DNA of 64,000 bases from Georgenia yuyongxinii (GTDB taxonomy: Bacteria; Actinomycetota; Actinomycetes; Actinomycetales; Actinomycetaceae), in contig NZ_CP040915.1 of assembly GCF_006352065.1 (NCBI RefSeq), positions 868,001-932,000 of the forward strand. Reading direction: 5' to 3'. Of this stretch, positions 1-64,000 are shown one piece after another (within the stretch, counting starts at the first letter, position 1; every line of letters starts with the position of its first letter). Both the position numbers and the translations under genes were made by a program. The notes beneath the pieces are model-generated. The model was not told the origin of the DNA, ran no database searches, and saw nothing but the letters and a program-made list of their open reading frames with translations.

Positions 1-978
1 GACCTGGCCGGGCGCTCCCGCCTCGAGGCCACGTTCGCGGTGCAGGCGGCGCGGGAGGTCGCGCACGACCGGTCAGACGTCGTGATCGCGGTCACCCCGA
101 TGCTGTCCGCGCTCTCCGCGGCGGTCGCCGCCGGCCGGGGCCGCCCCGTCGGCGTGCTCGTCCAGGACCTCACCGGACAAGGTGCACAGGAGTCCGGGCT
201 TGCCAGCGGCACAGCGGCGCGCCTCATCGCCCGGGCCGAGGTAGCCCTGCTGCGCCGGGCCTCGCTCGTCGGTGTGATCACGCCCCGGTTCGGCTCCCTG
301 CTGGCCGGTGCCGGTCTCGACCCGGGGCGGATCGTAGACCTGGCGAACTTCACCCACGTGAAGGCCATGGAGGTCAGCCGCGACGACGCTCGCCGGCGTC
401 TGGGGTGGCCGACTGACCGCTTCCTCGTCGTGCATGCGGGAAACATGGGGGTGAAGCAGGGGCTCGAGACGGTGGTCGACGCCGCCCGCCTTGCGCAGTC
501 CGCCGCATCCAACGTCTACTTCGTGATGGTTGGCGCCGGCAGTCGCCGTGAGGCCGTCGAGCGACAGGCGCGGGGCGTCGACCGGATCACGTTCGTCGAC
601 CCAGTCTCCGAGGACGTCTTCCCGTACGTGTTGGCGGCCGCGGACGTCCTGCTCGTCAACGAGAAACCCGGCGTGAAGGAGATGTCACTGCCGAGCAAGC
701 TCACGTCCTACGCCAGCGCGCATCGGCCGATCCTGGCCGCCGTCGACGCCGGAGGGATCACGGCGAGCGTGCTGGCGGAGCACGGCGCCGCGGAGCTGAC
801 TCCGGCCGGCGCGGCCGGTGCGATGCTCGAGTCCTTGCAACGCCTGAGCCACGAGCCAGCGCGGCGACGCCGGTTGGCCGATGCCGCGGCAGAGCTCGGC
901 AGGACGAGGTTTGGCGCGGCGGCGGCCGCCACGCGCTACCGCAAGTTCGCACGGAGGCTCGCCGATGAGTGTTCGTGA
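1..978 (+). CDS. Glycosyltransferase family 4 (WcaI-like), 5'-truncated by window edge
   Basis: The frame is open from base 1, so this is the C-terminal 325 residues of a GT-B glycosyltransferase whose start lies upstream; the first in-frame GTG (40) is inside the acceptor-binding half. The donor-binding half begins near residue 140 (FLVVHAGNMGVKQGLE) and contains the SKLTSYASAHRPILA stretch typical of WcaI-like GT4 enzymes, which transfer sugars from nucleotide donors to lipid-linked exopolysaccharide intermediates at the cytoplasmic membrane face. The stop overlaps the SGNH hydrolase start by 14 bp, so the two are translationally linked. The family is clear from the motifs; donor and acceptor sugars cannot be read from the sequence. 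Confidence 0.85.
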   Translation, partial: DLAGRSRLEATFAVQAAREVAHDRSDVVIAVTPMLSALSAAVAAGRGRPVGVLVQDLTGQGAQESGLASGTAARLIARAEVALLRRASLVGVITPRFGSLLAGAGLDPGRIVDLANFTHVKAMEVSRDDARRRLGWPTDRFLVVHAGNMGVKQGLETVVDAARLAQSAASNVYFVMVGAGSRREAVERQARGVDRITFVDPVSEDVFPYVLAAADVLLVNEKPGVKEMSLPSKLTSYASAHRPILAAVDAGGITASVLAEHGAAELTPAGAAGAMLESLQRLSHEPARRRRLADAAAELGRTRFGAAAAATRYRKFARRLADECS

Positions 979-1708
979 TAGGCGGCCATCCGGCAGACCC
1001 GACCGCACGCCGCGCAGGAGCCTGCCGTCCGGGCTCGTGACGCTCTGCGGCGTCGCCGTGGTGACCGCTGTCCTTATCGTCGCCGCCCTGACCCGCACCT
1101 ACGAAACATCACCGGCCGCGGCCCGGGCAGCCGCGCCCCTCACGTCGGCCGTCCTGTTCGAGGACGCCGTCGAGCCTGTCCGCCTGGCGGCCGTGGGTGA
1201 CTCGATCACGGCTTCGGGGGGGCCGCTCGAGGGTGGCGTCTTCAACGAGAACACCTGGCTGAGTCACGTGGTCGACGCCGTGGAGGTGCGGTGGGCGGGT
1301 GGATGGGCTCAGCCCGGCGCGACCACCGCGGCGATGCTCGAGGGTGTGGTGCCGGTCGCCGGCGCAGACGTGCTCGTGATCATGGCAGGGACCAACGACT
1401 CCGGCCAAGGCCTGCCGTTCGACACCACGGCGGATAACCTCCGCCACACCGCCGAGGTGGTCGGCGCCCCGCGCGTGATCCTCGCGAGCATCCCGCCCCG
1501 GGAGCCCGCCCCCGAGGTCGCCGCCGACTTCAACGAGCTCCTCGAATCCCTCGCTTCCGAGCAGGGCTGGGAGTTCGTGGACGTCGCCCGAGGGCTCCGG
1601 GACGACGACGGCGGCTGGTTGCCCGGGCTGACGGACGACGGCATCCATCCCCTCCCCGACGGGCAGGCCGTCATCGGCGCGGCGATTCGGGACGCGGTGC
1701 TGCTGTAG
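965..1708 (+). CDS. Membrane-anchored SGNH/GDSL hydrolase
   Basis: A 247-residue protein with a basic N-terminus, one hydrophobic segment (about residues 20-40, an anchor or uncleaved signal) and an extracytoplasmic SGNH hydrolase domain. The catalytic blocks are visible: GDSI with Ser80, the AGTND block carrying the oxyanion Asn, and DDGIH with Asp225 and His228. Such enzymes in polysaccharide clusters usually remove or transfer acyl groups on glycans. The ATG at 965 was chosen because GGAGG lies 7 nt upstream at 953-957 and it overlaps the preceding gene; an earlier in-frame start at 881 would sit deep in that gene. The 3' end overlaps the convergent glycosyltransferase by 38 bp. The substrate is unknown. 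Confidence 0.82.
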   Translation: MSVRDRRPSGRPDRTPRRSLPSGLVTLCGVAVVTAVLIVAALTRTYETSPAAARAAAPLTSAVLFEDAVEPVRLAAVGDSITASGGPLEGGVFNENTWLSHVVDAVEVRWAGGWAQPGATTAAMLEGVVPVAGADVLVIMAGTNDSGQGLPFDTTADNLRHTAEVVGAPRVILASIPPREPAPEVAADFNELLESLASEQGWEFVDVARGLRDDDGGWLPGLTDDGIHPLPDGQAVIGAAIRDAVLL

Positions 1709-2837
1709 CGGCGCCGGCGTCGCGGTACGCGTCCTCGAGGAGCCTGACTACACGGAGCATCCCGAACTCCTCGCGTGCCAGACGCCGCCCGCGCCGTCCC
1801 ATCTGCGACCGCGCCGCCGCGTCGCCGAGCAGGCGATCGATCGCGTCCACCAGCGCCGACGGGTCGTCGTCAGGCACCACTAGACCCACCCGGTGGGTCG
1901 CGACGGCGGAGGCCAGGCCGCAGCTGCGTGTCACGATGACAGGCTTCCCACGGGCCATCGCCTCGAGGACGCTCATCCCGAAGGGCTCGTCCACGGCCGG
2001 TAGGACGAACACCGCGCACCGGTCCATCCGGGACGGTACGCGGGCCGGCGGGACGGGGCCCTCCCACACCAGCCGTTCCGGTGCGGACGACAACGCGGCG
2101 AGCGCGCGGACGGCGTCCGCCTGACCGTCGTCCGGGCCCACGAGGCTGAACCGCGCGTCGGGGTGCGATTCGAGCAGTCGCGCCGCCGCCTGAGCGAAGA
2201 GGAGGGGGCGCTTGCGCTCGTGCATACGTGCCAGGAAGAGGACCTCCGGTGGGTCAGGAGGACCCGAGGTCCCAGGTCGCGTGTGCTCGTCGGTGATCCC
2301 ATTGGGGACGACGAGCGTCCTGACCCGGCCCACGGCGACATCGTGGACGGCGTCGGACTCGCGGTCGTCCAGGCACAGGATGCGGCTGGCTCCGGCCAGG
2401 ACGCGTCGGGTGAGGACCCGGTCCAGCGGCCCGGAGAGCGGGTGCTCGGAGCGCGCAATCATGCCGTGGGTCTGGACGACGTACGGTGCGCGGAGCATCT
2501 GGACCACGGCGGCGGCCGGCAGGGTCACGAGGTCGCGGGCCAGATGCACGTGGACGACGTCCGCCTGCCGGCCGTGCCGCGCCAGCCAGCGGTGCAGGCC
2601 GGGCGAGCCGAGGCCGGCGTACCCCGCGCCGGGCACCGCGGTTCGGGCGGGGAACAGCCGGACAGGCACCCCGGCGACGCGCACCGGCGGCGAAGATCCG
2701 AACCCGCGCTGGGCGGCCGCCACGACCACACGATGACCGCGGTCCTGCAGGGCCCGTGCCTGGTTGAGGGCCACAGTCGCGGGACCGCCGTAGGCGTTCT
2801 CCGGGGTGACAAGGGTGAGTAGGTGCAGGATGCGCAC
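1671..2837 (-). CDS. Glycosyltransferase family 4
   Basis: A complete 388-residue GT-B enzyme. The N-terminal half has the glycine-rich LVTPENAYGGPATVALNQ loop typical of GT4 proteins. The C-terminal half carries HERKRPLLFAQAAARLL and the E-x7-E element DEPFGMSVLEAM that binds the nucleotide-sugar. It probably adds a sugar to an undecaprenyl-linked repeat unit in the cytoplasm. The start is GTG, 3 nt after the stop of the acetyltransferase gene, so the pair forms a two-gene operon reading leftward. No strong Shine-Dalgarno sequence is seen, which agrees with coupling to the upstream gene. Donor and acceptor are not predictable. Confidence 0.87.
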   Translation of the reverse strand: MRILHLLTLVTPENAYGGPATVALNQARALQDRGHRVVVAAAQRGFGSSPPVRVAGVPVRLFPARTAVPGAGYAGLGSPGLHRWLARHGRQADVVHVHLARDLVTLPAAAVVQMLRAPYVVQTHGMIARSEHPLSGPLDRVLTRRVLAGASRILCLDDRESDAVHDVAVGRVRTLVVPNGITDEHTRPGTSGPPDPPEVLFLARMHERKRPLLFAQAAARLLESHPDARFSLVGPDDGQADAVRALAALSSAPERLVWEGPVPPARVPSRMDRCAVFVLPAVDEPFGMSVLEAMARGKPVIVTRSCGLASAVATHRVGLVVPDDDPSALVDAIDRLLGDAAARSQMGRRGRRLAREEFGMLRVVRLLEDAYRDAGAATAAPRPESPRR

Positions 2838-2840
2838 GGT

Positions 2841-3380
2841 TCAGCCGACCCTGTGACCGCGCGGTGCGAGCACGGTCGCGCCTGCCGGGACGTCCGACGT
2901 CATCAAGGCGGTTGCCCCCACGACGGCACCGGGCCCCACCCTGACACCCCGTAGCACGGTGGCCCGTGCCGCGACCCACGCCCCATCACCGATGGTGATC
3001 GGTCCGTTGTCGAACTCGAACGTGGGGGAGCGGTGGTCGTGGCTCCCGGTGCAGAGCAGGACGTCCTGCGAGATGCACACGTTGGACCCGATGGTCACCG
3101 GCTCGAGGTTGAGAATCCACGCGCCTTCCCCGACCCACGAGTCGTCACCGATCGTGAGCTTCCACGGCCAGTGGATCCGCACCCGGTGTCGGACCAGGAC
3201 CCGATCGCCCACCGTGGCGCCGAACATCCGCAAGATGACGGCGCGCACCGACGCCGGGCACCACCACCGGACAAAGACAGCGCCCGAGATCAACATCCAC
3301 GCGGCCTGCCAGGGCAGGCCGCGGCCCTTGTCGTAGCCCCGGCCGGTGAAGCCGCGAAGGTCGCGGGGGGTCACAGTCAT
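2841..3380 (-). CDS. WcaF-like left-handed beta-helix O-acetyltransferase
   Basis: A 179-residue hexapeptide-repeat acyltransferase. An N-terminal segment (about residues 20-50, AAWMLISGAVFVRWW) precedes the parallel beta-helix, where hexapeptide steps such as VTIGSN, ITIGDG and VRVGPG follow each other. The GSHDHRSPTFEF stretch holds the catalytic His region typical of WcaF/NodL-type enzymes, which acetylate sugars from acetyl-CoA. The ATG at 3380 is preceded by GGAGG about 10 nt upstream; the frame is open further upstream, but that part overlaps the divergent glycosyltransferase and does not look coding. It is the first gene of the operon with the GT4 at 1671-2837 and probably O-acetylates the polysaccharide made here. 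Confidence 0.85.
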   Translation of the reverse strand: MTVTPRDLRGFTGRGYDKGRGLPWQAAWMLISGAVFVRWWCPASVRAVILRMFGATVGDRVLVRHRVRIHWPWKLTIGDDSWVGEGAWILNLEPVTIGSNVCISQDVLLCTGSHDHRSPTFEFDNGPITIGDGAWVAARATVLRGVRVGPGAVVGATALMTSDVPAGATVLAPRGHRVG

Positions 3381-3484
3381 CGATGACCGACCTCCGGGTC
3401 GCGGTGGGAACGGGCTCTGCTGCTCCGGGCAGCGTATCCGCCGAAGCTGGTTCAGAAGTGGCCTCTCGTGCCGGATCTTCGGGG

Positions 3485-3490
3485 TACGTT
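3485..3490 (+). promoter_or_regulatory. Candidate -10 box (TACGTT) for leaderless start at 3499
   Basis: A TAnnnT hexamer ends 8 nt before the ATG at 3499, and there is no Shine-Dalgarno sequence in between. In actinobacteria this spacing places the transcription start at or next to the start codon (a leaderless mRNA). No good -35 element is visible. Confidence 0.4.
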
Positions 3491-3498
3491 CGTGCGCC

Positions 3499-4644
3499 AT
3501 GACCTGGTCGAGGGCGTCCGCGGGCCGGACGGGAGCGCGCGAGGACCGGCCCGGGGCACCGTCGCGCGTCCTCATCGTGGAGCCCGACGTGACCGGGCAC
3601 CGGCTGCTGTACGTGCGGCTGCTGGCCGAGGCAGCGCAGGCGGCCGGGCACGAGGTGCATCTCGCGCTTGCGCCGGGGGCACGGCGGTCCGTCGAGTTCG
3701 GTCTCCAGCTCGCCGGGGTCGACGCTCCCATCCACGAGTCGGCGCGCTGGTCCCACGACGAGGTGGCCGCGCTGAGCCGGCGTTTGTTGACCGACCGCGT
3801 CCTCGTGCCCGACGGCGACCGGTTCGCCCAACGGCTCGCGCTCCGCCCGCGGTGGGCCGGCAGCGGGGACCTCGCCCTGCTCATCATGCGGCCCTTCCCC
3901 CACCCAGGGCTTGCCGCACGGGCGCGCGGCGCCCTCAAGGGGGCACTCCTGCGGCGGGCGGGACGCATGCGGCGCGCACACCTGGCCGTGCTCTCCAGCC
4001 CGTTCTCGCCCCCGCCCGGGTGGCGGGGCGTCGCCGTCGCAATCGATCCGGTGCTCCTCGAGGGCACCCCCGGGGACGTCGCCGCCGTCCGGCGTCGTGT
4101 CGGACTCCGCGCGGACTGTTACTGGTTCGCGGTCCTGGGCGTCATCGACGCCCGCAAGAATCTCGACCTCGTGCTCGACGCCCTCCTCACGGCGCGCCCG
4201 CCCGCCACCGGTGTGTGCCTCGCAGGCAGCATCGACGCGGCGGCGCGCGCCGCCCTCGACTCACGACGCGGTGCCCTCACCGCGGCCGGCATCGAGCTGG
4301 TCGTCGTCGAGGCTCGGCTGTCCAACGCGGAATTCGACGCGCTCGTCCGAGCGGTCGACTGCGTGGTGGTCGCGCACAGCAACGAGGGGGCGAGCGGGGT
4401 GCTCGCGAAGGCGGCGACCGCCGGCACGAGGATCGCGGCCGCCGGCGCCCGCTCCCTCCGACGGGACTGCACCGCCCTCGCGGTTTCCAGCGAGTGGTCC
4501 GAGCTGCGCGTCGACGCGCTCGCAGGCACGCTCGCCCGGGCGCGTGACGCGGCACGCCCGCATCCCGTGCCGCCGGCGGACCTCGCGTCGTTCACGCGCC
4601 CCCTGCTCGGCGACCTGGCGGGCGCGGAGCTGCCTGCCGGGTGA
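3499..4644 (+). CDS. Glycosyltransferase (GT4-like)
   Basis: A 381-residue GT-B-like protein. The N-terminus has a Rossmann start (RVLIVEPDVTGHRLLYVRLL) and a second Rossmann half begins near residue 205 (FAVLGVIDARKNLDLVLDAL), with the AHSNEGASGVLAKAATAGT region at the place of the nucleotide-sugar binding element of GT4 enzymes. The E-x7-E is not perfect, so the family assignment is by overall layout. The ATG at 3499 is chosen because the protein becomes GT-like just after it; upstream codons to 3346 run antisense over the acetyltransferase. It is transcribed alone, facing the 4648-5394 gene with only 3 nt between stops. The transferred sugar is unknown. Confidence 0.78.
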   Translation: MTWSRASAGRTGAREDRPGAPSRVLIVEPDVTGHRLLYVRLLAEAAQAAGHEVHLALAPGARRSVEFGLQLAGVDAPIHESARWSHDEVAALSRRLLTDRVLVPDGDRFAQRLALRPRWAGSGDLALLIMRPFPHPGLAARARGALKGALLRRAGRMRRAHLAVLSSPFSPPPGWRGVAVAIDPVLLEGTPGDVAAVRRRVGLRADCYWFAVLGVIDARKNLDLVLDALLTARPPATGVCLAGSIDAAARAALDSRRGALTAAGIELVVVEARLSNAEFDALVRAVDCVVVAHSNEGASGVLAKAATAGTRIAAAGARSLRRDCTALAVSSEWSELRVDALAGTLARARDAARPHPVPPADLASFTRPLLGDLAGAELPAG

Positions 4645-4647
4645 CGG

Positions 4648-5394
4648 TCAGAACTGCTTGATCGACAGCGGTCCGCGCAGCGCCGCCTCGAGCGGCTTCG
4701 CCAGAACCGCGCGCAGCCGTCGTCCCTTGCCGTAGTCGCCTCCGTGGGTCCCCGAGCGTCCCGAGTACCGCGGGGGGCTGTGGAAGCGATGAACGGTCGT
4801 GCCGGAGGCCAGTGCGAGCGCGAGGCGGCGAGCCAGCACGTGCTCGAGCCACCGGTCCGAGCTCTCGTCGACCTCAGCGGCCATGCCGGTCAGTGTGTGC
4901 AGCCATCCGGCGCGCGTCGCCCCGACGAGCCGTGCGTCCACATAGGAGAGGTCGACCGTCGCACGCACGACCACGGCCCGCGGGTCGCGGTTGTCGGGGA
5001 GCACCCGCCGGAGGTTGGGGACGAACAGCCGGCCGGTGCACTTCAGAATCAGGTCCCCCGCGTCTGCCCCAGGGATGCGGGGCAGCACCGCCTCGAGGAG
5101 GTCTGCCTCGCAGGCCCCCTTGCCACGAGTGACGACGGCGGCATGGGGCGGCGGCACGGGGACCAGCAGGAGCCGATCGGACGGGGGGAGCCCCCGCGTG
5201 AGATCGGCGAGGTCCGCCCCGCTGTTCTCGGCCAGCACCAGACGAAGGTCCGGCCAGTCCCCGGCCAGCTGGACCCACCGCCGTAGGGCCCGCTGGTACT
5301 CGGCCGTTCGGACGGCGGGGTCGGTGACGGCCAGGCGGGTCTCGGCCTGCGGACGCACGGTCGCGGTAAGGATGACGGTTGGCACCGGACTCAC
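4648..5394 (-). CDS. Putative glycosyltransferase-like polysaccharide protein
   Basis: A 248-residue protein starting at GTG 5394, whose first bases overlap the flippase stop in a GTGA arrangement. This coupling fixes the start and makes it the last gene of the polymerase-flippase operon. It opens with a beta-strand (TVILTATVRPQ) as in GT-A sugar transferases and contains a KCTGRLFVPN segment like the K-x-TGR motif of several poorly characterised bacterial glycosyltransferase families. There is no signal peptide or membrane segment, so it is cytoplasmic. I do not recognise a named family with certainty; a transferase or processing role in repeat-unit synthesis is inferred from motif and context. 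Confidence 0.65.
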   Translation of the reverse strand: MSPVPTVILTATVRPQAETRLAVTDPAVRTAEYQRALRRWVQLAGDWPDLRLVLAENSGADLADLTRGLPPSDRLLLVPVPPPHAAVVTRGKGACEADLLEAVLPRIPGADAGDLILKCTGRLFVPNLRRVLPDNRDPRAVVVRATVDLSYVDARLVGATRAGWLHTLTGMAAEVDESSDRWLEHVLARRLALALASGTTVHRFHSPPRYSGRSGTHGGDYGKGRRLRAVLAKPLEAALRGPLSIKQF

Positions 5395-6647
5395 ACCGCC
5401 CGGGCCGGGCCGCGCCGCACCGGCTCGCGGTCTCGAGTGCCGTCCGCCCCCGCCGCAGACGAGCGTCGCCCGCGCACAGCGAGGGCGAGCAAGAGAAGTA
5501 TGGCGCCCTGCGTGGCGATCGGCCCCGCCCAGAGCCACGCCAGCCCGCCGAGAGCACCGAGAGCGGTCAGGCCTCCGAGCCCGACGGCGGTGCCCGCGCC
5601 GACGGCGACCGCGGCTCGCGCGGGGGCTCCCTCCGCCAGCAGCTCTACCTGCAGCGCCTGGCTGTACCCGGACAGCGCCGCCCCGACGCACACGGCAACC
5701 AGCAGCGGCCGGGCCGGCTCGTACGCCTCGCCGAGCACCCTCACCGCCGCTTCGGCGACAAGCGGCGAGACGAGAACCATCGCAATCCCGTAGCCCGTGA
5801 CGACGCGCCGCAGGCGGCGATACGTCCGCGACCGCCCGGGTGCGGACCGGTCGCGGGCGGCCTCGGGCACGTAGACGGAGGTCAGGGCGGCCGGGACGAG
5901 ATTGACCACCCCGGAGATGCGGGCGGCGGCGCCGTAGAGACCAACGCCCATGCCTCCGGTCGTGAACCTGACCAGAGTCAGATCGAGCTGGACGAGCTGA
6001 GCGGCGAGCGTGGAGAGCCAGAATCCTCCGGAGCTGCGGACGAGCCGCCGCACGCCGGCGGGGCGATCACGGCGCAGGGTCGCCCAGAGCGCCGCGACGA
6101 GAAAGACCGCCGCCGTCCCGGCGACGTATCCCCAGAGGACCCGCCCACCGCCGGCGAGGGACAGGACGAGCGCCAGCGGGACGACACGCTGCAGCACGAG
6201 CGTCAGCGAGGCGACGGCCTGCCGGCCGGACCCGGCGAGCTGCGCATGGATGAGGTCGCAGAGCTGGTCCGCCGCGACCGCGGTGCCGGCGGCGACCGCG
6301 ACGAGGACGGGCGCGCCGAGGCCGAGCAGCGCCAGGAGGGCCGCGCCACCGGCGACGGCCGACGTGAGGGTGCGCACCAGCAGCATCGCGCTCAGCGTCG
6401 CCCCGGAGGTCCTCTCCCGTGAGAGCTGGAGCGCGCGGGTGCTCAGCCCGAGCCCGAGGAACGCACCGAGGAGGAGGCCGACCGCCAGACCTTGCGCGAG
6501 GTAGCCGAAGTGGACCGGCCCGATCGATCTGGCGAGCACAAGCAGCGTGACCGCCTGCAGCCCGGTCGCCCCGCCACGGGCGATGATCCGGCCGCTGAGC
6601 ACCCCGCGGGTCCTCTGGTGCGCGGAGCGAGCGGCGGGGCCAGTCAT
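5391..6647 (-). CDS. Wzx-like polysaccharide flippase (MOP/MATE superfamily)
   Basis: A 418-residue integral membrane protein with about 12 hydrophobic helices. The N-terminus (SGRIIARGGATGLQAVTLLV) and repeated helix pairs resemble Wzx/RfbX-type exporters, which flip undecaprenyl-diphosphate-linked repeat units across the cytoplasmic membrane. The ATG at 6647 overlaps the polymerase stop as ATGA, and its own stop overlaps the next start as GTGA, so polymerase, flippase and transferase-like gene are one coupled unit. An upstream extension of the same frame to 7556 is antisense-like filler inside the polymerase gene and is rejected. The family is confident; the repeat unit is unknown. Confidence 0.85.
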   Translation of the reverse strand: MTGPAARSAHQRTRGVLSGRIIARGGATGLQAVTLLVLARSIGPVHFGYLAQGLAVGLLLGAFLGLGLSTRALQLSRERTSGATLSAMLLVRTLTSAVAGGAALLALLGLGAPVLVAVAAGTAVAADQLCDLIHAQLAGSGRQAVASLTLVLQRVVPLALVLSLAGGGRVLWGYVAGTAAVFLVAALWATLRRDRPAGVRRLVRSSGGFWLSTLAAQLVQLDLTLVRFTTGGMGVGLYGAAARISGVVNLVPAALTSVYVPEAARDRSAPGRSRTYRRLRRVVTGYGIAMVLVSPLVAEAAVRVLGEAYEPARPLLVAVCVGAALSGYSQALQVELLAEGAPARAAVAVGAGTAVGLGGLTALGALGGLAWLWAGPIATQGAILLLLALAVRGRRSSAAGADGTRDREPVRRGPARAV

Positions 6648-8017
6648 GTGCCGATGCTCGCGACTGCGGGTGGGACCGGCTGTGCGGGCGTCCGACGCGG
6701 GGAAGAGAAGTGGTCCGTGCCGGCGGCCACCAGACCCAGGACCAGCCAGTTGCCGACGACCTGGGCGCGCGACGGCTCGATCATCATCTCGAAGATCACG
6801 ACGACGAGTGCTGTGAGGAGGACGGCATTCACGGGCCCGGGAAGTACTCGCCAGGACCGGACGGCCTGCGCCAGGCCGAGCAGATATGCCCCGGTCAGGC
6901 CGACGAAGGCGACGGCGCCGCCTCCCACGAGGGCGGAGAGGAACGCGTTGTGCATGGCGTCGTCGATGCTGGTGATCGCCTCCAGCCAGCCCGCGCTGGC
7001 GGCAGCCTCGCGGAACACGAGGTTCTCGTCGCGGCCGAGGGCGAAGGACAGCGGGTCGTGTGTGAGCAGCTGCCAGACGTAGGTGTAGTTCGTCACCCGG
7101 AGGTCGGAGCTGGTGACGTCCACGGTGAGCAGGCCGGTGACCGTGTGCGCGGCGACGAGCCCCGCGCCCGCCACGACCGGCGCGCGCAATCGCGGGAAAA
7201 GCAGGAAGGCCAGCACCACGGTGCTCAGCGGCACCTGGAGCAGGATGCCGCGGGCCTGGAAGTAGAAGAGCGCCCAGTAGACCAACGCCCCGACGGCGAG
7301 CACCGCGGCCCCGCGTTCCCAAGCCGCGGTCCGTCGGGACAGGACGAGGTACACCAGGAGCGGCACGGCCACGGCCGAGAGCATCGCGATGCTGTCGATG
7401 GCCACGTTCAGCCCGTAGTTGCGCGGGTACGGGGAGACGACGCCGAAGATCGCCCGACGCCCCACCTCCCCGGCGACGTTCGGCAGCGGGAGGATCCCTC
7501 GCCCCGCCAGCATCGCCGTCACCCCGAAGACCGCGATTGCGGCGTACGCGCTCCACCCCATCGCCCGCAGGTTCAGCCAGTCCGGCTGCAGCGTCCGGGC
7601 CACCAGGAAGATCAGCAGAAAGCTCACCGCGGTCACCAGGTGCCGGCCGGTTTCGGCAACCGGCAGATAGCTGATCCGCAGGGGGTAGGAGAAGACCCAG
7701 AGCACCAGCAGCGTCGTGATCCAGCGGCCGGTCCGGTCGGCGGCCCGCCAGCCGAGAAGCCTGGTGGCCGCAACAACGACGAGGATCGCGTTGTCGACCG
7801 TCACGGACACGACGGGTGTCTGCACGGCGAACGCGGTGAGCGGCTGCGTCAGGAGGAAGAGGCAGACCAACCGGACCGTGGGGTCGAGCCGGGGGGCCAC
7901 CCGCAGCACGCCGAACACGAGCAGGGGAGCCACGGCCAGCGGCACCGCGACGTAAGGGGCGACCGTCGCCAGGACCGCGAGCAGGACGGCGCCGGCGACG
8001 GCCGCGGCCAGCAGCAT
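6644..8017 (-). CDS. Wzy-like O-antigen/capsule polymerase
   Basis: A 457-residue membrane protein with 10-12 predicted helices and one larger extracytoplasmic loop (about residues 300-380, including the DPLSFALGRDENLVFREAA region), the layout of Wzy/O-antigen ligase-superfamily proteins. It would polymerise flipped repeat units on the outer face of the membrane. The ATG at 8017 has a GAGGGA Shine-Dalgarno about 6 nt upstream. It is the first gene of the leftward operon 8017-4648, coupled to the flippase. Sequence conservation in this family is low, so the call rests on topology and on its neighbour being a flippase. Confidence 0.78.
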   Translation of the reverse strand: MLLAAAVAGAVLLAVLATVAPYVAVPLAVAPLLVFGVLRVAPRLDPTVRLVCLFLLTQPLTAFAVQTPVVSVTVDNAILVVVAATRLLGWRAADRTGRWITTLLVLWVFSYPLRISYLPVAETGRHLVTAVSFLLIFLVARTLQPDWLNLRAMGWSAYAAIAVFGVTAMLAGRGILPLPNVAGEVGRRAIFGVVSPYPRNYGLNVAIDSIAMLSAVAVPLLVYLVLSRRTAAWERGAAVLAVGALVYWALFYFQARGILLQVPLSTVVLAFLLFPRLRAPVVAGAGLVAAHTVTGLLTVDVTSSDLRVTNYTYVWQLLTHDPLSFALGRDENLVFREAAASAGWLEAITSIDDAMHNAFLSALVGGGAVAFVGLTGAYLLGLAQAVRSWRVLPGPVNAVLLTALVVVIFEMMIEPSRAQVVGNWLVLGLVAAGTDHFSSPRRTPAQPVPPAVASIGT

Positions 8018-8195
8018 GCGGCGTCCCTCAGGCGCAGCCGGGCGCGCGGCGGCAGTACGCGATGAGCTCGTCGTCCCGGTCGGCGTGGCCGCGAAGGGTC
8101 ATGGCCCGGAGTATCGCACCGGCTGGGTCCGATCCGTGGAGAATTGACGCACGCACCGGCGGACGAAACGCCAGCCGGGCGGAAGGGAGGGCCGC

Positions 8196-9305
8196 ATGGG
8201 CATCGAGCTCACATTGGCGTGGGTGACCAACGTGGCTTCCCCCTACCGCCTGCCCGTGTGGGAGCACCTCGCCTCGGGTGCCGACCTCACGGTCCATCTG
8301 CTCGAGAGCTCGGCCCGGCTCCTCAAAGACCCGGGGAACCGTGGACCGGAATGGGCCGTCGACGGCGGCCAGGGCTACGCGATACGCGAGGTTCCGACGT
8401 GGCGGGTCACGCGCGGCGAGACCCAGCTCTACGTCGCGCGCCGGAGGATTTTGCCGCGTGCCCGACGGGTAGACGCCGCCCTCCTCGGCGGCTGGGAGTC
8501 GCCGGCGTACTGGCAGGCGCTCGCCGAGGCCCGACACCAGGGAGCGCGCACCGTCGGCTTCTACGAGTCGACGCTGAGCACCAACCGGTTCAGTGGCGGA
8601 CCGGTGGCCAGGGCGCGTGAGCGGTACTTCCGTCTGCTGGATGCCGTGGTCGTGCCCGGCCCCGCCGCCGAGGAGGCCGTCCTCGCCATGGGCGTGCCGG
8701 AGAGACGTGTATTCACCGGTTTCAACGCCGTGGACGTGCGCGGCATCCACGCCGCGACCACGCGGCTTCGGCAGGGCGCGGGAACGCAGCCGGGCCACCG
8801 GTTCCTCTACGTCGGACAGCTGATCGACAGGAAGAACGTCGCGTCCCTGGTGCGGGCCTTCGCCGCCGTGGCGCAGCCCGCGGACAACCTGGAGATCGTG
8901 GGTACCGGGGCGGGGCGTCCTGAGCTCGAGCGGCTCGCCGTCGGGCTCGGGGTGCGGGACCGCGTCGCCTTCACGGGCCTGGTGCCCTACCCCCAGCTCC
9001 CGGCGGTGCTCTCCCGCAACGACACCCTCGTGCTGCCGTCCACCGAGGAGGTCTGGGGTCTCGTCGTCAACGAGGCCCTCGCGGCGGGACTGCACGCCGT
9101 CGTCAGCACCGTCTGCGGAGTCGCCCCCTCCGTCGCGGGCATGCGTGGCGTCCACCTGACTGGAGCCTCGCCAGCCGGCCTCGGGGCGGCGATGGCCCAC
9201 AGCAGATCGGCGTGGCGCGGTCCGGTCCTCCAGCCCGAGATCCTCGCCTGCACCCCCGAACGTTTCGCCGGCGTCTTCCGCGACGCACTGACCGCAGGGC
9301 GCTGA
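8196..9305 (+). CDS. Glycosyltransferase family 4
   Basis: A 369-residue GT-B enzyme. The N-terminal domain reads LAWVTNVASPYRLPVWEHL, the usual GT4 acceptor-side start. The donor domain begins near residue 205 (RFLYVGQLIDRKNVASLVRAF), includes VGTGAGRPELE and ends with STEEVWGLVVNEALAAGLHAVVS, an E-x7-E nucleotide-sugar site. The ATG has a strong Shine-Dalgarno (GGAAGGGAGGG at 8178-8190). It is divergent from the polymerase across a 178 bp gap and is the last assembly gene before the giant secreted protein, with which it shares orientation at a 224 bp distance. The sugar specificity is unknown. Confidence 0.87.
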   Translation: MGIELTLAWVTNVASPYRLPVWEHLASGADLTVHLLESSARLLKDPGNRGPEWAVDGGQGYAIREVPTWRVTRGETQLYVARRRILPRARRVDAALLGGWESPAYWQALAEARHQGARTVGFYESTLSTNRFSGGPVARARERYFRLLDAVVVPGPAAEEAVLAMGVPERRVFTGFNAVDVRGIHAATTRLRQGAGTQPGHRFLYVGQLIDRKNVASLVRAFAAVAQPADNLEIVGTGAGRPELERLAVGLGVRDRVAFTGLVPYPQLPAVLSRNDTLVLPSTEEVWGLVVNEALAAGLHAVVSTVCGVAPSVAGMRGVHLTGASPAGLGAAMAHSRSAWRGPVLQPEILACTPERFAGVFRDALTAGR

Positions 9306-9529
9306 CGAGGGCCACCCGGCCGACCCTCGAAACCACGCGCGCGCCCGCGGCGTCTCGCCCCGCGTTCACCCCCTTTCACCCCCTCCCACGGGCCCTAATC
9401 GTCCGTCGCTCATCCCGAATCCCGGGCACCTGCGGGCGGTATGACCGGTTCGCTGTGGCTCGAGTCTCGTCGGCCATGTGTCGGCGTCGTCACCGCTCGT
9501 GCAGCCGCCTTCTTACGGGAGAGGACCCC

Positions 9530-12500
9530 ATGTCAGTCTCAGCACCATCACGCAGACGAGCGGGGATCGCCTCCGCGGCGGCTCTCGCCGTCGTCGGCGC
9601 GATGGCCCTCGGGGCCACGCCAGCCATGTCGATGCCGATCGCCACCGTGCCGGAGGACCCGGCGCAGTGGGCCACGTCGCCGTACTCACCGCTGCCCGCG
9701 GGCGAGATCGCGGCGGCGGGCAACCACCTCGAGCTCACGTTCGACGGCACCGAAGGCGGCCTCCACGACGGCGCCGACGTGGACACCGGGTTCACGATGA
9801 TCCAGCCGTCGAGCGCCAACGACGACTACTACCTCCCCGAGAACCTGGCAGTCACGGGCGGCAACCTGACAATCAAAGCCACCAAGGGCATCGCGTACTC
9901 CAACACGGGTGCGACCGGCCTGATCAACCAGCAGGACAACACCCTGGGCGTCGGCGTCGATGCCAACGCGACGAGTCTGGAGCTCACGACCACGGTTAAC
10001 AGCCCGGCCGCCGCGACCGGCTCCGCGCAGGCCGGCCTGTGGTTCGGCCCGGACGACCAGAACTACGTCAAGCTCGCGCTCATCGGCTCGGACGCGACCG
10101 GGCGGCAGATCCAGCTCTCGCGCGAGATCAACGGTCTGACGGCGAACGGCGCCGTCGGTGCACCGTCCGCGGACCAGATCATGGTCGGCCTCACGCAGGC
10201 GAGCATCGGCACCCAGCCCGTGCACCTGCGGCTGGTGGTGAACTCGGTCGCGGGGACGCTGACGGGGTACTACGCCATCGGCGCCGGCGCCGAGCAGACG
10301 CTGGGCACCTTGGCCTTGCCGACGAACTATGTCGACGGCACGCTGCTGAACCCCGCGATCGCGGACGTGACTTCCTTCGCGGGCATCTACGCCACCAAGC
10401 GGAACATGCCCGAGGCCACCGCGCTGAGCTACACCTTCGCCGACTTCGGCCTCGCCGAGCTCGACTCCGAGCCGCCGGCCGCTCCCGAGGGCGTGACCGC
10501 GGACGCCGAGGCCGGGCAGGTCTCGCTCGCCTGGAACGCCGCCCCCGTCTCCTCCGACGTCGTGGGCTACCGCGTCTACCGCGCCAGCACCAGCCCCGTC
10601 TCGACGGCGGGCAACGGCATCGGCGGCACGGCCGCGCTCACCACGCCGGCATTCACCGACGCCGCCGTGTTCGTCGGACAGGCCTACACCTACGCGGTCG
10701 TCGCGGTCGACGCCGCCGGCAACAAGTCCGAGCCCGTCGAGGTCCAGGCCCAGGTGCCGGCGATCGACGGCGAGCCGGTCGCCCTGGTGAACTTCCAGAC
10801 CGCCGCGGCCACGACGCCCGACGGGTACACCGCCGACACCGGCGCCCCCTACTCCCCGGCGGCCGGCTCCGGCTGGACCTCCGGCGCCACCGGCGCCCCG
10901 CTGGACCTGACCACCATGACCCGCCTGCGCGCGGGTTCGGGGGTCACCCCCGACCCCCGCCTGGCCACGATCATCCACATGCAGCACACCAGCACGACCG
11001 TGCACGGCGTCTGGGAGTACAACCTGCCGAACGGCACCTACACGGTCGTCGCCGCGGTCGGTGACACCGGCTCCGCGAACGGCGGCGGCTACGACAGCAC
11101 GCACGCGATCAACGCGGAGGGCACCGCGGTCATCAGCCCGTTCAACCCCAGCTCCGCCCGCGAGTACGACGAGGGCGTCGCGACCGTCGAGGTCATCGAC
11201 GGCTCCCTCACGATCGACGCGGTCGGCGGCTCGAACACCAAGCTCGCCTACGTCGGCATCTACGCCGCGGCGCAGACGCCAGTCGCGCCCGCCGCACCCA
11301 CCGGCCTGACCGGTGCTGCCACCGCGGGGGGTGTCCAGCTCGAGTGGACCGCCGTCGACGGCGCAACCGGCTACGACGTCTTCCGCTCCACGGAGCCGGC
11401 CGCCCCCACCGGCGGCGCCCCGCTGAATGCGGAGCCGCTCACCGACGCCGCCTTCCTCGACACCACCGCCGAGCCCGGCACGACGTACTACTACGCTGTG
11501 GTCGCCTCGAACGACGGTGGTACCTCTCCGGCATCCGGGGCCGTCGAGGTCGTCGTCCCCGCGGACGGGATGGCTCCCGCCGCCCCGGGCGGCGTGACCG
11601 GCGAGGCCACCTCCACCGGGGTCCAGCTCGCCTGGTCCGCCGTCGACGGTGCCGAGAGCTACAACGTCTTCCGCTCGGCCCAGGCGACCGTCCCCACCGA
11701 CGGCACGCCTGTGAACGCGGAGCCGCTGACCAACGCCAACTACCTCGACACCACCGCCGCGGCGGGCCAGACCTACTACTACGTGGTCGTCGCCGCCAAC
11801 GCGGCCGGGACCTCCCCGGCCTCCGCGGCCGTCGAGGTCACCGTGCCCGAGCTGCCCGACGTCCCGGCCGCCCCGGCGGACATGGCCGGCGAGGCCACGG
11901 ACGACGGCGTCGTCCTGACCTGGGCCGCCTCTGCCGGCGCGACGTCCTACGAGATCTACCGCGGCATCGGCACCCAGGCGCAGCCCGAGGGACAGCCGCA
12001 CGCCACTGTCACCGCCCCCACCTTCACAGACTCCGACGTCGAGCCGGGCACCACATACAGCTACATCGTCGTCGCCCTGAACGACGAGGGCAGCTCCGTG
12101 CCCTCGGTCGCGGTGGCGGTCGAGGTGCCCATCGTCGACCCCTCCGCCTGCACGGGCTCGCAGTGGAGCGCCGAGTACTTCCTCGGCACCGGCCTGGCCG
12201 GCACCCCCGCGGCCGTCGAGTGCACGGACACGGTCGACCAGGACTGGAACCAGGACGGCCCGGCCGATCTGCGCAACTACCAGTTCTCCGCCCGCTACAC
12301 CACCGTCATCAACGGCTCCGGGCTCTACCGCTTCCAGGCCCAGGCCGACGACGGCGTCCGGGTGATCGTCGACGGCGAGACAGTCATCGACCAGTGGGTC
12401 GACCAGGACGGCTCGCAGGTCCACTCCGCCCACGTCACGCTCGACGCGGGCTCGCACACCGTCGTCGTGGAGTACTACCAGGCCTGGGGCGGTGCCGAGC

Positions 12501-15500
12501 TGAGCGCCTCCTTCGAGAAGGTCGACACCACGGGTGAGTGCCTGCCCGGCCAGTGGTCCGCGCAGTACTACCTCGGTACCGAGCTCGCCGGCGCCCCGGC
12601 GGAGTCCGAGTGCGTGGCCGGCATCGACGAGGACTGGTCCGGTCAGGAAGGTCCGGCCGGGATCCGCAACTTCCAGTTCTCCGCCCGCTACAGCACGATC
12701 GTGAACGACGGTGCGGGCGTCTACACGTTCAGCGCCCGGGCCGATGACGGGGTCCGCGTCATCGTCGACGGCACCACGGTCATCGACCGGTGGGTCGACC
12801 AGGACGGCAAGGCCGCCCACACGGCCTCGCTCTTCCTCGACGAGGGTGCGCACGACGTGGTCGTCGAGTACTACCAGGCCTGGGGTGGGGCGGAGCTCCA
12901 CATCGGGTACGACTTCACGCCCGGCGGCTCCCTGTGCGGGGCCGGTCAGTGGGCCGCCGAGTACTTCCTCGGCACCGGCCTGGGCACCCAGCCGGCCGCC
13001 CAGGAGTGCGTCACGGGCCTCGACGAGAACTGGTCCCAGGACGGCCCCGCCGGCCTGCGCAACTGGCAGTTCTCCGCGCGATACACCACCGTCGTCAACG
13101 AGGGCGCCGGCACGTACCGGTTCGAGGCCCAGGCCGACGACGGTGTGCGCGTGCTCGTCGACGGCGTGCCGGTCATCGACCAGTGGGTGGACCAGGACGG
13201 CAGGGATGTCCACACCGGTGAGGTCACCCTCACGGATGGGTCGCACACCGTGGTCGTCGAGTACTACCAGGGCTGGGGCGGTGCGCAGCTGCGCGTCGCG
13301 TACGAGAAGGACGGCTCGGACACCGAGGCGCCCGAGGCCCCGACGCAGCTCGTCGCGACTGCCGGCACCACGGCCATCGAGCTCAGCTGGAGCCCGACGG
13401 CATCCACCGACGCGGTCGGCTACCACGTCTACCGTGGTACCGAGGCCGGCGTCACCGCGGGGAGCACCCCGCTGAACACGGCCCCGCTCACCGGGACCAC
13501 CTACTCCGACGGCACCGCCGCACCAGGCGTTACCTACTACTACGTGGTCACGGCCGTCGACACCGCCGGCAACGAGTCCGCCGTCTCCAACGAGGCCACC
13601 GGGCTGCTGACCGAGGAGGCCGACACCGAGGCTCCCGCGGCCCCGGCGGACCTGACCGCCACGGCCGGAGACGGCGTCGTCGACCTCGCCTGGGCAGCCT
13701 CGACCTCCACGGACACCGTGGGCTACAAGGTCTACCGCTCGCTTGAGCCGAACGTCGCCATCACCGGTGAGCTGGTGTCCGGCGAGGCACCGGTGACCGG
13801 CACCACGTACGCCGACACCGCCGTCAGCAACGGCACCACCTACTACTACGGGGTGCGTGCGGTCGACGGCGCGGGCAACGCGTCCTTGATGTCCAACGAG
13901 GCGTTCGGCGTCCCGCGGGTGCCGAACGACCTTGACGTCATGGTGGACTTCGCTGCCGCCGGAACGACCCCGGCCGCCGGGTACATCCTGGACTACGGCC
14001 AGGCCTACGGTGCGCGCACAGGCGCGAACCAGGGCACCGGCCTCACCTACGGCTGGGTCGACGAGGACGGGCACGCTCTGTCCCTCGTCGGCAACGGCCG
14101 CGACCGCGGCCGGGCCGGGATCGACGAGCGGCTCGACTCGATCCTGCACATGCAGTACGGCGACGTCGACGGCACCAACGGCGTGGACACCGAGGGCACC
14201 TGGGAGATGGCCGTCCCCGACGGCCTCTACGAGGTGACCATCGCCGTGGGCGACGAGGGCGGCACCAACGGCTATGACTCGGTCCACGTGATCAACGCCG
14301 AGGCCGGCGTCGCCATCGAGGGCTTCCAGGCCACCGCGGCCAACGAGTACCTCACCGCGACCACCACCGTCGGCGTGTGGGACGGGCGCCTGACCCTCTC
14401 CCCGAAGGGCGGCACCAACACCAAGATCGCCTACGTCGAGGTCACCGGCCTGCCGATGGCCCCGCACGTCGACACCGTGCTCCCGGACAACCGGGGCACC
14501 GACCACGACGTCACCGCGGGCGTGTCCGCCACGATCCGCATCCCGTACGCCGGCGTCGGCGTCGACCCGACCACCCTCCAGGGCAACGTGCGCCTCTTCG
14601 AGGCGGTCACCGGCACCCCGGTCCCGGTCACGGTCGGCACCTCCGGGGGCAACGACGTCATCTCGCTCTCCCCGGACGAGTCGCTGGACGGCAACAAGAC
14701 GTACCGGTTCGTCGTCACCGACGCCGTGAAGGACAACTTCGGCGCCGCGTTCGTGCCGTTCACCTCGGTGTTCACCACCGGGTCCGGCGAGATCATCGGT
14801 GAGGACGAGTTCACCCCGCTCACCGGCATCGAGTTCGAGAAGGTCGAGCTGCCCGTCGCGGCCAGCAAGTACTGGGCGTCGTTCGCCTTCGGGCCGGACG
14901 GCAAGCTGTACGGCACCACCATCGGCCAGGGCCTGTTCCGGATGACGGTCAACGAGGACGGCACCCTGTCCAACCTCGAGAACCTCGGCTACCAGGGGCG
15001 CGCGATGATCGGCCTGGTCTTCGACCGGGACGCCACCGCGGGCAACCTCAGGCTCTGGGTCACCTCCACCAGCGCCAACATCGGCAACGAGACCCAGGAG
15101 TGGATCAGCGGCATCAGCCTCCTCGAGGGGCCGAACCTGCAGACCGAGCGCAAGGTGTTCACGTCGCTGCCCCGCTCCCTGTCCGACCACCTGACCAACT
15201 CCATCGCCTACGGCCCGGACGGGCGCCTGTACTTCCTGCAGGGCTCGAACCAGGCCGCCGGCGACCTCGACAACAGCTGGGGTCAGCGCGGTGAGAAGCT
15301 GCTCACCGCGGCGGCCCTGGTGTTCGACCAGGACCACCCGCAGGTGCAGGCCGCCACGACCGGGAACGCGCCGATCGACGTCAAGACGGCCGACGGCGGC
15401 ACGTACGACCCGTTCGCCGCAGGCGCCCCGCTGAAGATCCACGCCACGGGCATCCGCAACGCGTACGACCTGGTCTGGCACTCCAACGGCAACCTGTACG

Positions 15501-18500
15501 TGCCGACCAACGGCACGGCCGGCGGCGCCAACAGCCCCGGTGTGACGGCCAATGCGAACGGCACCTTCACCCGTGTCGCGGCCCCTGGCATCCCCGGCTT
15601 CGCGACCGTCAACGGGCGCAACGTCACCGATGCCTGCCTCAACCACCGCATCGACGGTCAGCCGTACACGGGTGGTTCCGTGCCGGCCATCAACAACCAC
15701 CCCACGCAGCAGGACCACCTGTACCGCGTCGAGGAGCACGGCTACTACGGCCACCCCAACCCCGAGCGCTGCGAATGGGTGCTGCACGAGGGCAACGACC
15801 CGGCGAACCCGCCGACCGCGGCGGGCCAGGGCGGCTCCAAGTACCCCGCGGGCACCAAGGCGGACTCGAACTACCGGGGCATCGCCTACAACCTCGGCTT
15901 CAACAAGTCACCGAACGGTGCCTTGGAGTACAAGTCGGAGACCTTCGACGGCCAGCTCAAGGGCCGCCTCATCGTCACCCGCTTCTCCAACAACAACGAC
16001 CTGATCTTCCTCCAGGCCGACTCCGCGACCGGCAAGATCCTCGGCGCCCAGACGTCCGAGGGCCTGACCGGCGTGTCGAACTCCACCATGACCGGCGTCG
16101 ACGGCTTCAACGACCCCCTCGAGGTGGTGGAGGACCCCAACACCGGCAACCTCTACGTCAACCAGTACAACCGCGGCGGTAGCGACCAGAAGCTCTTCCT
16201 GCTCCGCGTACCCGAAGAGCACCAGGCACCCACCCTGGAGACCTCGGTCGAAGAGCTGGTCTTCTCCGCGGTGAAGTCCACGACCTCCGCTCAGAAGTCC
16301 GTCACGGTGACGAACTTCTCCGCGGAGACCGTCACCCTGGGTGCGTCCCTCACCGGCGCCAACGCCGGCGAGTTCGCACTCACCGGCGCGGGCGGCCCCC
16401 TGGCCCCGGGTGCCAGCGCCACCTTCCAGGTCCAGTTCAAGCCCGGTACCACCCTCGGACAGCGCTCCGCGATCCTGCGGCTGACCAACGCGGACCAGAC
16501 GGTGGACGTCGGCCTCTACGGCCTGACCATGAACGGCATCGAGGGCGGCAATGAGCCCACGCTGCACAACGTCATGGGCACGCTCGGCTACGCGATCAAC
16601 GTCGGCTGGACCACCCTCGCCGGCGGAATGGACCCGGCCGCCAAGGGCGACGAAGTCCTCAAGCCGCTCTTCGTCAAGGCGGGCAACGGCCCGGTGACGA
16701 TGACGCCGCTGGCCCAGTACGCCCCGCGGGAGGACCTGCCGTTCGGCTGGTACACCGGCGCAGGCACCACGGCTGAGCGTCACCAGGTGGGCTCGATCGA
16801 CATCAACGGCTACCAGTCGCTCCTGCCGCCCGCCAGCCCCGGCTCGCAGACGAGCTTCGACCCCGGGACCGCCGAGTTCGGGTTCTACTACTTCTCCAAC
16901 ACCTTCAGCCGGCTGGGCTACACGGAGGACCGGCTCAACTCACCGGCGTCCGACGCCCACCGCGCCCGGATCTACCCGGCGAAGAACCGCTCGGGCGCCC
17001 CGATCGCCAACACCTACATCGTGGCCTTCGAGGACGCCAGCAACGGCGACTACCAGGACTACGTCTTCCTCGTCACCGGTGTGAAGCCGGCAGGGGAGGC
17101 GCCGGGGCCCGTGGAGGACGCCATCAAGGTCAACTTCTCCAACGAGGCGGCGGCTCTGCCCGCCGGCTACCTGCGCGACTTCGGCCAGCCCTTCGGGGCC
17201 CGCACGCGCAGCGACCAGGGCACGAACCTCATCTACGGCTGGAAGGACCAGGCGACGGAGAACCCGATCAACCTCTCCGTCGGCGGCACAACCGGGCCCG
17301 GCAACGGCCGGGACCGGAACACCAGCCAGCCCGACCAGCGGCTCGACACGCTCATGCACATGCAGTCGGCAGACGTCACCGCCAACGGCAACACCTTCAA
17401 CGGCGTCTCCGCGTACGCCTTCTGGGAGATCGCCCTCCCGGACGGCACCTACCGGGTGACCGTCGCCGCCGGTGACTCCACCGTCAACTCCGACCCGGAG
17501 CAGCACGCGATCAACATCGAGAACACGCAGCTGATCGCCCCGTTCGCCCCGACCGGGGCCGCAGGCTCCAACACCCGGCACAAGACCGCCATGACGGAGG
17601 TCACCCTTACCGACGGGTTCCTCACCATCGACGCGAACGGGGGGACGAACACAAAGATCAACTACGTCGACATCGTCCCGGTCGACGTCGACAACGACGA
17701 CCCGTCCGACGGTGCGCAGGTGAAGGTGGCGTTCGGGCCGTCGTCGGCGCCGCTGACGAGCGGGTGGGTCCGCGAGGCCGGCTCCGCCTACTCCGACGAG
17801 CGCGGGTTCGGCTGGGTGAACGCCGCCACCGGCCAGCCGGTGGACCGCACGGTGGCTACGCGCTACCGCACCACACCCACCGCGGGCGTCGACTACCCGA
17901 CCGACAACCGGCTCAAGTCGTTCGCATTCCTCGACAACGCGTCCCAGCCGTCGTACACCAACGGGATCTGGGAGTACGAGGTTCCGAACGGCACCTACCG
18001 GGTCGCGGTCTCCGTCGGCGACGCGGGGTTCCTCGACTCCACGCACGGGGTGGCCGCCGAGGGCCAGCCGGTGATCGCGAGCTTCGTGCCGACGGGCACC
18101 ACCGCGTTCCAGACGGGTGTGCGGACGGTGACCGTCACCGACGGGAAGCTGTCGATCACCAACACCGGCACGAACACCAAGATCAACTGGGTGTCCATTG
18201 CCGGCGACGGCCTCGACCCGGTGGACCCGCCGCCGACCGGCGAGGAGGCCCAGATTGCCTTCGGTCCCGAGTCCGCCCCGCTCACCGCGGGGTGGACCCG
18301 GGAGGCCGGCGCGGCCTTCTCCGAGGCCCGCGGGTTCGGCTGGCTCGACGCCGACACCGGCCAGCCGGTAGACCGCACGGTGGCAACGCGCTACCGCGCC
18401 ACGGCCGCCGGCGGCATCGCCTACCCGAGCGACGACCGACTGAAGTCGTTCGCGTTCATGGACAGCGCCACCCAGAGCTACACGAACGGCACCTGGGAGT

Positions 18501-20734
18501 ACGCGCTCGGCAACGGCACGTACACCGTCGAGGTCTCGGTCGGCGACGCCGGCTTCCTCGACTCCACCCACGGCGTCGCTGTGGAGGGTGTGAAGCTCAT
18601 CGACGGCTTTGCACCCACGGGGTCCGCGCCGTTCGCCTCTGCCACCCAGACCGTGGAGGTGACGGACGGCAGACTGTCGCTGACCAACACCGGCACCAAC
18701 ACCAAGGTCAACTACATCCGCATCACCGGTGAGGGCCTCGGTGCGCCCGCGGTCGGCGTCACGCTGAACGGCGTGAGCGTCGGCGCGAGCTACTCGGGCG
18801 GACCGGTGGAGGTCGCCATCAACGCCTCCGTGGCCGGCGGGACCACGCTCGAGTCGCTGACGTACAGCGTCAACGGGGGGCCGGCAACGGCGTACGTCGG
18901 GCCGTTCAACCTCGGCGTGGGCAACCACGTGCTCGAGGTGACCGCCGTCGACAGCGACGACCGCACCACCGTGCGGGAGATCGCCCTGGAGATCCTCGAC
19001 GTCGGCGGCACCGCGAAACTGACCAACACGCAGGTCACCCGCCAGGCAGGCGCGCCCGTCCCCGGGCTGTCCGAGGACTGGCTCGTGCTCCACAAGATCA
19101 ACTCCGGCCTGGGCGCCCACAAGTTCCCCAGCACCGGCACGGTCACCCTGGCAAACACGGGCACCAAGGACCTCCGGGTCACCGACGTCGCTCTGACCGG
19201 CTCCGCAGCGTCCAGCTTCACGCTGGGCACGCTGCCGGCCGCCCCGTTCACCCTTGCTCCGGGGCAGTCCGTCCCGGTCACGGTGAACTTCACCTCCACC
19301 ACCGGCGGCAAGGGCATCCGCGCCGCCCAGGTCAAGATCGCCTCCTCCGACGCGGCCTCCCCGATCACCACCCTCGAGGTGCGCGGCGGGTACATGACCT
19401 CGCCAGAGGGCGGCAACGAGCTCACGCTCAACCAGGTCTCGGCGCTGTACGGCTGGACCACGCAGATCGGCAACCTGGTCAACGGCGACGAGATGCGCAC
19501 GTCGGCGCTCAAGGGTGATGAGGTGCGGTCCTTCCAATGGAAGCGGATGGACTCCTCGAAGCCGGTCACTGCGCGGCAGCTCGCCGCGTTCCACGGTTGC
19601 TGCGGCCAGACGGAGACGATCAACGTCAACGGCGCCACGGCCACCCACCACGGGGACTACGGCCAGTCGATCTACCCGCTGAACAACGCCCAGTCGGGAC
19701 CGACGCAGCTGACCACCAACCCGACCGGCAACTTCAACCTGACGGTCTCCGGCCAGAACACCGCCAACCCGAACTACATGGCGGTCAAGACCTGGCCGGT
19801 CATCGACAAGGACGGCAAGGTCGTAGCCGGCTCCTGGATCGTCGGCCACGACTACATCAGCTCGCCCAACCAGTGCGGCATCGGTGCGACGAACTGCGAC
19901 TTCCAGGACAACGTCTACCTCGTCACCAACATCCTCCCGGTCACCCCGCACGACGCCACGGCGCCGGCGGCCCCGAGTGGGGTGGAGGCCGAGGTGGCCG
20001 GACAGACTGTGGTGCTCGGCTGGGACGCCTCCACCGAGGCCGACGTCGCGGGCTACCACGTGGAGCGCTCGCTCAGCGCGTCCGGTCCGTGGACGCGGCT
20101 GACCGGGGGGACCCCACTGACCGGCACGACGTTCACCGACTCCGCAGTGCCGGCGGCGGGCACCGGGTTCTACCGGGTGCTCGCGGTGGACCTGTCCGGC
20201 ACGGTCTCCACGGCGGCCACCCCGGTCGAGGTGGACCTGCCCGAGGTCGACGAGGCGCCGATCCGGATCAATGCCGGCGGCGGCGCCGTCACCCTCGGCG
20301 GCGTCCAGTGGTCTGCGGACCAGTACTTCTCCGGTGGGAAGTCCTACTCGAACCCCCAGGTCACCCAGATCGCGGGGACCACCGATGACGTGCTGTACCA
20401 GAGCGAGCGGTCGGCCACGTCGAACCTCGGCAGCTTCGGGTACGACATCCCGGTCAACGGCGGCGGCTACGTGGTGCGCCTCCACTTCGCCGAGATCTAC
20501 CACGGTGCCACCGGCGGCGGCGCCGGCGGCACAGGCAAGCGGGTCTTCAGCGCCAACCTCGAGGGCGGTCCCACCGAGATCACCAACCTCGACCTCAACG
20601 CCGTCGTCCCGCCGATGACCGCGCACGTGATCGACGTCCCGGTGACCGTCACTGACGGCAACCTCGACATCGACCTGACCGCCACCGTGAACCAGCCCAA
20701 GATCAGCGCGATCGAGGTGCTCCCCGTGCGCTGA
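9530..20734 (+). CDS. Giant secreted multi-domain carbohydrate-binding protein
   Basis: About 3,734 residues with a Sec signal (residues 1-36, RRRAG then AALAVVGAMALGATPAMS). Approximate order: concanavalin-like domain 37-311; FN3 314-414; malectin-like module A 419-581; FN3 x3 587-867; PA14 x3 874-1261; FN3 x2 1264-1462; malectin-like B 1467-1642; Ig-like 1644-1754; glucose/sorbosone-dehydrogenase-type beta-propeller 1762-2227; choice-of-anchor domain 2231-2337; DUF4114-like 2339-2522; malectin-like C, D, E 2529-3069; Ig-like 3071-3157; choice-of-anchor 3161-3289; second DUF4114-like 3291-3474; FN3 3477-3572; malectin 3576-3734. There is no LPXTG motif or C-terminal membrane helix, so it is probably released or held by carbohydrate binding. 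The ATG at 9530 follows GAGAGGA; open frame upstream to 9212 runs into the previous gene and is not signal-like. A glycan-binding or sugar-processing role is inferred. Confidence 0.85.
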   Translation: MSVSAPSRRRAGIASAAALAVVGAMALGATPAMSMPIATVPEDPAQWATSPYSPLPAGEIAAAGNHLELTFDGTEGGLHDGADVDTGFTMIQPSSANDDYYLPENLAVTGGNLTIKATKGIAYSNTGATGLINQQDNTLGVGVDANATSLELTTTVNSPAAATGSAQAGLWFGPDDQNYVKLALIGSDATGRQIQLSREINGLTANGAVGAPSADQIMVGLTQASIGTQPVHLRLVVNSVAGTLTGYYAIGAGAEQTLGTLALPTNYVDGTLLNPAIADVTSFAGIYATKRNMPEATALSYTFADFGLAELDSEPPAAPEGVTADAEAGQVSLAWNAAPVSSDVVGYRVYRASTSPVSTAGNGIGGTAALTTPAFTDAAVFVGQAYTYAVVAVDAAGNKSEPVEVQAQVPAIDGEPVALVNFQTAAATTPDGYTADTGAPYSPAAGSGWTSGATGAPLDLTTMTRLRAGSGVTPDPRLATIIHMQHTSTTVHGVWEYNLPNGTYTVVAAVGDTGSANGGGYDSTHAINAEGTAVISPFNPSSAREYDEGVATVEVIDGSLTIDAVGGSNTKLAYVGIYAAAQTPVAPAAPTGLTGAATAGGVQLEWTAVDGATGYDVFRSTEPAAPTGGAPLNAEPLTDAAFLDTTAEPGTTYYYAVVASNDGGTSPASGAVEVVVPADGMAPAAPGGVTGEATSTGVQLAWSAVDGAESYNVFRSAQATVPTDGTPVNAEPLTNANYLDTTAAAGQTYYYVVVAANAAGTSPASAAVEVTVPELPDVPAAPADMAGEATDDGVVLTWAASAGATSYEIYRGIGTQAQPEGQPHATVTAPTFTDSDVEPGTTYSYIVVALNDEGSSVPSVAVAVEVPIVDPSACTGSQWSAEYFLGTGLAGTPAAVECTDTVDQDWNQDGPADLRNYQFSARYTTVINGSGLYRFQAQADDGVRVIVDGETVIDQWVDQDGSQVHSAHVTLDAGSHTVVVEYYQAWGGAELSASFEKVDTTGECLPGQWSAQYYLGTELAGAPAESECVAGIDEDWSGQEGPAGIRNFQFSARYSTIVNDGAGVYTFSARADDGVRVIVDGTTVIDRWVDQDGKAAHTASLFLDEGAHDVVVEYYQAWGGAELHIGYDFTPGGSLCGAGQWAAEYFLGTGLGTQPAAQECVTGLDENWSQDGPAGLRNWQFSARYTTVVNEGAGTYRFEAQADDGVRVLVDGVPVIDQWVDQDGRDVHTGEVTLTDGSHTVVVEYYQGWGGAQLRVAYEKDGSDTEAPEAPTQLVATAGTTAIELSWSPTASTDAVGYHVYRGTEAGVTAGSTPLNTAPLTGTTYSDGTAAPGVTYYYVVTAVDTAGNESAVSNEATGLLTEEADTEAPAAPADLTATAGDGVVDLAWAASTSTDTVGYKVYRSLEPNVAITGELVSGEAPVTGTTYADTAVSNGTTYYYGVRAVDGAGNASLMSNEAFGVPRVPNDLDVMVDFAAAGTTPAAGYILDYGQAYGARTGANQGTGLTYGWVDEDGHALSLVGNGRDRGRAGIDERLDSILHMQYGDVDGTNGVDTEGTWEMAVPDGLYEVTIAVGDEGGTNGYDSVHVINAEAGVAIEGFQATAANEYLTATTTVGVWDGRLTLSPKGGTNTKIAYVEVTGLPMAPHVDTVLPDNRGTDHDVTAGVSATIRIPYAGVGVDPTTLQGNVRLFEAVTGTPVPVTVGTSGGNDVISLSPDESLDGNKTYRFVVTDAVKDNFGAAFVPFTSVFTTGSGEIIGEDEFTPLTGIEFEKVELPVAASKYWASFAFGPDGKLYGTTIGQGLFRMTVNEDGTLSNLENLGYQGRAMIGLVFDRDATAGNLRLWVTSTSANIGNETQEWISGISLLEGPNLQTERKVFTSLPRSLSDHLTNSIAYGPDGRLYFLQGSNQAAGDLDNSWGQRGEKLLTAAALVFDQDHPQVQAATTGNAPIDVKTADGGTYDPFAAGAPLKIHATGIRNAYDLVWHSNGNLYVPTNGTAGGANSPGVTANANGTFTRVAAPGIPGFATVNGRNVTDACLNHRIDGQPYTGGSVPAINNHPTQQDHLYRVEEHGYYGHPNPERCEWVLHEGNDPANPPTAAGQGGSKYPAGTKADSNYRGIAYNLGFNKSPNGALEYKSETFDGQLKGRLIVTRFSNNNDLIFLQADSATGKILGAQTSEGLTGVSNSTMTGVDGFNDPLEVVEDPNTGNLYVNQYNRGGSDQKLFLLRVPEEHQAPTLETSVEELVFSAVKSTTSAQKSVTVTNFSAETVTLGASLTGANAGEFALTGAGGPLAPGASATFQVQFKPGTTLGQRSAILRLTNADQTVDVGLYGLTMNGIEGGNEPTLHNVMGTLGYAINVGWTTLAGGMDPAAKGDEVLKPLFVKAGNGPVTMTPLAQYAPREDLPFGWYTGAGTTAERHQVGSIDINGYQSLLPPASPGSQTSFDPGTAEFGFYYFSNTFSRLGYTEDRLNSPASDAHRARIYPAKNRSGAPIANTYIVAFEDASNGDYQDYVFLVTGVKPAGEAPGPVEDAIKVNFSNEAAALPAGYLRDFGQPFGARTRSDQGTNLIYGWKDQATENPINLSVGGTTGPGNGRDRNTSQPDQRLDTLMHMQSADVTANGNTFNGVSAYAFWEIALPDGTYRVTVAAGDSTVNSDPEQHAINIENTQLIAPFAPTGAAGSNTRHKTAMTEVTLTDGFLTIDANGGTNTKINYVDIVPVDVDNDDPSDGAQVKVAFGPSSAPLTSGWVREAGSAYSDERGFGWVNAATGQPVDRTVATRYRTTPTAGVDYPTDNRLKSFAFLDNASQPSYTNGIWEYEVPNGTYRVAVSVGDAGFLDSTHGVAAEGQPVIASFVPTGTTAFQTGVRTVTVTDGKLSITNTGTNTKINWVSIAGDGLDPVDPPPTGEEAQIAFGPESAPLTAGWTREAGAAFSEARGFGWLDADTGQPVDRTVATRYRATAAGGIAYPSDDRLKSFAFMDSATQSYTNGTWEYALGNGTYTVEVSVGDAGFLDSTHGVAVEGVKLIDGFAPTGSAPFASATQTVEVTDGRLSLTNTGTNTKVNYIRITGEGLGAPAVGVTLNGVSVGASYSGGPVEVAINASVAGGTTLESLTYSVNGGPATAYVGPFNLGVGNHVLEVTAVDSDDRTTVREIALEILDVGGTAKLTNTQVTRQAGAPVPGLSEDWLVLHKINSGLGAHKFPSTGTVTLANTGTKDLRVTDVALTGSAASSFTLGTLPAAPFTLAPGQSVPVTVNFTSTTGGKGIRAAQVKIASSDAASPITTLEVRGGYMTSPEGGNELTLNQVSALYGWTTQIGNLVNGDEMRTSALKGDEVRSFQWKRMDSSKPVTARQLAAFHGCCGQTETINVNGATATHHGDYGQSIYPLNNAQSGPTQLTTNPTGNFNLTVSGQNTANPNYMAVKTWPVIDKDGKVVAGSWIVGHDYISSPNQCGIGATNCDFQDNVYLVTNILPVTPHDATAPAAPSGVEAEVAGQTVVLGWDASTEADVAGYHVERSLSASGPWTRLTGGTPLTGTTFTDSAVPAAGTGFYRVLAVDLSGTVSTAATPVEVDLPEVDEAPIRINAGGGAVTLGGVQWSADQYFSGGKSYSNPQVTQIAGTTDDVLYQSERSATSNLGSFGYDIPVNGGGYVVRLHFAEIYHGATGGGAGGTGKRVFSANLEGGPTEITNLDLNAVVPPMTAHVIDVPVTVTDGNLDIDLTATVNQPKISAIEVLPVR

Positions 20735-20797
20735 CCGCACGGCCAGACCCGCCCCTGTTCTGCCCGTGACGGCCGGGGCGAGACCCACCTGGACGAC

Positions 20798-20840
20798 GGC
20801 TGCCGGATGGCGTCGAAAATCTCGACACCATCCGGCAGCC
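20798..20840. terminator. Strong bidirectional hairpin terminator after the giant gene
   Basis: Perfect 13 bp arms (20798-20810 and 20828-20840) enclose a further 5 bp inner stem (20812-20816 with 20822-20826) and a 5 nt loop, with one mismatch between the stems. It stands 64 bp after the giant gene's stop. There is no T-run, as is common for actinobacterial terminators. Confidence 0.75.
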
Positions 20841-20962
20841 TTCGCCATGCCGCCATTTCGGACGAATTCTCGAAATTGGTCATCGAATCCCAGGACTTTT
20901 TCCCCAGGTGGATCGGATACTGAATTGTCACGGCGCGTGCTCAGAATGCGAGGAGAGCAAAC

Positions 20963-22006
20963 TTGACCAAGCGAGCGCTCATCACTGGGATCACCGGACA
21001 GGACGGGTCCTACCTGGCCGAGATGCTGCTGGCCAAGGGATACGAGGTCCACGGCCTCATACGCCGCGCGTCGACGTTCAACACCGTCCGGATCGACCAT
21101 CTCTACCAGGACCGGCACGAGCCGGACGCGCGAATGTTCCTGCACTACGGGGACCTGGCAGACGGTGCCCGGCTCGTGACCCTGCTGGCCCAGGTGCAGC
21201 CCGACGAGGTTTACAACCTCGCCGCCCAGTCGCACGTGCGCGTGAGCTTCGAGGAACCTGAGCACACCGGCAACACGACCGGGATGGGCGCCACCCGGCT
21301 GCTCGAAGCAGTCCGGATGACCGGGCTTCACTGCCGGTATTACCAGGCATCCAGCTCCGAGATGTTCGGAGCCTCTCCGCCGCCGCAGAACGAGCTCACG
21401 CCGTTCTACCCGCGCTCGCCCTACGGTGCCGCCAAGGTCTACGCGTACTGGCTGACGAAGAACTACCGCGAGGCGTACGGATTCTTCGCCGTCAACGGCA
21501 TCCTCTTCAACCATGAGTCGCCGCGGCGCGGTGAGACGTTCGTGACCCGGAAGATCAGCCGCGCCGTGGCACGTATCAGGGCCGGACTCGACGACGTCGT
21601 CTACCTGGGCAACATCGACACCGTCCGCGACTGGGGCTACGCGCCCGAGTACGTCGAGGGCATGTGGCGGATGCTGCAGGCCGACGAGCCTGACGACTAC
21701 GTCCTGGCGACCGGGAACAGCTGCACGGTGCGCGACTTCATGATCACGGCCTTCGAGCATGCCGGTCTCGACTGGGAGAAGCATGTGAGATTCGACGAGC
21801 AGTACCTCAGGCCCACCGAGGTCGACGCGTTGATCGGTGATGCCTCCAAGGCCACCGGCCGACTCGGGTGGAAGGCGACCGTCCACGCCGACGAGCTGGC
21901 CCGCATCATGGTCGACGCGGACATCGAGGCGCTTGAGCATGCCGGCAGCTCGTGGATAGACGCGCCCCGCGTCGACGGCTGGGTAGCCGCCCCGGCGGCG
22001 CGCTGA
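20963..22006 (+). CDS. gmd: GDP-mannose 4,6-dehydratase
   Basis: A 347-residue short-chain dehydrogenase that converts GDP-mannose to GDP-4-keto-6-deoxymannose, the first step to GDP-L-fucose (or GDP-rhamnose/perosamine). The NADP-binding loop [16 protein letters not shown] opens the protein; [22 protein letters not shown] and the catalytic Tyr154-x3-Lys158 (YGAAK) are all present, as is the C-terminal [11 protein letters not shown] stretch. Length matches the family. The start is TTG at 20963, fixed by AGGAGAG at 20951-20957; no ATG is available nearby. The stop shares one base with the fcl start (TGATG), so the two enzymes are coupled. Confidence 0.95.
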
Positions 22007-23013
22007 TGGGCACCGGATTCTCGCCGGGGCCGCTCGACCGGGACGCGCCGTTCTACGTCGCGGGCCACCGCGGCCTGGTGGGATCGGCCGTCTGGCGGCA
22101 CCTCCAGCGCAGCGGCTTCACGAGACTCCTCGGGCGCACCTCGCGCGAACTCGACCTGAGGAACAGGGACGCCGTCTTCGCGTTCTTCGCGGAAACCCGA
22201 CCCCGCTACATCGTCCTGGCCGCCGCACGGGTAGGCGGCATTTTGGCGAACGACACCTATCCCGTCGATTTTCTCTCCGAGAACCTGCAGATCCAGACCA
22301 ATGTCATCGACGCGGCGCTGAGGCACGACGTCGAGCGCCTCCTCTTCCTCGGGTCCTCCTGCATCTACCCCAAGCACGCCCCGCAGCCCATCCGGGAGGA
22401 TGCGCTGCTGACCGGGCCGTTGGAGCCGACGAACGAGGCTTATGCGGTCGCGAAGATCGCCGGCATCATGCACGTCCGGTCGGTGCGGAGGCAGTACGGG
22501 TTGCCGTGGATCTCTGCGATGCCGACTAATCTGTACGGGCCGGGCGACAACTTCTCGCGGACGAGCTCGCATGTGCTGCCGGCCCTCGTCCGCCGCTACG
22601 AAGATGCGCGGGCCGGGGGAGCAGCCAGCGTGACCAACTGGGGGAGCGGCTCTCCCCGGCGGGAGTTCCTTCACGTCGACGACATGGCCGCCGCGACTCT
22701 CCACCTGCTCGAGCACTTCGACGGCCCAGGGCACATCAACGTCGGTACCGGGAGCGACATCACGATCAGAGCGCTTGCCCAGCTCGTCGCAGAAGCCGTC
22801 GGGTACACGGGCGCAACGGAGTGGGATACCTCCAAGCCCGATGGCACGCCTCGGAAGTTGCTCGACGTCTCGGCGCTGAGGGCGTCCGGGTGGCATCCCC
22901 GGATCACTCTTCCGGCGGGCGTGGAACGCACGGTCGAGGCGTTCCGACGCGATCGGAAGGTCGGGTCGAGGGGATCGCTGCCGCTCGTCGTTAGCCCTGC
23001 GCCTGCGAGCTGA
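22006..23013 (+). CDS. fcl: GDP-L-fucose synthase (epimerase/reductase)
   Basis: A 335-residue NADPH-dependent 3,5-epimerase/4-reductase that makes GDP-L-fucose from the Gmd product. It has the nucleotide loop GHRGLVGSAVWRHL, the AAARVGGILAN and GSSCIYPKHAPQPI blocks typical of GDP-fucose synthases, the catalytic Tyr146-x3-Lys150 (YAVAK) and PTNLYGPGDNF. The ATG overlaps the gmd stop by one base. The pair implies L-fucose in the surface glycan made by this region. The 3' end overlaps the convergent TetR gene by 23 bp. The C-terminal tail (after about residue 320) is short and variable, as is usual. Confidence 0.94.
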   Translation: MGTGFSPGPLDRDAPFYVAGHRGLVGSAVWRHLQRSGFTRLLGRTSRELDLRNRDAVFAFFAETRPRYIVLAAARVGGILANDTYPVDFLSENLQIQTNVIDAALRHDVERLLFLGSSCIYPKHAPQPIREDALLTGPLEPTNEAYAVAKIAGIMHVRSVRRQYGLPWISAMPTNLYGPGDNFSRTSSHVLPALVRRYEDARAGGAASVTNWGSGSPRREFLHVDDMAAATLHLLEHFDGPGHINVGTGSDITIRALAQLVAEAVGYTGATEWDTSKPDGTPRKLLDVSALRASGWHPRITLPAGVERTVEAFRRDRKVGSRGSLPLVVSPAPAS

Positions 23014-23644
23014 GCCGCGGTTCCTTCTCCAGGCCCTTGAGCCCGTTCCAGGCGAGGTTGACCATGTGCGCGGCGACCTCGGCCTTGTCCGGGCTGCGCG
23101 CCTCGAGCCACCACTGCCCCGTGAGGGCGATGAGCCCGACGAGCATCTGCGCGTACATCGGCGCCGCCGCCGGGTCGAGCCGTCGGGCGCGGAACTGCTC
23201 CGCGAGGAGGTGCTCCACCTGGGAGGCGACGTCCCCGATGAGGGAGGAGAAGGTGCCGGTGGCCTGGGCGACGGGGGAGTCGCGCACCAGGATGCGGAAG
23301 CCGTCGGTGTTCTCCTCGATGTAGCCGAGCAGGGCCAGCGCCGTCTTCTCCACGACGACCTTGGGGTGCCCGCCGCCGCTCAGCTCGATGGTGAGCATGC
23401 CGAGCAGGCGCTGCACCTCCCGGTCCACCACGACGGCGTAGATGCCTTCCTTACCGCCGAAGTGCTCGTAGACCACGGGCTTGGAGACCTTCGCGCGCGC
23501 CGCGATCTCCTCGACGCTGGTGCCCTCGAAGCCCTTCTCGGCGAAGAGGGCGCGGCTGACGGCGACGAGCTGCTCGCGGCGCTCGCTGCCGGTCATGCGC
23601 ACCCGCGGGGCGCGTCTGGTCTCGGGAGGCACGCTCCCCATCAT
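22991..23644 (-). CDS. TetR/AcrR-family transcriptional regulator
   Basis: About 217 residues. The N-terminal helix-turn-helix is clear (RREQLVAVSRALFAEKGFEG, then TSVEEIAARAKVSKPVVYEH), followed by a helical ligand-binding/dimerisation domain. TetR proteins normally repress nearby genes until a small ligand binds. A TetR gene next to glmU is a recurring actinobacterial arrangement, but its target is not evident here. The start is uncertain: two adjacent ATGs at 23644 and 23641 have only a weak GGCAGGG upstream, and an internal ATG before GSERREQL is also possible. The frame stays open to 23731, but that part overlaps the tRNA gene on the other strand. Confidence 0.85.
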   Translation of the reverse strand: MMGSVPPETRRAPRVRMTGSERREQLVAVSRALFAEKGFEGTSVEEIAARAKVSKPVVYEHFGGKEGIYAVVVDREVQRLLGMLTIELSGGGHPKVVVEKTALALLGYIEENTDGFRILVRDSPVAQATGTFSSLIGDVASQVEHLLAEQFRARRLDPAAAPMYAQMLVGLIALTGQWWLEARSPDKAEVAAHMVNLAWNGLKGLEKEPRLSSQAQG

Positions 23645-23707
23645 GCCCTGCCGGCTGTTCGGGGCTGTCGTCCGCGCCTGGCACACTGGATCCGCGCACG
23701 CGCGCGG

Positions 23708-23779
23708 TCCGCCCTGGTGTAATGGCAGCACGCAGGCCTTTGGTGCCTTGCGGTCCGGGTTCGAATCCTGGGGGCGGAG
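23708..23779 (+). tRNA. tRNA-Gln (anticodon TTG)
   Basis: A 72 nt cloverleaf. The acceptor stem 23708-23714 pairs perfectly with 23772-23778 and is followed by discriminator G at 23779. The D-arm, the anticodon loop CTTTGGT (anticodon TTG) and the T-arm with GGTTCGAATCC are recognisable; one anticodon-stem end pair is a mismatch. CCA is not encoded. A tRNA-Gln directly before glmU is common in actinobacteria. Confidence 0.95.
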
Positions 23780-23924
23780 CCGGTGCAGACCCGTCTCGGT
23801 ATGCGAGTGCCGGTGGCTTCCACACAGTGGGTGGGCGGGAAGGACAGGCCGCGGGCGGCGCTAGAGTGGGCGCTGCACCACGCCCGGGGCCGTTGCCGGG
23901 CGGTGAATCCCTGAGGGAGCCGGC

Positions 23925-25634
23925 GTGAGCCTGACCCAACCTGCTGCTGTCGTCGTGCTCGCCGCGGGTGAGGGCACCCGGATGAAGTCCCGCACCCCCA
24001 AGGTGCTCCACGAGATCGGCGGCCGCAGCCTGCTGGCCCACGCCCTTCACGCCGCCCGCGCGCTCGAGCCGGCCAGGCTCGCTGTCGTCGTCCGGCACGA
24101 GCGCGACGCCGTCGCCGCGCACGCCACCGCCCTGGACGACGGCGTCACGATCGTCGACCAGGACGAGATCCCTGGCACCGGACGCGCCGTGCAGTGCGCG
24201 CTGACCGCGCTGGACGCAGCCGTCCGGGGCGCCTCGCTTGTCCATGCCGCCCCGGGGTCCGCCGCCCCCGGCGGTGAGGTGGCCGCGCTCCACGGGCCCG
24301 TAGTCGTCATGGCCGGTGACACCCCCCTGCTCGACGCCGGCACCCTTGCCGAGCTGCTTCGCGCGCACACCGAGGACGGCAACGCCGTCACCGTGCTGAC
24401 CACCACCGTGGAGGAGCCCCAGGGGTACGGGCGCATCCTGCGCGAGGGCGGCGCCGTCGTCGGCGTGGTCGAGGAGCGCGACGCCACCACCGAGCAGCGG
24501 CTCATCCGCGAGATCAACACCTCCACGTACGTGTTCGACGCCGCCGTCCTGCGCGACGCCCTCGGCTCTGTCGGCCAGGACAACGACCAGGGCGAGGTGT
24601 ACCTGACCGACGTCGTCGCCCTCGCCCACCACCAGGGCCTGGGCGTGCGCGCCATCTCCGTGGACGACTCCTGGCTCGTCGAGGGCGTCAACGACCGGGT
24701 CCAGCTCGCGGCGCTGGGCACCGAGCTCAACCGGCGCACCCTGGAGCAGTGGATGCGCGACGGCGTCACGGTCGTCGACCCCAGCACCACCAGGGTCGAC
24801 GTCGACGTCGAGCTGGCGCGAGACGTGACCCTGTTGCCCGGCACCCAGCTGTACGGGCGCACCCGGGTGGCCGAGGGCGCCACGATCGGCCCGGACACCA
24901 CCCTGCGCGACGTCGTCGTCGGCGCCGACGCCACGGTCGTCCGCACCCACGGCTCCGACGCCGAGCTCGAGGCCGGCTCGACCACCGGGCCCTTCGCCTA
25001 CCTGCGCCCCGGCGCCCACCTCGGCGAGCAGGGCAAGATCGGCACGTTCGTCGAGGTCAAGAACGCCAACATCGGGGCCGGCGCGAAGGTGCCGCACCTG
25101 ACCTACGTGGGCGACGCGGACATCGGTGAGGGCACGAACATCGGCGCCTCCTCCGTCTTCGTCAACTACGACGGCGTGGCCAAGCACCGCACCCGCATCG
25201 GCGCCCACGCCCGCACCGGCTCGGACAACATGTTCGTCGCCCCGGTCACCGTCGGTGACGGCGCCTACACCGGCGCCGGCACCACGATCCGGGAGGACGT
25301 CCCGCCCGGCGCGCTCGCGGTCAGCGGCGGCCCGCAGCGCAACATCGACGGGTGGGTGCTGCGCCGTCGGCCCGGTACCGCCGCGGCCGAGGCCGCCGCG
25401 CGGGCGCTCGGCGGGGACGCCACGCCCAGGGACACCGCGAGCCCGGGGAGCTCGGACTCCGGGGCATCCTCGTCGGCTGCGGCTGCGGCTGCGGCGGACG
25501 CGGACGACGGCCCGGGCGCCGGCGCACTCAGCCCGCAGGCCCGGGCCGAACGGGCCCGCGCCGTGCCAGAGAGCCGTACTCCCCGGGACCAACAGGTCCA
25601 GGGTGCCACCGCAGAGAAGGACAGCAACCGATGA
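23925..25634 (+). CDS. glmU: Bifunctional GlmU: GlcNAc-1-P uridyltransferase / GlcN-1-P acetyltransferase
   Basis: A 569-residue cytoplasmic enzyme making UDP-GlcNAc for peptidoglycan and glycans. The N-terminal uridyltransferase starts with [19 protein letters not shown] (nucleotide-binding loop and Lys) and has AGDTPLLDA. From about residue 270 a left-handed beta-helix acetyltransferase follows, with [18 protein letters not shown], the His391 region [13 protein letters not shown] and [13 protein letters not shown]. The last 90 residues form an Ala/Ser/Asp-rich, probably disordered tail, usual in actinobacterial GlmU. The GTG start has GAGGGAG about 6 nt upstream. Its stop overlaps the prs start (ATGA), so the two are coupled. 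It also feeds the flanking polysaccharide clusters. Confidence 0.97.
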
Positions 25635-26611
25635 CGGGGATCATCAGCCAGGGCGAGAAGCGCCTCGTGGTCGTGAGCGGGCGAGCGCATCCCGAGCTTG
25701 CCGCCCAGGTCGCCCGAGAGCTCGACATCGAGCTGCTGCCGACGACGGCCTACGACTTCGCCAACGGTGAGATCTACGTGCGGTTCGACGAGTCGGTGCG
25801 CGGCTCGGACGTGTTCGTGCTCCAGTCGCACACCAATCCGATCAACCAGTGGTTGATGGAGCAGCTGATCATGGTCGACGCGCTCAAGCGGGCCTCGGCC
25901 AAGCGGATCACCGTGGTCGCACCGTTCTACCCCTATGCGCGGCAGGACAAGAAGCACCGCGGACGCGAGCCGATCTCCGCGCGTCTGGTGGCGGACCTGT
26001 TCAAGACCGCGGGCGCGGACCGCCTCATGAGCGTGGACCTGCACGCCGCGCAGACCCAGGGGTTCTTCGACGGGCCCGTCGACCATCTGTGGGCCCAGCC
26101 GATCCTCACCGACTACGTGCGCTCGCGCATCGACCCGGAGCGGGTGGCGGTCGTCTCGCCGGACGCCGGTCGCATCCGGGTGGCCGAGATGTGGGCCGCC
26201 AAGTTCGGCGGTGTGCCACTGGCGTTCGTGCACAAGACCCGCGACATCTCCAAGCCCAACCAGGCCGTGGCCAACCGGGTGGTCGGCGACGTCGAGGGCC
26301 GCACGGCCGTTCTGGTCGACGACCTCATCGACACCGGCGGCACCATCGCCGAGGCGGTCAAGGTGGTCCTCGCCGCCGGGGCGTCCGACGTGATCGTGGC
26401 GGCCACGCACGGCGTGCTCTCGGACCCGGCCGCGAAGCGGCTGTCCGAGTGCGGCGCGCGGGAGGTCATCGTCACCGACACCCTCCCGATCTCGGCGGAC
26501 AAGCACTTCCCGCAGCTCACCGTGCTGCCGATCGCGCCGCTGCTGGCGCGGGCGATCCGAGAGGTCTTCGACGACGGGTCGGTGACGAGCCTGTTCGACG
26601 GAAACGCTTGA
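25631..26611 (+). CDS. prs: Ribose-phosphate pyrophosphokinase (PRPP synthase)
   Basis: A 326-residue enzyme that makes PRPP from ribose-5-phosphate and ATP for nucleotide, His and Trp synthesis. The flexible-loop/ATP region [20 protein letters not shown], the metal-binding [18 protein letters not shown] and the PRPP-binding loop [12 protein letters not shown] (Asp230, Asp231, Thr235) are intact. Length is normal for class I PRPP synthases. The ATG at 25631 overlaps the glmU stop by 4 bp. In many actinobacteria rplY and pth follow directly; here about 19 kb of glycan genes lie between. Confidence 0.97.
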
Positions 26612-26712
26612 GACCTCGTGCACGAGAGCGGCGAGCGGCGTGGTGCGGCTAAGTGGTCACCGGTTCACGCCTCCGCGGCAACACCGCTCCGCCGATGTCC
26701 CGCAGCCGGCGC

Positions 26713-28581
26713 TCAGTTGCTCCGGCTGCGGGTGATCTCGGTGATCTCGCGGAAGAAGCCGTTGGTGGCGAGCAGGTGGTCGGGGGCGTCGAAGTCCTCG
26801 ATCTGACCGTCGACGACGACCATCACCCGGTCGCAGAACGACAGGGTGGTGAGCCGGTGCGCGACGAGGAAGATGAGCATCTCGCCCTTGAGCTGGCCGA
26901 GCGACTCGTGCACCAGGGCCTCTGAGCGCACATCCAGGGCGCTCGTGGGCTCGTCGAGGATCAGCACCTCGGGCTGGTCGGCGAGCGCGCGGGCCAGGCA
27001 GATCCGCTGGCTCTGGCCGCCGGAAACGGCAGCCGCCCGCTGCCCCACGACTGTGTCGTAGCCGTCTGGCCAGGACATGATCTCGTCGTGAATCCGGGCT
27101 CGGCGCGCGGCCGCCTCGACGTCGGCGTCACTGAGGTGCGGCCGGTGGTAGCGGATGTTGTCGGCGACCGTGCCCCAGATGAGCTGCGGCGTCTGAGGGA
27201 CATAGGCGACTCTTCGCTGCCAGTCATCCCGGCGGAACTCCCGGACGTCGCGGCCGTTGACCTGCACGCTCCCGTGCGCGGGATCGCGCAGGCGTAGGAG
27301 CATCTGGACGAGCGAGGACTTCCCAGCGCCGGAGGGGCCGACAACGCCGATCGCCTCCCCCATGGCGACCGTGAAGGACACCCCGCGCAGCACCTCGCGC
27401 CCGCCGGGATAGGTGTAGCCCACGTCACGCAGCCCGAACCACTCGATGACCGGGAGCGGCTGCTCGCCGTCCTGACGCGGGTGCGACACGTAGTTCTCGA
27501 TGGCGTCCGCCAGCCGGTGCATGAACGGGATGCGCTCGTCGAGGTTCGTCATGGCGGTCTGGATCTGCTGGCCGTAGGTGAGGGCTCGAACAAGGATGAG
27601 GACGACCCCGCCGAGCGTGGCGATCCGCTCCGTGCCCATCAGGGAGACCACGGCAAGCGCGACCACCAGCATGAGCAGGGCGATGCTCTGGTAGAGAGTC
27701 GGCACAGCGCTGGAGAGGAACCGCGTGCGCAGCATCGGCTGCCGCACGGCGTCGATGAGCGTGTAGAACCCGTCACGGTACGTGCGAGTGGCACCGAACA
27801 CCTCCGTCTCCTCAGCCATGAGGACGACCTCCTGCACGGCCTTGGAGTACTCGATGTTCTCGGCGCTCAACTTGGAGGCCTGCCGGCGCAGCCGGCCGGC
27901 CAAGGGGCGCAGCCCCAGGAACAGCCCGACCGACGCCACGGTCAGGACGACTGCGGCCGGCAGGTTCAGCGCGAACGCGGAGACGAGCAGGGAGAAGAAG
28001 ACGAGCAACACGGACAGGCCGTTGCCGAGGCTGATTATCGCCTGGCTCGAACTGTTGATGTGCGTGCTCATGAGTGACTGGAACTGGCCGTCCCGCTCCG
28101 CGGCCTTGACCGGCCAAGCGGATACGGTGAACGCGTCGAAAAGCCGGCGCCTCAGGCTGGCCACCGCCCGCGCGCTCATGCTTGCCGGAAGGTAGGCGAG
28201 CAACAGTTGCAGCGCACCGCGGGTCACCGCCAGGGCGGCCGCGGCGCCGAGCATGACGCCGCCGCTGGCGTGCAGCGAGACCGGGCCGACGTGGACGGCG
28301 ACCTCGGTCTGTCCCTGGGACAGTGCCCCGGCGATCGCAGCCACCAGACCGAGCAGTGCGGCCTCCGCGAAGCCGGCGATGACCGAGCCGATCACCAGCA
28401 GCAGCATCTGGGTCGGTGAGGTCCGGAAGAACGGGGACAGGCGCCGCCACGCCGCGGTCGCGCGGCGGAGCACCGTGACCGGGTTGGTGCGTGGCCGCGG
28501 CTGACGGGCTGGCGGGGCGACTGTCACACGGACGTCCTGAGGTCGTCTGGGCGGGGCATGGGGCTTGGGGGGTAGTTTCAC
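26713..28581 (-). CDS. ABC exporter, fused permease and ATPase (MsbA/PglK-like)
   Basis: A 622-residue half-transporter that would act as a dimer. Six membrane helices lie in about residues 45-320, followed by a complete nucleotide-binding domain: Walker A GPSGAGKSS (Lys421), Q-loop PQTPQ, signature VSGGQSQR, Walker B VLILDEPTSALD and H-loop VAHRL. The organisation resembles exporters of lipid-linked glycans (PglK type) or of peptides and lipids. The GTG at 28581 was chosen because GGAGGGA lies 9 nt upstream; an earlier in-frame GTG (28635) lacks such a site. It is divergent from the four-domain kinase-like gene across 135 bp. Export of a lipid-linked or modified glycan is inferred from position. 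Confidence 0.85.
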   Translation of the reverse strand: MKLPPKPHAPPRRPQDVRVTVAPPARQPRPRTNPVTVLRRATAAWRRLSPFFRTSPTQMLLLVIGSVIAGFAEAALLGLVAAIAGALSQGQTEVAVHVGPVSLHASGGVMLGAAAALAVTRGALQLLLAYLPASMSARAVASLRRRLFDAFTVSAWPVKAAERDGQFQSLMSTHINSSSQAIISLGNGLSVLLVFFSLLVSAFALNLPAAVVLTVASVGLFLGLRPLAGRLRRQASKLSAENIEYSKAVQEVVLMAEETEVFGATRTYRDGFYTLIDAVRQPMLRTRFLSSAVPTLYQSIALLMLVVALAVVSLMGTERIATLGGVVLILVRALTYGQQIQTAMTNLDERIPFMHRLADAIENYVSHPRQDGEQPLPVIEWFGLRDVGYTYPGGREVLRGVSFTVAMGEAIGVVGPSGAGKSSLVQMLLRLRDPAHGSVQVNGRDVREFRRDDWQRRVAYVPQTPQLIWGTVADNIRYHRPHLSDADVEAAARRARIHDEIMSWPDGYDTVVGQRAAAVSGGQSQRICLARALADQPEVLILDEPTSALDVRSEALVHESLGQLKGEMLIFLVAHRLTTLSFCDRVMVVVDGQIEDFDAPDHLLATNGFFREITEITRSRSN

Positions 28582-28702
28582 GCTAGTCCGTCCCTCCGGT
28601 GCCACGGGCGGGATCTGATGCGCAATTGACGGCACCGGGTGCCGATCTGCGTCGCGTTACGACATGTGGCCGCGTTCCGGCCCGGGTGCAGGCTGCGGAC
28701 CC

Positions 28703-28708
28703 TACAGT
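28703..28708 (+). promoter_or_regulatory. Candidate -10 box (TACAGT) for leaderless start at 28717
   Basis: A TAnnnT hexamer ends 8 nt before the ATG at 28717, and no Shine-Dalgarno sequence lies between them. The spacing fits a leaderless transcript. It sits in the 135 bp divergent gap shared with the ABC exporter. Confidence 0.42.
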
Positions 28709-28716
28709 CGGTCGCC

Positions 28717-30984
28717 ATGGAGCTCACGTCATTGCTCGACGGCGGTCGGGTGATCGAGGTCGGTGCGACCGGCCCGGAGGTTGGCCGAGTGCTCAGCGCA
28801 GCCGGCGCCCGCTACCTCGGGCTCGTGCCCACGCGTCGGCTTGTTGACGTGCGCAAGGCCGCTGGCGAGCTGGGGCAGCGGTTCCACCCGCTGCAGTCCG
28901 GCGAGGTGGTGATGCACAGCAGCACGGACATGCTCGTCCTGCGCGCAGGCTACAGCCGGCTCCTGTGGTGGCTGCGGGACCTGCGCGGTGTGCGATACGT
29001 GGCGGTCGAGCACGAGCCGGGATTCGGTTTGGAGCGGCGCGCGGCCGAGGCGCTGGGCCGGCTCGGGGGCCGCACCCGGCCGGTCGGGCGCTGCACCTGC
29101 GCCGGTCGCCGGTTCGACGTCATCGAGGTGCTTGCGCCGCAGCAGCCCCGCGTCAGGCACTACCTCTCGCCCGTCTGGGGGGTCGCCGGCCTCGGCCGCC
29201 GGCTGGAGGAGCGCGGGCTCAGCCACGTCGTCCTGCGGTGGTTCGAGGACCTGCCCCACCTCGACCCGGGTGAGGACCTCGACCTGCTCGTCGCCGATGC
29301 CGACCTGGCGGCGGTGCACGACTTGCTTGCGGAGGAGCCGGGCACGATTCCTGTCGACGTGTACAGCGAGACTGGCCGGCCGGGTGCCGATTTCCGGGGG
29401 GTGGCCTACTACCCGCCCGCGCTCGCCAGGCTCCTTCTCGATCGCGCGGAACGCCGCCCAGGCGGGTGGTGCGTGCCCGCCCCACGTGAACACTTCCTCT
29501 CGCTCGCCCACCACGCCGTCTACCACAAGGGCGAGCGCTCCGGGCTGACGTCCGCACTGTTCCCGGACCGATACCCCGACCCGGAACACGACTACGAGTC
29601 AGTCCTGGAGGCCCTGGCCCAGAATGTCGGCGCCGACGTGGCGCTCAATCTCGAGGCGGTCGACGAGCACCTGCACGAGCACGGGTGGCGGCCCCCGCCC
29701 GACGCCTTGCGCCGCCTCTCGGCGGCGAACGAGTGGGCCCGCAGACGCTTTCGACGCGCGGAGGGCGGGCCGCCGGAGCCGCCGGAGCCGGCGGTGTTCC
29801 TCGTCCGCGAGCGCACCGTCGACGTCCTTGCCATCGCGGAGGTGATCGGTGCCCTGGCGGTCTACGGCTTCGAGCCGCTCCGGGTGGTCGAGCTCGATCC
29901 CGCCGCGCGCGGGCGATGCGCCGAGCAGCTGCGCGGAGGTAACTGGGACCGCGGCCCGTTCCCGCGCTCCGGCGGCAGGCCGGCGGTCGCCGTCGTGGCG
30001 CTGCACTACGCGCCGCAGCCCACGGCCCCGTGGGTGCGTGAGCGCTACCCGCACCTGTCGAACGCGGACGTGCTGAAGGCCAAGCTGCGCGTGCGCGACC
30101 TCGTCGCTGCCCGCGTCCCCGAAGAGTCTGGGTTCAACCCCATGCACTCCTCCGACAACGAGGCCGAGGCCTGGGAGTACGTCGAGGTCGTGTTGCCGGC
30201 CGAGGTGGCCACATTGCGGGCGGAGGTTGAGCGCCGCCGGGCCGAGTTCCGCACGGATGTGCCGGTCGTCCGCGAGCTCAGCCGGGGGCGCCGGGCGAAG
30301 GTCGAGGTCGTGCGGCACGACCAGGGGGTCGCGGTGCGGAAGACGTTCGCCCCGTCGGCCCGCTCCCACCTCGCCCGCGAGCTGGCCGGGCTTGAGGAGC
30401 TCGCCCCGCACACCGACGTCCCCGAGGTGCTGGCCACCGGGGCGAACTGGCTCCTCACGCCCTTCTATGAGAACCGGCTGCGCTTGGGGGATCGTCCGGG
30501 TGGTCGTCTCGTCCCGTTGCGCGTGGCACGGGAGATGGTCGCCATGCTCCGCCGGATCCATGCGCTCGGGATCGACCTTGTTGACGTCAAGCCTCAGAAC
30601 TTCCTGCGCGAGCGGCGTGGGCTCCGGCTCGTCGACCTGGAGTTCCTCCACCGCTACGACGGCGCCGCGCCTCCGTTCGAGCGGATGTACGGGTTCGTCG
30701 GGGTACCGGAGGGGTTCGCTGGTGACGTGCCGCTGGCCGACGAGCTCACCTACGAGGCCCGCTGGCTGCCGTACACCGGGCTGACGCTCGACCAGCTCCT
30801 CCACGCACCTCGGTGGGCGCAGCATGGTTACCGCATGGTCTTCCGGGCTCGCCGCGTCCTGACCGGCTCGTGGACGCCGCTGCGGCGCGTGGGCGGACCC
30901 GTGCGACGCCGGTTGCGCGCGACCCTGCGCCGGTCCCGACGGGCGCTGCGGCGACGGGGGCTCATCGCGGTGGCTGAGCGATGA
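28717..30984 (+). CDS. Four-domain protein: methyltransferase-like, nucleotidyltransferase-like, NDK-like, kinase-like
   Basis: A 755-residue cytoplasmic protein of unusual build. Residues 1-140 look like a Rossmann/methyltransferase fold without a clear SAM motif. About 150-290 resemble the nucleotidyltransferase fold, with GEDLDLLV at 185-192 at the metal-site position. About 356-500 follow the layout of nucleoside-diphosphate kinase and contain NPMHSSD with His477 at the place of the NDK phospho-His. About 514-680 are protein-kinase-like: Lys542, catalytic loop Asp623-Val-Lys625-x-x-Asn628 and Asp640-Leu-Glu642 in place of DFG. A basic tail (705-755) follows. The ATG at 28717 has no Shine-Dalgarno but a -10-like TACAGT. 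I infer phosphoryl or nucleotidyl transfer to a glycan or its precursor; no named family is known to me. Confidence 0.72.
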   Translation: MELTSLLDGGRVIEVGATGPEVGRVLSAAGARYLGLVPTRRLVDVRKAAGELGQRFHPLQSGEVVMHSSTDMLVLRAGYSRLLWWLRDLRGVRYVAVEHEPGFGLERRAAEALGRLGGRTRPVGRCTCAGRRFDVIEVLAPQQPRVRHYLSPVWGVAGLGRRLEERGLSHVVLRWFEDLPHLDPGEDLDLLVADADLAAVHDLLAEEPGTIPVDVYSETGRPGADFRGVAYYPPALARLLLDRAERRPGGWCVPAPREHFLSLAHHAVYHKGERSGLTSALFPDRYPDPEHDYESVLEALAQNVGADVALNLEAVDEHLHEHGWRPPPDALRRLSAANEWARRRFRRAEGGPPEPPEPAVFLVRERTVDVLAIAEVIGALAVYGFEPLRVVELDPAARGRCAEQLRGGNWDRGPFPRSGGRPAVAVVALHYAPQPTAPWVRERYPHLSNADVLKAKLRVRDLVAARVPEESGFNPMHSSDNEAEAWEYVEVVLPAEVATLRAEVERRRAEFRTDVPVVRELSRGRRAKVEVVRHDQGVAVRKTFAPSARSHLARELAGLEELAPHTDVPEVLATGANWLLTPFYENRLRLGDRPGGRLVPLRVAREMVAMLRRIHALGIDLVDVKPQNFLRERRGLRLVDLEFLHRYDGAAPPFERMYGFVGVPEGFAGDVPLADELTYEARWLPYTGLTLDQLLHAPRWAQHGYRMVFRARRVLTGSWTPLRRVGGPVRRRLRATLRRSRRALRRRGLIAVAER

Positions 30985-31052
30985 GCGCGAGGATGGGCCG
31001 CGCCCCCGTGGCGGCCCTTCCAGAGAGTGGGAGCCGGGTCTCCTCAGAGGCG

Positions 31053-31922
31053 TCAAAGGTAGAGAACGCGGAAGCGGACGCTGCCCGACACCCGGCCGGC
31101 GGCAGCCGACGCCTGCTCGGTCCAGCGCCACCGGACCCGGGGAGACAGCAGCGCGACCGGGGCCTGCGCGGCCAGGCCGGCCCAGCGCACGAGCACCCCG
31201 ACGAGCCGGGGCCGGGGCATGCCGTGGCGGGCGTAGTCCCGGAACAGCCGGCCGCGCGAGATCCCAGTGCGGTAGGCCTTGCGGGCGACCGCCCGCAGCT
31301 CGTGTCGGTGCCGGTAGTGGACGACGGCGTCGGGCGCGTAGGCCAGCCGGAACCCCGCGAGCTGGAGTCGCCAGCAGAACTCCGTGTCAGGACCGCCGTA
31401 GTCGTACTCCGGCGCGAAGCCGCCGAGCGCCTCGAAGGCGTCGCGCCGCACGGCGAGGTTCGCCGTGATCGCCCGGGGAAGGAAACCGGCGACGACGGGC
31501 AGGTGATCGGGGTGGCGCGGAAGGTACGGCTGAGAGCCGGGGTTGAGCAGGTCGTTCTCAATCGCCCCCCCCGCGGCGTCCGCGTCGGTGTGTGTGAGGG
31601 CCCGCGTCATCGCGGCGAGCCAGCCCGGCGCGACCTGGTCGTCGGCGTCGCAGAACAGGAGCAGCTTCCCGAACGCGGCCGCCGCGCCGGCATTGCGGGC
31701 GGCGGAGGTGCCCGGCGTCGTGCAGGAGATCACGCGCAGCGATGGCAGCACCGCCGCGTAGGTGCGACACACCTCAACCGTGGCGTCGGTGGAGCCGTTG
31801 TCGACGACGACGACCTCCCAGCCGACGTCCGCGTCCTGCGCCGCCAGCGCATCGAGCTGCGTCGCGATGGTGGCCGCCGCGTCGAGGGCGGGCACGACCA
31901 CGCTCACTGCGGTTTCGGCCAT
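31053..31922 (-). CDS. Glycosyltransferase family 2
   Basis: A 289-residue GT-A enzyme. It starts with VSVVVPALDAAATIATQLDA, then EVVVVDNGSTDATVEV for nucleotide binding, the metal-binding LLFCDADDQVAPGW and the acceptor-side GGPDTEFCWRLQLAG. There is no membrane anchor, so it acts on the inner membrane face. The ATG at 31922 has no strong Shine-Dalgarno; a TATCCT box ends 6 nt upstream, suggesting leaderless expression. It converges with the four-domain protein gene (68 bp apart) and is divergent from the methyltransferase-kinase gene. Donor and acceptor are unknown. Confidence 0.88.
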   Translation of the reverse strand: MAETAVSVVVPALDAAATIATQLDALAAQDADVGWEVVVVDNGSTDATVEVCRTYAAVLPSLRVISCTTPGTSAARNAGAAAAFGKLLLFCDADDQVAPGWLAAMTRALTHTDADAAGGAIENDLLNPGSQPYLPRHPDHLPVVAGFLPRAITANLAVRRDAFEALGGFAPEYDYGGPDTEFCWRLQLAGFRLAYAPDAVVHYRHRHELRAVARKAYRTGISRGRLFRDYARHGMPRPRLVGVLVRWAGLAAQAPVALLSPRVRWRWTEQASAAAGRVSGSVRFRVLYL

Positions 31923-31928
31923 TCCCGG

Positions 31929-31934
31929 AGGATA
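31929..31934 (-). promoter_or_regulatory. Candidate -10 box (TATCCT) for leaderless start at 31922
   Basis: Read on the minus strand, TATCCT ends 6 nt before the ATG at 31922. Only a short GGGA precedes the ATG, so a leaderless mRNA is plausible. Confidence 0.4.
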
Positions 31935-32010
31935 GCGACGGTGGACGGCCAGGACGTGAGAATGGTTCGTCTCTACGCCGGTTACCCCTCCGGGGTGTCC
32001 CGGTTCCCCC

Positions 32011-32016
32011 TAGTCT
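32011..32016 (+). promoter_or_regulatory. Candidate -10 box (TAGTCT) for leaderless start at 32024
   Basis: TAGTCT ends 7 nt before the ATG at 32024 with no Shine-Dalgarno between. Together with the opposite box at 31929-31934 it makes a 101 bp divergent intergenic region with two apparently leaderless starts. Confidence 0.42.
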
Positions 32017-32023
32017 CGCGGAC

Positions 32024-33910
32024 ATGGGTGACCGAGAGCTTGCGCGCCGGCCCCTTTGCGCCTGCGGGGAGGAGGTCGTCCTCGCCCTGCCCGGTTCGGG
32101 CCTCGCCGCGCGTAACGCGTGCCCGGCATGCCGCGAGCCCTACTCGGTCGACGATCTAGGCATCTTGCGCCTGGCAGCGACCGACCGGTCGTGGCGCGAC
32201 CTGCCTCATCATGTCGTCGCCGCAGTCCTCGCCGCATCCACGGCGGAGGCGCTCGTCCAGGAGATGCTCGACGGCGAAGCGCCGTGGCCGAGCGCGCTGC
32301 GACGCCGGCTCATGCACCCCTCGGGCGGCGGAGCCGCCACGCTGGTGGCAATTCAGCCCGGCGCGCGGGTGCTCGACCTCACCGGGTGGCCCACTTTGCC
32401 CCGGGCGCTGCGTTCGTTCGGTGCCAACGTTGCCGTCGGAGACTGGGTCTATGCCCGGCTCCGCTTCGCGGCGCTGCTGCAGGACGGCACGCCCGACGCC
32501 GTCCACCTCTCCCCGGACGCCGCCCTCCCGTGGACAGCCGGCACCTTCGACGCCGTCTTCGTCGACGTTTCCGAGCTCGAGAGCGCGGCGGGCATCCGGG
32601 GGCGCGACCGGCTGCTCAGGGAGGTCCGGCGCGTGCTCCGTGCTGAGGGCGTTGCCGTCCTCGGCACCCGCAATGGGCTACGGCACCTCCTGGAGCGCCC
32701 CAGGGGGGCCGGGGTGGGTTTGGCCGAGCTCGTGCGATCCGTCGTCCGGCCGGCGCAGAAGGACGTGGTTCGCCGATGCGGGCTCGAGGTGACGCGCACG
32801 GTAGTGCCTATGCCGCGTCGCGTGGGATGGCGCGCTCTGGTGCCCGGCGAGCGCCTCGCCGACCACCTTCGCGAGTCGCTGACAGGCACCTCGACCCCGC
32901 GCGCTGCCGCGGCGCGGGGGGCGGCGCGCCTGCTCGTGCGTCTAGGCGGCGCCCGGTGGGTAGCCGCCGACCACTACCTGATCGCCCAGCATCGCGGCGC
33001 CGTCACACCGACGCTCACCCTCGCGGAGCTGGTGCTGGCCGACGAGACCGCCAGAGCCTCCACAGGGCGGCGGGCTGAGATCCACGCCCTCAGTGACGCC
33101 CGTGTGGCGGTGGCCGGAGAGCACCACTTCGTCAAGCTTCCGCTCACCGCCGAGCAGCAGGAGAAGCTCGCCGCCGAGGTCGCCAAGACCGAGGCCGCGC
33201 GGAGGACCGCCTTCGCGCCCTTCGTCCTCAGCGGGGCACGCGTGGAGCGCAGGCACGGGCTTGTCTATGCCGTGTACCCGCGAGTGCCTGTGGTGCACGA
33301 CCCGGCGCGCCAACACGCCGCCGTGGAGCTCGCGCTCGGCCGGCTGGGCGTCGGCGTCGCGGGGCCACTGAGCAGCACGGCCTTCTGGGGCCGGCTCGCG
33401 ACCGATCGAGGTGCACGCGACGCCGCGGAGATCGGCGCCGGTCGCCTGCGCACGCTCGTGCTCGACGCCTGGGCCGATCGCGTCGTTCCGGTGGGCGCGA
33501 GCCATGGTGACCTGCACAGCGGCAACGTGCTGCTCCGTGCCGACGGCCCGCCGCTGCTGGTCGACTGGAACCGGTTCGAGATCCGTAACCCCTTGTTGCT
33601 CGACGGTGTGTACGCCGTCGTGGAGGCGTGTCGCGACGCTTCTGGAGGAACCCTCGCCAGCGCTCTCGAAGCCTTCGTCGACGACGAGATCGGCGGTCCG
33701 CTCGCACGCCGCGCGCGCACCCTGCTCGGGGACCTTGCTCCCCTGGAGGCCGCTGTTGTCGTCCTCCTCGACCGTGCCATGTCCTACGGTCAGCCCCGGC
33801 GCCGCCATCGCCCTTGGACGTTGCCTCCGCTCCAGCTGGCCCGTGCGACGCTCGACCGCCGGATGATGACCGTGCCCGAAGATCGGGCGGGCGACCGCAG
33901 GGAGGCCTGA
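32024..33910 (+). CDS. Methyltransferase-kinase fusion with N-terminal zinc ribbon
   Basis: A 628-residue cytoplasmic protein. Cys12-x-Cys14 and Cys33-x2-Cys36 form a Trm112-like zinc ribbon. Residues about 110-250 resemble a class I SAM methyltransferase (VLDLTGWPTLPRALRSFG at the motif I position, later LLREVRRVLRAEGVAVLGTR), though the glycine-rich loop is degenerate. About 340-620 form an aminoglycoside-phosphotransferase/kinase-like domain with VKLPLT and the catalytic loop SHGDLHSGNVLL (His494, Asp496, Asn501) followed by LLVDWNRFE (the DFG-position Asp). The start is ATG 32024, apparently leaderless. The pairing of methyltransferase with kinase recalls WbdD-type polysaccharide chain terminators; this is inference from domain logic, not from close similarity. 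Confidence 0.78.
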   Translation: MGDRELARRPLCACGEEVVLALPGSGLAARNACPACREPYSVDDLGILRLAATDRSWRDLPHHVVAAVLAASTAEALVQEMLDGEAPWPSALRRRLMHPSGGGAATLVAIQPGARVLDLTGWPTLPRALRSFGANVAVGDWVYARLRFAALLQDGTPDAVHLSPDAALPWTAGTFDAVFVDVSELESAAGIRGRDRLLREVRRVLRAEGVAVLGTRNGLRHLLERPRGAGVGLAELVRSVVRPAQKDVVRRCGLEVTRTVVPMPRRVGWRALVPGERLADHLRESLTGTSTPRAAAARGAARLLVRLGGARWVAADHYLIAQHRGAVTPTLTLAELVLADETARASTGRRAEIHALSDARVAVAGEHHFVKLPLTAEQQEKLAAEVAKTEAARRTAFAPFVLSGARVERRHGLVYAVYPRVPVVHDPARQHAAVELALGRLGVGVAGPLSSTAFWGRLATDRGARDAAEIGAGRLRTLVLDAWADRVVPVGASHGDLHSGNVLLRADGPPLLVDWNRFEIRNPLLLDGVYAVVEACRDASGGTLASALEAFVDDEIGGPLARRARTLLGDLAPLEAAVVVLLDRAMSYGQPRRRHRPWTLPPLQLARATLDRRMMTVPEDRAGDRREA

Positions 33911-34316
33911 GGAACGCAGGTAGCACCGGGACGGCAGGTCGTGCGCGCCACAACCGAGGCGCATCAGCATCCCTCACTCACGCTGCGGCGGCGGTCGGTG
34001 CAGAAGCGCCGGCCTGGCGGCGCCCCACCAACTTGCCATGCGCCAAGCCGGTCGTGCGGGACAGAAGAGGCCACGCACGGTGACCGCGGTCGTCCTCACG
34101 GACCAGTCACCCCCTGATCGCCCCCGCCGTCACCCCCGGGCTCACGGCATTCACTCGCTCTTCATCATCGCGTTCACAAGCCACTCCTGACGACTTCGCT
34201 GTTGCCTAGAGCCAACGCAGGGCTCGGTCTTTCGTCGAGCGTTTCGACCCTGCGCCGGGTGCTCAGCAGGCAGCGCCGAATGCACCTCGCCAGCGGCGGC
34301 CGAAGGAGGAGGACGG
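33911..34316. other. 406 bp intergenic region without a recognised gene
   Basis: It separates the methyltransferase-kinase gene from the LamG protein gene. No ORF with a credible start and codon pattern, tRNA or clear hairpin was found. Only the strong AAGGAGGAGG Shine-Dalgarno at 34303-34312 is assignable. A promoter for the LamG gene is expected here. Confidence 0.5.
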
Positions 34317-37295
34317 ATGGTCGGCGTCAGGACCCAAACAGATCGGGGCGTGCTCGCGCGCTTTGCTTCCGCGCTAATCCTCGCCGTCCTCCTCGTGGGT
34401 TCCGTCTCGCCACTTTCAACGGCTGCAGCGACGGCAGCCGCCACACCGGTCGAGGTGGCGGTCACGGATCCGACCGACCTCGGCGCTGTGCCAGACGCCT
34501 CCGTGCCGGAGACCGATGCCTCGGTGGCGGCCGAGGCTGCACTAACCCTTCGGGACGTGCCCGTCTCCGTCAACACGGGTGAGAAGCCACAGTCCAAGGT
34601 GTGGCAGAACCGCGGCACCTGGTGGGGGGTGCTCGCCTCCACGCAAGTCTCACCATCGGGCACCTGGTTGTGGCGCTTCGACGGCTCCGGATGGACAAAC
34701 GTGCTCCGACTCGCCTCCGATGCCACCCTGCGCGCGGACGCAAAACGCGTGGGGGACGTCACACACATTCTGCTCCACGGTCCCGAGCCCGTCCTCGTGT
34801 CGGTCCAGTATGACGCGGCTACCAATGGTTACCGGCCGTGGGCCAGTCGGCCGACGGCCACGCCCCTGTCGATGTCCGGCAGCGAGACCGCGACGATCGA
34901 CATCGACTCCGTCGGTCGGATGTGGGTTGCCTATGACACCGCCAGCACCGTCCGCGTCCAGTACAGCGACGCTCCGTACGCCTCCTTCTCCAGCCCCATT
35001 ACGCTCGCCGCGGGCATCGCTACGGACGACATCGCCGCGGTCACCGCGATGCCGGGCCAGGTCGGGGTGATGTGGTCCAACCAGAACAGCAAGCGCTTCG
35101 GCTTCCGCACGCACGTCGACGGCGCGAGCGCGTCCACCTGGACCCCGGACGAGGTCCCAGCCAGCCAGTCCGCCGTGAATGTCGGCGGCGGGATGGCGGA
35201 CGACCACATCAACCTCACAGCCGGCTCCGACGGCACTCTCTACGCCGCGGTGAAGACCTCCTACAACAGCTCCAAGCAGCCGGCCATCGGGCTCCTCGTG
35301 CGCCGGCCGAGCGGTTCGTGGGACCGGCTCTACCCGGTGGACGGCTCCGGTACGCGTGGCATCGTCGTTCTCAACGAAGAAGACGAGACCGTGCGCGTGA
35401 TCTACAGCGCGGCCGTCAACTACGCCGACATCATGACGCGCACCGCCTCGATGGCGGACCTAAGCTTTGGCGCCGCGCAAACGCTCATGTCGGGCCGCTT
35501 CAACAACGCCACGAGCACCAAGGAGAACTGGACCGGGCAGGTCGTCGGCCTCGCATCCGGCGTCACCACCGCGCGAGCCTTCGTCATCGGTGCCGGAGCA
35601 ACCCCGCCAAAACCGGACCCGGTGGCACCGGTGGCGGCCGACGGCACCCTCATGGTGATGCAGGGGCAGTCCGCCGACGGCACGCTCCGGGTGACGGCCA
35701 GTTCTGGCCAGCCCTTGACGTACGAGGTGCTCCGGGCCCCGACCAAGGGGACGGTGGTTCTGCGTGACGCCGGTACGGGGGTGTTCGCGTACGCCGCCGC
35801 CGCCACCGCCGACGGCACCGACAGCTTCACGTTCCGGGTGCAGGAGGGCGGGCTGTGGTCGGCCCCCGCCACGGTCAGCATCACCATCAGCGCTTCCTCG
35901 GCGGTCCGTGGTGTGTGGTTGTTGGACGAGGGCGGGGGGACTGTGGTTGGTGACGGGTCGGGGCTGGGGAATCACGGGACGGTGAAGGGGGGTGTGTCGT
36001 GGGTGGCGGGCCGGTCGGGGTCGGCGTTGCGGCTGAACGGGTCGAGTGGGTATGTGGCGGTGTCGGATGCGGTGTCGCTGGACCTGACCGGGCCGATGAC
36101 GATCTCGGTGTGGGTGCGTCCGGAAGGGCTGGCCACGCAGTATGTGGTGAAGAAGGCGAAGAACAACGCTACGGATGGTTTCGAGCTGGGGTTGTCCAGC
36201 TCGGGGACGGCGTTCTTGCGGTTCAACGAGCGCACGTCGGGAAACACGTACCGGGTGGAGTCGTCGTCGAAGCTGCCGGTGGACGGGGCGACCTGGGTAC
36301 ACCTGGCGGGCACGTATGACGGGACGACGATGCGCCTGTTCGTTGGTGGGGCGTTGGAGGACTCGAAGGCGGGGCCGTCGGCGGTGCGGGCCAATAGTCT
36401 GGAGTTGGCGATCGGGGCCGAGTCGGGCGGGGGGCGCCCGTTCAAGGGGGCGATCGACGAGGTCGAGCTGTACGGGCAGGCCCTGAGCGCCCATGAGATC
36501 GCCGCCCTGGCAGGCACATCCAGCACCGATCCCGAACCGAGTCCGGAGCCGTCGCCGGAGCCGTCGCCGGAGCCGTCGCCGGAGCCGTCGCCGGAGCCGT
36601 CGCCGGAGCCGTCGCCGGAGCCGTCGCGGGAGCCGTCGCCGGAGCCGTCGCCGAGCCCCGCGCCCTCACCTTTCGACTCCCGTGGTGTGTGGTTGTTGGA
36701 CGAGGGCGGGGGGACTGTGGTTGGTGACGGGTCGGGGCTGGGGAATCACGGGACGGTGAAGGGGGGTGTGTCGTGGGTGGCGGGCCGGTCGGGGTCGGCG
36801 TTGCGGCTGAACGGGTCGAGTGGGTATGTGGCGGTGTCGGATGCGGTGTCGCTGGACCTGACCGGGCCGATGACGATCTCGGTGTGGGTGCGTCCGGAAG
36901 GGCTGGCCACGCAGTATGTGGTGAAGAAGGCGAAGAACAACGCTACGGATGGTTTCGAGCTGGGGTTGTCCAGCTCGGGGACGGCGTTCTTGCGGTTCAA
37001 CGAGCGCACGTCGGGAAACACGTACCGGGTGGAGTCGTCGTCGAAGCTGCCGGTGGACGGGGCGACCTGGGTACACCTGGCGGGCACGTATGACGGGACG
37101 ACGATGCGCCTGTTCGTTGGTGGGGCGTTGGAGGACTCGAAGGCGGGGCCGTCGGCGGTGCGGGCCAATAGTCTGGAGTTGGCGATCGGGGCCGAGTCGG
37201 GCGGGGGGCGCCCGTTCAAGGGGGCGATCGACGAGGTCGAGCTGTACGGGCAGGCCCTGAGCGCCCATGAGATCGCCGCCCTGGCCGCTCGGTAG
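34317..37295 (+). CDS. Secreted protein with two identical LamG domains
   Basis: A 992-residue exported protein. The signal peptide covers about residues 1-40 ([19 protein letters not shown], then Ala-rich). Residues about 70-425 look like a BNR/sialidase-type beta-propeller (repeated [10 protein letters not shown] and [12 protein letters not shown] elements). About 435-528 form an Ig/cadherin-like domain. Two LamG/concanavalin-like domains (about 531-732 and 789-990) are identical in protein and DNA, joined by a Pro-Ser-Pro-Glu repeat linker (about 739-784). There is no sortase motif or C-terminal anchor. LamG domains usually bind carbohydrates, so a surface-glycan-binding role is inferred. 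The ATG is set by AAGGAGGAGG 4 nt upstream. Confidence 0.85.
35906..36511 (+). repeat. 606 bp direct repeat, copy 1 (LamG module)
   Basis: Matches 36680-37285 base for base as far as I can compare; flanking bases differ immediately outside. The offset is 774 bp. Confidence 0.9.
36543..36650 (+). repeat. 12 bp tandem repeat (x9) coding the Pro-Ser-Pro-Glu linker
   Basis: Nine head-to-tail copies of CCGGAGCCGTCG. The eighth (36627-36638) has one substitution that changes Pro to Arg. It encodes a stiff, charged linker between the LamG copies and is a likely site of repeat-number variation. Confidence 0.92.
36680..37285 (+). repeat. 606 bp direct repeat, copy 2 (LamG module)
   Basis: Second copy of 35906-36511, ending four codons before the stop codon of the gene. 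The lack of any synonymous difference points to recent duplication or gene conversion. Confidence 0.9.
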
Positions 37296-37529
37296 CCGAC
37301 GCGGTGGGTGCATAGCCCTGGCCCGGCACAAGCACGGCCCGTGCCTAACGACGCAGTGTTCTTTGGGGCCGCCACGGTCACCTGACACGGGGACCACCCG
37401 CAAGAGAGTGTGGACTGTGGAAAAGCAGGCCCGTTCGGCGACGCGCTCGCTCACAGCTGCCGGCTACCTCATGGAAAATCAGACGCCCGTCCCAGCTGGT
37501 CGGAGTGGACAAAAGTTATGCGTGCCCGC

Positions 37530-38441
37530 TCACTTCGCGGGCTCGACCGTGCCGAGCAGCACGTTCGACGTTTTGTCCCAGGTGACATTGGGGCCGAGAT
37601 TTGCCCGGACGCCGTACCGGTAGTTCTCTTGGAAGACGTTGTTGCGGAACGTGCACTCGGCACCTTCAGAGCCCCCGCCTCCGCCGTTGATTGTGTAGTT
37701 GCCGCCATTCATCAAGTTGTTCTCCACCACGCAGTTGCGCACTCGGCCGTGTTCCTCGCCGAACTGGAAAGCGGCGTTGGCGGGATATCCAAGGTCCGGG
37801 TTGTAGGCCTGTAGGTTGTTGCCGTGGATGTTGATGTTCTTGCCTGACAACACCTGAATCACGTCGCCGTGGGTCTTGTCATCGTCTATGAGGCTATGGA
37901 TATATGAATCCTCGATGGTGACGTTGCCACCGTCGATGCGTGGGCCCTCCACCACGTTGTGGATGTGGACGCGGCGCAAGGTGTAGTCGCTCGACCCCAG
38001 TACCGGGTTGGCCTTTCCCTGGCCGTCGATCTCTGTGTCCTCCACCAGGAGGTTCGCACCCTTGACCTTGAGCGGGGTTCGCGCGGTGCCGAGGATCCGC
38101 GAGTTCCGGATGACAACGTTGTCCGCCAGGACCTTGACACTCCCGACGATCTCCAGGCCCTCAATGACCGCACCATCCTCCTCGATCGTCAATGATCCGG
38201 ACCGTGTCAGTGGCGTGCCCGCCGGGACGCCGGTATTGGAAGCGTCTGGGAAGTCGCTCATCTGAGACGACGGCGAAGGCGCTGGGGACTGGGCTGCTGG
38301 GGTGGGGGAGGCGGTCGGTCCGGCATCCGTGGCCCCGGGTTGCTGGAGCGTGCACGCGGTGAACGTGGTGACGGCGAGAAGCAGGAGCGACGCCAGGGCG
38401 ACCTCAACGGGGGCGGCACCCGCCCGAAGCTTGTTACGCAT
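37530..38441 (-). CDS. Right-handed beta-helix lipoprotein
   Basis: A 303-residue predicted lipoprotein. The signal ALASLLLLAVTTFTAC ends at Cys30, and a Pro/Ser/Thr-rich linker (about 35-65) separates the anchor from the globular part. The rest shows the periodic Asn/Val/Ile pattern of a right-handed parallel beta-helix (VKVLADNVVIRNSRILG, NVTIEDSYIHSL, GKNINIHGNNLQAYN, CVVENNLMNGGNYTI), the fold of pectate-lyase-like enzymes and epimerases. It would sit on the outer membrane face and may bind or trim polysaccharide. The ATG at 38441 was chosen because the lipoprotein signal begins there. It follows the GT2 gene by 29 bp in the same orientation. The enzyme activity, if any, is not identifiable. 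Confidence 0.78.
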   Translation of the reverse strand: MRNKLRAGAAPVEVALASLLLLAVTTFTACTLQQPGATDAGPTASPTPAAQSPAPSPSSQMSDFPDASNTGVPAGTPLTRSGSLTIEEDGAVIEGLEIVGSVKVLADNVVIRNSRILGTARTPLKVKGANLLVEDTEIDGQGKANPVLGSSDYTLRRVHIHNVVEGPRIDGGNVTIEDSYIHSLIDDDKTHGDVIQVLSGKNINIHGNNLQAYNPDLGYPANAAFQFGEEHGRVRNCVVENNLMNGGNYTINGGGGGSEGAECTFRNNVFQENYRYGVRANLGPNVTWDKTSNVLLGTVEPAK

Positions 38442-38470
38442 CGGACCCGTTCGTTTGCACCTGCCGCTAC

Positions 38471-39316
38471 TCACCACGACGACCGGCCCCGCACCAGGCG
38501 GCGAACCCGCTTGCGTCCCTGCTCGGCCTTCCATCGCCATCCGAAGTAGCGCCGGACGTCGAGGCTGGCCCGCTGCACGGCCAGAGCCGATTCGTGCTCC
38601 TGACGTGCCCACTGAGCCACGGACGTGATGCCCATCGCCTGGGCCGTCAGGGGCATGCGGCGCAGGAAGTCTTCGTCATCGCGGAAGAGACTGCGCGGGG
38701 AGCGGGGGTCGTCGAGGTTGTCCTCGCGGACGAACGGGAAGAGCCAGCCGTTCACCGCGCCGGCGCGGGCAAGCTTGAGGCAGTAGCGGGTGAAGGACTG
38801 TCCCGGAGCGAGCGGGCCGTGCCGCTGCACCAGCGCCCGCGGCAGAAGGTAGCCGCTGCCCTGGACCCAGTGATTGCGTAGTACCTGATGGCCATCGTGA
38901 AAGGTGGCGATCTTCGGCGCGGCGAGTTCGGGGACGAAGTCCTCTTCGCGGAAGCGCCATGATCCGACCGCGCCGAAGGCTGGGTTGGCCTCGTGAGCTG
39001 CACGCAGGCGCTCGATCCAGCCTGCCTCGGGCAGGCAGTCGTCGTCGACCTTCGAGACGTACACACCGTCGGCCTCGGCCCACAGCCAGTTCGTCGGGGG
39101 CGTCAGGCGAACGTTCGCGCGACTGTGGTGGAAACGGTGCACTCGCGGGTCGGCCGCGAGCTGCTTGACGACGGCGAGGGTTTCTTCGTGGTCGCCGTTG
39201 TGCCACAGCCAGATGCGAGTGCTTTCGTCACAGGTGGAGAGCAGGTGAGGCAGCGAGATTCGAACGTAGTCAGGGCTGTTGTAGGTGATCATTAGCACGT
39301 CGACGATGGGGGCCAT
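38471..39316 (-). CDS. Glycosyltransferase family 2
   Basis: A 281-residue GT-A enzyme. The start VDVLMITYNSPDYVRISLPH is the nucleotide-binding strand, and VYVSKVDDDCLPEAGW carries the metal-binding aspartates. The C-terminal region has VREDNLDDPRSPRSLFRDDE and a basic end suggesting peripheral membrane contact. The ATG at 39316 has GGAG 8 nt upstream and lies just before the domain; 26 further in-frame codons upstream are not GT-like. It heads a two-gene leftward operon with the beta-helix lipoprotein, divergent from the Wzz-like gene across 209 bp. Specificity is unknown. Confidence 0.85.
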   Translation of the reverse strand: MAPIVDVLMITYNSPDYVRISLPHLLSTCDESTRIWLWHNGDHEETLAVVKQLAADPRVHRFHHSRANVRLTPPTNWLWAEADGVYVSKVDDDCLPEAGWIERLRAAHEANPAFGAVGSWRFREEDFVPELAAPKIATFHDGHQVLRNHWVQGSGYLLPRALVQRHGPLAPGQSFTRYCLKLARAGAVNGWLFPFVREDNLDDPRSPRSLFRDDEDFLRRMPLTAQAMGITSVAQWARQEHESALAVQRASLDVRRYFGWRWKAEQGRKRVRRLVRGRSSW

Positions 39317-39525
39317 GGGGGCAACTCCAGGCGGTTCCGGGATCCCAGCAACGTAGCAGCGCGGCGGAGTCGACCACTGGAAAATGGCGCGCATCGCTGG
39401 ACCAGAACTCGGGCTAGTTTCGGACCGTCTTCACAAGTATTAAGACTTCCAAAAAGAGATGCGCGTTTTGGCCCGAAGGGCTTCGGACGTGCCATAGCGT
39501 CTCCGGTGTCCGAGGAGGGATTGTG

Positions 39526-40323
39526 ATGGATCTTTTTGGCATTGTTGCGGCCATCGTGCGCCGCTGGTACGTCTCGCTCCCGATCCTGCTCATTGCCGGC
39601 TTCCTCGCGCAGCAGGCGTACAAGGCGGTCGAACCTGCCTACACGGCATCGGTCACCGTCGTCGTGCTCCCCTCGCTGGCCGAGAGCTCGGGTGCGCCGC
39701 CGCCGCCCGAGGGTGTGCCGGTTCCAGTCAACCCCTACAACGGCTCCGGTGGCGCGCGCTTCGCCGCCGCCGTGCTCGCCCGAAACATCAATTCAACGTC
39801 ATATGCGCAAAATATCGGCCTCCCGGTGGGCTCCGGAACTTTCATGGCCGATGCTGCTCGCGAGCAGCCAATTATTCGAATCGACGCCACCGCTTCGAGC
39901 CCCGGGGCGGTCACGGATCTTCTCGAGAAGGTGTCGGCGGGAGCCGCGACGGTCCTCAACGACTTCCAGGCGGCGGCCGGCGCCCCTGAGGACAAGCGGT
40001 ACCGGGCCGCCCCGGCTGTCCCGGTCGGTAACGTCGAGGACATCACGCCGTCGCGCATGCGGTCTGCCGGCGCGATTGGCGTGCTGGGCCTCGCCGTGGC
40101 CGCGGCGACGGCAGTGGCCGCCGACGTCGCGCTCCTGCGGCGCCGTTCCCGATCAGCAACTGGCGGTGAGCCCCCGAACCTCGTCGAGGCGACGGCGACC
40201 AGCCCAGGCGACCGTCCGCAGGTCGCCGACGGTGCTCGGAACGCGCGGAGCGGCGGGGGTCGGCAACCCGATGGTGCGGCGCGCCTCCATTGGGAGCGTG
40301 AGTCGGCCAGCCTGGAGCATTGA
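39526..40323 (+). CDS. Wzz/CpsC-like chain-length or polysaccharide co-polymerase protein
   Basis: A 265-residue membrane protein with helices near residues 15-30 (WYVSLPILLIAGFLAQQAY) and 178-200 (AGAIGVLGLAVAAATAVAADVALL) flanking an extracytoplasmic domain. This is the two-helix layout of Wzz/CpsC proteins that set the length of Wzy-made polymers. The cytoplasmic tail is basic and Gly-rich, without a Walker motif, so no fused tyrosine kinase is present. The ATG at 39526 has GAGGAGGG 6 nt upstream; a GTG three bases earlier is too close. It is followed after 4 bp by the polymerase/ligase-like gene, a clear two-gene operon. Confidence 0.78.
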   Translation: MDLFGIVAAIVRRWYVSLPILLIAGFLAQQAYKAVEPAYTASVTVVVLPSLAESSGAPPPPEGVPVPVNPYNGSGGARFAAAVLARNINSTSYAQNIGLPVGSGTFMADAAREQPIIRIDATASSPGAVTDLLEKVSAGAATVLNDFQAAAGAPEDKRYRAAPAVPVGNVEDITPSRMRSAGAIGVLGLAVAAATAVAADVALLRRRSRSATGGEPPNLVEATATSPGDRPQVADGARNARSGGGRQPDGAARLHWERESASLEH

Positions 40324-40327
40324 CGCG

Positions 40328-41752
40328 ATGAACGCCGTGGCTGCACCGAACGCTGCGCCCCGGCGGCCGGACGGGCCATGGTTCGCCATCGTCGCCCTTC
40401 CGGTCGTCGCCTTTGTGGTGCCGGCCGGGGTGGTGGTCGCGGGCCCGCTGGCGTCGAATGGGTGGCCTGCCCGGATGCTGGTCTTCTGGATTGCGGCGGC
40501 GGTGGCGTTGGGCTGGTTCGTCGGCCGTGGACGAAGTACCCGGACCTCTCCGGCGCAAGTGGGCACCTGGCTGCTTGTTGTCGCACTGATCGGCGCAACG
40601 GCGGCCGCGTATCTGCGCCACCTCACCCCGCCCGAGGCAGCGGGAGTGCTGCGGGCGGCCCTCGTGATGTTTCCGCTCACGATCCTCGCCCTAGGTGTCG
40701 CAGCAACGGCTGACCGGCGGCGCTGCGACGTGCTGCTGGTATCCATCGTGGTCGGTGCCTCATTCAGTGCCGTCATCGCCGCCGCGCAGTTCATCAGCTA
40801 CTTCGACCTGGCACAGGCGATGGACGTGCCAGGCCTCGAGGTCCGGGCTGGTGGCGCCGGTATTCGCGCTGACTTTCAGCGAGTCACGGGCAGCGCGGGG
40901 CACCCCATCGAGCTTGCGGTGATCTCAGGCTCGATCTTCCCGCTGGCTCTTCACTTCGCGCGCTTCGGCGCGACGCAGTTGCGGCGGCACGCCGCCGCGT
41001 TTGCCACCGTGTTGCTGCTCGTGGCGAACCCGGCGTCGGTGTCCCGCTCTGGCGTGGCCGCACTCGCGGTGGCAGCGCTCGTCTACGCACTTGTCCTCAC
41101 CAACCGCCAGCGCCTGACATTGCTCGTCCTTAGTGTCGCCGGCGCGACCTTGTTTCGCGCGGTCGTGCCGGGCTTGCTCGGGGCACTGCGCAGCCTCTTC
41201 GTCGGGGCGGCAAAGGACGACTCTGTGACGGGTCGCACCGACGATTACGTCGTCATCAATGACTTTTTTCACGAGGCGCCCTTTCTCGGTCGTGGGTTGG
41301 GCACCTTCCGACCAGAGGACTACTTCTTTGTCGACAACCAGTACCTCCTCGCCGTCGTCGAGGGTGGCGCGCTGCTGCTTGCCGCCACAGTCCTGTGGTT
41401 CCTCCTCGCCATGGCGAGCGCCAGGGGCGCCGCCCGACGAGCACGGAGGGAGGAGGACCGGTCGCGGGCGCAAGCAGTGCTAGCTGCGATCACGGCGATC
41501 GGCGTCTCCGGGACACTCTTCGATCTATTCAGCTTCGAGCAGGCGACGGTGGTCGTGTTTCTCCTGTGCGGCGTCGCCGGTGCCCTGTGGCGAGATGGGA
41601 TGGAGGACGGCCTTTCGTTGCCTTCGGTTGCTGAGCGGCTGGACCCGCGGCAGAGGCCACGCGGGCCGGGACGCCGTTCCCGGGGCGTGCCCGGCAACTC
41701 CCCGGTGCACGTTCCGCTGGCGGTACCCAAAGGGCCGCCCTCACGGACGTGA
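40328..41752 (+). CDS. O-antigen ligase/polymerase-like membrane protein
   Basis: A 474-residue protein with 10-12 hydrophobic helices. The stretch GSAGHPIELAVISGSIFPLAL followed by NPASVSRSGVAAL, and the late loop TGRTDDYVVINDFFHEAPFLGRG, fit the O-antigen ligase (WaaL/Wzy_C) superfamily, including the G-x-G near the end of the large loop. It could polymerise repeat units or attach the finished glycan to the wall. The ATG at 40328 starts 4 bp after the Wzz-like stop; open frame upstream back to 39536 is antisense-like filler inside that gene. It overlaps the convergent GT2 by 12 bp. It is the second Wzy-type protein of the window. Confidence 0.8.
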   Translation: MNAVAAPNAAPRRPDGPWFAIVALPVVAFVVPAGVVVAGPLASNGWPARMLVFWIAAAVALGWFVGRGRSTRTSPAQVGTWLLVVALIGATAAAYLRHLTPPEAAGVLRAALVMFPLTILALGVAATADRRRCDVLLVSIVVGASFSAVIAAAQFISYFDLAQAMDVPGLEVRAGGAGIRADFQRVTGSAGHPIELAVISGSIFPLALHFARFGATQLRRHAAAFATVLLLVANPASVSRSGVAALAVAALVYALVLTNRQRLTLLVLSVAGATLFRAVVPGLLGALRSLFVGAAKDDSVTGRTDDYVVINDFFHEAPFLGRGLGTFRPEDYFFVDNQYLLAVVEGGALLLAATVLWFLLAMASARGAARRARREEDRSRAQAVLAAITAIGVSGTLFDLFSFEQATVVVFLLCGVAGALWRDGMEDGLSLPSVAERLDPRQRPRGPGRRSRGVPGNSPVHVPLAVPKGPPSRT

Positions 41753-42598
41753 CGACTCGTCCCGTTCCCAGCGGACTGTCCGCCTTCGCGCGATCAGCCG
41801 CGCGAGGAGCACAAGCGTGGCGTAAGTGGCTGCGTCTAGGGCAGGCCCGACACCGTTCACGGTGCGGAGGAGCTCCCGCGCTGTCTGCGAGGTCGTCGGC
41901 CCAGCGTCGCCATGGCTGGGGACGGCGGATCTGGGGAACTCGGCGTTGCCGCGATAGACCCGACGGAGGATGGAGAGCAGGCTCCGCACCGTGCGGGGCG
42001 TTCGGACCCGCACGGGCGTGGTGGCCACAATGGCCTTTTCTGCGCTCGCGTACAAACAGTCGATCCACAGGTCATCGCCGGTTGTGTCCGGAAACTCCTC
42101 GAAGCGCGAGCGTCCCTCGAGCGAGACCGCGTAGACGCCGGCGCCCCACAGGTGGCGGTCGAGCGACGGCATGCGGCGCTTGGTGCGATAGAACGCTTGC
42201 ACAGGCCAGGACGCTCCGGTGTCGTCGAATTCACGTGCCGGACGTGCGGCGAGGGACCGGCCGGCGCTGAGGTGCGCGAGGACATCCGCCACGGTGCCAG
42301 TGGTGATCTCGATGTCTGCATCGAGGTAGAGGCGGGGCCAGTGCTGGGCGGCTTCATCGCCAAGGTTCAGCGCGAAGGGCTTGGACGGCTGAGCGCTGTC
42401 TAGGACGCGCACGCCGTCAAACGACCGAGCGACCTCGGCGGTGCCGTCCGAGCAGCCGTTGCATACGACGATCACTTCCAGCATGCCGGTGGCCGCCATC
42501 GGGGCGAGCGCGCTGAGGGTTCGGGCGATGACGCGCGCCTCGTTGTGCGCCGGGATGATGACGGAGCCGACCGCGCGGCTCACAGACGCGCTAGTCAT
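41741..42598 (-). CDS. Glycosyltransferase family 2
   Basis: A 285-residue GT-A enzyme. SVIIPAHNEARVIARTLSAL opens the fold, EVIVVCNGCSDGTAEVARSF binds the nucleotide and RLYLDADIEITTG holds the DxD metal site. There is no anchor helix of the processive (BcsA) type. The ATG at 42598 lies 8 bp inside the 3' end of the upstream GT2 gene, so translation is probably coupled; its own Shine-Dalgarno is weak. The last 12 bp overlap the convergent polymerase-like gene. It makes a two-gene leftward operon with the gene at 42591-43577. Donor and acceptor are unknown. Confidence 0.86.
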   Translation of the reverse strand: MTSASVSRAVGSVIIPAHNEARVIARTLSALAPMAATGMLEVIVVCNGCSDGTAEVARSFDGVRVLDSAQPSKPFALNLGDEAAQHWPRLYLDADIEITTGTVADVLAHLSAGRSLAARPAREFDDTGASWPVQAFYRTKRRMPSLDRHLWGAGVYAVSLEGRSRFEEFPDTTGDDLWIDCLYASAEKAIVATTPVRVRTPRTVRSLLSILRRVYRGNAEFPRSAVPSHGDAGPTTSQTARELLRTVNGVGPALDAATYATLVLLARLIARRRTVRWERDESSRP

Positions 42599-43577
42599 GA
42601 CCGCGGGTCCGTCGGCCGGGAAGGCGCTGGCGGTGGCTGCTCGAGACGAGCGCAAGCAGGGCAAGCCGATGGCCGCGCTGTCCCACCCGCAGCGCCGACT
42701 GGAGGATCAAGATGGGCAGCAGGGTGGCGACTGCCCATGAACCATGGTGAATTCGAGCGTAGCGAACGCGGTTGACCTGCATGAGCGCGGTAAGTGCCGG
42801 AAACAGTCCCGACCCTCCGCGGCGGTGCGTCATGGTCGCGTTCGGCTCGAACCAGATTGTCGCCCCGGAATTGCGGACCCGACGACAGTAATCAGTCTCC
42901 TCGGAGTAGAGGAAGAACCGTTCGTCCCAAGAGCCGACGGAGCGGGCGAGCTCCGCGCGGATGAGGATCGCCGCTCCGGTGGCCCAGTCGACGGGGTGGG
43001 GATACTCATACGCGGTCGGGGCGAAGACGAGTTCCGAGAGCCAACCGGGACGCCATCGCAGCCGTGCGCCGAAGAGGGCGTCGCCGAGGCTCCGGAGCGG
43101 GTGTGGCTCGTGACGCAGCGAGTGGTTACGCGTGCCACCTGGATCCAGGAGGAGCGGGACAACGGCACCTACCCCGTGGCTGCGAGACCGTGCGAGCATC
43201 GCAGCGAGCGCGCCGTCGGCAGCAACGAGGTCCGGATTGAGAACAAGAAAGGCCTCGGCCTCTCCGGCGACCTTCATCGCACGGTTGATCCCCGCCGCAT
43301 AGCCGAGATTGCCGCCAGTGGCCACCACAATGATGTCGTCGTGCTGTGCGAGCACCTCGACCGTGGCATCCGTGGAGTTGTTGTCGGCCACAACGACACG
43401 CACGGTGAGCTCCCCAATCTGGCGGCGAAGGCTCGCGACCAGTGGATCGACGTCGACAGCGTTGTTGTAGGTGACCACGAGGACGGCGATGTCGACCCGC
43501 CCCGACCGGGCGAATTTCGCCTTCACTACCGATGAAGGCCGGTCGGACGAGCGCGAGCTGGGCGCTGTTGTGCTCAA
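42591..43577 (-). CDS. Glycosyltransferase family 2 (rhamnosyltransferase-like)
   Basis: A 328-residue GT2 enzyme of the WbbL/RfbF type. IAVLVVTYNNAVDVDPLVAS, then VVVADNNSTDATVEVL, NLGYAAGINRAM and FLVLNPDLV (metal site), then WATGAAILIRAEL and DERFFLYSEETDYCRR, which are typical of rhamnosyltransferase-like family members. The start is TTG at 43577, set by a perfect GGAGG at 43584-43588 with 6 nt spacing; the frame is open further upstream to 44207, but that stretch lacks protein-like character. It is the first gene of a leftward pair. Rhamnose as donor is only a family tendency. Confidence 0.84.
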   Translation of the reverse strand: MSTTAPSSRSSDRPSSVVKAKFARSGRVDIAVLVVTYNNAVDVDPLVASLRRQIGELTVRVVVADNNSTDATVEVLAQHDDIIVVATGGNLGYAAGINRAMKVAGEAEAFLVLNPDLVAADGALAAMLARSRSHGVGAVVPLLLDPGGTRNHSLRHEPHPLRSLGDALFGARLRWRPGWLSELVFAPTAYEYPHPVDWATGAAILIRAELARSVGSWDERFFLYSEETDYCRRVRNSGATIWFEPNATMTHRRGGSGLFPALTALMQVNRVRYARIHHGSWAVATLLPILILQSALRVGQRGHRLALLALVSSSHRQRLPGRRTRGHD

Positions 43578-44470
43578 GGTCAACCTCCGAAACGGCCATG
43601 CCGCCTCGCCGCGCGCAGCGCCGAGGGCGGACCGGAGATCCCACGCAATCAGGTGGAGCACTTCCCCAGAGATGAACGCGGGGTGAATTGCGGGTGATTT
43701 TCGAGGGCGAGCAGATATGAATGCCCGGCTGTCTGGCCTTGGGAGGGTGAACTGCCAGGTCACGCTGCCGCAGGAGCGAACGACCACGCCCCTTCGACTC
43801 GGGTGCCAAGGGATGGCGCCCTCGAGCGGCGCCTTCAGGAAAGCGGCCGGGTGAGGAGCGGGGCGGTGTTGGGCCCACGGACGCGGACGCCGCCAGCAAC
43901 GCAGGGTCCGTCCGCCGCGGCCACATGGAACGCCAGCCCGCCGCCGCCGCCAAGAACACCGCAACCCGACGCCGCGTGGCCACAGGCCGTTTGGCAGCGT
44001 GTCCTGGCGGCGACCGCGTCGGCGAGTGCCGTGTCGTAGTCCACCGGCTGCCCCTGGGCCACATACGGGGACACTCACGTAGCCAGCGCTTCTCGCGGGC
44101 CAGCTCACCCAGGTCGGCGCGCCTGCGCTGGATAACTCGCTCACCCCAGAAGTTTCATGAGCACGAGGATGCCCGGGGGGGACATGGCCCGACGGTGGCA
44201 GCCACAAGACAGGGCCATCTCGCCATCAGCGGTCCTGAGCCATCACCTTGCTCGCGAAATAGTCATTGTCTGGTCCGGTCGATTTCCGGCCGCCGTCAAC
44301 GTCCCGCTCCCTCACCCTTCGAGGGTAATTCACAGGAGGGGATGAAAATGCGGGTGAATTGCTTGAATCTCCTGAGGGAAAACCATGGTGCCGCTACCTT
44401 GAAGGCAGTCTGTTCCCGAACCTGCCTGCGCCGTGCTCTGACGAGTGACGCCTTGTGGAGGAAGCCCGAG
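43578..44470. other. 893 bp divergent gap without a recognised gene
   Basis: It lies between the leftward GT2 pair and the rightward PhyH gene, long for such a compact region. Short open frames exist on both strands (for example 43835-44074 minus) but lack Shine-Dalgarno sites or family features. The segment 44240-44400 is noticeably richer in A/T than its surroundings and probably holds the PhyH promoter. Remnants of decayed genes are possible. Confidence 0.45.
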
Positions 44471-45403
44471 ATGATCCAGAGCGTCAGCGTCCGTACCGCG
44501 GCGCGTGTAGCCAACCGAGCCAAGCGACATGCGCTCGCGCGCATGCCTTTGGTCAAGCATCTCGCGGAGATGCAGCACCAGCGGCGCCTCGCGCGCTACC
44601 GTCCCGCGCTGCCGGTCCTTCCCGCCCATCACAGCGGTGTGGTGCGCACGCTGCGGGAGCTAGCCGTCGCGACGATGGCGGTCGACGATCTGGTGCTCCC
44701 CGGCACGCCCGAACTGAAAACCGTGCTCGAGCACCACGTGCGTGCCCTCGCTGAGCGTCCGGTCAGGGGGTCCGCGACTATTCGGCCGGACACAGCCCAA
44801 CTCCTCGAGGACCCCGCACTCTGGCGGTGGGGCCTCTCAGAGCCGATGCTCGACCTCGTCGAGAACTACCTCGGCATGCCCGCCCGGTACTACGGCGCAG
44901 ACGTGCGCCGGGAGGTCGCGGACGGTCGGGCGCACGACGTTCGACAGTGGCATCGCGACATCGAGGACCGTACGTCACTCAAAATCTTGATCTGGCTCAA
45001 CGATGTCGACGAGGACGGGGGGCCGTTCGCCTACGTGCCGGTCGAGGGATCGGCGCGCGCCGTCGAGGAGTTGCGGTACGTCGCCGGCTTCGTGACGGAC
45101 GAGGATATGCGCCGGGTCGTTCCTGAGACTGAGTGGCGGACATGTCCCGGACCCCGGTGGACGACAATTCTGGCTGACAACTGCCGGCTCCTCCACCGTG
45201 CCACCCCACCGCGGATAAGAGACCGCTACTCCGTCACCTTCACATGGACGACGCGGCACCCCGTGAAGACCATGCCGCAGAACGCCGACTTGGCAGAACA
45301 GGTGCGAAAGCTCACAACCGGGCTGACGAGGCGGCAGTTCGAGTGTCTTCCCACGCCCATCCAGCGGCAGGCACGGGAACTAGCTGTCACCTGTGGGGGG
45401 TAG
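44471..45403 (+). CDS. Phytanoyl-CoA dioxygenase (PhyH)-family Fe(II)/2-oxoglutarate oxygenase
   Basis: A 310-residue double-stranded beta-helix oxygenase. QWHRDIED supplies the facial triad His161-x-Asp163, the distal His is His242 in LLHRATPP and the 2-oxoglutarate Arg is probably Arg252 (IRDRYSVTF). SLKILIWLNDVDEDGGPFAYVP is the usual PhyH core. Relatives in glycan or antibiotic clusters hydroxylate small molecules, lipids or sugars; here a precursor or lipid modification is inferred. The start is ambiguous: ATG 44471 has GGAGGA 8 nt upstream and begins near the domain, while ATG 44348 with AGGAGGG 7 nt upstream would add 41 residues. I chose the shorter form. Confidence 0.8.
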   Translation: MIQSVSVRTAARVANRAKRHALARMPLVKHLAEMQHQRRLARYRPALPVLPAHHSGVVRTLRELAVATMAVDDLVLPGTPELKTVLEHHVRALAERPVRGSATIRPDTAQLLEDPALWRWGLSEPMLDLVENYLGMPARYYGADVRREVADGRAHDVRQWHRDIEDRTSLKILIWLNDVDEDGGPFAYVPVEGSARAVEELRYVAGFVTDEDMRRVVPETEWRTCPGPRWTTILADNCRLLHRATPPRIRDRYSVTFTWTTRHPVKTMPQNADLAEQVRKLTTGLTRRQFECLPTPIQRQARELAVTCGG

Positions 45404-45720
45404 GGCTCGCCAGGGCATTGCGGCGATGTGCGGAGGGGTGAACGATCGGTTCCGGGGCCCACTTGAGGACTGTGAGGTGTGGCAGTTCCGGTTCACCGTG
45501 GGATGCCGCTAAGATGTCCAGGTTGCCTCGGCGAGGGACGCCGGACGGGCAGGTTGCCCGGGCGTGGCGGCGGCTGGCGCACGGTTTGAACCGTGCGCCG
45601 GACCGCGGTGAACGCCGCCGGTTCCGTGATCGACGCGGTGGTGCCTTGCCGCGCCGTCCGTACGACGTCCCACGCTGAGGCCCCACCGCCCATCGAGAAC
45701 CACTGCTCAAGGAGAATCCC
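45404..45720. other. 317 bp upstream region of rplY
   Basis: No gene is supported here. TAAGAT at 45510-45515 resembles a -10 box, with TTCCGG at 45486-45491 as a weak -35 (18 bp spacing), which would give a leader of about 200 nt. AAGGAG just before the GTG at 45721 is the rplY ribosome-binding site. Confidence 0.35.
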
Positions 45721-46341
45721 GTGGCTGACACCCTGAACCTCAACGCGACGCGGCGAACCGAGTTCGGCAAGGGCGCGGCCCGCCGCACCCGCCGCGCCGG
45801 CCAGATCCCCGCCGTCCTGTACGGGCACGGCACCGAGCCGCAGCACCTCGCGCTGCCCGCGCACGACACCTTCCTCGTGGTCAAGGACCACGCCAACGCC
45901 GTCGTCACGCTCGACATCGAGGGCACCGAGCAACTAGCCCTTGTCAAGGACGTTCAGCGCGATCCGGTGCGCCGCGACATCGAGCACCTCGACCTCGTCG
46001 TCGTCCGCCAGGGCGAGAAGGTCACCGTCGAGGTCCCGCTCCACGTCACCGGCGAGTCCTACCCGGGCACCATCCACCAGCTCGAGCTCATGACGCTGCG
46101 CGTCACGGTGCCGGCCATCCGGATCCCGGAGGTCATCGAGGTCTCCATCGAGGGCCTGGAGGACGGCGCCATCGTCCGGGTCGCTGATATCGCGCGCCCA
46201 GAGGACGCCTCCATCGAGGACGCTCCCGAGGACGTCGTCGTCGTCATCTCGGTCCCGCGCGCGAGCGCCGACGACCTCGCCGCCGATGAGGCCGCCGCCG
46301 AGGCCGGTGCGGCCGCGGGAGCGACGTCCGAGGAGGCCTGA
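45721..46341 (+). CDS. rplY: 50S ribosomal protein L25/general stress protein Ctc
   Basis: A 206-residue long form of L25 that binds 5S rRNA. The L25 domain (about residues 1-92) has FGKGAARRTRRAGQIPAVLYGHG and VKDVQRDPVRRDIEHLDL. The TL5/Ctc beta-domain (about 95-185) includes VTVEVPLHVTGES and EVIEVSIEGLEDG. An Ala/Glu-rich tail ends the protein, as in other actinobacterial Ctc proteins. The GTG start has AAGGAG 8 nt upstream. It is followed after a hairpin by pth, its usual partner. Confidence 0.95.
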   Translation: MADTLNLNATRRTEFGKGAARRTRRAGQIPAVLYGHGTEPQHLALPAHDTFLVVKDHANAVVTLDIEGTEQLALVKDVQRDPVRRDIEHLDLVVVRQGEKVTVEVPLHVTGESYPGTIHQLELMTLRVTVPAIRIPEVIEVSIEGLEDGAIVRVADIARPEDASIEDAPEDVVVVISVPRASADDLAADEAAAEAGAAAGATSEEA

Positions 46342-46370
46342 GCCTTCCAATTCGCGCGGATGACAGGTTG

Positions 46371-46404
46371 CGTCGCGCCCAGGCCTCTCAGCCTGGGCGC
46401 GACG
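46371..46404. terminator. Hairpin between rplY and pth
   Basis: Perfect 14 bp arms (46371-46384 and 46391-46404) around a 6 nt loop, 30 bp after the rplY stop. There is no T-run. It probably ends or attenuates rplY transcripts before pth. Confidence 0.8.
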
Positions 46405-46485
46405 TCGTTCTCGGGCACCATCGGCACCGGATCGGTTGCGATCAAGCCAGCGCGGTAGTGCCTTGGTGATTGTGAGGAGGAACTC

Positions 46486-47082
46486 ATGAGCCCGTGGCTC
46501 GTCGTCGGTCTGGGCAACCCTGGTCCGCAGTACGCCAGCAACCGGCACAACGTCGGCCAGATGGTCGTCGACGTGCTCGCCCGTCGAATGAACGGTTCCT
46601 TCACCACCCACAAGGCACGGGCGCATGTGTTGGACGGACGCCTCGGCACCCTGCCCGGCGGCGTGCCCGGCCCGCGGGTGATCCTCGCGAAGCCGAGCAC
46701 CTATATGAACGTCTCCGGCGGGCCGGTTGCGACGTTGGCGAACTTCTACGGCGTCGATCCATCTCACGTTCTCGTGGTGCACGATGAGCTTGACCTGCCG
46801 CCGGAGACCCTGCGCCTGAAGTTCGGCGGCGGCGAGGGCGGCCACAACGGGTTGCGGTCGATCTCGAACTTCCTCGGCACGAAGGACTACATGCGCCTGC
46901 GAGTGGGCGTCGGCCGCCCCCCGGGTCGGATGGACGCGGCGGACTACGTGCTGCGCGACTTCTCGTCCGCCGAGCGGACCGAGCTCGGCGTCACGTTGGA
47001 AGAGGGCGCCGACGCCATCGAGGAGGTCCTCACGCTCGGTCTGGAGAAGGCCCAGCAGCGGTTGCACACGAGCTCTCGCTGA
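46486..47082 (+). CDS. pth: Peptidyl-tRNA hydrolase
   Basis: A 198-residue enzyme that frees tRNA from prematurely released peptidyl-tRNA. The start [19 protein letters not shown] contains the catalytic His21 and conserved Asn; [32 protein letters not shown] and GGHNGLRSI are all canonical. Length is standard. The ATG follows GAGGAGG about 6 nt upstream. It shares direction with rplY, separated by the hairpin at 46371-46404. Confidence 0.97.
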
Positions 47083-47508
47083 ACCCAGCCTTCACCGCGG
47101 ACGGCGCTGCCCGGTTTCCGCAACGGTCCGCACAGATTCCGTTGTTCCCTGAGAAGAATTCGCGAGCGGGTCGTCGCCCGGCAGGATGTGGGCAAGCGCG
47201 TGGATCGTCCGGAACCAGGCGCGGCCCTGAGGAACGCAGCCACGATGGGGGCAGGCCCGGCATCGGCTACGTACCACTAGGCGGGTTCGACATGTTCCAC
47301 ATCGGGCCCCTCAACATGCTTCGAGCCTCTCGAGCCTCTCGAGCCTCTCGAGCCTCTCGAGCCTCTCGAGCCTCTCGGGCCCGATGCGACAGACTCGTAG
47401 GCGTCGCCACGGACGAGTGGCGCTCCATCGCGGGAAATGACAGGGGCAACGTCGACCGGGCGCGGAGGCTCGGTGCGCAGCGAGGGGAGGGTGCTCCTCT
47501 GTACCCGT
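47083..47508. other. 426 bp convergent gap with a tandem repeat
   Basis: Between the stops of pth and the HTTM gene. No gene is supported. It holds the 9 bp tandem array and flanking inverted repeat described at 47301-47385; the array probably lies near both genes' 3' ends. Confidence 0.5.
47301..47385. repeat. 9 bp inverted repeats flanking a 9 bp tandem array
   Basis: ATCGGGCCC (47301-47309) and GGGCCCGAT (47377-47385) are perfect inverted copies. Between them lie six perfect head-to-tail copies of CGAGCCTCT (47322-47375), each junction making a CTCGAG palindrome. It could fold as a long stem-loop and serve as a bidirectional terminator; no protein use is evident. Confidence 0.85.
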
Positions 47509-49050
47509 CTAGGCCCGCCGATAGGGGCTCTGCTCGGGCGGTGCGCTTTCCGGAGCGACGGTTTCCTCGTCCGCGACCCGCGCGGGGGTGAGCGCGCACG
47601 CGTCGGTGCCGCCGGGCATGAGGTGCCGCCGAGACGCCACAGCCCGGTAGACCAGGTCGGCCATGGGGCGGACAGGTCCGCTGGGGATCAGCAGCCCTGG
47701 CAGCACCGCGGGTCCCCCCCGCGCGACCATCGCAGCGGCGATCGCCGCGCTGCCACCGCGCAGCGGTCCCGCAGTGCCCTGCCAGTACGCCTGACGCCTC
47801 AGATCTTCCTCGCGCAGGCCGAACTCGGCCAGGTCGGGCACCGACTGCCACGGCACGATCGTCACCCTGTCAGGCCGCCGCCGGGCCAACCAGAGCGCCG
47901 AGCGGGTGCAGAAACCGCAGTCTGCGTCGTACAGGAGGCGCCCGGAGGGGTCGGCGCCGCGGTGGACCGCCCGAGCGGCCTGCCCGAGCCGCACCACGGG
48001 CGCCAGCAGAAACCAGGCCCCGACGAGCCCTCCCACGACGAGCACAACGGGATAGACGACGCCGGCAGCGTTGCCCACGGACTCGACCAGAAGGGACCAA
48101 CTGACGCCGCCCGCGATCACCAGGACCGGTGCAAGGCGGACGAGCCAGGCCGGCGCAGCGAACGAGCGGCGCAGCGCCCGGGGCACCGGCAGTCGGTCCC
48201 ATGGTACCAGAAAGCCGTAGGCCACGACGTTCATGAAGAAGGCGATGTTCATCATGAGCCACACGCCCAGGTGGAACGTCCCCGCTACCGCAAACGCGAA
48301 CCGCGTCGTGGTCCACGACAACACGGCCAAGATCAACCCCGCCTCCAGGAGGATCGTGGCGATGTCGAGGATCTCCCAAAACACCGGGTGGTCGAACTCG
48401 AGGAAGAACGGAGCAAGGAGATCGTCCTTGTCGTTCGTAAAGTACTGCCGGACCTGGTGGCCCTGGACGGCCTGCGTCCGGGGGTTGAGCCAGTCGCCAC
48501 GGATCTTCGGCCATGCGGCCGTGAGGAATCCCAGGCCGATCATGAGCGCGTACAGCCGGAGGGGCCACTGATCCGCGCGTTCAGCGGCCGCGGGCAGCCC
48601 TCGGGCACGTCGGCGCACCGCGTCGAGGGAGAACCGGTCCCCCCACCCGGCGAGGGCCATCGGCGCCGGAAGCAGCACGAGCAGTATGTCGTGGTCGATC
48701 TTGCCAAGGCTGTAGGTGAACCCGAACCCGGTCATTGCGACGATCACGGCGAGAACTGACGCCGTCCGGGTGAACCACCCGAGCAGGATTGCGACCAGGC
48801 ACGCCGCAAAAAGCGCTTCCAATCCGCGCAGAACGACCTCGGGGGGAAATCCTGGGGAAAGCATGAAGGGTCCCGGCGGCGCAATGTACATCGAGTCGGG
48901 GAAGAGCGCTGGCCAGGAGAAGTCAGGGAGGGTCAGGAGGGCGATGGCGGCGTAGACCACGCGGTACCGGGCCAGCGACGCCCTGGTGAAGGCACCTCCG
49001 TGAATCCAGCTGTCGATCCGGGCGGTCACGCTCACCGGCGCGCTATTCAC
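47509..49050 (-). CDS. HTTM membrane domain fused to DCC thiol-oxidoreductase domain
   Basis: A 513-residue protein. The first 380 residues form the horizontally-transferred-transmembrane (HTTM, vitamin-K-carboxylase-like) domain with several helices and conserved GKIDHDILLVLLPAPMALAG, KIRGDWLNP and GTFHLGVWLMMNIAFF. The C-terminal part (about 390-500) is a DCC/DUF393 domain, recognised by LLYDADCGFCTRSALWL with its Asp-x-x-Cys-x-x-Cys motif. The function of such fusions is unsettled; redox chemistry at the membrane is likely. The GTG at 49050 has GGGAG about 6 nt upstream and overlaps the preceding gene by 8 bp, indicating an operon with the 49043-49525 gene. Confidence 0.84.
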   Translation of the reverse strand: MNSAPVSVTARIDSWIHGGAFTRASLARYRVVYAAIALLTLPDFSWPALFPDSMYIAPPGPFMLSPGFPPEVVLRGLEALFAACLVAILLGWFTRTASVLAVIVAMTGFGFTYSLGKIDHDILLVLLPAPMALAGWGDRFSLDAVRRRARGLPAAAERADQWPLRLYALMIGLGFLTAAWPKIRGDWLNPRTQAVQGHQVRQYFTNDKDDLLAPFFLEFDHPVFWEILDIATILLEAGLILAVLSWTTTRFAFAVAGTFHLGVWLMMNIAFFMNVVAYGFLVPWDRLPVPRALRRSFAAPAWLVRLAPVLVIAGGVSWSLLVESVGNAAGVVYPVVLVVGGLVGAWFLLAPVVRLGQAARAVHRGADPSGRLLYDADCGFCTRSALWLARRRPDRVTIVPWQSVPDLAEFGLREEDLRRQAYWQGTAGPLRGGSAAIAAAMVARGGPAVLPGLLIPSGPVRPMADLVYRAVASRRHLMPGGTDACALTPARVADEETVAPESAPPEQSPYRRA

Positions 49051-49525
49051 GCCCGCTCCCGAACGGAACAACGGTCCGGTCGGCAACCGTGAAGCGCGGC
49101 GGGCCGCCGTCGTCCAGGTCGTAATGGGCAGTGCGCCAAGTGATCACGGCGCTGACCGGCTCACGCCCACCGCCTAGGTCGGACACACGCTCCTTCAGCC
49201 ACGCCACCGTCTCGGGGAGGTCCCGTCGTGGGCTGTCCGGCCGGAAGGCGGTCGAGAAGACCCGCGTCGGCGAGGACTTGGCCTGTGCCATCACCTGAAG
49301 GTGGGTGAACGTCGAGGTGTCGCCGTCGGCGTAGACGACCGTCACCGTCGGCTCGTCCGAGTGGACGCTCCCGGCGACGGAGCCGATCCCGCCGAATTTC
49401 GGCTGGGATAGTGCGGGATATGGCTCCCGCCATATTTCATCGACCGCCACCTGTACCGCAAATCCCGTCAGGACGAGGACAAAAATGCCCCGGACCATGC
49501 GCAAATTTCCAGTCGCCGACCTCAT
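49043..49525 (-). CDS. Small membrane-anchored protein of unknown function, partner of the HTTM protein
   Basis: A 160-residue protein with one N-terminal hydrophobic helix (about residues 10-27, MVRGIFVLVLTGFAVQVAV) followed by a soluble domain. TVTVVYADGDTSTFTHLQV and VSAVITWRTAHYDLDDGG suggest a beta-rich extracytoplasmic domain. I do not recognise a family. The ATG at 49525 was chosen as the start nearest the membrane helix; the GGAGG upstream is too distant to be decisive, and an internal ATG nine codons later is possible. Its stop overlaps the HTTM gene start, so the two are coupled and probably work together. Confidence 0.62.
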   Translation of the reverse strand: MRSATGNLRMVRGIFVLVLTGFAVQVAVDEIWREPYPALSQPKFGGIGSVAGSVHSDEPTVTVVYADGDTSTFTHLQVMAQAKSSPTRVFSTAFRPDSPRRDLPETVAWLKERVSDLGGGREPVSAVITWRTAHYDLDDGGPPRFTVADRTVVPFGSGRE

Positions 49526-50274
49526 TCCGTCAACGTAGCGGCCGGCCTCCGTGAGCAGGTGGTGTATAGAGCGGGTGATCTTCCCCGAGCGGGGAACCGT
49601 CGCCGGGCGCTGCGGCGGCCGTACGAGGGGTCCGGGTAGGCAACTTCGGGGACGGTGGGCGATGCCTGTACCGCCCTTCATGAGACCGCGACACCGAGAA
49701 CCTCGGCGAGCTCGTCGGCCGAGCCTGCCGGGCGGCCCCCGCGGCGCGGGTGGCGGTTCTACGCCTCGTCCTCCCTGGGACGGCACGGGGCCCAGGGTGC
49801 CAGAGCCGTGAGAGGCCCCGTGAGCACCACTAACATCGGTGCACGCTCGGCGCGCACGCTGAGTCACCGTCCTCGGCGAGGACGCGACAAGCAGGAACAA
49901 CCCCAGCAACGACATGGCGTCCGCCCGATCTGGGCGCCGCTGCAAGTGCAGGGGTGTCGGCGGCGCGTGAAAACCTGGACAGTTTTCGAGCGCCGTCGAC
50001 AAGGGGTTGCTCGCGTCAGGCGACACGCTACGGCGATTGTCGGACGAGTTGCGGGCGGTCGTCGGGCGAGTGCCCACCGGTGTAAGTTCCTCCGTGTCCT
50101 CATTGGCGCCACCTGTGCCGTAGCGTCGGGGAGCAGAGGAGCGCGCGGGCCCGTGCGCCGTCGGCAAGATGGCGATCGACACGTGGCCTTGCAGAGCGGC
50201 GGGACCTCCCCGTCCGGCTCGGAAGACCCGAGAACGGCTGCATACTGAGGGGAGCCGAGGAAGGACGCACCGCG
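49526..50274. other. 749 bp divergent gap without a recognised gene
   Basis: It lies between the leftward HTTM operon and the ABC exporter. No reading frame here shows a Shine-Dalgarno plus protein-like composition, and no RNA gene was recognised. CATACT at 50241-50246, about 30 nt before the ABC start, is a possible -10 box. Confidence 0.4.
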
Positions 50275-52248
50275 ATGAGCATCGGTGGCATGGGCGGCCA
50301 CATGGGGGGCCCTGGCGGGTTCGGACGAACCCTGCGTCAGGACTCCTCCGTCAAGGACCATCGGCTCGCCCCCGGCACCACCCGCCGAATCGTGGAGTAC
50401 GCCCGGCCCTACCGCTTCCAAGTTGCCGTCTTCCTGGTGCTCATCGTGGTCGCGGCGCTGCTGGTCGTGGCGACCCCGCTGCTGCTCCAGCGCATCATCG
50501 ACGACGGCGTGAGCCACGGTGACCGACGGCTCGTGGTCGTCCTGGCCTCGCTCGTGGCGCTGGTCGCCGTGGCCGAGGCGGTCCTGACCCTTGTACAGCG
50601 CTGGTTCTCCGCCCGCATAGGTGAAGGGCTGATCTACGACCTGCGCACCGACGTATTCGCCCACGTCCAGGCGCAGTCGATCGCGTTCTTCACGCGAAGC
50701 CAGACCGGATCACTGGTCACGCGATTGAACTCGGACGTGATCGGCGCCCAGCGTGCGTTTACCTCGACCCTGTCCGGGGTGGTCTCCAACGTCATCTCCG
50801 TGGCGGTGGTCCTCGGCACGATGATGGTGCTGTCATGGCAAATCACGCTGGTCGCGCTGCTCGTGGTGCCATTGTTGCTGCTGCCGGCACGCCGCGTGGG
50901 CCGTCGCCTTGCCGGGCTCAACCGCCGTGGCATGGAGCTGAACGCGGAGCTCGGCAACCGCATGACCGAGCGGTTCAACGTGGCCGGTGCCCTGCTTGTC
51001 AAGCTCTTCGGCACGCCTGAGCGCGAGCAGAGTGAGTTCGCGGAGAAGGCCGCGGGCGTGCGCGACATCGGGATCAAGACCGCCATGAGCAGTCGTGTTT
51101 TCTTCGCCGTACTCGGCGCGATGGCGTCCCTGGCGACCGCTCTCGTCTACGGCGTCGGTGGCTGGCTCGCTATCGATGGCGCTGTCACGATCGGCACGCT
51201 CGTCGCCTTCGCCGGCCTGCTGGGACGGCTTTACGGTCCGGTTACCGCCCTGAGCAACGTCCAGGTCGATGTCATGAGCGCGCTGGTCAGCTTCGAGCGT
51301 GTCTTCGAGGTGCTGGACTTGAAACCGCTCATCAGCGTCGCCCCGGGCGCCGTGGACCTGCCCGACGGTCCGCTGTCGGTCGAGCTCGAGGACGTCCGCT
51401 TCGTCTACCCCGGCGCCGGGGAAGTCTCGCTCGCGTCCTTGGAGGGGTTGCCCGCCGCGGGCGACGAGAACGGCGTTGACGGCGGCAGCGGCCGACGGGC
51501 CACGGCCGGCGATGGTGGTCTTCGTGACGGTCGCGCGCGGCGGACCACGGCCGGTGCGGAGGAGGTGCTCAAGGGCATCTCCTTGCGTGTCCAGCCCGGG
51601 ACCATGCTCGCCCTAGTCGGGCCGTCCGGCGCCGGGAAGACGACGTTGTCGACCCTCGTGGCTCGCCTCTACGACCCCACCTCCGGAACGGTACGCGTGG
51701 GCGGGCTGGACGTGCGCACCGTCCGAGAGGCGAGTCTGCACGAGGCGGTCGGTGTTGTCACCCAGGATGCTCATCTCTTCCACGACACAGTCAGGGCCAA
51801 TCTCCTTTATGGACGCCCGGACGCAACAGAGGCGGAGCTGTATACCGCCTTACGCGCTGCGCACATAGAGCCGCTCGTCGAGCGGCTGCCCGAAGGTCTG
51901 GACACCGTTGTCGGCGACCGTGGTCACCGTCTCTCTGGCGGGGAGAAGCAGCGGGTGGCTATCGCCCGGCTATTGCTGCGGTCCCCGCGCGTGGTGGTGC
52001 TCGACGAGGCCACGGCGCATCTTGACTCGGAGTCCGAGGCCGCAGTACAGCTAGCGCTCGACTCCGCGATGGTGGGGCGCACCTCGATCGTCATCGCGCA
52101 CCGTCTCTCCACGGTGCGGAAGGCACGCGCGATCGTTGTCTTGGACGCCGGTCGAGTGGTCGAGCGTGGGACGCACGCGGAGCTGCTCTCTGCCGGTGGG
52201 CTGTATGCCGATCTCTACGAGACGCAGTTCGCCCGCCAGGACGCCTGA
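50275..52248 (+). CDS. ABC transporter, fused permease and ATPase, with an insertion in the ATPase domain
   Basis: A 657-residue exporter half-transporter. A Gly/Met-rich N-terminus (MSIGGMGGHMGG) precedes six helices (about residues 40-320). The ATPase domain has Walker A GPSGAGKTTL (Lys455), Q-loop VTQDAHLF, signature LSGGEKQR, Walker B VVVLDEATAHLD and H-loop IAHRLSTV. Between the first NBD strand (VRFVYPGAG) and EVLKGISLRV is an unusual insertion of about 46 residues (about 382-428) rich in Gly, Arg and Asp. The substrate is not evident. The ATG at 50275 follows GAGGAAGGA. Nothing in its neighbourhood ties it firmly to one glycan. Confidence 0.86.
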   Translation: MSIGGMGGHMGGPGGFGRTLRQDSSVKDHRLAPGTTRRIVEYARPYRFQVAVFLVLIVVAALLVVATPLLLQRIIDDGVSHGDRRLVVVLASLVALVAVAEAVLTLVQRWFSARIGEGLIYDLRTDVFAHVQAQSIAFFTRSQTGSLVTRLNSDVIGAQRAFTSTLSGVVSNVISVAVVLGTMMVLSWQITLVALLVVPLLLLPARRVGRRLAGLNRRGMELNAELGNRMTERFNVAGALLVKLFGTPEREQSEFAEKAAGVRDIGIKTAMSSRVFFAVLGAMASLATALVYGVGGWLAIDGAVTIGTLVAFAGLLGRLYGPVTALSNVQVDVMSALVSFERVFEVLDLKPLISVAPGAVDLPDGPLSVELEDVRFVYPGAGEVSLASLEGLPAAGDENGVDGGSGRRATAGDGGLRDGRARRTTAGAEEVLKGISLRVQPGTMLALVGPSGAGKTTLSTLVARLYDPTSGTVRVGGLDVRTVREASLHEAVGVVTQDAHLFHDTVRANLLYGRPDATEAELYTALRAAHIEPLVERLPEGLDTVVGDRGHRLSGGEKQRVAIARLLLRSPRVVVLDEATAHLDSESEAAVQLALDSAMVGRTSIVIAHRLSTVRKARAIVVLDAGRVVERGTHAELLSAGGLYADLYETQFARQDA

Positions 52249-52661
52249 GGGAAGCACAGCCGAAACCGCAGAGGCTTCTGCTCCACGGGGCGCGGGCTAT
52301 GCCCTCTCGCTGCGGTGGGCTCCGCTGGGTGTGTGCGACGAGCGAATGCGGTGTGCACACTTCCGGCGCCTTGGCGGATCGCCGGTCTTACACATTCGGG
52401 ATGGCGCTACAGCCCGTGAGGGTGACCCGTGTGGGCCCCTTGTCACCTCCAGCTCACCCCGGCAAGTCACGGTCGCCCGGACCTCACCTTTCGGACGCCT
52501 TTTGTTTCATGCGCGCTTCGCCCCGAAATTGCCCCGGACCCACGTGCCGTCAAGAGCACGATGGAGCCAGCCGCAGGCGTACGACGGCGCATCAGCTCCG
52601 CCGCTCACCAGTGGATTCCCGGGTGCGGCGTGCTCGGGAAGGCGCACCGGGAGGGAACGAC
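52249..52661. other. 413 bp intergenic region without a recognised gene
   Basis: It lies between the ABC exporter and the Alg14/Alg13-like gene. The frame of the downstream gene is open through it, but the GTG at 52662 with its GGGAGGG is the credible start. No hairpin or RNA gene stands out. Confidence 0.4.
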
Positions 52662-53660
52662 GTGTTGGTACAGCGAAAGACTGCACCCGAGGGCCGGACC
52701 TTGCTGGTCGCGTCCACAGGCGGGCACCTCGAACAGCTCTGGCGCTTGCGTCGCCGGTTCGAGCCCGCCGCGGGAGAGGTTGAATGGGTAACTTTCGACG
52801 ACGCACAGGCAGGTTCGCTTCTGGCCGGCGAGACGGTGCACCTGGTCCCGTACATACCGCCCCGCGGGTACACGCGCGTGGCCCGTGCCCTGCCCACAGC
52901 GTTCCGACTCCTCGGTTCTGGCCGGTTCGACCGCGTCGTCAGCACCGGCGCCGGCATCGCGCTTTCCTTCATTCCGGTGGCGCAGCTGCTGCGCGTCGAA
53001 ACTCACTACGTCGAGAGCTCCGCCCGCGCGGCCGGGCCCAGCCTCACGGGGAAGCTCGTTGCGCACCTGCCCGCCGTCCACCTGTATGCGCAGTACCCAG
53101 CGTGGGCGGCGGGACGCTGGCAGTACGAGGGCTCCTTGTTCGACGGCTACAGCGCGGTACCAGGAGGGAACAAACGCGCCGCTTGGGCTCGGCGCGTGGT
53201 GGTCACACTGGGAACTATGCGCACCTATGGGTTCCGCCGTGCCGTCGAGCACCTGCAGCGTGTGCTCCCCGAGGTCCTCGCCCCTGATGCAGAGGTGCTT
53301 TGGCAGGTCGGCATCACGGATGTCTCCGGGCTGGGCATCCAGGCGCGCGCGGACGTGCCCGCCGCCGAGCTGCACGCCGCCATCGCGGAGGCCGACCTGG
53401 TGATCGCACACGCCGGAATCGGGTCCTGTCTCACAGCGCTCGATGCCGGACAGTGTCCGGTGCTCTTGGCACGGCGTCACGACCTCGGCGAGCATGTCGA
53501 CAACCACCAGCAGATGATCGCCAACGAGCTTGACCGGCGCGGGCTTGCGGTCTCCCGGGAGCCGGAACACCTAAGTCCTGACGACCTGCGCGCTGCCATG
53601 GCGACATCCATCGAAAGCATGCACAGCCCACGGCCGTTCCATCTGGCCCCAGCGAACTAA
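52662..53660 (+). CDS. Fused Alg14/Alg13-type glycosyltransferase (PssD/PssE-like)
   Basis: A 332-residue protein joining two halves usually made separately. The N-terminal half matches Alg14/PssD/EpsE-type membrane-recruiting subunits (TLLVASTGGHLEQLWRLRRR and VVSTGAGIALSFIPVAQLL). The C-terminal half matches the Alg13/MurG GT28 catalytic domain (RVVVTLGTMRTYGFRRAVE, WQVG, ADLVIAHAGIGSCLTALDAG). Such pairs add the second sugar (often Glc, Gal or GlcNAc) to an undecaprenyl-diphosphate-linked sugar at the inner face. The GTG start has GGGAGGG 6-7 nt upstream. A UDP-sugar dehydrogenase gene lies convergent after 457 bp. Confidence 0.83.
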   Translation: MLVQRKTAPEGRTLLVASTGGHLEQLWRLRRRFEPAAGEVEWVTFDDAQAGSLLAGETVHLVPYIPPRGYTRVARALPTAFRLLGSGRFDRVVSTGAGIALSFIPVAQLLRVETHYVESSARAAGPSLTGKLVAHLPAVHLYAQYPAWAAGRWQYEGSLFDGYSAVPGGNKRAAWARRVVVTLGTMRTYGFRRAVEHLQRVLPEVLAPDAEVLWQVGITDVSGLGIQARADVPAAELHAAIAEADLVIAHAGIGSCLTALDAGQCPVLLARRHDLGEHVDNHQQMIANELDRRGLAVSREPEHLSPDDLRAAMATSIESMHSPRPFHLAPAN

Positions 53661-54117
53661 TTGCCGCGAACCTGGGTCTGTCGTGAGGTACCGGGCTTCG
53701 ACGGCGCGCGCTTGCGGCTCACCGGCCTCGATTGCCATCGCACCGTCTTCCGTGCTGTCGATCAACGCCGCGGAACGTGCTTGCGGCAGCCGGTAGCTAA
53801 CGACCACATAGCCTGACCCCATCCGCGCCCTCGCGACCCTGAGCGTCCGAGCGTCCGAGCGCGAGAAGCGGTGCTTGCGTCGGGACCGCTCACGTTCGGG
53901 ATACCGGTCTGGGCCGGCCATGGCAGTTCAGGGGCAGGGTCGCACCGCCGCCCGAACGGTCTGGCGAACGCACCTTGCAGCGTGGCGGCCATGATCGGCC
54001 CTCGACGTTCAGAGTCCGCCGCCGCCGTAGCTGGAGGCGTCGCCGGCGATGCGACGACGCGGCCCCGGGAACAACGGTTCGCCCCCATTCACAGCGTCGG
54101 TGAGATCGAGGACCTGC
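53661..54117. other. 457 bp convergent gap without a supported gene
   Basis: It lies between the Alg14/13-like gene and ugd. A minus-strand frame (53571-53921) has some protein-like composition but no recognised domain or ribosome-binding site; it may be a remnant. GAGCGTCC is repeated near 53840-53857. Confidence 0.4.
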
Positions 54118-55512
54118 CTAGGGTGAGGTGGGCGAGACCCCCTGGGCGGCCAAGGCCGCGTGGACTTCCACCCCCGGCTGCTGGACCGCTGTTCCACGGC
54201 CGAGGGCTCGGTAGGTCCACCCCGCAGCTCGCCACGTGAAGGGATCCAGGACGTTGCGACCGTCGATGATCCGCCTGCCGGAGACGAGCCGACCGAAGGC
54301 GACTGGGTCGAGCTCCCGGTACTGGCGCCATTCGGTGAGCAGGAGCACCACGTCGGCGCCGGCGGCGGCATCCTCCGCGGAGGAGGCGAAGGACAGGGTG
54401 GGCCAGGCAAGCTGTGCGTTGGCGATGGCCTCAGGGTCGGTAACCACGACGTGGGCACCCTGGAGCTGCATCTGCGCGGCGACGTTGAGGGCTGGGGAGT
54501 CGCGTACATCATCGGAGTCGGGCTTGAACGCGGCGCCGAGCACCGCGACCCTGCGGCCGACGATGGAGCCCCCACACACCTCCCGGGCGAGGTCGACCAT
54601 GCGCACACGGCGACGCATGTTGATGGAGTCCACTTCCCGCAGGAAGCTCAGCGCCTGGTCAACACCCAACTCACCAGCGCGGGCCATGAATGCGCGGATG
54701 TCCTTCGGCAAGCAGCCGCCGCCGAAGCCAAGCCCGGCGTTGAGAAACTTCCGGCCGATACGAGAATCGTAACCAATGGCGTCGGCAAGCTGCGTGACAT
54801 CCGCTCCGGTGGCTTCGCACAGTTCGGCCATAGCGTTGATAAACGAAATCTTTGTGGCCAGGAACGAGTTCGCAGCAACCTTCACCAGTTCGGCTGTTGT
54901 GTAATCGGTGACGACCTTGGGGATGTGCTCTGCCAGCGGAGTGGCATAGACCTCGTCCAAGATCTTCTCGGCTCGGACGCCGGCAGCACTGCCTGGCCCG
55001 CCGGGTATCCCGTAAACAATTCGGTCCGGGTGCAATGTGTCCTTGACGGCGTAGCCTTCTCGCAGGAACTCCGGATTCCAGGCGAGCATAGCTTCCGCTT
55101 GTGCACCCGTGACGAGTCCCGCGAGGCGATGAGCCGTACCGACGGGCACGGTGGACTTCCCTGCGACCAGACTACCGGCCCTGAGGTACGGCAGTAGCCC
55201 GGTAATTGCAGCATCGACGAAGCGCAGGTCCGCGGCATACTCGCCGCGCTTCTGGGGTGTCCCGACGCACACGAAATGTACCTGCGCCTCCGCCGCGGCG
55301 GCGATCTCCGTGGTGAAGACGAGCCGGCCGGTGGTGACGGTCTCGCGAAGCAACTCGGGGAGCCCGGGCTCGTAGAACGGCGCTTCGCCGAGGGCCAGTG
55401 CCTGCACCTTGGCGGCATCCGTGTCGATGCCGATGACATCGTGGCCTAGCTTGGCCATCGAGGCGGCGTGCACTGCGCCGAGGTACCCGCAACCAATCAC
55501 CGAGATACGCAT
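54118..55512 (-). CDS. ugd: UDP-glucose 6-dehydrogenase
   Basis: A 464-residue NAD-dependent enzyme oxidising UDP-glucose to UDP-glucuronate. The N-terminal GCGYLGAVHAASMAKLGHDV loop, VCVGTPQ and WNPEFLREGYAVKD are typical, and the catalytic Cys267 lies in FGGGCLPKD. The central helix NSFLATKISFINAMAELCE and the C-terminal AFKPDSDDVRDSPALNVA complete the three UDPG_MGDP_dh regions. The ATG at 55512 has GAGGAG about 6 nt upstream. With gmd-fcl it indicates an acidic, fucose-containing surface glycan. A related UDP-sugar dehydrogenase specificity (for example ManNAc) cannot be excluded but fits the motifs less well. Confidence 0.92.
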   Translation of the reverse strand: MRISVIGCGYLGAVHAASMAKLGHDVIGIDTDAAKVQALALGEAPFYEPGLPELLRETVTTGRLVFTTEIAAAAEAQVHFVCVGTPQKRGEYAADLRFVDAAITGLLPYLRAGSLVAGKSTVPVGTAHRLAGLVTGAQAEAMLAWNPEFLREGYAVKDTLHPDRIVYGIPGGPGSAAGVRAEKILDEVYATPLAEHIPKVVTDYTTAELVKVAANSFLATKISFINAMAELCEATGADVTQLADAIGYDSRIGRKFLNAGLGFGGGCLPKDIRAFMARAGELGVDQALSFLREVDSINMRRRVRMVDLAREVCGGSIVGRRVAVLGAAFKPDSDDVRDSPALNVAAQMQLQGAHVVVTDPEAIANAQLAWPTLSFASSAEDAAAGADVVLLLTEWRQYRELDPVAFGRLVSGRRIIDGRNVLDPFTWRAAGWTYRALGRGTAVQQPGVEVHAALAAQGVSPTSP

Positions 55513-55979
55513 AGTGCTCCTCACATGCTGGGCCTGTGGGCATGCTGCCATCACGTCATGGGGCCAGGTGCAGTTTCAGTGGGCGATAGTTCGCCTGAAT
55601 GCGCGCTCGGCACGGGCCACCGTGGTGGCGACCGGGATACGCCGTCGAGCGCGACTGGCGTGCGGTTTGCACTGTTCTCCGCGATCGTTGGCCGGAGGTC
55701 ATCCTCTTCACGTACGGCCCTCCACCGTCCGGAGGGGAGACTGATCGCCGTGATCGGCGCTGGACGGCTGGTCGAGCGGGTGCTCCGAATAAGACGACGC
55801 TGTCCACCATGATCGCCCCGCTGCTCGACCACCCGCCCGGAAGGGAGCCACGAGTGGCTCGACGGCCCGGGACTGCCGCCGCGGCCAGCGGCCGAAACCC
55901 TCGAATTTTGCGTTCTGCGCTCCGATAATCTCGAACCTGTTTCCATCCGTACACACCTACGGAACCGTGAGGAGGAGCC
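55513..55979. other. 467 bp divergent gap without a recognised gene
   Basis: It lies between ugd and the DUF2231-like gene. No gene is supported. GATAAT at 55924-55929 is a good -10 match for the rightward gene, but its -35 region (about 55901-55906) is poor. Confidence 0.4.
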
Positions 55980-56606
55980 ATGAGCGACCTGTTCGACCTG
56001 GTGACGGGCCTGCCCGTGCACGCGCTCGTCGTGCACGCCGTCGTCGTCCTCCTGCCGCTCGTGGTGGCGGGCACCATCGCCGTCGCCCTGATTCCGCGCT
56101 GGCGGCGCCCGTACGCGCCCGTCGTCGCGCTCCTGGCCACCGCGGCCACCGCGATCATCCCCGTCGCCACCCAGAGCGGTCTCGCGCTCATGCGGCGGGT
56201 CGGTCCGCCCGCAGGCGCCCACCAGACTCTCGGTCAGCAGCTCATCTGGTTCGCCCTGCCGTTGACCGTGCTGCTCTGGGCCCTGGTCATCGCCGACGTC
56301 CGCAGCCGCCGCGTGACCGATCGCGTCGGGCAGCGCCAACCGGTCGGGGCCCAGGTGCCCGCCGCGTCGAACGGCGGCGGCAGCCGCCTCACCACCGCTC
56401 AGGCCGCCACGTCTGTGCACAACGGCGGCTCGCACACCCCCGCCGCGGGCCCCGCCCGGGTCACCAACGTGATCGCCGTGCTGGCCCTGATTGCCGCGCT
56501 CGCGACGGGGTTCCAGGTGTTCCGGGTCGGTGACAGCGGCGCACGCTCGGTGTGGGGCGACGTCGGCACGGGGGGCGGTGCACCCCACACCTCCCAGGCG
56601 CAGTAG
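55980..56606 (+). CDS. DUF2231-like integral membrane protein
   Basis: A 208-residue membrane protein with four hydrophobic helices. The start DLVTGLPVHALVVHAVVVLLPL is the hallmark of the DUF2231 family (metal or haem transport related in some members, otherwise unknown). Helices 3 and 4 are separated by a long Gly/Ser/His-containing loop (about residues 115-160), longer than usual. The ATG follows GAGGAGG 4-5 nt upstream. It stands alone in its orientation, 221 bp before the NeuD-like gene. Function is unknown. Confidence 0.75.
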   Translation: MSDLFDLVTGLPVHALVVHAVVVLLPLVVAGTIAVALIPRWRRPYAPVVALLATAATAIIPVATQSGLALMRRVGPPAGAHQTLGQQLIWFALPLTVLLWALVIADVRSRRVTDRVGQRQPVGAQVPAASNGGGSRLTTAQAATSVHNGGSHTPAAGPARVTNVIAVLALIAALATGFQVFRVGDSGARSVWGDVGTGGGAPHTSQAQ

Positions 56607-56827
56607 CGCCGCGAGGTCCGCTGCCGGGCGGGTGGGGGCGGCCCCCCGCCCGTCCGCGCAGCATGCGCCGCGAACGTCCGGGCGTCCATACCCGTCGACC
56701 GCTCCGGTCCCGCGCCCTATCGTGTCCCTCATCGCCACGATGTCGTGGCCGCGGGGCACCAACCTCGTGGGCGCCTTCCGGCACCCATAGTGGCGGCATA
56801 GCCCCCGCAGGCCCGGGGGAGGGACGC

Positions 56828-57523
56828 ATGGTCGACCGCCGCAACCGCGCGACCATGCGCGTGCCACCACCGAGCAAGCGTCCGCTCCTCCTCGTCGGCT
56901 CCAACGGCATGGCCACCGAGGTCCTCGACGCTGTCCGGGCCGCCGGCACCCACGAGCCGGCCGGGTTCCTCGACGACGACGCCGACCGCCACGGCACGTG
57001 GCTCGACGGCCTGCCGGTGCTCGGTGGGCTCGACGCGGCCGCCCTTCACCCGGACGCCGAGCTGGTCCTGTGCGCGGCCCGCGGCGGCGCCCGCGCATCG
57101 CTGGCGGCCCGCCTCGCCACCGCCGGCGTCGAGGACACCCGGTTCGCCGTGGTCCGCCACCCCAGCGTCGACGTCCCGCGCGGCTGCACACCCGGCCCCG
57201 GCACGGTGCTCCTCGCCCACGTGGCGCTCGCAGGCGACGTGCGGATCGGCCGGCACGTCATGGTCATGCCGAACGTCACCCTGCACCACGGCGCAGTCCT
57301 GGAGGACTTCGTGACCCTCGCCGCCGGGGTGAGCCTCGGCGCGCGGGTGCACGTGGGGCGATGGGCCTACGTGGGCATGAACGCCAGCGTGCGGGAGCGG
57401 GTGCGCGTCGGCGCCGACGCCGTGCTCGGGATGGGCGCCGCCGCCGTGCGCGACGTCCCGGCAAGAGAGACCTGGGCCGGGGTGCCCGCCGAGGTCCTGC
57501 GCACCTGGGTGGAGCCCTGGTGA
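56828..57523 (+). CDS. NeuD/PglB-like sugar O-/N-acyltransferase
   Basis: A 231-residue enzyme. An N-terminal nucleotide-sugar/Rossmann-like half (PLLLVGSNGMATEVLDAV, AGFLDDDADRHG) is followed by a left-handed beta-helix (VRIGRHVMVMPNVTLHHGAV, VTLAAGVSLGARVHVG, AYVGMNASV) ending with VPAR and GVPAEVL, the layout of NeuD/PglD acetyltransferases. The probable catalytic His lies in NVTLHHG. It would acetylate a UDP-sugar amine or a sugar hydroxyl with acetyl-CoA. The ATG is preceded by GGGGGAGGG. It lies apart from the glycan clusters, just before mfd. Confidence 0.8.
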   Translation: MVDRRNRATMRVPPPSKRPLLLVGSNGMATEVLDAVRAAGTHEPAGFLDDDADRHGTWLDGLPVLGGLDAAALHPDAELVLCAARGGARASLAARLATAGVEDTRFAVVRHPSVDVPRGCTPGPGTVLLAHVALAGDVRIGRHVMVMPNVTLHHGAVLEDFVTLAAGVSLGARVHVGRWAYVGMNASVRERVRVGADAVLGMGAAAVRDVPARETWAGVPAEVLRTWVEPW

Positions 57524-57693
57524 TCTCCCGCCCGCCACGTGTGCCAGCCCCGCCGCGGCCTTAGACTCCTTCCCGGACCCCGCCCCGATCCCGGACGCGG
57601 GGCTCGCGTGCTGCCCGCCTCAGCGCGCGCAGGGTCACGCCCGGCGCGCGAGGACGACGGCGCACCCCGTCCGCCGTCGTCCCCGAAGGACCC

Positions 57694-60600
57694 ATGAAGC
57701 TCACCGGACTGCTGCCCCTGCTGCGTACCGACCCGGCCGTCGCCAACGCCACCGCCCTGGCGCGCGAGGCGGTCCTCGCGCCCGAGGTCACCATCACCGC
57801 CCCCATGGGTGTCCGCGCCCCGCTGCTCGCCGAGCTCTCCGCGGGGGAGCGTGGCCGCCCGGTCGTCCTCATCACGGCCACCGGCCGCGAGGCCGACGAG
57901 GCCGCCACCGCGCTGCGCGACTACCTGCCCGACGATGACGTCGCCGTCTTCCCGGCGTGGGAGACCCTGCCGCACGAGCGGCTGTCCCCGCGCAGCGACA
58001 CGGTCGCCAAGCGCCTCGCGGTGCTGCGCCGCCTCGCCCATCCCACTGCCGACGGCGGGCAGTCCGGTGAGATCCAGGTGCTCGTCATGCCGGTGCGCGC
58101 CCTGCTGCAGCCGGTGGTTCAGGGCCTGGGCGAGTTCGAGCCGGTCGCCCTGGAGGTGGGCCAGGAGGTCGACCTCGAGCAGGTCGCCGCCGACCTCGCC
58201 GCCGCGGCCTACACCCGCGTGGACATGGTCGAGCGGCGGGGCGAGTTCGCGGTGCGCGGCGGCCTCCTCGACGTCTTCCCGCCTACCGAGAACCACCCCA
58301 TGCGCATCGAGTTCTGGGGCGACACCGTCGAGGAGATCCGCTGGTTCGCCGTCGCGGACCAGCGCTCCCTCGAGCTGGCCGACCACGGGCTGTGGGCGCC
58401 GCCGTGCCGTGAGCTGCTGCTGACCGAGCAGGTCCGCTCCCGCGCGCTGACCCTGGTCGAGGACCTGCCCGGCGCCGCGGACATGCTCGAGAAGATGGGC
58501 CAGGGCATCGCCGTGGAGGGCATGGAGTCCTTGGCCCCGGCGCTGGTGGACGGCATGCAGCCGGTCCTCGACCTCGTCCCGGACCACACCCTGGTGGTCC
58601 TTGCCGACCCCGAGAAGGTCCGCCGCCGCGCCCACGACCTGGTCGCCACCACCGAGGAGTTCCTCGCGGCCGCCTGGGCCTCCGCCGCCCAGGGCGGCAA
58701 GACCCCGCTCGACCTGCGCGCCGCGTCCTTCGCCGCCCTCGCCGAGGCCCGCGCCCTGGCCCTGACCCGCTCGCTGGGCTGGTGGTCGGTCGGCTCCCTG
58801 CCCACCGACGCCGAGCTGGCCCAGTTCGAGCAGGAGTCCGACGGCGGAGCCTCCGCCGACCGTCGCCTCACCCTCGCCGCCCGCGACGTCGAGCGGTACA
58901 ACGGCGACGTCGAGCGCGCCCTGAAGGACCTCGCGGCCCTCGTCCATGAGGGCTGGCGCCTCGTGCTGACCACCGAGGGTCCCGGTCCGGGCCGCCGTAT
59001 GGCCGAGCAGCTCACCGCCGCGGACGTGCCCGCCCGGGTGGTCGAGGACATCACCCAGGATCTGCCGTCGTCCGTGGTGCTGGTGACCACGGCGAGCAGC
59101 GGCCGCAGCTTCGTCGCACCCGACCTCAAGCTCGCCGTGATCACCGAGGCCGACATCACCGGCCGCGCCGGCACCTCCACCCGGGACATGCGGCGCATGC
59201 CCTCCCGGCGCCGCAACGTCGTCGACCCGCTCGCGCTGCGCCCCGGGGACTACGTGGTCCACGAGCAGCACGGCGTCGGCCGCTTCGTCGAGCTGGTCCA
59301 GCGCACCGTGGGAACGGGCACGGACGCCACCACCCGGGAGTACCTGGTTATCGAATACGCGTCGTCCAAGCGAGGCCAGCCCGGCGACCGGCTCTTCGTC
59401 CCCACCGACTCCCTGGACCAGGTCACCAAGTACACCGGCGGCGAGGCACCCACGCTGAGCAAGATGGGCGGCTCGGACTGGTCCAAGACCAAGGCGAGCG
59501 CCAAGAAGGCGGTCAAGAAGATCGCCGCGGAGCTCATCCGCCTCTACGCCGCCCGGATGGCCTCCAAGGGCCACGCCTTCGGTCCCGACACCCCCTGGCA
59601 GCGCGAGCTGGAGGACGCCTTCCCGCACCAGGAGACCCCCGACCAGGTCATCACCATCGACGAGGTCAAGGCCGACATGGAGAAGCCGACCCCGATGGAC
59701 CGCCTCATCAGCGGCGACGTCGGCTACGGCAAGACTGAGATCGCGGTGCGGGCCGCGTTCAAGGCGGTCCAGGACGGCAAGCAGGTGGCCGTCCTCGTGC
59801 CCACCACGCTGCTGGTCCAGCAGCACCTGGACACCTTCTCCGAGCGGTACGCCGGCTTCCCCGTCACCGTCAAGGCCCTGTCCCGGTTCCAGTCCGACGC
59901 CGAGGCGACGGCCGTGCGCGACGGCGTCAGCAAGGGCACGGTCGACGTGGTCATCGGCACCCACCGCCTGCTCACCGGGGAGGTCCGGTTCAAGGACCTC
60001 GGCCTGGTGATCGTCGACGAGGAGCAGCGCTTCGGCGTCGAGCACAAGGAGACGCTCAAGCAGCTGCGCACCAACGTCGACGTGCTCGCGATGTCCGCCA
60101 CCCCCATCCCGCGCACCCTGGAGATGGCCATCACCGGCATCCGGGAGATGTCCACCCTGGCCACCCCGCCGGAGGAGCGCCACCCCGTGCTCACGTTCGT
60201 CGGCGCCTACGAGGAGAAGCAGGCGGCCGCCGCCATCCGGCGCGAGCTGCTGCGCGAGGGCCAGGTGTTCTTCGTGCACAACCGGGTCAGCTCGATCAAC
60301 AAGGCCGCCGCCCGGATCCTGGAGCTGGTGCCGGAGGCGCGGGTCGCCGTCGCGCACGGGAAGATGGGCGAGCACCAGCTGGAGAAAGTGATCCAGGACT
60401 TCTGGGACAAGGAGTTCGACGTGCTGGTCTGCACCACGATCGTGGAGACCGGCCTGGACATCTCCAACGCCAACACCCTCATCGTCGACCGCGCCGACCA
60501 GCTCGGGCTGTCCCAGCTGCATCAGCTGCGCGGGCGCGTGGGCCGCGGCCGGGAACGCGCCTACTCCTACTTCTTCTACCCGCCGGAGAAGCCGCTGACC

Positions 60601-61308
60601 GAGACCGCGCACGACCGCCTCGCCACCATCGCCGCGCACACCGACCTCGGCTCCGGCATCCAGGTGGCGATGAAGGACCTGCAGATCCGGGGCGCCGGCA
60701 ACCTCCTCGGCGGGGAGCAGTCCGGCCACATCGCGGGGGTCGGCTTCGACCTGTACGTGCGGATGGTCTCCGACGCCGTCGCGGAGTTCCGCGGCGAGAC
60801 GGAGGTGGAGAAGGCCGACGTGAAGATCGAGCTACCGGTCGACGCCCACGTGCCGCACGACTACATCGCCCACGAACGGCTCCGGCTGGAGGCCTACGCA
60901 AAGATCGCGGGCGCCGGGGACGAGCCCTCCATCGCCGCCATCCGCGAGGAGCTGACCGACCGGTACGGGCCGGTGCCCGAGCCGGTCGAGCGGCTCTTCG
61001 CCGTGGCCGCGTTGCGCGAGAAGGCCCGCGGGGTGGGGCTGAGCGACATCACCGCCCAGGGCAAGTACGTGCGCCTCGCTCCTGTCGAGCTGCCCGAGTC
61101 CGCTCAGCTGCGGCTCAAGCGGCTGTATCCGGGCACGGTGCTGAAGCCGGCGGTGCGCACGATCCTCGTCCCGTACCCGATGACGGCGAAGCTCGGCGGC
61201 AAGCCGTTGCGCGACGTCGCGCTCATGGACTGGGTGGTGCAGCTGCTCGACGCCGTCCTGAAGGACTCCGTGGCCGCGGCGGCCAAGGTGGGCGCCGGCG
61301 TCGGGTAA
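57694..61308 (+). CDS. mfd: Transcription-repair coupling factor Mfd
   Basis: A 1,204-residue ATP-dependent translocase that removes stalled RNA polymerase and recruits UvrA. The N-terminal UvrB-homology region runs to about residue 480; the RNAP-interacting domain has DYVVHEQHGVGRFV; the helicase core carries Walker A GDVGYGKTE (Lys680), the DEEQ box (Asp775-Gln778) and the motif III SATPIPRTLEMA; LQIRGAGNLLGGEQSGHI and the C-terminal regulatory domain close it. Length is normal. The ATG at 57694 has GAAGGA upstream. It is conserved in this position relative to eno in related genomes. Confidence 0.97.
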   Translation: MKLTGLLPLLRTDPAVANATALAREAVLAPEVTITAPMGVRAPLLAELSAGERGRPVVLITATGREADEAATALRDYLPDDDVAVFPAWETLPHERLSPRSDTVAKRLAVLRRLAHPTADGGQSGEIQVLVMPVRALLQPVVQGLGEFEPVALEVGQEVDLEQVAADLAAAAYTRVDMVERRGEFAVRGGLLDVFPPTENHPMRIEFWGDTVEEIRWFAVADQRSLELADHGLWAPPCRELLLTEQVRSRALTLVEDLPGAADMLEKMGQGIAVEGMESLAPALVDGMQPVLDLVPDHTLVVLADPEKVRRRAHDLVATTEEFLAAAWASAAQGGKTPLDLRAASFAALAEARALALTRSLGWWSVGSLPTDAELAQFEQESDGGASADRRLTLAARDVERYNGDVERALKDLAALVHEGWRLVLTTEGPGPGRRMAEQLTAADVPARVVEDITQDLPSSVVLVTTASSGRSFVAPDLKLAVITEADITGRAGTSTRDMRRMPSRRRNVVDPLALRPGDYVVHEQHGVGRFVELVQRTVGTGTDATTREYLVIEYASSKRGQPGDRLFVPTDSLDQVTKYTGGEAPTLSKMGGSDWSKTKASAKKAVKKIAAELIRLYAARMASKGHAFGPDTPWQRELEDAFPHQETPDQVITIDEVKADMEKPTPMDRLISGDVGYGKTEIAVRAAFKAVQDGKQVAVLVPTTLLVQQHLDTFSERYAGFPVTVKALSRFQSDAEATAVRDGVSKGTVDVVIGTHRLLTGEVRFKDLGLVIVDEEQRFGVEHKETLKQLRTNVDVLAMSATPIPRTLEMAITGIREMSTLATPPEERHPVLTFVGAYEEKQAAAAIRRELLREGQVFFVHNRVSSINKAAARILELVPEARVAVAHGKMGEHQLEKVIQDFWDKEFDVLVCTTIVETGLDISNANTLIVDRADQLGLSQLHQLRGRVGRGRERAYSYFFYPPEKPLTETAHDRLATIAAHTDLGSGIQVAMKDLQIRGAGNLLGGEQSGHIAGVGFDLYVRMVSDAVAEFRGETEVEKADVKIELPVDAHVPHDYIAHERLRLEAYAKIAGAGDEPSIAAIREELTDRYGPVPEPVERLFAVAALREKARGVGLSDITAQGKYVRLAPVELPESAQLRLKRLYPGTVLKPAVRTILVPYPMTAKLGGKPLRDVALMDWVVQLLDAVLKDSVAAAAKVGAGVG

Positions 61309-61316
61309 CCGCCAAG

Positions 61317-61346
61317 CCCCTCAGTGGCGACCCCCTCAGTGGCGAC
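61317..61346. repeat. 15 bp tandem duplication downstream of mfd
   Basis: CCCCTCAGTGGCGAC occurs twice head to tail (61317-61331 and 61332-61346), 8 bp after the mfd stop codon. Confidence 0.85.
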
Positions 61347-61371
61347 ATGTCAACTCCTCCGCGACATGTCA
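61342..61371. promoter_or_regulatory. 11 bp direct repeats with palindromic core GACATGTC
   Basis: GCGACATGTCA is found at 61342-61352 and 61361-61371 with 8 bp between. Each contains the perfect palindrome GACATGTC. The 19 bp periodicity suits a dimeric repressor near the NhaD-like gene promoter, but an insertion-sequence remnant is also possible. Confidence 0.35.
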
Positions 61372-61546
61372 TTGGCTCCCGGCCCCGCGACCGCCGCCCG
61401 CGCGGCAACAAAGGGAAACGCGTGCGGGCAACCCCGGGCGCACCGGTTACGGTCGACGGCGGGCCGCGGGAACGTCCACGTCGTCGCCGCACGGCGCGCC
61501 ACGCCGTCGTGCCCGAGACCGCACTTGACCGAGAGGTACTGGACAC

Positions 61547-62902
61547 ATGGAGCTCGGCACGCAGCTGCCGCTGTGGAGCATCATCCCGTTCGTCGGGATG
61601 CTGCTGTCCATCGCGATCATCCCCCTGGTGAACGGGCACTGGTGGGAGAAGCACATGTGGAAGGTCAGCGCCTTCTGGGCGCTCGCGTTCTTCGTGCCGT
61701 TCCTGGTCGGCTTCGGCGTCCAGCTCGCCGTGGGCCACGGGCTGGAGGTGATCCTGCTCGACTACGTGCCGTTCATCATCCTCATCCTGGGCCTGTTCAC
61801 CGTGTCCGGCGGCATCGTGATCCGCGGCTCGCTGTCGGGCACCCCGAAGGTCAACGTCGTCCTGCTGCTCATCGGCACGCTGCTGGCCAGCTGGATCGGG
61901 ACCACCGGGGCGGCGATGGTGATGATCCGCCCGCTGCTGCGCGCCAACGCCTGGCGCAAGCACCGAGTCCACCAGGTCGTCTTCTTCATCTTCCTCGTCG
62001 CCAACATCGGTGGCTCGCTGACCCCGATCGGCGACCCGCCGCTGTTCCTCGGCTTCCTGCGCGGCGTGCCGTTCTTCTGGACGATGAAGCTGCTGCCGAT
62101 GATGCTGCTCAACGTCGCGGTGCTGATCGTGGTGTTCTACCTCCTCGACTCCTACTTCATGCGCAAGGAGGGCCCGCACCCGGAGAGCACAGGGGAGAAG
62201 GTCCGCGTCGAGGGCCTGCACAACATCGTCTTCCTGCTCGCCATCGTCGGTGCGGTCATCCTCTCCGGCGTCCTGCCGGGCACCGCCGCCTTCACCGATC
62301 CCGCCACCGGGGACCCGCGCGGCCTGACCCTCATGGACTCCGCCGTGGCCCACGTGGCAATCCCGTACGTCAACCTTCTCCGTGACGCGATCATCCTCGC
62401 GGCCGCCTTCCTGGCCTACCGCACCACCAACGCGCGGCTGCGCACCGCCAACGGGTTCGGCTGGGGGCCGATCCAGGAGGTGGCCATCCTCTTCGCGGGC
62501 ATCTTCGTGACGATGATCCCGGCGCTGGCGATCCTGCAGGCGCGCGGCAGCGAGCTGGGCCTGACGAGCCCGGCGGAGTTCTTCTGGGCGACCGGTGGGC
62601 TGTCCAGCTTCCTCGACAACGCCCCCACCTACCTCGTCTTCATGACCACCGCGGCGTCCCTCGGCGCGACGGCGGGGGTCGAGACCACGCTGGGCATCAT
62701 CGACGAGCAGCTGCTGATGGCGGTCTCGGCCGGCGCGGTGTTCATGGGGGCGAACACCTACATCGGGAACGCGCCGAACTTCATGGTGCGCTCCATCGCG
62801 GTGGAGTCCGAGGTACGGATGCCCAGCTTCCTGGGCTACATGAAGTGGTCGATCAGCATCCTCATCCCGCTGTTCGTCGTCGACACCCTCATCTTCTTCT
62901 GA
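61547..62902 (+). CDS. NhaD-like sodium:proton antiporter (ion transporter superfamily)
   Basis: A 451-residue membrane protein with 11-12 helices. The motif GGSLTPIGDPPLFLGFL in the middle is typical of NhaD and citrate-type ion transporters, repeated in divergent form near the end (FMGANTYIGNAPNFMVRS), reflecting the inverted-repeat fold. It would exchange Na+ (or Li+) for H+. The ATG follows GAGAGG. It is monocistronic between mfd and the lipoprotein gene. The exact ion is not certain. Confidence 0.85.
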   Translation: MELGTQLPLWSIIPFVGMLLSIAIIPLVNGHWWEKHMWKVSAFWALAFFVPFLVGFGVQLAVGHGLEVILLDYVPFIILILGLFTVSGGIVIRGSLSGTPKVNVVLLLIGTLLASWIGTTGAAMVMIRPLLRANAWRKHRVHQVVFFIFLVANIGGSLTPIGDPPLFLGFLRGVPFFWTMKLLPMMLLNVAVLIVVFYLLDSYFMRKEGPHPESTGEKVRVEGLHNIVFLLAIVGAVILSGVLPGTAAFTDPATGDPRGLTLMDSAVAHVAIPYVNLLRDAIILAAAFLAYRTTNARLRTANGFGWGPIQEVAILFAGIFVTMIPALAILQARGSELGLTSPAEFFWATGGLSSFLDNAPTYLVFMTTAASLGATAGVETTLGIIDEQLLMAVSAGAVFMGANTYIGNAPNFMVRSIAVESEVRMPSFLGYMKWSISILIPLFVVDTLIFF

Positions 62903-63049
62903 TGCCCGACGGCGGGCCTCGTCTCGCGCGGTCGACCCGGCCGTCGGACCCACCGGTGTCGGTCCGCCGCCCGGCAGCCCCTACCATGGGGGGTGGTTTT
63001 AGCCAGCATCCCGGGGCACACGCTCCGGGAGATCTTCGGAGGTTCACGG

Positions 63050-63583
63050 GTGGCCATCGCGCACCGGAAGTTCGTCAGCGCCGTCGTCCTGCTCACCGCG
63101 GCCGCTCTCGCCGGCTGCTCAGCCCAGCCGGGCACCGCGGCGGTCATCAACGGCACGAAGATCACCGAGGGGGAGCTCGACGACGCGACCCTGGAGTTCG
63201 GTGACCTCACCGGCCAGCCGCCCCAGCCGTCCGTCGTGCTCAACACGCTGCTCGCGGCGGAGGTCTTCCCCAGCATCGCCGCCGAGCACGGCCTCGCCCT
63301 GAGCGACCAGCAGGTCACCCAGCGCCTGGAGGAGCAGGCCGTGCTCCAGGGGGCCGAGGTCCCGGTGGACGGGTACTCCCCGGCGTTCATCGACCTGGGC
63401 CACTACCTCTTCAGTGCCACCGACGCCCAGGCCCACCCGGAGGCGGCGGCGATCTTCCAGGAGTTCACGACGGCGATGGGCGAGGCGGACATCGAGGTCA
63501 ACCCCCGTTACGGGCAGGTGGAGGACAGCGGCGAGATCGTGCCGTCCCAGCACGACTGGCTCGTCACCCCCGACGCGGGCTGA
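63050..63583 (+). CDS. SurA N-terminal-domain lipoprotein
   Basis: A 177-residue predicted lipoprotein. The signal KFVSAVVLLTAAALAGC ends at Cys23. The mature part begins PGTAAVINGTKITEGELDDA, the usual SurA/PrsA N-terminal chaperone-domain start, but no parvulin isomerase domain follows. It may act as a wall-side chaperone. The GTG at 63050 has a perfect GGAGG at 63038-63042 with 7 nt spacing; a start at 62993 would place 19 residues before the signal. In related genomes this gene follows mfd and precedes eno. Confidence 0.8.
   Translation: MAIAHRKFVSAVVLLTAAALAGCSAQPGTAAVINGTKITEGELDDATLEFGDLTGQPPQPSVVLNTLLAAEVFPSIAAEHGLALSDQQVTQRLEEQAVLQGAEVPVDGYSPAFIDLGHYLFSATDAQAHPEAAAIFQEFTTAMGEADIEVNPRYGQVEDSGEIVPSQHDWLVTPDAG

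Positions 63584-64000
<417 letters not shown>

Follow-up and report, generated by a model that had tools for sequence, protein, structure and literature searches.

What does a single bacterial protein do when its chain seems to join a nucleotidyltransferase (NT)-like part, a nucleoside-diphosphate-kinase (NDK)-like part and a protein-kinase-like part? A locus of Georgenia yuyongxinii raises this question within the window, the 64,000-nucleotide stretch of DNA analysed here, where a preliminary description made from the letters alone had read a 755-residue open reading frame (ORF) as a four-domain protein with a domain order outside the named families. Consistent with that reading, no curated family spans the four parts, and a few word combinations used to search the open-access literature returned no description of a kinase/NDK-like/NT fusion.

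A conserved four-part gene

The gene, its parts and its motifs are as follows, in positions of the window.

28717..30984, + strand: gene for the four-part protein (P0001), 755 aa, from ORF translation and full-length relatives
28717..29154, + strand: N-terminal part, residues 1–146, the least conserved (pN/pS 0.63–0.72)
29155..29751, + strand: putative NT-like part, residues 147–345, from NTP_transf_5 matches and D187, D189 and D214
29269..29292, + strand: GEDLDLLV motif, residues 185–192, from the translated ORF, with aspartates invariant in relatives
29785..30216, + strand: NDK-like part, residues 357–500, from Pfam, HMM and profile comparison of relatives
29932..29946, + strand: RGGNW, residues 406–410, a family-specific motif unseen in aligned Ndk proteins
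30136..30156, + strand: NPMHSSD with His477, residues 474–480, aligned with N-x-x-HGSD of Ndk
30229..30816, + strand: kinase-like part, residues 505–700, from Pkinase (PF00069) matches and a PDB profile match at 9e-7
30583..30600, + strand: DVKPQN catalytic loop, residues 623–628 (D623, N628), from the translated ORF and alignment
30631..30645, + strand: VDLEF in place of DFG, residues 639–643 (D640, E642), from the translated ORF and alignment

A longer version of the ORF opens at 28639 in the window's ORF list; we adopted the start at 28717, as a relative (P0004) has its longest ORF opening at the matching place. Antisense ORFs are present, and an artefact of high-GC antisense ORFs is ruled out, since relatives keep the frame of the gene, among them a copy from the same genus (L002; 62% identity over residues 2–740) and one from an Actinomycetes MAG (L003; 50% identity over residues 11–730). 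Measured against these two, pN/pS is 0.40–0.52 in the three enzyme-like parts, 0.63–0.72 in the N-terminal part and 0.69–0.71 in the C-terminal tail. The gene and the motifs of its 755-residue protein are confirmed as real, with all four motifs of the preliminary description (GEDLDLLV, NPMHSSD, DVKPQN and VDLEF) lying where it had placed them.

The same four-part order recurs in 22 distinct full-length proteins, 3 actinobacterial and 19 from the Planococcus order, and, once aligned, 22/22 of them retain His477 together with the aspartates of the NT-like part and the residues of the kinase. Such invariance in the aligned sequences puts the key motif residues beyond chance.

Distant homology of the NDK-like part to Ndk

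Pfam's NDK family (PF00334) matches a Planococcus member (P0002) over profile positions 6–132 of 135 (E = 7.5e-4), and the 19.8 bits obtained, the best full-protein score, fall under the Pfam cut-off of 27 bits. Searched against the NDK-like domain alone, PF00334 finds two of six members at E up to 10 (best 5e-5), and against the NT+NDK stretch 6 of 18 at E up to 1 (best 5.7e-4); the NCBIfam model matched by most members is also its NDK model (5/18, best 0.013). The window's own protein gave no match to Pfam NDK at E up to 10.

Comparisons between families were clearer. When 18 NDK-like parts were scored with an HMM built from 33 ordinary Ndk proteins, 9 came out above all 3,600 shuffles; reciprocally, the family HMM scores 24 of the 33 ordinary Ndks above all 6,600 shuffles. 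These Ndks represent 33 of 36 loci (three had no ORF bearing both KP[DN] and H[GAS]SD) and form a set chosen by motif, because the proteins were picked by those two patterns. In profile–profile alignment (hhalign), the family pairs with Ndk over two colinear stretches, one towards each end of the domain; the first spans 33 columns (E = 1.5e-4) and the second 34 (E = 4.8e-4), where controls give 0.16 for reversed Ndk and 0.077–0.76 for 14 unrelated families. The second stretch aligns NPMHSSD with NLVHGSD. A smaller-scale version of the reciprocal HMM and hhalign test had the same outcome. In the PDB, a search with the NDK-like profile placed its best Ndk chain (E = 0.052) behind three unrelated chains, and a search with the NT+NDK profile had Ndk in 14 of 21 among the matches listed, the best at 0.08; neither search reached significance. 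Distant homology of the NDK-like part to Ndk is well supported by these profile comparisons, as is the earlier placement of His477 in an NDK signature, with the Pfam cut-off missed and the window's copy unmatched. Against the Ndk HMM that copy reaches 1.9 bits, a score that shuffles match, so its NDK homology rests on its relatives.

Like Ndk/NME proteins, the family is colinear with PF00334 over the domain and carries N-x-x-H-S-[SA]-D with the catalytic histidine and an invariant arginine: N474, H477 and D480 are each kept in 22/22 four-part proteins, and R460, invariant in the 22, aligns with the arginine of Ndk's GTIR. The roles of such residues in NDK enzymes, including that of the KPD lysine, are known. 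Unlike Ndk, the family misses the Pfam cut-off, has its NDK-like part between two other parts of one chain and bears Arg364 (22/22) at the aligned position of the KPD lysine, alanine for the serine of HGSD in 13 of 22 four-part proteins, and RGGNW in the region that KPFF occupies in the alignment. RGGNW is kept in 22/22 four-part rows and in 8/8 other NDK-like rows, some of them repeats. With arginine for the lysine, alanine for the serine and RGGNW for KPFF, ordinary NDK chemistry may thus be lost. An ordinary ndk is present elsewhere in the window's genome and in five of five tested genomes of relatives, which rules out identity of this gene with the housekeeping Ndk.

The kinase-like, nucleotidyltransferase-like and N-terminal parts

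Pkinase is matched by 11 of 12 members at E up to 1 (best 8.7e-7), and the kinase-like profile finds solved kinases in the PDB at 9e-7; the window's own part reaches 14.1 bits against a cut-off of 31.7. K542, E555, D623, N628 and D640 are each present in 22/22 four-part proteins, and we take them to be the beta-3 lysine, the helix-C glutamate, the catalytic aspartate, the asparagine and the metal-binding aspartate, respectively. The third DFG position is glutamate (E642; DLE or DFE) in 22/22. On these matches we judge the kinase assignment sound and the predicted catalytic residues complete, in agreement with the kinase-like part with DLE for DFG recognized earlier. The same five residues and the glycan setting are shared with the protein-kinase-like kinases of surface glycans (PF00069; Kdo/WaaP, PF06293; the WbdD kinase), from which this part differs by DLE/DFE for DFG and by its fusion to NT- and NDK-like parts.

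For the NT-like part, what stands of the preliminary description is the site itself, as D187 and D189 (the DxD) and the later D214 are each found in 22/22 four-part proteins; D214 would serve as the third functional aspartate. The family match is weak. Among Pfam families, NTP_transf_5 alone (PF14907, an uncharacterised nucleotidyltransferase family) is matched here by several members: at E up to 1, 8 of 18 do so (best 0.0084) and, in a second set, 7 of 15 (best 0.0026), with bit scores, where shown, below half of the cut-off (14.8 versus 31.2 in P0005). By hhalign it scores 0.032 against 0.028 for the best unrelated control, with an NTP_transf_5 profile of just three proteins over the cut-off from 14 fetched loci, and a PDB profile search with the NT-like part found no solved relative. 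Assignment of residues 147–345 as an NT is suggestive. Two relatives from an alphaproteobacterial order have lost the NT aspartates and kept the NDK-like histidine.

The N-terminal part is 12–51% identical to the window's copy in a 12-member sample, and 12–19% between that copy and those of the Planococcus order. No Pfam family matched it in more than 1 of 12 members, a PDB profile search found no solved relative, and neither search gave a methyltransferase match; since no family or solved relative was found, the Rossmann-like N-terminus suggested earlier is unconfirmed. Visual inspection would allow a worn methyltransferase-like fold.

Distribution and linkage of the parts

A single scan of genome contigs returned six loci, in the Actinomycetes MAG, four Planococcus/Planomicrobium genomes and Pelagibacterium luteolum. 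The NDK-like profile matched 22 of 261 genomes in the order of Planococcus halotolerans, the query genome among those counted: 18 with the four-part form (about 700–720 aa; two copies in one genome, hence 19 proteins) and 4 with a two-part NT+NDK protein of 422–423 aa. A fourth actinobacterial case (G1422), split across two contig ends, was left out of the count. Outside the Planococcus order the family is rare: counting the own or query genome in each draw, positives numbered 2 of 101 genomes in the window's own family, 3/246 in its class, 1/396 in its phylum and 3/297 in the Pelagibacterium order (one of the three set aside). The class of Planococcus gave 8/329, seven of them previously found and one new (G1107); a draw from the phylum of G1107, with its NDK-like+NT protein (L066) as query, gave 1/239, L066 itself. 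The hit set aside in the Pelagibacterium order, G789 (E = 6.8e-4 over 59 positions), was rejected as probable chance, its 407-aa ORF looking acyltransferase-type by eye. There is no sign of a plasmid- or phage-borne family, as P0001 had no match in plasmids, the L066 protein none in plasmids or phages and the NDK-like profile none in viral contigs.

A tree built on the NT+NDK stretch unites the actinobacterial and the Planococcus-order four-part proteins in a supported group (95/88), and the two-part Planococcus form and the forms from the Pelagibacterium order fall outside it. The tree holds 26 of 31 rows (two-part copies L016–L019, and P0007, under the length filter, were dropped beforehand) and its midpoint root serves for drawing only; some branches are very long and their placement is unsure.

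The NT, NDK-like and kinase parts are fused in 22 proteins, and the other forms show related arrangements. Clusters with the two-part Planococcus gene have an APH/choline-kinase-like gene further along; Pelagibacterium has an NT gene followed by a gene with a degenerate NT and an NDK-like part that keeps the histidine; and in G1107 the NDK-like+NT gene, its NT part matched at 1.2e-8, has a kinase gene directly after it (Pkinase 1.6e-12, Kdo 4.4e-4). The NDK-like part of L066 scores 9.8 bits with the family HMM, above 2,000 of 2,000 shuffles (best shuffle 6.6); with the Ndk HMM, 213 of 2,000 shuffles are as good, and hhalign gives no match, so its membership of the family is tentative. By these assignments, the parts stay linked, either within a single chain or as neighbouring genes.

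Surface-polysaccharide gene neighbourhoods

Three neighbours in the window bear on the setting of the gene.

26713..28635, – strand: ABC exporter, divergent from the gene (ABC_tran 3.4e-33)
31053..31922, – strand: GT2 glycosyltransferase adjoining the gene (family match)
39536..41752, + strand: O-antigen ligase/polymerase-like (Wzy_C) protein of the same cluster (family match)

The window's cluster includes GT2 enzymes and a Wzy_C protein. Relatives of its ABC exporter occur at 3/3 other actinobacterial loci (57–69% identity), adjoining the gene at L078 and L074 and about 6 kb away at L076 (judged from length and proteins to be the L003 contig), and GT2 relatives (37–39% identity) lie beside the gene at two of three (L076 and L075). 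In the Planococcus order, the four-part gene stands within a conserved cluster in most of 19 loci, in which we recognize by eye two Wzx-like flippases, an aminotransferase, RmlA, RmlB, GDP-sugar enzymes, glycosyltransferases and a Wzy-like polymerase. One gene that looks flippase-like (F2) directly adjoins the four-part gene in 17 of the 19 loci; these come from related genomes and mostly from one shared operon, and so do not count as 17 independent events. In G1107, again by eye, a flippase-like gene stands before the NDK-like+NT gene, and Rml-like genes come after the kinase gene. Judged from these neighbours, the gene belongs to clusters for surface polysaccharides and usually has a flippase-like gene or an ABC exporter next to it, and the neighbourhood survey favours a role in surface polysaccharides.

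A candidate phosphotransfer enzyme

Because distant bacteria share this combination of parts, encoded next to flippase-like or transporter genes, the protein is probably an undescribed enzyme that adds phosphate to a polymer. We tentatively favour, from sequence and gene context, a cytoplasmic multi-part phosphotransfer enzyme of surface-polysaccharide biosynthesis that would modify the lipid-linked repeat unit, or its donor, before export. The kinase part would use ATP to phosphorylate a sugar, a small alcohol or a glycan hydroxyl; a phosphoryl or nucleotidyl group from an NTP would be handled by the NDK-like part via His477; and the NT-like part would move a phosphate-linked group onto the lipid-linked repeat unit, which the flippase or exporter would then carry out. 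The N-terminal part may serve in glycan binding or in placing the protein. The interpretation in the preliminary description is, overall, partly supported.

Choline decoration of glycans uses a separate kinase, cytidylyltransferase and LicD enzyme. With this as the model for a phosphodiester modification, a more specific and rather unlikely version of our reading would have the whole glycan decoration take place in one chain: the kinase part would phosphorylate a small alcohol or sugar, the NDK-like part, turned to donor formation, would make an activated donor through a phosphoryl or nucleotidyl intermediate on His477, and, next to the flippase, the NT-like part would transfer the phosphodiester group onto the repeat unit. 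If true, this would be an NDK-fold enzyme with new chemistry, and one protein would do the job of the three choline-decoration enzymes. LicD (PF04991) resembles the present protein in the pairing of an NT-type part with a kinase in glycan clusters; to our knowledge it has no NDK-like part, and Pfam searches of family members gave no match to PF04991. LicD proteins, described as a subgroup of the NTase superfamily, set a precedent for NTase-type transferases that use CDP conjugates (PMC11666461).

FKP is a fusion of kinase and pyrophosphorylase, and with this precedent the protein might make a nucleotide sugar in one chain, the kinase producing a sugar phosphate, the NT-like part activating it with NTP and the NDK-like part regenerating NTP from ATP. 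The sharing of a chain by a kinase and nucleotide-handling parts fits such a pathway, as do the RmlA/RmlB and GDP-sugar genes seen by eye beside the gene in the Planococcus-order operon. We consider it unlikely, given that this operon already has nucleotidyltransferase-looking genes (by eye), that the DxD part weakly resembles NTP_transf_5 and not the NTP_transferase family of such enzymes, and that the Ndk lysine and loop are lost.

The loss of the Ndk lysine, together with DLE for DFG and the disappearance of the NT aspartates from two relatives, would also suit a protein with a regulatory or scaffold function and at least one dead part among its three enzyme-like ones. Such a role appears improbable in view of the NT and kinase catalytic positions and the histidine, kept in 22/22 despite N-terminal identities of 12–51%; for the same reason, the pseudo-enzyme considered in the preliminary description is not favoured for the four-part form, the loss of the NT aspartates in two relatives notwithstanding.

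WbdD of Escherichia coli O9a, a precedent for a kinase within a multi-part glycan enzyme, phosphorylates and methylates the glycan end (PMC3482155), and a comparable capping or chain-terminating enzyme, whose kinase phosphorylates the glycan end, whose other parts finish the cap and whose ABC exporter reads it, seems quite improbable here. Both are multi-part proteins that include a kinase and are encoded in an ABC-transporter-type polysaccharide cluster (for WbdD, PMC3482155), and the present kinase lies beside an ABC exporter in the window and near one at 3/3 other actinobacterial loci. Yet the Planococcus-order copies stand among Wzx/Wzy-like genes (by eye), a setting in which termination before export would be unexpected, and the Pfam and PDB searches of the N-terminal part gave no methyltransferase match; WbdD consists of methyltransferase, kinase and coiled coil, without an NT- or NDK-like part (PMC3482155). 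Membership in the WbdD or LicD systems was not shown by the sequence tests made.

Highly improbable, finally, is a chance motif in an unrelated fold: a best Pfam score of 19.8 bits against a cut-off of 27, an unmatched window copy and PDB profile searches short of significance would allow it, and two colinear hhalign blocks (1.5e-4 and 4.8e-4, versus controls at 0.077 or worse) and reciprocal HMM scores above all shuffles in 9/18 and 24/33 speak against it.

Implications

Within clusters for surface polysaccharides, the family represents a divergent branch of the NDK superfamily that sequence evidence supports. Its NDK-like part is joined to an NT-like one in the relatives examined (degenerate in two) and, in 22 proteins, also to a kinase. 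It offers a defined set of genes in separate phyla with which to ask whether glycan chemistry has taken over an NDK-type histidine, and may provide a marker of phosphate-bearing surface polymers in environmental bacteria.

Another apparently multi-part protein near the four-part gene

Besides the 755-aa four-part protein, the surface-polysaccharide cluster holds a second gene whose product, read by eye, appears to join methyltransferase-like and APH-like kinase parts in one chain. The kinase-like part carries the motifs HGDLHSGN...VDWN, and the sole Pfam match of the protein, TCAD9 (2.3e-5), covers this kinase-like stretch. The start of the gene is uncertain because it overlaps the glycosyltransferase (GT2) gene at 31053..31922 (-).

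Further genes of the cluster (window positions)
31742-33910, +, second multi-part protein (by-eye reading, Pfam TCAD9 match)
34317-37295, Laminin-G-like repeat protein
37530-38612, beta-helix protein

The latter two are possibly surface or glycan-active proteins. Elsewhere in the window, a 3840-aa open reading frame (9212-20734, +) is opposed by antisense frames of 2033 and 1666 aa.

NDK matches and NDK-like genes in other genomes

Of 38 genomes in which the Pfam NDK family PF00334 was looked for, one (G1575) alone gave no match. An actinobacterial genome (G138) has a second, weak match (7.4e-10; C1:818520-818936) within a 452-aa open frame that could encode another NDK fusion. In Planococcus halotolerans, the two-part NT+NDK form, itself without a fused kinase, shares its cluster with an APH/choline-kinase-like gene (L004 10500-11621; APH match 1.7e-7). 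Pelagibacterium luteolum encodes a tandem pair (L008 5776-7825), the first gene being nucleotidyltransferase-like with its DxD intact and the second fusing a degenerate nucleotidyltransferase-like part to an NDK-like part; the degenerate part looks as if a duplicate nucleotidyltransferase part had turned into a dead companion.
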